From positions 1 through 24,506 of the IMG/VR virus record IMGVR_UViG_3300044712_000866: a stretch of 24,506 bases of DNA, one strand, 5' to 3'. This document shows positions 1-24,506 of the stretch, piece after piece; position 1 is the first letter of the stretch, and the number at the start of each line of letters is the position of its first letter. A program made the position numbers and the translations under genes. This stretch comes from a virus. The notes below the pieces were generated by a model, which was given only the letters and a program-made list of their open reading frames with translations, had not been told where the DNA came from and searched no databases.

Positions 1-5
1 CCGTT

Positions 6-353
6 GTGTGCAGCGACTTGTTAGAGGTTGGCGGCGAGTGCTCGCCTGCGGACTTCCGCGCCCACCTCAAAAGCCTCGGCTTCGACGACGAGGGGTGGAT
101 AGATGAGAGAGGTAACTTCTGGCCGTGTGACGAACACATGCTCCACGGTTTCATCGCCTCTGCGGTGCTCGACCTCGGCGAGAAGGACGCGGAGAAAGAA
201 GCTGACCGCCTCGGCTGGCTGCGACTCTCTGACTACGGAAACCGAACAGCGGCAAAGCGACTCAACCAACGGCAGCGCAACACGCTGTTCGACTACTGCC
301 AGCATCACGGCTGCGACTACCATGAAACGCTCGAAAGCATCAAACACCTCTAA
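6..353 (+). CDS. Hypothetical protein, possibly cut at its 5' end
   Basis: This 115-residue reading frame starts at a GTG in the first bases of the window, so the real start may lie upstream. I do not recognise a family. The protein is acidic and rich in Trp, His and Cys (WPCDEHMLHG; FDYCQHHGCDYHETLE). The C-terminal part looks like a short helical domain of the kind seen in small phage proteins. It sits just upstream of the terminase, where a small terminase subunit is often found, but nothing in the sequence shows a helix-turn-helix or an oligomerisation domain, so I do not call it TerS. Coding character is supported by a sensible amino acid mix; the overlapping frames on both strands give low-complexity, Arg/Ser/Thr-rich proteins. 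Confidence 0.6.
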   Translation: MCSDLLEVGGECSPADFRAHLKSLGFDDEGWIDERGNFWPCDEHMLHGFIASAVLDLGEKDAEKEADRLGWLRLSDYGNRTAAKRLNQRQRNTLFDYCQHHGCDYHETLESIKHL

Positions 354-380
354 CGTGAAGCTCTGCGAGGGCAGCGGCCA

Positions 381-638
381 GTGACGCTAAATTTCACAAC
401 TGCCGTCGCCCGCTGCCCTTCGCAGCAGCGTATGGTTCGGCGGAAGGTCACAGACATCTGTGTGTGCCATCTGCCATACCAGCCGCATCCCTTCGTCGTC
501 GGGACTATCCGCGACCCGAAAAGCGAAACCGGAAAATCAAACGTGTGGCTTCGGAACGACGGCCAATGGACGCAGGACGAAGCCTCGCCCGAATGCTATC
601 TGCGCATCGGCGCGTGGAATCCGCCGAACAAGGTTTAG
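381..638 (+). CDS. Small hypothetical protein overlapping the terminase 5' end
   Basis: This is an 85-residue frame from a GTG at 381; an ATG at 432 is an alternative start giving 68 residues. The family is unknown. The protein part looks real: two Cys near the N terminus (DICVCHLPYQ) and a compact Trp-rich C-terminal half (VWLRNDGQWTQDE, YLRIGAWNPP) that resembles a small beta-rich domain. It overlaps the longest possible terminase frame by 175 bases, but only by 73 or 46 bases if terminase starts at ATG 566 or 593, and not at all if it starts at TTG 656. No strong ribosome binding site is seen at either start. It could be real, or it could be a shadow of an extended terminase N terminus; the first seems more likely because the competing terminase extension is Arg-rich and unlike a folded domain. 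Confidence 0.5.
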   Translation: MTLNFTTAVARCPSQQRMVRRKVTDICVCHLPYQPHPFVVGTIRDPKSETGKSNVWLRNDGQWTQDEASPECYLRIGAWNPPNKV

Positions 639-2056
639 GCAACCCCAGTCGAGATTTGAACCTCTCAGCGCTATCATCACGGGACCGCTTGGCATTGAAG
701 GAATGGGCGCTTGAGCAGAAGCGCAAGGTGGATTTCACAGAGTTCTGTTGTGCGGTTGACCCGAACGCCGCTGCTGGCTACTCGACGCCGCACCTGCGGA
801 AGATTGCGGAGGCGCTTGAGCGGGTGGAGTCGGGAGAATGCAAGCGGCTGTTTATCACCGCACCGCCGCGTCATTGGAAATCATCGCTCGCTTCTGAGAA
901 GTTTCCGCTGTGGTTCCTCGCCCGCAACCCCACCAAGTCAGTCATCCTCGCTTCCCATTCCGCGCATCTCGCTACCGGGTTCAGCCGCAACGTGCGGGAT
1001 GCTTTCCTGTGGAACACAAACCTTCACCATCTCTTCCCCGAAGTCCGCGTGTCTCAAGATTTCTCCACGAACAACGATTGGGCGCTCGAGACGGCGCATC
1101 GCTCATCGTTCCGCGCCGTGGGCGTGGGGACGGGTATTGTTGGCCGGGGTGGTGACCTCATTTGCGTTGACGACCCGATTGCAGATGAGAGGCAAGGATT
1201 CAGCAAGACCCAGCGGGACGCGGTTTACCTATGGTATCAGCAGACGTTGCGGGACCGGCTTGAGCCGGATGGTTCCATAGTGCTGATTATGTCGCGCTGG
1301 CACGCCGACGACCTCGCAGGACGGCTTCTCAAAGCGTCCGCGAATGGCAGCGGCGAACTATGGGAGCAGCTTCACCTACCGGCCATCAGCGAATCAGGGG
1401 AGGCATTGTGGCCTGAGCGTTATCCAGTTGCAGAGCTTGAGAAAATCAAGCAAGCGGTCGGCAGCGTGGCATTCAATGCCCGGTTCCAAGGCAATCCCAA
1501 ACCATCTGAGGGCAGCATTCTCGACTCATCCAAACTCCGCATGGTGGACATCGACGAGGTTCCCGCGCTTGTTAAAACCGTTCGCCGATGGGACTTGGCA
1601 TTCTCTGACCGGGAGGGCGCGGACTATCTCAGCGGTGCCAAGGTTGGGATGGATGCCATGGGCAACCGCTACATTATCGACATCTTCCGGCAGCAAGGGA
1701 AATGGACTGAGGGCAAGCCGTGCATCGTGGCGCTGGCGCGGGAGGACGGGCCTGACTGTGAGGTCATCATCGAAGCGAACGGCACGCAGCTTGGCTACTA
1801 TCAAGACATAAACGCGGACCAACGCATGGCTGACCGTGTAGTCCTTCCTGATAGGCCAGAGGGCAGCAAAGAGATGCGCGCTAGCATTTGGGGCAGTCGC
1901 TTGGAGGACGGCATCATCTATTGTGTGCGTGGGACGTGGAATCAGGAGTTTTTTGAGCAAATGGATTATTTTCCCTCGCATGAGCACGATGACGACGTTG
2001 ACGCGGTGAGCGGTGCAATGAAACAATTGGCATATGGGAGCGTGAACCTAGCATGA
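566..2056 (+). CDS. terL: Terminase large subunit (DNA-packaging ATPase and nuclease)
   Basis: This is the motor that pumps DNA into the prohead and cuts concatemers. Counting from the longest frame (GTG 464, 530 residues), the N-terminal ATPase has an atypical Walker A loop (APPRHWKSS, about 133-141), a Walker B strand with paired acids (DLICVDDP, 231-238) and a coupling motif (IMSRWH, 275-280). The C-terminal RNase H-like nuclease shows the expected acids: D377 (RRWDLAFSD), E437 (IIEANG) and the cluster HDDDVDA near 509-514. The start is uncertain. GTG 464, ATG 566, ATG 593 and TTG 656 are in frame, and none has a convincing ribosome binding site. ATG 566 is chosen because it reduces overlap with the gene before and drops an Arg-rich stretch. 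The stop overlaps the next start (ATGA at 2053). No TerS is recognisable upstream. Confidence 0.93.
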   Translation: MDAGRSLARMLSAHRRVESAEQGLGNPSRDLNLSALSSRDRLALKEWALEQKRKVDFTEFCCAVDPNAAAGYSTPHLRKIAEALERVESGECKRLFITAPPRHWKSSLASEKFPLWFLARNPTKSVILASHSAHLATGFSRNVRDAFLWNTNLHHLFPEVRVSQDFSTNNDWALETAHRSSFRAVGVGTGIVGRGGDLICVDDPIADERQGFSKTQRDAVYLWYQQTLRDRLEPDGSIVLIMSRWHADDLAGRLLKASANGSGELWEQLHLPAISESGEALWPERYPVAELEKIKQAVGSVAFNARFQGNPKPSEGSILDSSKLRMVDIDEVPALVKTVRRWDLAFSDREGADYLSGAKVGMDAMGNRYIIDIFRQQGKWTEGKPCIVALAREDGPDCEVIIEANGTQLGYYQDINADQRMADRVVLPDRPEGSKEMRASIWGSRLEDGIIYCVRGTWNQEFFEQMDYFPSHEHDDDVDAVSGAMKQLAYGSVNLA

Positions 2057-2250
2057 GCATCCACGACATCATTCATACGGACAGTTTAGTGGTGACCGCT
2101 TGGCTTTCCAAGCACGGCACGCGCCTTGTTCTCATCATCATCTTGGCAATCATTGCAGTGGCATCGGTGAATGCATTGCGCGAGTTGAAGAAGTCAGAGC
2201 ACGACGCAACGATTGAATTTTACCAGCATCAAGGCGTGTTGAGCCGGTGA
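2053..2250 (+). CDS. Small single-pass membrane protein
   Basis: This 65-residue protein starts inside the terminase stop codon (ATGA), so it is probably translationally coupled to it. A hydrophobic helix spans about residues 24-42 (RLVLIIILAIIAVASVNAL), after a short N-terminal tail and before a charged helical C-terminal tail (RELKKSEHD). I do not recognise a family. Small membrane proteins between terminase and portal are found in many phages without known role. Holin or superinfection-exclusion roles are possible but have no support beyond the membrane segment. Confidence 0.65.
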   Translation: MSIHDIIHTDSLVVTAWLSKHGTRLVLIIILAIIAVASVNALRELKKSEHDATIEFYQHQGVLSR

Positions 2251-2272
2251 AATCGAAACTTGTAAATTGAAG

Positions 2273-2353
2273 ATGAGGGGAGTAGAAGCGGGCTTGATGA
2301 CCGGCACCCCGAAGAACCATCCACAGGGAAACAACGAAAGGCAAACAGCGTGA
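2273..2353 (+). CDS. Possible 26-residue micro-ORF coupled to portal
   Basis: An ATG at 2273 opens a 26-residue frame that ends in a TGA at 2351-2353, overlapping the portal GTG start by four bases (GTGA). The product is hydrophilic (MTGTPKNHPQGNNERQTA at its end). It has no clear ribosome binding site of its own. The tight stop/start overlap matches other junctions in this block, which is the only argument for it. It may equally be chance open sequence in a 99-base leader. Confidence 0.25.
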   Translation: MRGVEAGLMTGTPKNHPQGNNERQTA

Positions 2354-4803
2354 GCAACATCATTTCGCGGGCGGCATTCGTCGGCAAACTGCTACTGAGC
2401 CGTGAAGGGCGTGGACTGCTGAACGCAGCGCATGGCGAGAAGGCTCTGACATCAAACGTCCTGCAAGAGTTGGTTGCCGGTAGCGCGTGGTTCCAAGGAC
2501 TTCCCCTCTCAAAGCTCGGCGACTTCGACAGCTACCTCAAAGCGGCCACGCGCAAGGTGTGGGCGTTGTGGACCTGCTGCGACCTCATTGCTGAATCCGC
2601 TTGCTCGCAAGACCATGTGGTGAGGCGCAAGCGCGGCAAGGTGAAACTGGATATTGACTCGTCCGCAGCTGATTACCTGCTGGAAGAACCGAACGAATGG
2701 CAGACGTGGCGCGACTTGAAGTATCATACGCTCATGCAACTGCTGATTTGCGGCAATGCCTTTTGGGCGAAGGACGAGGCGAGCGTGAACGGCGATAGGC
2801 CGAAGCGGTTGATACCGCTCAACCCGAAGCGCATGAGCATCATAATCGACGTGCGTAACGGCGTCATCGGCTACGTTTACAGGCCGGTTTACGCGCAAGA
2901 CCGCGCCAATTTCTCGCAGCCTATCCCGTTTGAGCCGCATGAAATCGTCCACTTCAGGAAGCAGAATCCTGATAACGACTTTTGGGGGTTGGGCGCGGTG
3001 GAAGCTGGCGAGAATTTGTTCAACGACTTCATCAACGAGGACACGTGGAGGCAAAGGTTCTGGGGACGCGGCGCATTGCCGACGACCCTGTTGACGCTAA
3101 AGAGCGGTGTGGGCGGGCAACCGACCAGCATACCGGAGGCGAAGTGGAAAGAGATGAAAGCGAACTGGCAGCAGGAATACGGCGGCACTGATAACGCTGG
3201 AAAATGCCTTGGCCCGAATGTTCAGGTGATGATGTTCAACGGAACGAGCAAACCCGCTTGGCAGGTTGAGAAGTCGGAATATCTCATGGGACCAGACGGC
3301 AAGGCGCGTCTTGTCACGCATCGAAATGACGGGTTTGGTCCGATGGTGCGAATCGTTCCAAGCAGCGGTGAGCCGTGGGAGTGCAACACGGAGCACATCC
3401 TCGTTCTTGAGCAGTCTGTTGGCCCGCAAAAGGGCAGGCAGTTTGAAATGTCGGTGGAGCAATTTGAGGCGCTTCCAGAATACCGAAAAGACCAACTCCT
3501 GCTGAGAAAAGCTGTGCTCGATTACAAAGAGCAACCTGTGCCGGTTGACCCGCGAGCTTTTGGGTTATGGCTTGGCGATGGCAAGACCGGCTACGCCACG
3601 CTTTACGCTGGCGAGAAGGAAACGAAGGTTCGTGAATACTGGAAGCACTACTGGACCTCGCTCGGGATGACGGTCAACGAGCGATGGGAGCGGACAGTTT
3701 ACCGACTCGACGTGGTGACGCGGTTGTTGAACGGAAAGCAGCCGAATGGGCACACCGCTGTTCGGGTTAATCATTTGTTCAAGGAGAAGCGCATTCCGAG
3801 TTGTTACTTCATCAACACGAAGAAAGTCCGTCTGGAATTGCTTGCCGGGTTGATTGATTCAGACGGAAGCGCGAGCAGAACTTGCTTCGAGTATGCGACC
3901 ATTTTGGACGGGTTGAAGGATGACGTGGTGAGACTCGCGAATGGACTCGGATTCCGTTGCACGGTTCGCCGTCGAATGTCGAATTTCAACACGCCATCAT
4001 GGCGCATTCACATTTCAGGTGACACGCATCAGGTTCCGACGCTGCGAAAGAAAACCGTTAAGTCCAGTGGAAAAGGTTCACGCACGCACGGATTGACTGG
4101 ATTCGACATTCAGCATATCGGCAACGGCACTTGGTCCGGTTGGACTCTCGACGGCGATGGAAGGTTCCTCCTGGCTGATGGGACAATCACGCATAACACC
4201 GCTTGGCTGTCAGGCGACTGGGCCGTTCAACGCATCGGTCTTTCTCTCGCGGAAATGCAGAGCATTGAAGGACGCAGGTGGACAGTCGAACAGATTGCTC
4301 ATCAATTCAAAGTTCCGCTGTCCGTTCTCGGGCTTGACTCAGCAGCGAACTACGCCACGGCTTCAATCGACCGCAGGCGCTTCCTTGAATTCGCTGTTCT
4401 GCCAACGCTTAAGAACTTTCAAGAGCGCGTGAACAAAGACCTCATCCGTGGCTTTGACGAGACATTGACGCTTGAGCATGATGTGAGCGGGTTGGTGTCG
4501 CTGGACGAATTGGCGGGACCGCTCCAAACCCTCATCAGCAACTCGGTCATCACGCCGAACGAAGCGCGTCAGGTCATCGGTAAAGAGAAGGTGGATGACC
4601 CGGCGATGGACCGGCATTACATGACCTCCGGTTTGATCCCGCTCGAATTGAACGGCGTGGCGGACCTCGGGAGCGTGGACGCGGCAGCGCAACGGTTACA
4701 GCAACGCGTGACGCAAAGGGAGTTGAAGCCGGGAGCCAAGCAGCCGAAGCCGGGCAAGCCTGTGGCGGCTGACAAGGAGGATGAGGAGGACGAGAAGGAA
4801 TGA
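2350..4803 (+). CDS. Portal protein interrupted by an in-frame intein
   Basis: The 817-residue precursor joins two portal halves around an intein. The N-extein is residues 1-285 and the C-extein 617-817, so the spliced portal would be 486 residues, normal for the HK97-type portal family. Portal dodecamers form the DNA entry/exit vertex of the head and dock the terminase. Recognisable parts are the N-terminal clip and wing region (WALWTCCDLIA, ITP-like NPKRMSIIIDV, HFRKQNPDNDFWGLGAVEA) and, after the intein, GDWAVQRIGLSLAEMQ and VPLSVLGL, which follow the usual stem and crown layout. The C-terminal tail is acidic (KEDEEDEKE). The start is GTG 2350, with AAAGG at about 2336-2340. The stop overlaps the next gene (ATGA at 4800). 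Splicing would rejoin the sequence NAGK-TAWLSGDW. Confidence 0.92.
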   Translation: MSNIISRAAFVGKLLLSREGRGLLNAAHGEKALTSNVLQELVAGSAWFQGLPLSKLGDFDSYLKAATRKVWALWTCCDLIAESACSQDHVVRRKRGKVKLDIDSSAADYLLEEPNEWQTWRDLKYHTLMQLLICGNAFWAKDEASVNGDRPKRLIPLNPKRMSIIIDVRNGVIGYVYRPVYAQDRANFSQPIPFEPHEIVHFRKQNPDNDFWGLGAVEAGENLFNDFINEDTWRQRFWGRGALPTTLLTLKSGVGGQPTSIPEAKWKEMKANWQQEYGGTDNAGKCLGPNVQVMMFNGTSKPAWQVEKSEYLMGPDGKARLVTHRNDGFGPMVRIVPSSGEPWECNTEHILVLEQSVGPQKGRQFEMSVEQFEALPEYRKDQLLLRKAVLDYKEQPVPVDPRAFGLWLGDGKTGYATLYAGEKETKVREYWKHYWTSLGMTVNERWERTVYRLDVVTRLLNGKQPNGHTAVRVNHLFKEKRIPSCYFINTKKVRLELLAGLIDSDGSASRTCFEYATILDGLKDDVVRLANGLGFRCTVRRRMSNFNTPSWRIHISGDTHQVPTLRKKTVKSSGKGSRTHGLTGFDIQHIGNGTWSGWTLDGDGRFLLADGTITHNTAWLSGDWAVQRIGLSLAEMQSIEGRRWTVEQIAHQFKVPLSVLGLDSAANYATASIDRRRFLEFAVLPTLKNFQERVNKDLIRGFDETLTLEHDVSGLVSLDELAGPLQTLISNSVITPNEARQVIGKEKVDDPAMDRHYMTSGLIPLELNGVADLGSVDAAAQRLQQRVTQRELKPGAKQPKPGKPVAADKEDEEDEKE
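3205..4197 (+). other. Intein with LAGLIDADG homing endonuclease inside portal
   Basis: This is a protein-level insertion of 331 residues (precursor residues 286-616). It begins with the nucleophile Cys1 (CLGPNVQVMMFNG, block A) and ends with the His-Asn pair (GTITHN), followed by Thr as the first C-extein residue. Block B is visible as NTEHILVL, with Thr62 and His64 of the intein. Block F is visible as WSGWTLDGDGRFLLADG. Between them lies a two-motif LAGLIDADG endonuclease: motif one is FGLWLGDGKTG (about precursor 404-414) and motif two LLAGLIDSDG (about 497-506), both with the acidic residue kept. All splicing residues are present, so it looks able to splice and possibly to home. The insertion point is in the conserved portal core, as is typical of inteins. 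Confidence 0.93.
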
Positions 4804-5657
4804 CCGTCAACGCTCGCAAACTCATCGCGCACGCCTCTCGGGGTGTGTTCCTCGTTCGCCCCGGAGGACTGGACGCCAAGGCGTTCGCGCTCTCCGCTGC
4901 CGGGTTGGCCAAGACGATGCACCGCGTGGCAACCATTTCCCGCAACCAGACCGCGCACCGCATCGCGCTCAAGGCGCGCGTGGCGATACGCCAGCATGTC
5001 GCTTCCATCATCGAAGCCGGGCAATGGGGCGGAAAGTCAGGCATCTCGCTCGCGGAGTTTTGGGAACCGGCAATCATCGCGGCATCGAAAGAGCGGGCAG
5101 GAGATTTGAGTCGGGCAGCTTTCGAAGATTCGCAGCGCATCATCTCGCAGTCGTATTCTCGGATCGCCATGTTGCTCGGGCAACCGGAGCGTCAACCGCC
5201 AAGCACGTGGATAAAGCCTGCCCGCGAACTCGCAGACCGCCTGCTCAAGCCGATGGAAGAGACGACTCAACGGCAGTTCAAGGAAGCGATCGCAAAGGCG
5301 GACAAGGAAGGGATGACGCGGCAGGAGTCGGCGCAGTTCGCTAAGGACGAGGTTGAGCGCAAGGCGACGAGCCGGGCGAACACGGCGGGCAACGTGGTTG
5401 CGCAGCAGGGCTGGCAGGAAGGCAGCATCCCAGCGATGCAGGAGGGGAACGTGGTCGAAGTGAGCGTCATCGGTTGCATGAGCCGCGAGGAAGACCAGTG
5501 GGGAAGCATCAGCTACCAGGACTACATGTTTGACGCGGACGGGCGAAGTCCTGAGTCGTCCTGTAATATCGAGGACGTTCCGATTGGGTTTGCGGACAAG
5601 CTGTTTTTTCATCCGGGACACACCGGAACCATCGTAGCATCCAAATTCAAGGCATGA
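4800..5657 (+). CDS. Probable head morphogenesis / minor head protein
   Basis: This 285-residue protein is coded directly after portal with a 4-base overlap, the position of the SPP1 gp7 / Mu F-type minor head proteins. The first 210 residues are mostly helical and charged (AKDEVERKATSRANTAGNV). The C-terminal part is a small domain with a Cys, acidic residues and a HPGHTGT segment (GCMSREEDQWG, SSCNIEDVP, FFHPGHTG), which resembles the C-terminal metal-binding-like end of Mu F family proteins but does not match it closely. These proteins help prohead assembly and may be packaged. The role rests on gene order plus this general layout; a phage-specific structural protein of other function is possible. 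Confidence 0.6.
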   Translation: MTVNARKLIAHASRGVFLVRPGGLDAKAFALSAAGLAKTMHRVATISRNQTAHRIALKARVAIRQHVASIIEAGQWGGKSGISLAEFWEPAIIAASKERAGDLSRAAFEDSQRIISQSYSRIAMLLGQPERQPPSTWIKPARELADRLLKPMEETTQRQFKEAIAKADKEGMTRQESAQFAKDEVERKATSRANTAGNVVAQQGWQEGSIPAMQEGNVVEVSVIGCMSREEDQWGSISYQDYMFDADGRSPESSCNIEDVPIGFADKLFFHPGHTGTIVASKFKA

Positions 5658-5661
5658 GATT

Positions 5662-6852
5662 ATGAAGCTGAGAATCAAGAAAGAATCCGCTCAAGGCGCA
5701 TGGCGCACCATCAATGGTCGTCACGTGTTCATCGCAGAAGGGCAGACCGCGAGCGAGGCGCTTGAGCAGAGCCTTCACGGCGAGGTCACCAGCGGGTTGA
5801 AGGAGGGCGACGAGAAGAAGGTGAAGGCAGCGCGCGACACGTTAGATGCCCTCAGCATCGCCAAGCTGAACGTCGCTTTTAAGCGGGCCAAGGACACTGG
5901 GCGGCTGGCGGGTGACGCGGCTGACAAGACGGAAAAGGCTGTCGCGTCGGTCATCAAACGCCGTGCTGAGATGGATGCGCGCTTGAAGGCGATGGAGGAA
6001 CGGATCGCGAAGCTGCGGAAGTCGCTCTCGGATGACGCGGCTGAACTGGTGAAGGAAATCAACGCGCTCGCCGCTGACTGGCGGGCGCTGGAAAAACAAC
6101 TCGGGGAAAGGAAATCTATGCTGTTGCAAATCGTGAAGCGCAAGACCGTGAAGCAGGAACAGGTGAAGCATCACCGTGAGCCTGTCATCGAAGAGAAGAA
6201 AGCGGAGCAGCGCGTTGAAGATGACTCGCGCAACATCACCGTCAAACGCTTCACCGCCCAAGAGGAACTCGCCGCCGATGCGGTCATCAGCAAGCGCGAC
6301 GTGAAGGACGCGAGCGGCGAGGTTGTGGATTACCGCGACGTTCGCATCCGTGGCTACCTGACAACGTGGCAGGAAACCACGCCCAAAGACCGCGAGGGCG
6401 AATACGTGGTCAAGGGCGCTTTCAATAAGGGGCTGGCCGCGTTCATGCAGAACCCGGTCATGCTGCGCGACCACAAGAACAGCACGGACAGCGTGGCCGG
6501 CTCGTTCAAGGTGATGCGCGAGGACGGGCGAGGGCTTTACTTCGAGGCGCTGCTGTCGAACAGCGACCAGATGAAGAGCGTCCGGCGAGACATCGTGGAC
6601 GGGCACCTCAAGACGACCAGCATGGGAGGTGCGTTCGTCTATGACCGGGACAAGAAAGGTATCCGCGAGGTGGCGCTCTATGAGGGGACGCTGACGCCAA
6701 TCCCGATGAACCCGGACGCCCGCTTTGAAGTGCTCGACGCTACTCCGACCGAGCGCAAGTTCGTCGAGGCAGGCGGCTCGCTCGCCGGAATGAAGTCGGC
6801 GGGCAAGCTGGAGCAGTTCCGGGAGTCGCTCAACCTCCAGATGAAAGGCTGA
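5662..6852 (+). CDS. Prohead protease with N-terminal coiled coil
   Basis: This 396-residue protein ends in a HK97 gp4-type (peptidase S78) prohead protease, which cleaves capsid and scaffold during head maturation. The catalytic His is H271 (MLRDHKN), the Ser is S320 (KTTSMGGAF), and the third acid is probably E336 (REVALYEGTLTPIPMNP, where the family has a Glu before a Pro-Asn-Pro turn). Residues 1-35 form a small domain (WRTINGRHVFIAEGQ) common at the start of phage head proteins. Residues about 48-150 are a long coiled coil (AEMDARLKAMEERIAKL), which may act as scaffold. The usual family protein has about 200-250 residues, so the first 150 residues are extra. An internal ATG with a strong ribosome binding site lies exactly where the extra part ends. 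The gene is four bases downstream of its neighbour. Confidence 0.88.
   Translation: MKLRIKKESAQGAWRTINGRHVFIAEGQTASEALEQSLHGEVTSGLKEGDEKKVKAARDTLDALSIAKLNVAFKRAKDTGRLAGDAADKTEKAVASVIKRRAEMDARLKAMEERIAKLRKSLSDDAAELVKEINALAADWRALEKQLGERKSMLLQIVKRKTVKQEQVKHHREPVIEEKKAEQRVEDDSRNITVKRFTAQEELAADAVISKRDVKDASGEVVDYRDVRIRGYLTTWQETTPKDREGEYVVKGAFNKGLAAFMQNPVMLRDHKNSTDSVAGSFKVMREDGRGLYFEALLSNSDQMKSVRRDIVDGHLKTTSMGGAFVYDRDKKGIREVALYEGTLTPIPMNPDARFEVLDATPTERKFVEAGGSLAGMKSAGKLEQFRESLNLQMKG
6103..6120 (+). promoter_or_regulatory. Internal Shine-Dalgarno and start inside the protease gene
   Basis: The run GGGGAAAGGAAATCTATG contains AAAGGA at 6107-6112, five bases before an in-frame ATG at 6118 (residue Met153). 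It is stronger than the ribosome binding site seen at the annotated start at 5662. It would give a separate 244-residue protease without the coiled coil. Confidence 0.55.
6118..6852 (+). CDS. Nested in-frame short form of the prohead protease (predicted)
   Basis: Translation from the internal ATG gives 244 residues, about the length of a stand-alone HK97-type protease, and keeps the whole catalytic domain. The start falls at the junction between the coiled coil and the protease region. Nested in-frame products are known in head genes (lambda C and Nu3), where the internal start gives the scaffold; here it would give the protease. The long form would then be a scaffold-protease fusion. The evidence is only the good ribosome binding site and the domain boundary. 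The internal start may instead be the sole used one if 5662-6117 is a separate unit read through, but no stop codon separates them. Confidence 0.4.
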   Translation: MLLQIVKRKTVKQEQVKHHREPVIEEKKAEQRVEDDSRNITVKRFTAQEELAADAVISKRDVKDASGEVVDYRDVRIRGYLTTWQETTPKDREGEYVVKGAFNKGLAAFMQNPVMLRDHKNSTDSVAGSFKVMREDGRGLYFEALLSNSDQMKSVRRDIVDGHLKTTSMGGAFVYDRDKKGIREVALYEGTLTPIPMNPDARFEVLDATPTERKFVEAGGSLAGMKSAGKLEQFRESLNLQMKG

Positions 6853-6856
6853 AACC

Positions 6857-7315
6857 ATGACACCAGAAATCATCGCCAAACTGCGCGAGAGCGCGCTCCT
6901 CCACATCCAAGCCATCGAAGTCTATTCCGAGCAGGCCATCCACCTGAAAGAGTGGGGATACTCGAAGCTCTCAGCCAAGTGCGAGGAGGACGCAAAGGAG
7001 GAGCGCGAGCACCTCGACCGCATCGTCGCCCGGCTGGAGTTCCTTGATGAGCCGGTTGGCCAGAGCGCCGTCACGCTCGCTTGGCCGCGCCATTCCGTCA
7101 CCGGACTAATCGCGTCGAACGTGACGCTTGAGCGCAGCAGCGCGGAAGCGGAGCGAGAAGGCGTCGCCGTGAGCGTCGAAGGAAAGGACGAGGGCAGCGC
7201 CGAGTTGTTTCGCGAGAACCTCAAGGGCAGCGAACAAGGCATCCAATTCTGGAAGGCGCAAGCCAAGATGCTGAACACGGTGGGTGAGCAGAACTACTTG
7301 ACGGCGCAGATTTAG
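6857..7315 (+). CDS. Bacterioferritin-like protein in the capsid operon
   Basis: This 152-residue protein aligns by eye to bacterioferritin over its full length. Shared features are the helix A segment ending in EWGYSKL (Bfr NWGLKRL), the helix B segment EEREHLDRIVARLEFLDEP (Bfr EMKHADRYIERILFLEG) and the C-terminal GEQNYLTAQI (Bfr GLQNYLQAQI). Bacterioferritins form 24-meric shells that oxidise and store iron. Compared with E. coli Bfr ferroxidase ligands, E49, H52 and the Glu of TLERSS correspond to E51, H54 and E94. E18 is replaced by H16, while E127 and H130 are replaced by Ser and Gly. The haem Met52 is replaced by Arg. The fold is thus likely kept while the di-iron site is altered. The start is ATG 6857, with AAAGG eight bases upstream. 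It lies between protease and His-rich/capsid genes, so it is probably made late, and may be a virion part. Confidence 0.75.
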   Translation: MTPEIIAKLRESALLHIQAIEVYSEQAIHLKEWGYSKLSAKCEEDAKEEREHLDRIVARLEFLDEPVGQSAVTLAWPRHSVTGLIASNVTLERSSAEAEREGVAVSVEGKDEGSAELFRENLKGSEQGIQFWKAQAKMLNTVGEQNYLTAQI

Positions 7316-7394
7316 GATTGACTCTAGGTATGGCGCGGGTGTAGAAGCCCGACGTATGAAGTCCGACAGCTAACTCGAACAGAAAGGCGAAAGA

Positions 7395-7685
7395 ATGAAA
7401 ACCGAGGCATGGAAGTGTTCAATGAAGGCGCATGGAGCGTCCGACGTTGCGCTGTGCCCGGCTGACGCCAAGGCTGTCGATATGGACGACATGCACCGCC
7501 ACGCCGAAGCTGCCCGCCTTCACCTTGAGGCAAAGGCGTCACACCATATCGCCAGCGGGCAGGCAAAGGCTCAAGGTGATGGGCGGCTTGCATACCTTCA
7601 CGACCGGATGGCGGACAGCCACCGGGATGTGGCGGACTTGCACAAGAGTTGCATGGTCGAGAGCGCGCAGGGCGGGCGCTACTGA
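7395..7685 (+). CDS. His-rich helical small protein
   Basis: This 96-residue protein of unknown family has nine His (13, 34, 36, 43, 50, 51, 69, 76, 83), three Cys (8, 21, 86) and six Met. Two amphipathic helices are likely (about 29-57 and 64-88), with His spaced along them (MHRHAEAARLHLEAKASHH; YLHDRMADSHRDVADLH). Such a pattern fits metal binding or a small helical bundle. It follows the bacterioferritin-like gene by 79 bases and lies just before the tRNA and the capsid gene. A good ribosome binding region (GAAAGGCGAAAGA) stands before the ATG. A link in metal handling with the gene before it is inference from composition and position. A capsid decoration or scaffold role is also possible. 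Confidence 0.65.
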   Translation: MKTEAWKCSMKAHGASDVALCPADAKAVDMDDMHRHAEAARLHLEAKASHHIASGQAKAQGDGRLAYLHDRMADSHRDVADLHKSCMVESAQGGRY

Positions 7686-7706
7686 TTTTCGGTTGGTTCT
7701 TTGAAC

Positions 7707-7779
7707 TGCGGGAAAGGCAAGTGCCTGCGCCAGCCTCATAAGCTGGAATTGGCCGGTGCGATTCCGGCTCCCGCTACCA
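7707..7779 (+). tRNA. tRNA(CAU), initiator-like, with a short D arm
   Basis: The acceptor is TGCGGGA/TCCCGCT with six pairs and a T-T mismatch at position 1:72, followed by A73 and an encoded CCA. The anticodon arm is CCAGC-CTCATAA-GCTGG with anticodon CAT (7737-7739). The variable loop is AATTG. The T arm is GCCGG-TGCGATT-CCGGC, a perfect 5-bp stem with a 7-base loop. The unpaired 1:72 position and the CTCATAA loop are as in initiator tRNAs, but the anticodon stem lacks the GGG/CCC pairs. The stretch between acceptor and anticodon stems is only 16 bases and can form just GGC-AAGT-GCC, with no GG for the D-loop. It could be tRNA-Met, tRNA-Ile2 (needing lysidine) or a tRNA-like RNA. Confidence 0.6.
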
Positions 7780-7970
7780 CTTTCAAGTCGGAACGGACGG
7801 GCCGTAAGTGCAAGCGGCTCGACCATTGTTTACAAACGTCTCCAACGGCTCCCCAAGCCTAGAGAAACCATTGCGGGATTACCTAGACTCTCAGAGCACG
7901 GGTGACGTGTTTGAAAAAGCACGAAACTACGCCGGGTAAATCCGGTTCACTGAGAGAAAGGCAGTCCAGC
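7780..7970 (+). other. Leader between tRNA and capsid gene, no gene seen
   Basis: I see no convincing gene in these 191 bases. A weak hairpin, GGGCCG (7799-7804) with CGGCTC (7815-7820), lies near the tRNA. A second, CCGG..CCGG, lies at about 7931-7945 shortly before the capsid ribosome binding site (AGAAAGG, about 7955-7961). A GTG at 7902 would extend the capsid frame by 23 residues, but the ribosome binding site favours ATG 7971. A long leader before the major capsid gene fits a separate strong expression signal, but I cannot point to clear -35 and -10 boxes. Confidence 0.4.
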
Positions 7971-9653
7971 ATGAACAAGAAGCAACTGGCCGAACAGGCC
8001 AAGAAATCCTACGAAGTTGAGTTCGCCAAAGGCAAGGAGGCGAACGCCGAAAACCTCAAATCCCTCAAGGCGGCTTGGGACGCCGCGCAAGCTGAAGCTG
8101 ACGCGGAATCCGAAGCGCAGGTCACAGAGCAGGAGCTTTCTGACCTCATCACCAAGAGCGTGAGTGCGCAGCTTGACCCGCTTAAGGCGAAGTTCGCCAC
8201 CATCCCCGACGAGAAGGCCATCGCGGCCATCGTGTCCAAGGTCATGACCGATACGGCGGACAAGAAGAACGTCGCGGAAATCGTCACCAAGAGCGTCAAG
8301 ACTGCTCTTTCAGAGTGCAAGACCAAGAGCCGTTTCGGTTACTCGGACGACAGCAGGGAAGTGGATTACGGAAACGGCCAGCAGAGCGAAGTCAGCCGGG
8401 GCACCATCGAGGTGAAGTTCTCTGAGACTGACCCGAAGAACCTGCCACTCCACCGGAAGCAGCTTCTGAACGTTATGCTCAAGGGGCCGAAGCATATGAA
8501 CGAGGGCATCCCCGAAAGTATGGTTGCCCGTGGCGAGGAACTCGGCGTGAAGATGCTGGAATCCAGCCGCCGCACCATCCAAGAGGGTGTGGTCGGCACG
8601 AAGAGTTGGGGCGAGGGACTGAAGCACTGGGAGATGATCGAGGGGCGCAAGGCTCTGACCTCCGACGCTTCGCCCGGCAGCAACCTCAACGAGATTGAGC
8701 TTTCCTCAATCCTTCAGCGCCGGTTGTATCTCGAAACCCCGCTTGGCGCTTTGTTCCAAGCTCGTGAAATTGATATGCCGGTTGAGTCCTACCCGTTCCC
8801 GCTCCGCACCACGCTGCCGTCCTTCTGGATTGGCGGTTCCGCTGGTGTTCAGCAGAACGTGGCGACTGACCCGAGTGACCCCGGCACCGCGCAGCCGACG
8901 CTCTCCAGCAAGAAACTGATGGGTGAGACGCAGTATTCATACGAAGCTGACGAGGCCTCCATCATCCCCATCCTCGGCTTTGTCGAGGAACAGTTGGCCA
9001 AGGGCGCTGCGGTGAGCTTGGAGACCATGCTCATCAACGGTGATGCGACCGCCGACGGCGGCACGCACATGGACAATGACACCGTGAAGGCGGGCACCGG
9101 GAACGCGTTCCATCCCCCGCAGTATGCGTGGGACGGTTTTCGCAAGCTGGCGCTGGACGTGGCCACGCTCAAGGTCACGAACTCCGGCAACAAAGCCGAG
9201 TTCGCGCTGTTCGAGGCGATGGAAGCCGCGCTTGGCAAGTATGCGCTTAACCCGGATGCTCTGGTGTGGGTCGTGGGACCGCTTGGCATGCGCCGGATGA
9301 AGAGCATCCCGCAGGTTCAGACGATGTATGCGTTTGGTCCGAATGCGACCATCGTCAGCGGCAAGCTGGACAAGTTCGACGGCATCAGCGTTCTCCCGTC
9401 CGAGTGGATGCGCGAGGATGTCGCCGCTACGGGCGTCAACACCGCTGCCGGCCCGAACACGTTCGGAAGTTGTTTGCTGGTGCGGCCTGACCAGTTCCTC
9501 ATGGGGCGTCGGCGCGCGTTCACCATCGAAATCTTCCGCCAGCCGTGGACGCAGACCAACCGTATCATCGCCTCGTTCCGCCGGGCGTTCACGCCTCTCG
9601 AAACTCCGAGTGCGACCATCAAATCTGTGGCCGTCGGCTACAACTGGATCTAA
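7971..9653 (+). CDS. Major capsid protein, HK97 fold
   Basis: This 560-residue protein forms the icosahedral head. The start ATG 7971 is chosen for the AGAAAGG site nine bases upstream; the frame runs back to GTG 7902. The first 110 residues are a charged helical region (KKSYEVEFAKGKEANAENL; repeated VTKSV/ITKSV segments), like the delta (scaffold-like) domain that the prohead protease removes in HK97. The rest matches HK97-type capsid style: an E-loop region, a middle section (ETPLGALFQAREIDMPVE), a segment like the spine helix (DEASIIPILGFVEEQLAKGAAVSLE) followed by INGDATADGGTH, and a C-terminal stretch (RRRAFTIEIFRQPWTQTN). It lies downstream of protease and upstream of connectors, as expected. 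Confidence 0.88.
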   Translation: MNKKQLAEQAKKSYEVEFAKGKEANAENLKSLKAAWDAAQAEADAESEAQVTEQELSDLITKSVSAQLDPLKAKFATIPDEKAIAAIVSKVMTDTADKKNVAEIVTKSVKTALSECKTKSRFGYSDDSREVDYGNGQQSEVSRGTIEVKFSETDPKNLPLHRKQLLNVMLKGPKHMNEGIPESMVARGEELGVKMLESSRRTIQEGVVGTKSWGEGLKHWEMIEGRKALTSDASPGSNLNEIELSSILQRRLYLETPLGALFQAREIDMPVESYPFPLRTTLPSFWIGGSAGVQQNVATDPSDPGTAQPTLSSKKLMGETQYSYEADEASIIPILGFVEEQLAKGAAVSLETMLINGDATADGGTHMDNDTVKAGTGNAFHPPQYAWDGFRKLALDVATLKVTNSGNKAEFALFEAMEAALGKYALNPDALVWVVGPLGMRRMKSIPQVQTMYAFGPNATIVSGKLDKFDGISVLPSEWMREDVAATGVNTAAGPNTFGSCLLVRPDQFLMGRRRAFTIEIFRQPWTQTNRIIASFRRAFTPLETPSATIKSVAVGYNWI

Positions 9654-9664
9654 GCGAATCGCTG

Positions 9665-9698
9665 TGACAGGGCTGGTGGCTTGACGGCTGTCAGCCCT
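9665..9698 (+). terminator. Hairpin pair after the capsid gene
   Basis: Two competing stems exist: AGGGCTG (9669-9675) with CAGCCCT (9692-9698), and GACAG (9665-9669) with CTGTC (9688-9692). No T-run follows, so this is not a classic intrinsic terminator. Its place right after the capsid stop fits partial termination or mRNA end protection. Confidence 0.3.
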
Positions 9699-9727
9699 TA
9701 ACAGTAACCACGAATCAATCTTCAAAA

Positions 9728-9949
9728 ATGAATGCCAAGCTCAAATACATCGGCGAGTCCGCGAATGTTGTAGGGTTCGGGTTTCTGACCAAAGGGCAGG
9801 TGATTGAGAAGCCGGAAGAAGTGGCCATCCCGCTTTGCAAGCCGGGCGGCTGTTTCGCTCTGGTTACTGATGTCGTCGCACCCGTTGAAACTGACCCGCA
9901 ACCGACCGCGACGGAGCCGGTGAAACCGGGCAAAGCGTCCAAGAAATAA
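9728..9949 (+). CDS. Small hypothetical protein downstream of capsid
   Basis: This is a 73-residue protein. The first 50 residues look like a small beta domain (LKYIGESANVVGFGFLTKGQ, GCFALVTDVV), and the last 25 are a Pro/Thr/Lys-rich tail (PQPTATEPVKPGKASKK). Short proteins of this design after the capsid gene are often head fibre, decoration or packaging-vicinity proteins. I cannot name a family. There is no strong ribosome binding site (ATCTTCAAAAATG), so expression may depend on the capsid message. Confidence 0.6.
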   Translation: MNAKLKYIGESANVVGFGFLTKGQVIEKPEEVAIPLCKPGGCFALVTDVVAPVETDPQPTATEPVKPGKASKK

Positions 9950-9976
9950 CCTCCTTCCCAGAAAGACCAAAGACAG

Positions 9977-10480
9977 ATGAAATACTTCAAGAACATCCCA
10001 ATCGCTCTCGCGCTGTTCGCGTCTGCGGCCACGCTCTCGGCTCAGGTCGTCGTTGGCATCCCTGGAAGCTACGGCAATTACGCCTTGTCGCTCACTCCGG
10101 CGTTTACGAACTACGTGCCACCGATCAACACCGGCACCGGTCCGGGTGTCACCAACTCCGCTCAAACTGCGGTGCTCGACCTGCGGTATTCACCGGAAGT
10201 CACGCTGCAATTCGAGGCGATGGAAACCAACAGCGTGCCGGGCAATGGCACCGCAGGAACCGCCACGCTCGTTTGGACCGTTAGCGCGGATGGCGTGACA
10301 TATGAATCGACGCATGGCGGCGTGCTTGTGTTGACGTTGAGCGAGACGAACCTCGTATGTCTGACGACCAACATCACCGCGCCGTATCCGTGGTTCAAGT
10401 TCACGACCGTTCGACACGTCGGCACTAATGGCGTGAAAGACATCGCGGTGAAGGCGTTCTCTCGAATTCCGAAGAACTGA
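9977..10480 (+). CDS. Secreted beta-rich protein with Sec signal peptide in head operon
   Basis: This is a 167-residue protein. Residues 1-22 form a classic Sec signal: Lys-containing start (MKYFKN), hydrophobic core (IALALFASAATL) and an LSA cleavage site before Gln. The rest is predicted beta-rich, with Thr, Asn, Val and Gly (TATLVWTVSADGVTYES; VLVLTLSETN). The W-T-V-S-x-D-G-x-x-Y-E pattern is like beta-sandwich decoration or head-fibre proteins. A secretion signal is unexpected between capsid and connector genes. The protein could be a host-exported moron gene, or a virion protein that passes through the host envelope. It is followed by a strong hairpin at 10520-10549. Confidence 0.7.
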   Translation: MKYFKNIPIALALFASAATLSAQVVVGIPGSYGNYALSLTPAFTNYVPPINTGTGPGVTNSAQTAVLDLRYSPEVTLQFEAMETNSVPGNGTAGTATLVWTVSADGVTYESTHGGVLVLTLSETNLVCLTTNITAPYPWFKFTTVRHVGTNGVKDIAVKAFSRIPKN

Positions 10481-10519
10481 CGGGCGGCTCGCCTCTCGGC
10501 ATTTGAGACAACAACTTGA

Positions 10520-10549
10520 GGGGCGAGGCTGCTAACCCGGCTTCGCCCC
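10520..10549 (+). terminator. Strong hairpin between gene blocks
   Basis: GGGGCGAGGC (10520-10529) pairs with GCTTCGCCCC (10540-10549) over 10 bp including one G-U pair, with a 10-base loop. It is followed by GCTTGATTT, a weak T-rich end. It ends ten bases before the next ATG (10559), which has no ribosome binding site of its own, so it may act as a leaky terminator or control connector-gene translation. Confidence 0.4.
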
Positions 10550-10558
10550 GCTTGATTT

Positions 10559-11317
10559 ATGGGAAGACTCGTCAAACTCCAGTCCGGCGCATTCCGCTTT
10601 TACCCCACGAACCCTTACTGCTCGCTCACCGATGTCCTTGAGGAAATCAGGGAGTCGGAAAGCGCGGCAGCAGAGGGGAGTCAGAAGGCGAACGAACTCT
10701 TGCGCTCAATCGAGAGGGCGAGCCGGTTTGTAGACCGATGGATGGGGCGCGACTACGTGATGCACGACCTGACGGTGACGCCTTATGAGATTGACGAGGA
10801 ATCGCAGGGCTACACAAAGGACTACATTTTTCTCCCTTACTCACCGCTCATTGACCCAGCTTCCCTCATCGTTTCCATTGGCGGCAGTGCGCTCACCAAG
10901 GACACGGATTACCAAGTCATCACAGGCAGCTACGGCGACCTTTCCACGGACATTCGGCTGAAGTGTTTGAACGCGCTGGCGACATTCGCAGACGGCGGGC
11001 GCGGACCGTGGGGTATCAGCCGTGCGGACGGAAAGGTAATGCAGGTTTACGGGCTGTTTGGATATGACCAGCGCATCATCACGGATGACGACGGCAACGA
11101 GAGTTACGGCAGCACCGGCACGTATTCGGCTGAGAACATTCCCGCCGTCCCCGACCTCATCCGGCACGCTACGCGGCAGGTGGCGGCAGCGATGAGCGGG
11201 CATCTGCGACGGGAGTTCACCGATCTTAACGGCACACGCCAGAGCGTCACCAACCGGGACATAGACAAGCTGGCGATGGAAATCCTCGGCACCAAGCAGG
11301 GACTCATCAGGACATGA
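10559..11317 (+). CDS. Head-tail connector (adaptor) protein
   Basis: This 252-residue protein sits first in the connector block. The layout NPYCSLTDVLEEI, then an alpha-helical stretch with ASRFVDRWMGRDYV, then beta strands, is that of the HK97 gp6 / SPP1 gp15 adaptor family, which forms the ring under the portal. The usual family length is about 100-200 residues, so this one is long. Extra length lies in the middle (DDDGNESYGSTGTYSAEN). Its stop overlaps the next start (ATGA at 11314). The start at 10559 has no ribosome binding site, and a later start is possible, but the family-like part begins around residue 18. Confidence 0.7.
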   Translation: MGRLVKLQSGAFRFYPTNPYCSLTDVLEEIRESESAAAEGSQKANELLRSIERASRFVDRWMGRDYVMHDLTVTPYEIDEESQGYTKDYIFLPYSPLIDPASLIVSIGGSALTKDTDYQVITGSYGDLSTDIRLKCLNALATFADGGRGPWGISRADGKVMQVYGLFGYDQRIITDDDGNESYGSTGTYSAENIPAVPDLIRHATRQVAAAMSGHLRREFTDLNGTRQSVTNRDIDKLAMEILGTKQGLIRT

Positions 11318-12024
11318 CAATCAGGACGCGCAGCAACGTGACAGACGTGATGGAACTCACTGAGAGTTACCACCGGGCGCTGCGTATGCAGTTGCTTGAC
11401 CCGTCTGCGCGTCAGCGATTCGCGACGGATGTTGCGGAAGCGGGGAAAGCGCAGCTTGAGGAAGTGACCGAAAAGAACATCGACTCAACCGACCGTTGGA
11501 AGCTTTCCGGCATGGCGAGCAAGATGATGGGCAGAGGCGCTCACACGGTTGAGAAATCTTGGACGATTGGCGAGGTGACACAGGACAAAGTTTCGTGGGA
11601 GAACGACAACCCAATTTACAAGTTCTTGGACCTCGGCACCCGCGATCACGGTCCTGTCCGCGCCAAGAAGCTGTTCATCCCGCTCAACCAAGCAACTGCG
11701 CTCGCTTACCTAAACGGGACGTTGATTTGGGGCGATGGAATCGACGGTATGGTGACGCCCTACGAGGAAGAGTCGAAGCAGTGGGGCAAGAAACTAGGCA
11801 GCTACCGCAGGAAGAAAATCAAGGGCGGCGGGACGCGCAAACTTGTTTACGGCGTGGACTACATTCTCAAGGACCGCGTGCGCGGCGTCACCGCCCGGTT
11901 CATTACCCTGCAATTCCTCGACCAGTTCAAGGCGTTGCTGCGTGATGTGCTGATGCGTGGGCGTGAACGCTGGCGGCAGGAGGTCCGCAGCCAAGGATGG
12001 ATCCAACAGGGAGGTGGCGAATGA
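11314..12024 (+). CDS. Tail completion / head-closure protein, HK97 gp10-like
   Basis: This is a 236-residue protein. The central part has the recurrent HK97-gp10 pattern: an early helix (AEAGKAQLEEVTEKN), then a beta hairpin leading to FLDLGTRDHGPVRAKKLFIPL, where the family has a conserved Gly-Thr ... Gly-Pro ... Ala-Lys ... Leu. The C-terminal half is longer than usual and basic (SYRRKKIKGGGTRKL). Such proteins plug the neck and join the finished tail to the head. The gene is coupled by 4-base overlaps on both sides. A strong ribosome binding site for the next gene (GGGAGGTGG) lies in its last codons. Confidence 0.68.
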   Translation: MTIRTRSNVTDVMELTESYHRALRMQLLDPSARQRFATDVAEAGKAQLEEVTEKNIDSTDRWKLSGMASKMMGRGAHTVEKSWTIGEVTQDKVSWENDNPIYKFLDLGTRDHGPVRAKKLFIPLNQATALAYLNGTLIWGDGIDGMVTPYEEESKQWGKKLGSYRRKKIKGGGTRKLVYGVDYILKDRVRGVTARFITLQFLDQFKALLRDVLMRGRERWRQEVRSQGWIQQGGGE

Positions 12025-12500
12025 GCGCGACAGCCGATGTCATCCAAGCGGTCTATGCTCGACTTGAGGCAGGCGTTGCGACTGGCGGGCTGTTGGACGG
12101 ATGGACCTTTGAGCGTCAGCCGGTGGAAGTCATTCAAGGACTCGCGGACAAGCCATCGCTCCATGTTTCCATGCCGACGCTTGGTGAGGTTCAATCGGGG
12201 AGCAGGATGACCAAATACACCGTGCGCATCACGCTCGGCGTATCATCGCGCAAGACCGTCACGCGGGAAGGCGCGGAGAGCGTCATTGACGGTATCTCTG
12301 CTCACGCCGATGACGTGGACAAGGTGCGGGATGTTTTGGAGAAGCAGACGGACGGGCAGACGCCGGATGTGTTGCTCGGCGGGCTGCTCCTTGAACCGAT
12401 GCGTTTTGAGAACATCGAAGCGCGGATAAACGCTGACAGCTTCGGGACCGGCATGGTGCTTGTCCTGCCGCTGCGAGCCATACCAAGAGGACAACGATGA
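12021..12500 (+). CDS. Probable tail terminator / minor tail protein
   Basis: The 159-residue start at ATG 12021 is chosen because it overlaps the previous stop (ATGA) and has GGGAGGTGG about seven bases upstream; an in-frame ATG at 11997 is inside the previous gene. The protein has N-terminal helix ADVIQAVYARLEAG, then strands (YTVRITLGVSSRKT), helix and strands (GMVLVLPLRAI), the alpha/beta pattern of tail terminator proteins (lambda U-like). The call rests on this pattern and on its place between gp10-like and tail tube genes. I would not exclude a neck protein of another family. Confidence 0.5.
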   Translation: MSATADVIQAVYARLEAGVATGGLLDGWTFERQPVEVIQGLADKPSLHVSMPTLGEVQSGSRMTKYTVRITLGVSSRKTVTREGAESVIDGISAHADDVDKVRDVLEKQTDGQTPDVLLGGLLLEPMRFENIEARINADSFGTGMVLVLPLRAIPRGQR

Positions 12501-12721
12501 ATCATACCTTGCGGGCACTACTAGCCAAAGCGCCGGTTGAATTGCGTGACGCCTTCATCGATGCGCGGGCCGAACTGACCAACCCTCAAGCGCTGGCTCA
12601 GTATGACAAAGACATGGAGGACATGCTCCAAGACCGGGAGCACAAGCGCGAGACGGTTGCAACGCGCAGCAAGCATCAAAGCCCGATGACCAAGCGGGTT
12701 ACGGAGTTGCAGATTCACTGA
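12497..12721 (+). CDS. Small helical hypothetical protein
   Basis: This is a 74-residue, all-helical, charged protein (ELRDAFIDARAELTNPQALAQYDKDMEDMLQDREHKRETV). It starts in the stop of the gene before (ATGA at 12497) and is followed three bases later by the next gene. No family is recognised. Small helical proteins in this spot may help tail assembly, but that is only a guess from position. Confidence 0.55.
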   Translation: MNHTLRALLAKAPVELRDAFIDARAELTNPQALAQYDKDMEDMLQDREHKRETVATRSKHQSPMTKRVTELQIH

Positions 12722-12724
12722 TCA

Positions 12725-13486
12725 ATGGACGCTTTTGAGCAATTTCAGCAGGACATAGTTGCCATCCTCAACTCTGAGGAATGGATGGCATCGGTTCCCG
12801 TTGTCGCCTATCGCCCGCTCCGCATCAGCAGCGATGAGTCGGACACTGGCAGCGTGCTTGACGTGACCAAGCCGGAGATTGGGCAGGAAGAGTTCTGGCT
12901 CATCAAGAAGGACGGCACCTTGAGCGGGACGGGCGTGCGCGTGCCGATGCCGACGTTGAAGCTCGTCAGCAAGAATCTCAGCAAACCTCAACTTTTCATC
13001 GCCTGTCAAATCTTAGTCGCCGAACAGCCGGGTGTGAGCGAGGCACCGAACGGGTTGAACACGGCAGCGGGCGGACGACGGAGCGCGGAAGCGGTGGCGA
13101 TGAAGGTCATGGACCTGTTGCATCACCGGCATTTCGACGGGACGAACTTCCTCACCGTGGACGACAACGCCCTCGCCCCTGCCAGCGCGGTCCCGTATCT
13201 GCGCGCTTACAACGTCAACGTGTGGGCGACATTCCGCCGGTCATCGGATGAGCGCACACAACAGCCCGTCATTGATATCACGGCTGGCGTGGCAACTGTA
13301 ACCTGCCCCACGGTTGGTGCGGTCATTTACGTCACCACGGACGGTAGCACGCCAGTCAGGACGGAGCACAACCCGGCTTCCGCGCTTTACTCCGCGCCGT
13401 TCGCGGTCATCAGCGGCACACTCGTCAGGGCGGCAGCTTACAAGGCGGGCGCAATCGGTTCATCAATCAGCAACAAAACAGCGTAG
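12725..13486 (+). CDS. Tail completion-type protein with C-terminal chitobiase-C-like domain
   Basis: This is a 253-residue protein. Residues about 1-180 are an alpha/beta domain (EQFQQDIVAILNSEEWMAS, LRAYNVNVWATFRR) like neck or tail terminator proteins. Residues about 181-253 form a small Ig-like domain of the chitobiase / beta-hexosaminidase C-terminal type: ITAGVATVTCPTVGAVIYVT, TDGSTPVR, SALYSAPFAVISGTLVRAAA and a final YKAG, the usual pattern of this domain (strands, then TTDGSTP, then ...APF, then ...VRAAAYKAG). The same domain type occurs in two exported proteins at 20942 and 21772. Attached to a tail completion protein, it would be exposed on the virion and may bind sugar. The neck role is inferred from gene order. 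Confidence 0.6.
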   Translation: MDAFEQFQQDIVAILNSEEWMASVPVVAYRPLRISSDESDTGSVLDVTKPEIGQEEFWLIKKDGTLSGTGVRVPMPTLKLVSKNLSKPQLFIACQILVAEQPGVSEAPNGLNTAAGGRRSAEAVAMKVMDLLHHRHFDGTNFLTVDDNALAPASAVPYLRAYNVNVWATFRRSSDERTQQPVIDITAGVATVTCPTVGAVIYVTTDGSTPVRTEHNPASALYSAPFAVISGTLVRAAAYKAGAIGSSISNKTA

Positions 13487-13495
13487 GAGAACATT

Positions 13496-14425
13496 ATGGC
13501 ATTACCGAACATCGAATCACTGGAACTCGGACCGGCGAAATACACGCTTGGCTCTGGCGCAACCATCGCCAGCAAGAGCGGCGCAACGCTCACAACCTCG
13601 CTCTCGGACTACTCCGTGGAAGGCGAGCTTTCCGGCATGGTCCATCGTCGCCGGTTGCACTTGAAAGCGGAGGTTAGCTTCACGCCGGACGACCAGATCA
13701 CCACGAACATCATCGCCGCGCTGTTTCCGTTCCTGACGAGCGCGAGCGGCATCTCGGCGTTCATCGGATCGTCAGGAGCAGCGGTTCCGCTCAAGATCGA
13801 GACGATGGACGGCAAGAAGTTTGAGCTTCTCGACGCCTGCCTGACGAAGATGCCGGACCTGAACTTCGCCGTGAACAAGGGGTTGTTCGGCACTTGCACG
13901 TTCCGCGCCCGCCCTGCTTATGGCAAGGCTCCTGGTGCGGCGGACTCGCTCATCAAAAAGGGAACGAGCGCGTGGGTAGCGCCGACGTTTGCCAACGAGG
14001 ACTATTGTGTGGGCACCCCGACTCTGACTTGGGACACCACGACCATCGACAGCGAAGGTGATGACGGTTGGACGGCTCAGTTCAACGCCAAGACGAACGA
14101 CGTGATGGCTAACCAGAGGTTGCGTGACATCCGGTTTATGGGCTTCGAGATCATGGTCAGGGGCATCCCGACCGACGCCACGCCTGATACAGTAATCACG
14201 GCTGCGGCGTTGAACACGGATGTAGTGAACAGCGGAGAGAGCACGCGCACTATAGCCAAGCCGCTCGTCCTGACGATGGGCGGGCTTATCCTGACTATCC
14301 CGCTCGCGGCACCCGTGAGTGCTGGCTTCCGGTTCGGGGCCACCACCATCCGCAACGGCGAGATCGGGTTCGTCAGCGTCAAGAACTTCTCCGGGCCTGT
14401 CATCTGCACCATCGACAAGTCGTGA
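13496..14425 (+). CDS. Probable major tail tube protein
   Basis: This 309-residue protein has a strong ribosome binding site (TAGGAGA, overlapping the previous stop) six bases from ATG 13496. It is beta-rich with hydrophobic strands (RRRLHLKAEVSFTPDD; GLILTIPLAAPVSAGFRFG). The site, after terminator genes and before baseplate-like genes, is that of the tail tube protein that polymerises around the tape measure. The strong ribosome binding site fits a highly made protein. No single family motif was recognised, so it could also be a tail sheath or another large tail protein; there is no second large tube gene in this window. Confidence 0.6.
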   Translation: MALPNIESLELGPAKYTLGSGATIASKSGATLTTSLSDYSVEGELSGMVHRRRLHLKAEVSFTPDDQITTNIIAALFPFLTSASGISAFIGSSGAAVPLKIETMDGKKFELLDACLTKMPDLNFAVNKGLFGTCTFRARPAYGKAPGAADSLIKKGTSAWVAPTFANEDYCVGTPTLTWDTTTIDSEGDDGWTAQFNAKTNDVMANQRLRDIRFMGFEIMVRGIPTDATPDTVITAAALNTDVVNSGESTRTIAKPLVLTMGGLILTIPLAAPVSAGFRFGATTIRNGEIGFVSVKNFSGPVICTIDKS

Positions 14426-14853
14426 GGAAAATCGAGATACATCCAACCGAAGGGGCGCAAGCCCCGTTCCTCGTCGGGGATAACTCCTCAAGCCCAGTTA
14501 ACGGGCGAGGGTTCATCACCGATATTTCCCCTTCCTTCGATGCCCTCATCGAGATTGTTCCGTTGAGTCAGAGCGTCAGCCCGGCTACGTTCGACCGGGA
14601 GAACGAATCGACGCAAATCAGCGTTCGCGTTGACTACGGGTTCGACACCGAGGGAAAGCGGGATGATTTCCTGATTGATTTGCAGAGCAATGTCCCGCGC
14701 CGGGGACACGTTTACATCGGCATGGAAAGCTCGGCGTGGTGGATACCGAACGCGAAATGCCGCCCCATTCAAGCAAGCGCCATCGGTGAGGTTGCTTGCG
14801 TCGTCAACTATACCTTTGAAGGTCAGAAGATGCAGCGGAAGAAACCAGTATGA
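14422..14853 (+). CDS. Small beta-rich tail-region protein
   Basis: This 143-residue protein starts at GTG 14422, overlapping the previous stop (GTGA). It has strands (ALIEIVPLSQ, STQISVRVDYGFD, CVVNYTFEGQKMQ) and little helix. Family is unknown. The location after the tail tube gene fits a minor tail or tail-tip protein. It is coupled to the next gene by ATGA at 14850. Confidence 0.5.
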   Translation: MRKIEIHPTEGAQAPFLVGDNSSSPVNGRGFITDISPSFDALIEIVPLSQSVSPATFDRENESTQISVRVDYGFDTEGKRDDFLIDLQSNVPRRGHVYIGMESSAWWIPNAKCRPIQASAIGEVACVVNYTFEGQKMQRKKPV

Positions 14854-15473
14854 GCGCAACAGCCAGAGCAATCATCCGTGCGAAGATAAATCCGAACGCC
14901 ATCGGACAGACGTTCAAGGTAAACAACCAAGGCGCGGAGCCTATCATCTATCGTGGTGCAGGAGTTGATTTCTGGTTCTTCTTCGTGGATGACGACGGAA
15001 ACCCGATGGATATCAGCAACGTGTCTGACCTGTCCATCCTCGCTAAAGTGACAACATGGCAAGTGCTCGCCACCGTCACTTCGTCCGCATTTAACACCGC
15101 TTGCACGCTCGCCCAATGGGAGGCAGGTAGCGCAGCGCATTGCATCATTACCCTGCTCGGAACGGCGACCAACATCACAGCAGGCACCTACGATATGACG
15201 CTCAAGGCGCATACCTCTGACGATGCCGTTGACCTCGATTGCTTCGGTATTTCCAAGCTGAAGGTGCTGGATGTCGGGTTGACGGATGCTGCCGTTTCGC
15301 CTGCGCCTGACGAGACGATTGAAAGCGTGGTGAACGGGCTGCTTTCCGGTTACCTCAAGGCCATCGGCACTCCCGGCCAACCGCGATGGGAAGTTTCACC
15401 GAACGGCCAGTGGCGCATCGCGCAGACCATCGATGACAGCGGCCAGCCTTCAACCCTCATTGAGCAAGTATGA
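14850..15473 (+). CDS. Baseplate-like or tail protein, BppU-N-like start
   Basis: This is a 207-residue protein. The first part carries the pattern of baseplate upper proteins: YRGAGVDFWFFFVDDDGNP followed by MDISN and strands (LSILAKVTTWQVLAT), then LAQWEAG, as in proteins with a BppU_N-type domain that start with a strand, FxVGDDx..., DGNP and DLS. The last third is less regular (GYLKAIGTPGQPRWEVSPNG). It is followed directly by the first fibre gene (overlap ATGA at 15470), so a role in holding the fibres is plausible. The family match is by recall and loose. Confidence 0.5.
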   Translation: MSATARAIIRAKINPNAIGQTFKVNNQGAEPIIYRGAGVDFWFFFVDDDGNPMDISNVSDLSILAKVTTWQVLATVTSSAFNTACTLAQWEAGSAAHCIITLLGTATNITAGTYDMTLKAHTSDDAVDLDCFGISKLKVLDVGLTDAAVSPAPDETIESVVNGLLSGYLKAIGTPGQPRWEVSPNGQWRIAQTIDDSGQPSTLIEQV

Positions 15474-17530
15474 ACCTCATCAAACCAATCAGTCTCACGT
15501 CGGCTCTCTTTCGGCTCATCGTGGTTGCCGGACTCATCATCTATTCCAAGGCACACGCGGCAACCCGCGTTGAAGCAACCGTCACGGTCACCAACACGGT
15601 GGCGACTGGCGACCTCATCCAGTTCAATTCTCAAGCGCGGTTGTGGACGAACAACACGCTCGCTTCGACCAACTGGATTATCACCACGAACAGCGCCAAA
15701 GCGACGGCGACAAACCTGTTCGCGTATGCTGTGGTGAACCCTTGGAGCAACGTGGTTCAGGTTTCCTACGCTTCCCCGACTTCTCTCTTGTTCTACGCGA
15801 ATTTCGACGTGCCACTTGTTGGAACCGTGACGGGCAGTTGGGCGACCATCAGCTTCCGCACGAACTACATCCAGACAAGCGGGCCGGTGACGATGCCTTA
15901 CCCTACGAACATCACAGAGGCGATGAGGACGAACCAGATGACCGCGTTAATGGAGAGTTTGCGGACGAATTCGCAAATCGCTCCGCTAGCGACAGGCGCG
16001 TTCTCCAACCTTGTTGACCGGACAAGTGCGCAGACGATTTACGGCAAGACTTACACCGGCACGGCGGTTCTCACGAACGCCTACCTGACGAACTCCGTCC
16101 TCGCTTCGCCGAAATCCACTAACGCGGTCAACTACGGCAACGCCTTCAGTTCTCCGGGGACGAACACGAACTCGGAACAGTTCGGTTCATTGGCAAACGC
16201 CAGCGGGGCAGGCGCGCTTGCGGTTGGTTATTCTTCAGGAGCAATCAGCAACGGCTCAATCGCAATTGGATACTCGTCAGCAGTGAGCGCGAATCATGGT
16301 ATCGGCATTGGAACGCTCGCGGACGTGTCAGGATTCTACGGGGTTGCCATTGGCGGCACGGCGCACGTTACGGCAGACTACGGGGTTGCTCTTGGCTTCG
16401 GGGCGCACGTTACGCACGCAAACTCAATCAGCATCGGCAAGAGCGTCAGCAGCGTTAACACAAACGAAGTGAGATTGGGAGGATCTCAGGATGTTGTCAT
16501 CGGCGGATTGTTGTTTGCTGAGAAAGGCGCAACGAACTTCGCGTTGAAAGGCGTCACCACGAATACCGCGCTCATCAAGGGTGGCATCTACACGAATGCC
16601 GTCTTGCAGAATCCAATTGCAACCAACATCCAGAGCGTCGGCATCAGCAGCACGTCGAGCAACCGAATCGGTGGTGCGCTTGTCATCGTTTCGTCAAACC
16701 TAACTTCCGCTGTCAATGGGGCGAACAATCTCAGCATCGCGCCAAACGTCGCTTGGCTTGTGGTGAGCGGTCCCACGGCATCATGGAGCATCAGCGGCAT
16801 CGAAGGCGCGGCGGCAATCAGCGCCGGGCGTGTCCTATGGCTCAAAAACGACACCAGCTACATCCTGACGCTCTCGCACCTGTCCGGCCTTGAGGCGACG
16901 GCTGGATTCAGGCTGTCCAACCCTGCCGGAGCAGACGGAACACTTGCAGCCGGAATGACCGTCCAGCTTCGCCACGACGGCAGCTATTGGCAGATGATCT
17001 CCGGCGTCACTGCCACCGAGTCGGTTTATTGGGATGACCTACGGGTGCCCCTGAGCAGCACCCGCATCGGTGCCACCTCCCCGACCATCCGCACTTTCAT
17101 GGGCAATACCCGCGCCTGGGGCTTTGATGCGGGCACGGCGCAGATGATGGAGTTCGAGACGCAGATCCCGCATGGCATCTCCACCAACTACGGCATCCGG
17201 CCTCACCTGCATTGGACGCTCATGGACGGGGCCGGGGGCGCCTCGAACGTGGTCTGGGGGCTGGAAGTCACCATCGCCAACGGCGGCGCCGTTTTCCCCT
17301 CGACCACGACCTATTACATGACCAACACCTGCGGCACGAATTTCTTCCATACCAAAGGCGCGTTTCCCGAGCTGACCGGCCTCAAGGAAAGCGCGGTAGT
17401 GGTGGGCCGCCTCTTCCGGGACGCCGCCAACGCCAGCGACAATGTGGCCGTGGAGGCCTTCCCGCTCTCGCTCGACTGGCACGTTCCCAAAGTGCGCCTC
17501 GGCAGCGTTGCCGAATACGGAGACTACTGA
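15470..17530 (+). CDS. Exported tail-fibre-like adhesin with YadA-type repeats
   Basis: This is a 686-residue protein. Residues 1-31 form a Sec-type signal (SALFRLIVVAGLIIYSKAHA) with an AHA site. Residues 247-330 are six 14-residue repeats of the YadA-head/Hep_Hag type (xxGALAVGYSSGAIS; NGSIAIGYSSAVSA; DYGVALGFGAHVTH), which form a trimeric left-handed beta-roll. Residues about 517-686 are a C-terminal domain found in phage fibre-like proteins (VYWDDLRVPL, a PHGISTNYGIRPHLHW core, VVWGLEV). The rest is Thr/Asn-rich strand repeats. It is first of five overlapping signal-bearing genes. The C-terminal 500 bases have higher GC than the rest (42/60 at 17221-17280 versus 33/60 at 16501-16560), suggesting a swapped module. 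Start ATG 15470 overlaps the previous stop. Confidence 0.75.
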   Translation: MNLIKPISLTSALFRLIVVAGLIIYSKAHAATRVEATVTVTNTVATGDLIQFNSQARLWTNNTLASTNWIITTNSAKATATNLFAYAVVNPWSNVVQVSYASPTSLLFYANFDVPLVGTVTGSWATISFRTNYIQTSGPVTMPYPTNITEAMRTNQMTALMESLRTNSQIAPLATGAFSNLVDRTSAQTIYGKTYTGTAVLTNAYLTNSVLASPKSTNAVNYGNAFSSPGTNTNSEQFGSLANASGAGALAVGYSSGAISNGSIAIGYSSAVSANHGIGIGTLADVSGFYGVAIGGTAHVTADYGVALGFGAHVTHANSISIGKSVSSVNTNEVRLGGSQDVVIGGLLFAEKGATNFALKGVTTNTALIKGGIYTNAVLQNPIATNIQSVGISSTSSNRIGGALVIVSSNLTSAVNGANNLSIAPNVAWLVVSGPTASWSISGIEGAAAISAGRVLWLKNDTSYILTLSHLSGLEATAGFRLSNPAGADGTLAAGMTVQLRHDGSYWQMISGVTATESVYWDDLRVPLSSTRIGATSPTIRTFMGNTRAWGFDAGTAQMMEFETQIPHGISTNYGIRPHLHWTLMDGAGGASNVVWGLEVTIANGGAVFPSTTTYYMTNTCGTNFFHTKGAFPELTGLKESAVVVGRLFRDAANASDNVAVEAFPLSLDWHVPKVRLGSVAEYGDY
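16208..16459 (+). repeat. Six 42-base tandem repeat units, YadA-head-like
   Basis: Six 14-codon units follow each other in frame, each with the pattern (small)-x-(A/S)-(I/V)-(A/G/S)-(I/L/V)-G-x. DNA similarity is highest between units four and five (TACGGGGTTGC... twice, each followed 20 bases later by GCGCACGTTACG). The protein repeats match trimeric autotransporter adhesin heads. Confidence 0.75.
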
Positions 17531-19140
17531 TGAAGACACTCCTCACCCTCGCAATCCTCGCCCTACTCACCGCTTCGTCCTTCGCGGCGACCAACGCGGT
17601 GGTTATCTTCGACTACAAGACGTTCATGGGCGCGGGTGGTTCACAGATGAACGTCGTCATGCAGCCGTCCGACGAGCCGCGCACGAACGGGACCAGCATC
17701 ATTACCGGGGAAGCGGTCACACGGAAGACGACCACGGCTGGCATCGCCACGTTCACGAACGTCTTTTGGGGGACGAACGCCTATTACCGGGTTGACCTGC
17801 AAGCGCCCGGTAAGGTTCGGACGGTTTATATCCTTGTCCCGACCAACACGACGCAATACGCGGCGGACTTACTGGTGACGACGGTAGGAACTGGCAGCGT
17901 GACGGCTGGCTATTCGCAGGCGCAAGCCAACGCAGCGTTCATCGCCAAGAATAATGGAGTCGGGACGAACACCAGCCTCTATTCTCCAAGGTTGCAGCCG
18001 GGCAGCGGGACGAGCAACCAAGTCTGGAGTCTTACGAATGCGACGACAGGACAGGGTGAATGGAGAACGGCGGCAGCGACGGCTGGCATTGACACGAATG
18101 TCCCCATTGCGTTCAGCACGAATGTATCGGTGGGCGGGACGTTCTACGCTGGCACTGGTTCGATGTCCGATTTAAGCGCGTCCACGCTGACGCTCGATTC
18201 CCCGCTAGAAGTCATGGTCGGTGGCACCGGGAGGAGCAACCTGACGGCTGGAACTCTGCTCGTCGGCAACGGGACGAACCCACCATCCCTGCTCTCTGGA
18301 AGCTCTGCCGGTCACGTTGCGACTTGGAACGGTAGTGCATGGGTAAGTTCGAATGCTCCTTCCAGTTCAGGAAGTAATGGCATCACCACGACCATCTCCA
18401 ACCTGATGGATCTGGAGGAATTCTGGTTGCAGCTTGGAACCTACACGGAGACGAATCAAGCCGGGCTGTCATCGAATGAGGTTTGGACGGTGGCGACGGA
18501 TGCCGCGACAACCTATTACGGAGCGAACTTCAACAATGATTTTGTCGCGCAAGTCGAGGCGAACAATCTAGCGGCGGCTGGTTATGTTGATTCATCGGTT
18601 GCTCCGAAACTGAACGCAACCAACGGAACGGCCTACGGACTGACCGCCAGCGGAAGCTTCACCGGGCTTGGCACCGGCCTGACCAACGCGAGCGGAGAAA
18701 CATTTATTGGTGCCAGCACGGCGCAGACGATTGCGACCGGAGCCACCAATGGGCTTGTCCGCACTAACGACACGACTTGGTTTCAGTCGAAGCGCGTGGA
18801 TTCATCCGTTGCCACGGCAGCATTGCAGACTATAGACCTTGCGAACGATTCAACCTTGAGCATCACGAATGCCGTGGCTGGTGCTGTCAACGTGTGGCTT
18901 ACGAATTGTGTTGACCGCCGGACGTTCGTTCTGCGCTGTGTGGCTGATGGATCTGCACGGACTCTCAGCTTTACCAATGCCTGCGGATACACCATGAACG
19001 TCGTGGCCACGAATGGATTCTCTGTCCTAACGCTTCCGCAATTTCCTGTCGCAGCGAACAAGATCGGAACTGTAGTCGGTCGCGTGTGGATTTCCGGCGC
19101 TGTAACCAACATTGACTTGTTCGGCAACGTCCAACCATGA
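17530..19140 (+). CDS. Exported tail-fibre-like protein with GGTG repeats
   Basis: This is a 536-residue protein from ATG 17530; a longer frame from 17212 is only the shadow of the previous gene. Residues 1-19 are a Sec signal (MKTLLTLAILALLTASSFA, then ATN). An early beta-sandwich (NAVVIFDYKTFMG, RTVYILVPTNTT) is followed by Thr/Asn/Ser-rich repeats. A classic fibre segment, VGGTGRSNLTAGTLLVGNGT and LLSGSSAGHVATWNG, is the pattern found in many phage fibre proteins. The C-terminal end (TFVLRCVADG; GRVWISGAVTN) is a strand-rich cap. It is fully overlapped at both ends by four bases, as part of the exported set. Nothing enzymatic is seen. A role as a secreted or virion-borne adhesin is inferred. 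Confidence 0.7.
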   Translation: MKTLLTLAILALLTASSFAATNAVVIFDYKTFMGAGGSQMNVVMQPSDEPRTNGTSIITGEAVTRKTTTAGIATFTNVFWGTNAYYRVDLQAPGKVRTVYILVPTNTTQYAADLLVTTVGTGSVTAGYSQAQANAAFIAKNNGVGTNTSLYSPRLQPGSGTSNQVWSLTNATTGQGEWRTAAATAGIDTNVPIAFSTNVSVGGTFYAGTGSMSDLSASTLTLDSPLEVMVGGTGRSNLTAGTLLVGNGTNPPSLLSGSSAGHVATWNGSAWVSSNAPSSSGSNGITTTISNLMDLEEFWLQLGTYTETNQAGLSSNEVWTVATDAATTYYGANFNNDFVAQVEANNLAAAGYVDSSVAPKLNATNGTAYGLTASGSFTGLGTGLTNASGETFIGASTAQTIATGATNGLVRTNDTTWFQSKRVDSSVATAALQTIDLANDSTLSITNAVAGAVNVWLTNCVDRRTFVLRCVADGSARTLSFTNACGYTMNVVATNGFSVLTLPQFPVAANKIGTVVGRVWISGAVTNIDLFGNVQP

Positions 19141-20945
19141 GAACCGCCGCACTAATCATCCTATTGTTCTGCGCGAATTGTCTCGGGCAGTTGCCACCGG
19201 AGTTCTATCTACTGAGTAGGACGGCACAGACAACGGCAGCATCGCAGACGTGGAGCAATATATTCAGCGACACATTTGATTCCTATGCTGCTGGTCCGCT
19301 TGGAACTAACAGGACAATGGAGCCTGGAATCGGAAATTGGCGAGTTGTGCAAAACGACGGTGCAATGGCGGTGACAAACTCTGTTTTCTTCGGAGAGACG
19401 AACATTTTTCCCGGAAGCATGTTGATTGCAACTGGACAGGTTTCGGTGACGGCTGGTGATTTAGCTCTGATCAAATCCAATGCGGTGGCAGCAGCGCCCG
19501 GATTGTGTTACTTGGCGAAGATCAGGCAGGCCGGAAACAACGCATCGCTCTACGGTTTCGAGCGAAGCACCATCACTGGGACTTTAGACGGAGCGGCATT
19601 GACGTTTAATGGCGCTAACGTGCAAATCTCAATCAACGGGAACCCATATACGCAATGGCAGCAAATCGCTCACAATCAGGACTACGAAATTGCGATAGTC
19701 CTCGGCACTAAAGGAACCTGGTATTTCATACGCGGAGGGGAATGGGACGCTAGCGGAACGAGTCTTTACGGCTTTGCTGATTGGACTCTGGCCGGTTTCG
19801 ACTACATCACGCCCGACGCAACTCTGTATCCGTGCGCTTATATCGGAGGTCCGTCTAACACATGGATTGATTCCATTCGTCTGGTGCAACTCGGCTCTGA
19901 GTGGACAAACAAATTCAACTGCGCCGATGACTTTGTGGAGTCGTCCACGAACGGCAGTGTGATTACCATGTCACACGATTCGATGGTGGACCATACCATC
20001 ACGGCGGCAACAGGCGTCGAACAGGAGTTACGTGCCAGAATTAGAAACCCATCGAACTATATTTGCTTGAGAATGAATCAAACTGAAAGCTGGTCGAAGC
20101 TGATCCATGTGACAGACGGCACGGAAACACAGATTAGTTCCAACGCGCAAACATTCGCAAATGGAACAAAGTATCGCGCTCAAATCTTCTGCTGGGGATC
20201 AAATGTTTTGGCAAAAATTGCCACATCCTCTCGTGGCACATCCACCACGATGCCTGTGTTTACAAACGACATGTTCACGGCCTACTCCAGTCATGCCGGT
20301 AGCAACTTTGTTTCGTGGCAGTTGAATCCAACGAACACCATCGGCCCCGCTCCTAGAGCTAGGAAAATACTTACTTACGGAGATTCAAAAATGTTTGGCG
20401 CATTCGAGGCAAACAGCATCACAATTCCTTTCGGGGCGCTCGCTGGATGGCAGAGGATGCTGCAATCTGCGGTTAATACCAACAACACTCTCACAATTAC
20501 GATGGCTCGCTCTGGACTTGGAGGTATGAATGTGGGACAGCTTGCAAACATGGTTACAAATCGACTAATCTCGCTGCCGAGGGTTGTCACTCCTGAATTT
20601 ATTTGCGTGAACATGGGAGCGAACGATTGCGCCACGACCGTTGATACAGCATTCACGAACAACTACGCAACGGTGTTGGATAGGCTCCATGAGAAGTTTC
20701 CGGCAGCGAAGGTGTATGTTGTAGGTATTTGGGTAAGGCCAGGCTGCGTGAACCAAGCGGCAATTCGTGGATGCGCCACAACATTGATCTCGCAGAGGTC
20801 TGAGTGGTGTTTTGCTGGCCCAGATGAGTCTGTTTATCTTGAAAACGGGGACGGCGGAGCATCGCTGATGCACGACGGGACTCACCCGAATCATGCGGGA
20901 TACATTAAGACTGCGGAACAATGGCGTGCAGTTTTAGGACTATGA
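19137..20945 (+). CDS. Exported LamG-like plus SGNH hydrolase protein
   Basis: This is a 602-residue protein. Residues 1-17 form a Sec signal (AALIILLFCANCLG). Two LamG/concanavalin-like segments follow (FSDTFDSYAAGPLG... NWRVVQNDG, and FNCADDFVESST). The C-terminal half (from about residue 410) is a SGNH/GDSL hydrolase: block I YGDSKMFG with Ser417, block III MGANDC with Asn496, and block V DGTHPNH with D580 and H583. These enzymes remove acetyl or acyl groups from sugars, so this could trim host surface glycans. The gene is more AT-rich than its neighbours (24 GC in 60 bases at 20161-20220) and seems newly acquired. Two genes before and two after are exported fibres. The stop overlaps ATG 20942. 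Confidence 0.78.
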   Translation: MRTAALIILLFCANCLGQLPPEFYLLSRTAQTTAASQTWSNIFSDTFDSYAAGPLGTNRTMEPGIGNWRVVQNDGAMAVTNSVFFGETNIFPGSMLIATGQVSVTAGDLALIKSNAVAAAPGLCYLAKIRQAGNNASLYGFERSTITGTLDGAALTFNGANVQISINGNPYTQWQQIAHNQDYEIAIVLGTKGTWYFIRGGEWDASGTSLYGFADWTLAGFDYITPDATLYPCAYIGGPSNTWIDSIRLVQLGSEWTNKFNCADDFVESSTNGSVITMSHDSMVDHTITAATGVEQELRARIRNPSNYICLRMNQTESWSKLIHVTDGTETQISSNAQTFANGTKYRAQIFCWGSNVLAKIATSSRGTSTTMPVFTNDMFTAYSSHAGSNFVSWQLNPTNTIGPAPRARKILTYGDSKMFGAFEANSITIPFGALAGWQRMLQSAVNTNNTLTITMARSGLGGMNVGQLANMVTNRLISLPRVVTPEFICVNMGANDCATTVDTAFTNNYATVLDRLHEKFPAAKVYVVGIWVRPGCVNQAAIRGCATTLISQRSEWCFAGPDESVYLENGDGGASLMHDGTHPNHAGYIKTAEQWRAVLGL

Positions 20946-21775
20946 AAACCATCCTCTCTCTCACAATCCTCTGCCTGACGTTTCAAGCGCAGTCCGCGCT
21001 GTGGAGCTTCAAAGTGTTCACTGACGGGCTTTTATCCAACGGTGTGCCGTGGGGCGTTACGAATGCACTTGCGCCCGTTTTCAGTCCGACTTCTGGTGCC
21101 GTTCCGCAGTTGGTTGAAATCACGTCCGCCGGAAACCTCATTTATTGGACGACAAACGGCGACACTCCTTCGACAAATTTAGCGGGGATACCTTCCGGCC
21201 AAAGCGTGCTTGTGACTTCAACGAATCACCCGTTGAAAGCTCTGGCATGGTTCGCGGACGGTTATCGCCTGCCGTCTACGGTGACGGAGGCTTACTATAC
21301 GAATGCCGTGACAGCTTGCTCTCCGTGGGTTTCTCAGACAAACGGAAGCGACTACTACGATGCCGCGAACACCTACACGTTCGCGCAGAAAATACGCGTC
21401 ACCAACGAAACTACGATTACCGTTTGCGCCGTGCGCTTGCGTTCATGGACTCCGGTTGACGGTGCGCTAACGGTTTCGTTTTGGAGCACAGCGAATGGAA
21501 CCGGGACGCAATACGGCTCAACCTCCGGTTCGCAGACTGTTTCCACGGCAGGCGTGAGCGTTTACACGACGAACGAATTCACGTTTGCTAGTGCGCCGGT
21601 CCTGACGGGTGATGCATTCATGGTCATCACGGCAACGACTGACAGCCCGCGCATCTGGGCCGACGTGAGCGGAGGCGCGGCATATCAGGATACCGATTAC
21701 GCAATCTATCGCGGCGGGACGGTCCTCGCTGCCGGCGCTGCGGATTTCTGGTTTGAAATCGACAGCAATCAATGA
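20942..21775 (+). CDS. Exported protein with chitobiase-C-like domain
   Basis: This is a 277-residue protein. The start ATG 20942 overlaps the previous stop; an ATG at 20921 lies inside the previous gene. Residues 1-19 are a Sec signal (MKTILSLTILCLTFQAQS). Residues about 38-120 form a chitobiase-C-type Ig-like domain: PVFSPTSGAVPQLVEIT, YWTTNGDTPST, VTSTNHPLKALAWFADGY. The remainder is a beta-sandwich (TITVCAVRLRSW, GDAFMVITATT, ADVSGGAAYQDTDY) like small carbohydrate-binding modules. No catalytic motif is seen. Its job is probably binding to surface sugars, either on the virion or at the host surface; this is inference from the domains and the operon. Confidence 0.68.
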   Translation: MKTILSLTILCLTFQAQSALWSFKVFTDGLLSNGVPWGVTNALAPVFSPTSGAVPQLVEITSAGNLIYWTTNGDTPSTNLAGIPSGQSVLVTSTNHPLKALAWFADGYRLPSTVTEAYYTNAVTACSPWVSQTNGSDYYDAANTYTFAQKIRVTNETTITVCAVRLRSWTPVDGALTVSFWSTANGTGTQYGSTSGSQTVSTAGVSVYTTNEFTFASAPVLTGDAFMVITATTDSPRIWADVSGGAAYQDTDYAIYRGGTVLAAGAADFWFEIDSNQ

Positions 21776-23517
21776 GACTCGCGCTTGCCATACTGCTTTG
21801 CTGCGCATCGGCTCATGCCGCGACGCTCTCGCTCTCGGGTGATGGTGCGTGGCCGGCGGCGTCGCCCGGTGACACGGTGGAGTTCTCAGGCACGCGCACG
21901 AATGGCTTGACCATCACGACGAGCGGCACCGAGTCGAACCGCATCACGTTGCTGTTCGCGGCTGGCGCGAAGATTCAGGCCGCGACGTTCTACGGGCAGA
22001 CAGCCAATGCCGCGATTTATGCGAGCGGCGTTTCCAACCTCACGATTGACGGCGGAAGCGACGGACTGATTGAGGCGACCGATTGCGGAAGCCCTAATAC
22101 GCACAGCAACACCAACGGATCGCGGGGCATCTCTTTTGCGGCGGCGGTGCAGAACATCACCGTGCAAAACCTACGCGTCGTTGGCATGTATCACCGGACA
22201 GACACCAATGACCCAGCACTTGGCGGCAGCGGAGACGGCATTCGCTGGGATTACGGTGGCGTCAATCTGCGCGTCCAAAACTGCACCGTTGAGGACATGG
22301 GAAACCCGATTTACATCTCCTATACCGGGGCAACCTGCTCCAACTACTTCGTCATCTCGAATCGACTGTTGAGTTCATCCGTTGGGTTGCAAATTGGCTC
22401 TGCGGCGTCCGGCTCCATCCTCACAAATTGCTTGGTGTCCGCGAACATCATCAGTAACGCGAGCGCGGCCACATGGGATGGAGATCCGAACAATGCGCCC
22501 GTCCACAACAATGTTCACGTCGCCGGACTGCATATTTGGGCCGTCCATTCGGGGAGTTCGCTGCGCGGGTTGCGCGTGGAACGCAACCGGACGGATGGAA
22601 TCGCGAACCACATTTCAACCACGGCGTATGAACTGGAAGGCTACCTGGACGCTCCTCTCGTTTACAACAACATCGCGGTCGGCAACATGACCAATGGCCA
22701 CACCTTGAGCGGCTACATTTACCTCAAAGGTTGTTCCAACTCAGTGGTGGCAAACAATACTGTGGTTGGGAATCCGGCGGGGACTGGCAATGGCATCATC
22801 TTTCTCGGATGGACTGACAATGAGCAATCGGTAGTCACAAACAATTTCGTTAAGGGGTGCAACTTCGGCATCTACGAGAGCATCACGGGACTGCTTCGCT
22901 ACGCAAACCGGAATGTCTATTCGCCGGGCACCCAGTTCCGGCGCAACGGCGTGCAAGGTTACGATTGGGCGGGGTGGCAGGGAACCGGCGCGGATGCGAA
23001 CGGATCAACGAATGTCCCGACGCTCAATGCGGATTACTCGCCTAGCACGAATGACACGGTGCTTGTCGGAAATGGCGTCAGTCTCACCAGCTTCGGAATC
23101 AGCAACGATTTTGCCGGGGTGCTGAGGACGAATCAGACTTGGACAATTGGAGCTTGGGAAGTAGGTAGCACAAACCTCGCGCCGGTTGGACAGACTGATG
23201 CCCCGACGTTCTCACCTGCGAGCGGAACGGTGTTCACCAATTCAGTCATCGTTACGTTGAGTTGCGCGACGGCGGGCGCATCGGTGTGGTATTCGACCTC
23301 GGGCACGGCCACGACAAACTCGACCCTCTACACGGGCGCGTTGACGCTCTCGGCATCGGCTACGATTAGCGCAATCGCCCAAGCGCCGGGCATGACGGCC
23401 AGCGCCACGGCCAGCGCGACGTTTACGAAATACACCGCGCCTGAACCGGAACCACCAGCAGCAAGCGGAAGTTTTTCTGTTGATAACCTGCAATTGAACC
23501 GGGTTATCCGCAGATGA
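21772..23517 (+). CDS. Exported right-handed beta-helix protein with C-terminal chitobiase-C-like domain
   Basis: This is a 581-residue protein. Residues 1-16 are a Sec signal (MRLALAILLCCASAHA). Residues about 20-450 show rungs of a parallel beta-helix: VSNLTIDGGSDG, VQNITVQNLRVVG, NLRVQNCTVEDM, SNSVVANNTVVGNP, QSVVTNNFVKGC, the N/V/I ladder typical of pectate-lyase-like and tailspike proteins. Residues about 486-560 are a chitobiase-C-like domain (APTFSPASGTVFTNSVIVT, VWYSTSGT, STLYTGALTLSASATI). A Pro/Glu linker and a basic tail (RVIRR) close it. Such proteins in phage are often depolymerising tailspikes, but no catalytic residues can be assigned here. It overlaps both neighbours by four bases. 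Confidence 0.75.
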   Translation: MRLALAILLCCASAHAATLSLSGDGAWPAASPGDTVEFSGTRTNGLTITTSGTESNRITLLFAAGAKIQAATFYGQTANAAIYASGVSNLTIDGGSDGLIEATDCGSPNTHSNTNGSRGISFAAAVQNITVQNLRVVGMYHRTDTNDPALGGSGDGIRWDYGGVNLRVQNCTVEDMGNPIYISYTGATCSNYFVISNRLLSSSVGLQIGSAASGSILTNCLVSANIISNASAATWDGDPNNAPVHNNVHVAGLHIWAVHSGSSLRGLRVERNRTDGIANHISTTAYELEGYLDAPLVYNNIAVGNMTNGHTLSGYIYLKGCSNSVVANNTVVGNPAGTGNGIIFLGWTDNEQSVVTNNFVKGCNFGIYESITGLLRYANRNVYSPGTQFRRNGVQGYDWAGWQGTGADANGSTNVPTLNADYSPSTNDTVLVGNGVSLTSFGISNDFAGVLRTNQTWTIGAWEVGSTNLAPVGQTDAPTFSPASGTVFTNSVIVTLSCATAGASVWYSTSGTATTNSTLYTGALTLSASATISAIAQAPGMTASATASATFTKYTAPEPEPPAASGSFSVDNLQLNRVIRR

Positions 23518-23639
23518 GAAGCCTTGAAAATGCCCGGCATCTTGCCGGGGAGTCCTACGAAAACCGAACGGGACTGACTCCAATAATCACCAAGAGCCTA
23601 CCACTTCGGGAGTGCTGGCCAACCGCTGAAAGAGCATGA
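23514..23639 (+). CDS. Possible 41-residue coupled small ORF
   Basis: A frame of 41 residues starts at ATG 23514, overlapping the beta-helix stop (ATGA), and ends at TGA 23637-23639. The product is hydrophilic and has no signal peptide (begins MRSLENARHLAGES; ends ECWPTAERA). It is supported by the overlap pattern shared with the genes upstream and by the lack of any other gene in 23518-23655. A perfect hairpin sits within it. It may be spurious. Confidence 0.35.
   Translation: MRSLENARHLAGESYENRTGLTPIITKSLPLRECWPTAERA
23533..23549 (+). terminator. Perfect hairpin after the fibre block
   Basis: CCCGGCA (23533-23539) pairs with TGCCGGG (23543-23549) across a TCT loop, a 7-bp GC-rich stem. 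No T-run follows, so it is not a plain intrinsic terminator. It may pause or partly end transcription after the fibre genes, or control translation of the small frame it lies in. Confidence 0.35.
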
Positions 23640-23655
23640 ATGACGAGCAGAACAA

Positions 23656-24039
23656 ATGAACGTAACATCAGCGGAAATCAAAGGGTCTGTTAAGGGTATG
23701 AAAGCAGCCATCACTGGTTCAATCTCCTCCATTTTCGGCGCTGGCTTCTCGCTGGCAACAGTGACAACAGCACCAATTCTAAGCGATGTTGCTGCCGTCA
23801 TTGCAATCATTGCCGCAATCTTGACGTGTGTTCAACTGTTGGCGAACACGCGCAAGATTGAAGCGGAGCGTGAAGGGGCGAATCTCGCCAAGCGCATCAA
23901 AGAGATTGAATTCGAGGCATGGCTGAAGTCGAAGTGCCGCGATTGCATGGAGCCGCAGAACTGCGCTTTCCCCGAACACCGTCCGCCGACCTGCAAATAC
24001 TCAACCTCAACCGAAGCAAAGAAAGAGAAGCACGAATGA
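23656..24039 (+). CDS. Membrane protein with Cys-rich C terminus
   Basis: This is a 127-residue protein. Residues about 17-38 are amphipathic to hydrophobic, and 42-64 form a clear transmembrane helix (LSDVAAVIAIIAAILTCVQLL). A charged helix (RKIEAEREGANLAKRIKEIE) follows. The C-terminal tail has four Cys in the pattern C-x2-C-x5-C-x9-C (C94, C97, C103, C113) with His108, which may bind a metal. It might be a holin with one or two membrane segments, or an envelope-associated tail factor. The Cys cluster is unusual for a holin. The stop overlaps the next start (ATGA at 24036). Confidence 0.6.
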   Translation: MNVTSAEIKGSVKGMKAAITGSISSIFGAGFSLATVTTAPILSDVAAVIAIIAAILTCVQLLANTRKIEAEREGANLAKRIKEIEFEAWLKSKCRDCMEPQNCAFPEHRPPTCKYSTSTEAKKEKHE

Positions 24040-24299
24040 AAATCATCGGCTCGATATGGGTCAAGCTATCCTGCTACATGCTGCTTGCGCTCATTGCTCC
24101 CTTCTCCGCGTTCATGGGTGACTATTTCGGTGCGTGGAAAGAGGACAAGACCGTGCAATTCGTCGTCCCGGCGTGGGTGTGGATTTACCAAGGGCTGCTA
24201 GGCGTGGCGAACATGGCGCTCGTCTTGCGGACGTTCCTTGATTCGTCCTATGCCCGACACGTTGACGAGGTGAAAGAAGAAGAGAAGAACCAACTTTGA
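24036..24299 (+). CDS. Small two-segment membrane protein
   Basis: This is an 87-residue protein from ATG 24036, overlapping the previous stop by four bases; an upstream in-frame ATG at 23919 lies inside the previous gene. Two hydrophobic segments (about 8-27 and 42-64: CYMLLALIAPFSAFMG; FVVPAWVWIYQGLLGVANMAL) are followed by a charged tail (DEVKEEEKNQL). The pair with the gene before resembles a holin/antiholin set, but no endolysin is visible in the window, so lysis is only a suggestion. It is followed by the coiled-coil gene six bases on. Confidence 0.55.
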   Translation: MKIIGSIWVKLSCYMLLALIAPFSAFMGDYFGAWKEDKTVQFVVPAWVWIYQGLLGVANMALVLRTFLDSSYARHVDEVKEEEKNQL

Positions 24300-24305
24300 G
24301 GATTT

Positions 24306-24506
24306 ATGGCTGACGAGAAATTCATCACGACAGTAGAACAACGGCTGACTGCTGTTGATGAGACGGGGGACGCTTTCGCAAAAGTAATCGAGAAGCAGGA
24401 GCAACTTAACGACGCCACGAAGAAAGGCGGCGAAGCTGTCGATGACATGGCCAAGAAATGGGCTGAGTCAGAGATAAAGAAGAAGATTGATGAGGCTGGT
24501 GGTGCG
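24306..24506 (+). CDS. Partial coiled-coil protein, possible tape measure start
   Basis: The frame is open from ATG 24306 to the window end (67 residues, no stop). It is a charged helix with a heptad-like repeat (TVEQRLTAVDETGDAF, KQEQLNDATKKGGE). This is the style of the N terminus of tail tape measure proteins. No tape measure gene has appeared yet in the window, and the tail tube gene is at 13496, so a long tape measure here is likely. A spanin, scaffold or another helical protein cannot be excluded without the downstream sequence. Confidence 0.5.
   Translation, partial: MADEKFITTVEQRLTAVDETGDAFAKVIEKQEQLNDATKKGGEAVDDMAKKWAESEIKKKIDEAGGA

Follow-up and report, generated by a model that had tools for sequence, protein, structure and literature searches.

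Consecutive genes with predicted Sec signal peptides in the late operon of a tailed phage

Organization of the late operon

The window (the whole stretch of DNA analysed here) is an entire IMG/VR virus contig of 24.5 kb with a G+C content of 57%. Its content is that of a tailed-phage late operon (Table 1; genes are named after their first position). The tape measure and tail tip genes are absent, the window stopping ahead of the tail tip, and no integrase was identified in it. The intein in the portal carries homing-endonuclease domains (residues ~287-616); the portals of the relatives L107, L117 and others are, unlike that of the window, uninterrupted. A scan of genome contigs for the host gave no useful match, and Verrucomicrobiota is our guess from the style of the proteins.

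Table 1. Features of the window and related loci. SP, predicted signal peptide, given with the residues that follow it; G004 coordinates refer to its reverse complement.
Feature	Position	Strand	Length (aa)	Remarks
Large terminase (TerL)	464-2056			PHROG 38, 3e-104
Portal	2350-4803			Intein-interrupted
Protease	5662-6852
Major capsid protein	7971-9653	+		PHROG 617; no SP
Small SP protein	9977-10480	+	167	SP MKYFKNIPIALALFASAATLSA, then Q (9977-10042); directly after major capsid gene
Head-tail adaptor	10559-11317
Head-tail joining and tail genes	10559-15473	+		No SP; run into the five-gene array
SP protein 1	15470-17530	+	686	SP to SKAHA, then AT (15470-15559)
SP protein 2	17530-19140	+	536	SP MKTLLTLAILALLTASSFA, then ATN (17530-17586); no family
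SP protein 3	19137-20945	+	602	SP MRTAALIILLFCANCLG, then QLP (19137-19187)
SP protein 4	20942-21775	+	277	SP MKTILSLTILCLTFQAQS, then A (20942-20995)
SP protein 5	21772-23517	+	581	SP MRLALAILLCCASAHA, then AT (21772-21819)
Holin-like small membrane protein	23656-24039	+		After the five-gene array
Small membrane protein	24036-24299	+		Overlaps gene 23656
G004 array 1	14900-20298			Amid head genes
G004 array 2	24715-31597			Amid head genes
G004 homologue of 9977	24271-24705			With SP
G005 probable homologue of 9977	17902-18354			SP score 3.95

The five array genes overlap the gene before them by 4, 1, 4, 4 and 4 bases, in order. An earlier sequence-only reading of this DNA had described a chain of 4-base overlaps, which is accurate for four of the genes; 17530 overlaps its neighbour by a single base. 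Promoter signals within the array or leading into it showed no excess over shuffled sequences, and by the same comparison neither a promoter nor a terminator of the array's own stood above chance.

Predicted signal peptides

Proteins were screened with a home-made Sec/signal peptidase I (SPase I) rule that looks for a basic n-region, an uncharged hydrophobic core and small residues at positions -3 and -1. The open reading frames of the array lie where the sequence-only reading had placed them, and its claim that five consecutive genes each begin with a Sec signal holds under this rule: 15470, 17530, 19137, 20942 and 21772 all pass, with scores of 4.28-5.62. A sixth gene that it had not mentioned, 9977, passes with a score of 5.33. 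None of the remaining structural genes of the window does so, and the only further pass is a weak one, the holin-like 23656 (2.06). With a score of 4.0 used for the controls, two of 115 annotated CDS from control phages pass; six genes out of 23 would then be expected with P ~2e-6 and five in a row with P ~3e-8, the genes being treated as independent. In six-frame scans, the maximum per 9 kb was three among 105 control loci compared to five in the window, and four were also reached in the relative G005 (described below) from antisense ORFs. Because the antisense strand adds noise to such scans, the control on annotated CDS is preferred.

Wrongly assigned start codons were considered as a source of these N termini and rejected, both by the gene overlaps and by the lack of a good restart without the signal. 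Among downstream in-frame starts, only the GTG at codon 25 of 20942 is preceded by a Shine-Dalgarno-like sequence, making such restarts unlikely. The outcomes that the sequence-only reading had named as speaking against its claim, a missing signal in most of the genes (judged here by our rule) or homologues consistently starting after the hydrophobic segment, did not occur.

The hydrophobic N termini might instead be membrane anchors or incidental features that are not cleaved. The prediction is purely rule-based, the scores of passing proteins vary (a homologue of 9977 in G005 reaches 3.95) and some structural proteins of the relatives G004 and G005 bear a hydrophobic leader of another kind, all of which would suit such an interpretation. 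Against it, all six proteins combine a basic n-region with small residues at both -3 and -1, and a glutamine comes immediately after a small residue close to the predicted site of cleavage in ~11 of the 17 signal-bearing proteins encoded by G004, G005 and the window (9977, 19137 and 20942 in the window), whereas ~20% of random windows show this pattern. In some phyla, genuine SPase I sites would be expected to have such a glutamine. We consider uncleaved or incidental segments very unlikely, and all five array N termini are confirmed as canonical predicted Sec/SPase I signal peptides. The glutamine pattern resembles the Bacteroidetes Q-rule and may bear on the phylum of the host.

Domains of the array proteins

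Three of the array proteins resemble known families. The product of 15470 has YadA-head-like repeats (YadA_head, 2e-4, 22.1 bits compared to a Pfam cut-off of 25) and a weak phage-depolymerase C-terminal domain (Phage_depo_C, 1.9e-4, just below the Pfam cut-off), and its PDB matches are EibD (1.6e-4) and YadA (invasin; 4.3e-4). A YadA-type trimeric autotransporter was rejected for this protein because the C-terminal barrel is missing: the YadA beta-barrel anchor gave no Pfam match up to E = 1. The product of 19137 ends in an SGNH/GDSL hydrolase domain (Lipase_GDSL_2, 1.2e-8) in which the GDS, GAND and DGTH motifs read as intact, and that of 21772 in a chitobiase-C-like domain (CHB_HEX_C_1, 2.7e-12) preceded by repeats suggestive of a right-handed beta-helix. 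In profile searches no domain rose above cut-off in 17530 or 20942, the latter having only a weak Fn3-associated match below it. The description as fibre or adhesin, which the sequence-only reading had applied to all five proteins, thus fits one or two of them.

BLAST among the array proteins revealed neither similarity nor a common N-terminal anchor domain. Searches of 50,697 phage records by tblastn with 21772, 17530 and 15470 (full length and C-terminal part) gave no match. The AlphaFold models of 9977 and 21772 were too poor for use (mean pLDDT 46 and 35, respectively). Beyond residue 25 there are ten cysteines in 19137 and seven in 21772. Outside the array, a protein of the head-tail region that lacks a signal peptide (12725-13486) has the same CHB_HEX_C_1/Fn3-associated domain as the signal-bearing 21772.

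Comparison with related phages

Scanning viral contigs with single proteins gave no match for the capsid, tail-tube and 14850 proteins, and for TerL and portal only distant phages and one fragment that was nearly identical. A TerL alignment scan identified G004 (63 kb), whose TerL is 60% identical to that of the window, and a search with a TerL DNA motif identified G005 (23.8 kb, TerL 56%) and smaller fragments. The comparison across relatives that the sequence-only reading had proposed was informative: G004 has two comparable arrays, G005 has neither, and both have a signal-bearing protein after the capsid gene.

G004 encodes ~10 signal-bearing proteins of this kind, most of them within the two arrays and mostly with 4-base overlaps. 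Array 1 encodes two small signal-bearing proteins, a 699-residue fibre-type protein, a LamG protein whose twin-arginine-like N terminus fails the Sec rule, and a 618-residue protein with a signal peptide resembling that of 21772. Array 2 encodes a 351-residue protein, a LamG lectin, a 174-residue protein, a 1,333-residue protein that begins with a probable alpha/beta-hydrolase, and a holin-like protein; the lectin and the 174-residue protein have signal peptides by eye and fail the rule owing to an arginine near the cleavage site. The small holin-like membrane protein ends this array much as one follows the array of the window, with no demonstrable homology between the two. Apart from the 19-residue signal-peptide match of 21772, the proteins of the window array showed no detectable homology to those of either G004 array.

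The 699-residue protein (gene 15549, with signal peptide) matches PHROGs 4209 and 7032, both of tail fibres, as well as fibre proteins from other phages; the two such homologues that were inspected lack a signal peptide. G004 has in addition an ordinary tail fibre after its tail-tip genes, which is without a signal peptide and matches PHROGs of tail fibres with values down to 2.8e-15.

The two relatives are collinear from TerL to the adaptor genes, with identities of 58% for the portal, 49% for a 70-residue protein, 75% for the protease, 64% for the decoration protein, 69% for the capsid and 45-53% for the adaptor genes. In G005 nothing lies at the junction of the portal and the 70-residue protein, which is the site of array 1 in G004; array 2 is likewise missing, the post-capsid signal-bearing protein of G005 being directly followed by the homologue of G004 gene 31598. 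The G004 arrays are modular insertions or deletions between head genes that leave the core untouched, and as G005 lacks both at exact junctions, they are cassettes presumably dispensable for the core particle. By analogy, the window array may be a cassette too.

Presence in one relative and absence in another, seen for the relatives' arrays rather than for that of the window, would also fit lysogenic conversion, in which passenger adhesins and enzymes improve the surface of the lysogen, as would the export of proteins that are host-like and contain adhesin and lectin domains. In the window, however, the overlaps bind the array to the late operon and no integrase was found, and a lysogen gene set becomes less likely because the array has nothing promoter-like of its own. 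We regard this explanation as decidedly improbable.

The small signal-bearing protein 9977 is shared more widely than the arrays. Its G004 homologue is 29% identical over 126 residues (E-value: 5e-5, in a small database), and the similarity of the probable G005 homologue is weaker. In all three phages a small signal-bearing protein adjoins the capsid gene, where decoration proteins usually lie, and it does so even though the capsids of the window and G004 belong to different families (PHROG 617 and PHROG 1005, respectively). It is mainly this conservation that keeps a virion role under consideration for the signal-bearing proteins, namely that they are virion fibres or decorations which, after export, fold in the periplasm and bind capsids or tails when lysis mixes the compartments. 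The translational coupling of the arrays into the virion operon, the tail-fibre matches of G004 15549 and the occurrence of the C-terminal domain of 21772 in the head-tail protein 12725 point the same way, as do the cysteines of 19137 and 21772, since some of the proteins may need disulfides. On the other hand, G005 presumably assembles without arrays, no shared N-terminal anchor was detected among the array proteins by BLAST, and we know of no precedent among tailed phages for virion parts routed through the envelope. We judge this explanation unlikely, though it keeps some weight. A two-compartment assembly in which virion surface proteins, the capsid-adjacent decoration protein among them, are exported by Sec, reach their mature form in the periplasm and are added to the particle only at lysis is in our estimate rather improbable.

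Proposed role of the array

By the usual view, tailed phages are assembled entirely in the cytoplasm, and their late contact with the envelope is limited to holins, endolysins and spanins. The reading that we consider probable, if only just, is that the array is a late-expressed accessory cassette of Sec-exported, glycan-binding or glycan-modifying proteins acting on the envelope of the infected cell. The five genes and 9977 would be expressed late together with the virion genes, and their products would be made in the cytoplasm, pass through SecYEG, be cleaved by the host signal peptidase I and end in the periplasm, at the cell surface or beyond. There, the glycan modules (a YadA-like stalk, an SGNH hydrolase and a chitobiase-C-like domain and, from G004, LamG lectins together with a probable alpha/beta-hydrolase) would bind and alter the host's own surface polysaccharides ahead of lysis. 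The most likely benefit would be masking or modification of the receptor, which would block superinfection and keep progeny from re-adsorbing to the dying cell and its debris.

Action on the envelope is favoured for four reasons. First, the arrays behave as cassettes. Second, they carry carbohydrate-directed modules. Third, the tail fibre of G004 is a separate protein without a signal peptide. Fourth, an export signal would be useful mainly before lysis. The sequence-only reading had left two alternatives, an exported set of surface proteins and virion parts that pass through the host envelope; the former is better supported, given the present-or-absent cassettes, this separate fibre and the lack of a signal in fibre homologues, and the latter less so. 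Counterpoints are that the signal-peptide rule is home-made, that two of the five array proteins have no recognisable domain, that 9977 occupies the usual position of a decoration protein and that the window array matches the G004 arrays in nothing but one signal peptide. If the proposal is true, there are phages that employ whole sets of exported glycan-active proteins, in swappable late cassettes, to remodel the surface of their host ahead of lysis, which would account for fibre-type genes oddly placed among head genes. For annotators, it is a caution that a fibre-like phage gene does not always encode a receptor-binding protein.

Relation to known systems

Phage-made exported envelope proteins such as T5 Llp act in superinfection exclusion or receptor blocking. 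Like the proteins proposed here, they work on the surface of the infected cell, but they are single small proteins, while the window encodes several large ones whose modules are directed at carbohydrates. The arrays have modules in common with tail fibres, tailspikes and capsule depolymerases, namely trimeric-adhesin-like and SGNH hydrolase modules and a probable beta-helix. The tail-fibre homologues differ in lacking the signal peptide that all five proteins of the window array have, and the ordinary fibre of G004 follows the tail tip, whereas its signal-bearing arrays lie amid head genes. An exported tailspike-like protein is known from Pantoea stewartii, in which WceF, a trimeric beta-helix enzyme, acts on the bacterium's own exopolysaccharide (PMC7949094); in contrast to the window proteins, it is bacterial, has a Tat signal and is encoded in an EPS cluster outside any phage (PMC7949094).

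A close parallel is provided by the 'Nixviridae' prophages of Porphyromonas gingivalis, for which the published account describes several Sec-signal proteins of unassigned function that may modify the host envelope (PMC10367356). Like the phage of the window, these are tailed, and their Sec-signal proteins partly have glutamine at the mature N terminus, following the Q-rule (PMC10367356). Since phage-encoded Sec-signal proteins are already described there, the term 'undescribed system' used in the sequence-only reading is too strong. The passages of that account covered here do not describe an overlapping multi-gene cassette of large fibre-, lectin- and hydrolase-type proteins in the virion operon (PMC10367356), and the literature covered, which is incomplete, held no description of such multi-gene signal-peptide cassettes there. 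The unusual part is the presence of multi-gene cassettes within the virion operon; phage proteins with signal peptides are known as such. For P8625, the first Verrucomicrobia phage genome, the authors report no signal peptides (PMC4642752). This phage, like that of the window, is tailed, and it has tail fibre and lectin genes (PMC4642752). Under our rule, the 19 genes of its structural region gave one weak pass, an 82-aa protein scoring 3.25 (below 4.0).

Related observations in other phages

Genes with signal peptides also occur in two environmental phages, between TerL and portal in L102 (11495-11899 and 11933-12841) and in the virion module of L099 (11318-13162). As these phages are unrelated, such genes in virion modules may be more widespread. 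Another relative, L113, has a gene with a signal peptide (MNKNFLSVILGAIAILGLVLPSQA, followed by QTG) upstream of TerL (5907-6365).

A different N-terminal leader of ~30 residues, hydrophobic and then basic, is common to decoration/scaffold (PHROG 673) and tail-tube (PHROG 807) proteins encoded by G004 22684 and 34735 and G005 16266 (reverse-complement coordinates). The shared leader, MN..LGA.LLLAI.S.CAW...RKR...NM, precedes the part that matches the family and appears to be translated, because most differences between its two copies in G004 fall at third positions of codons.
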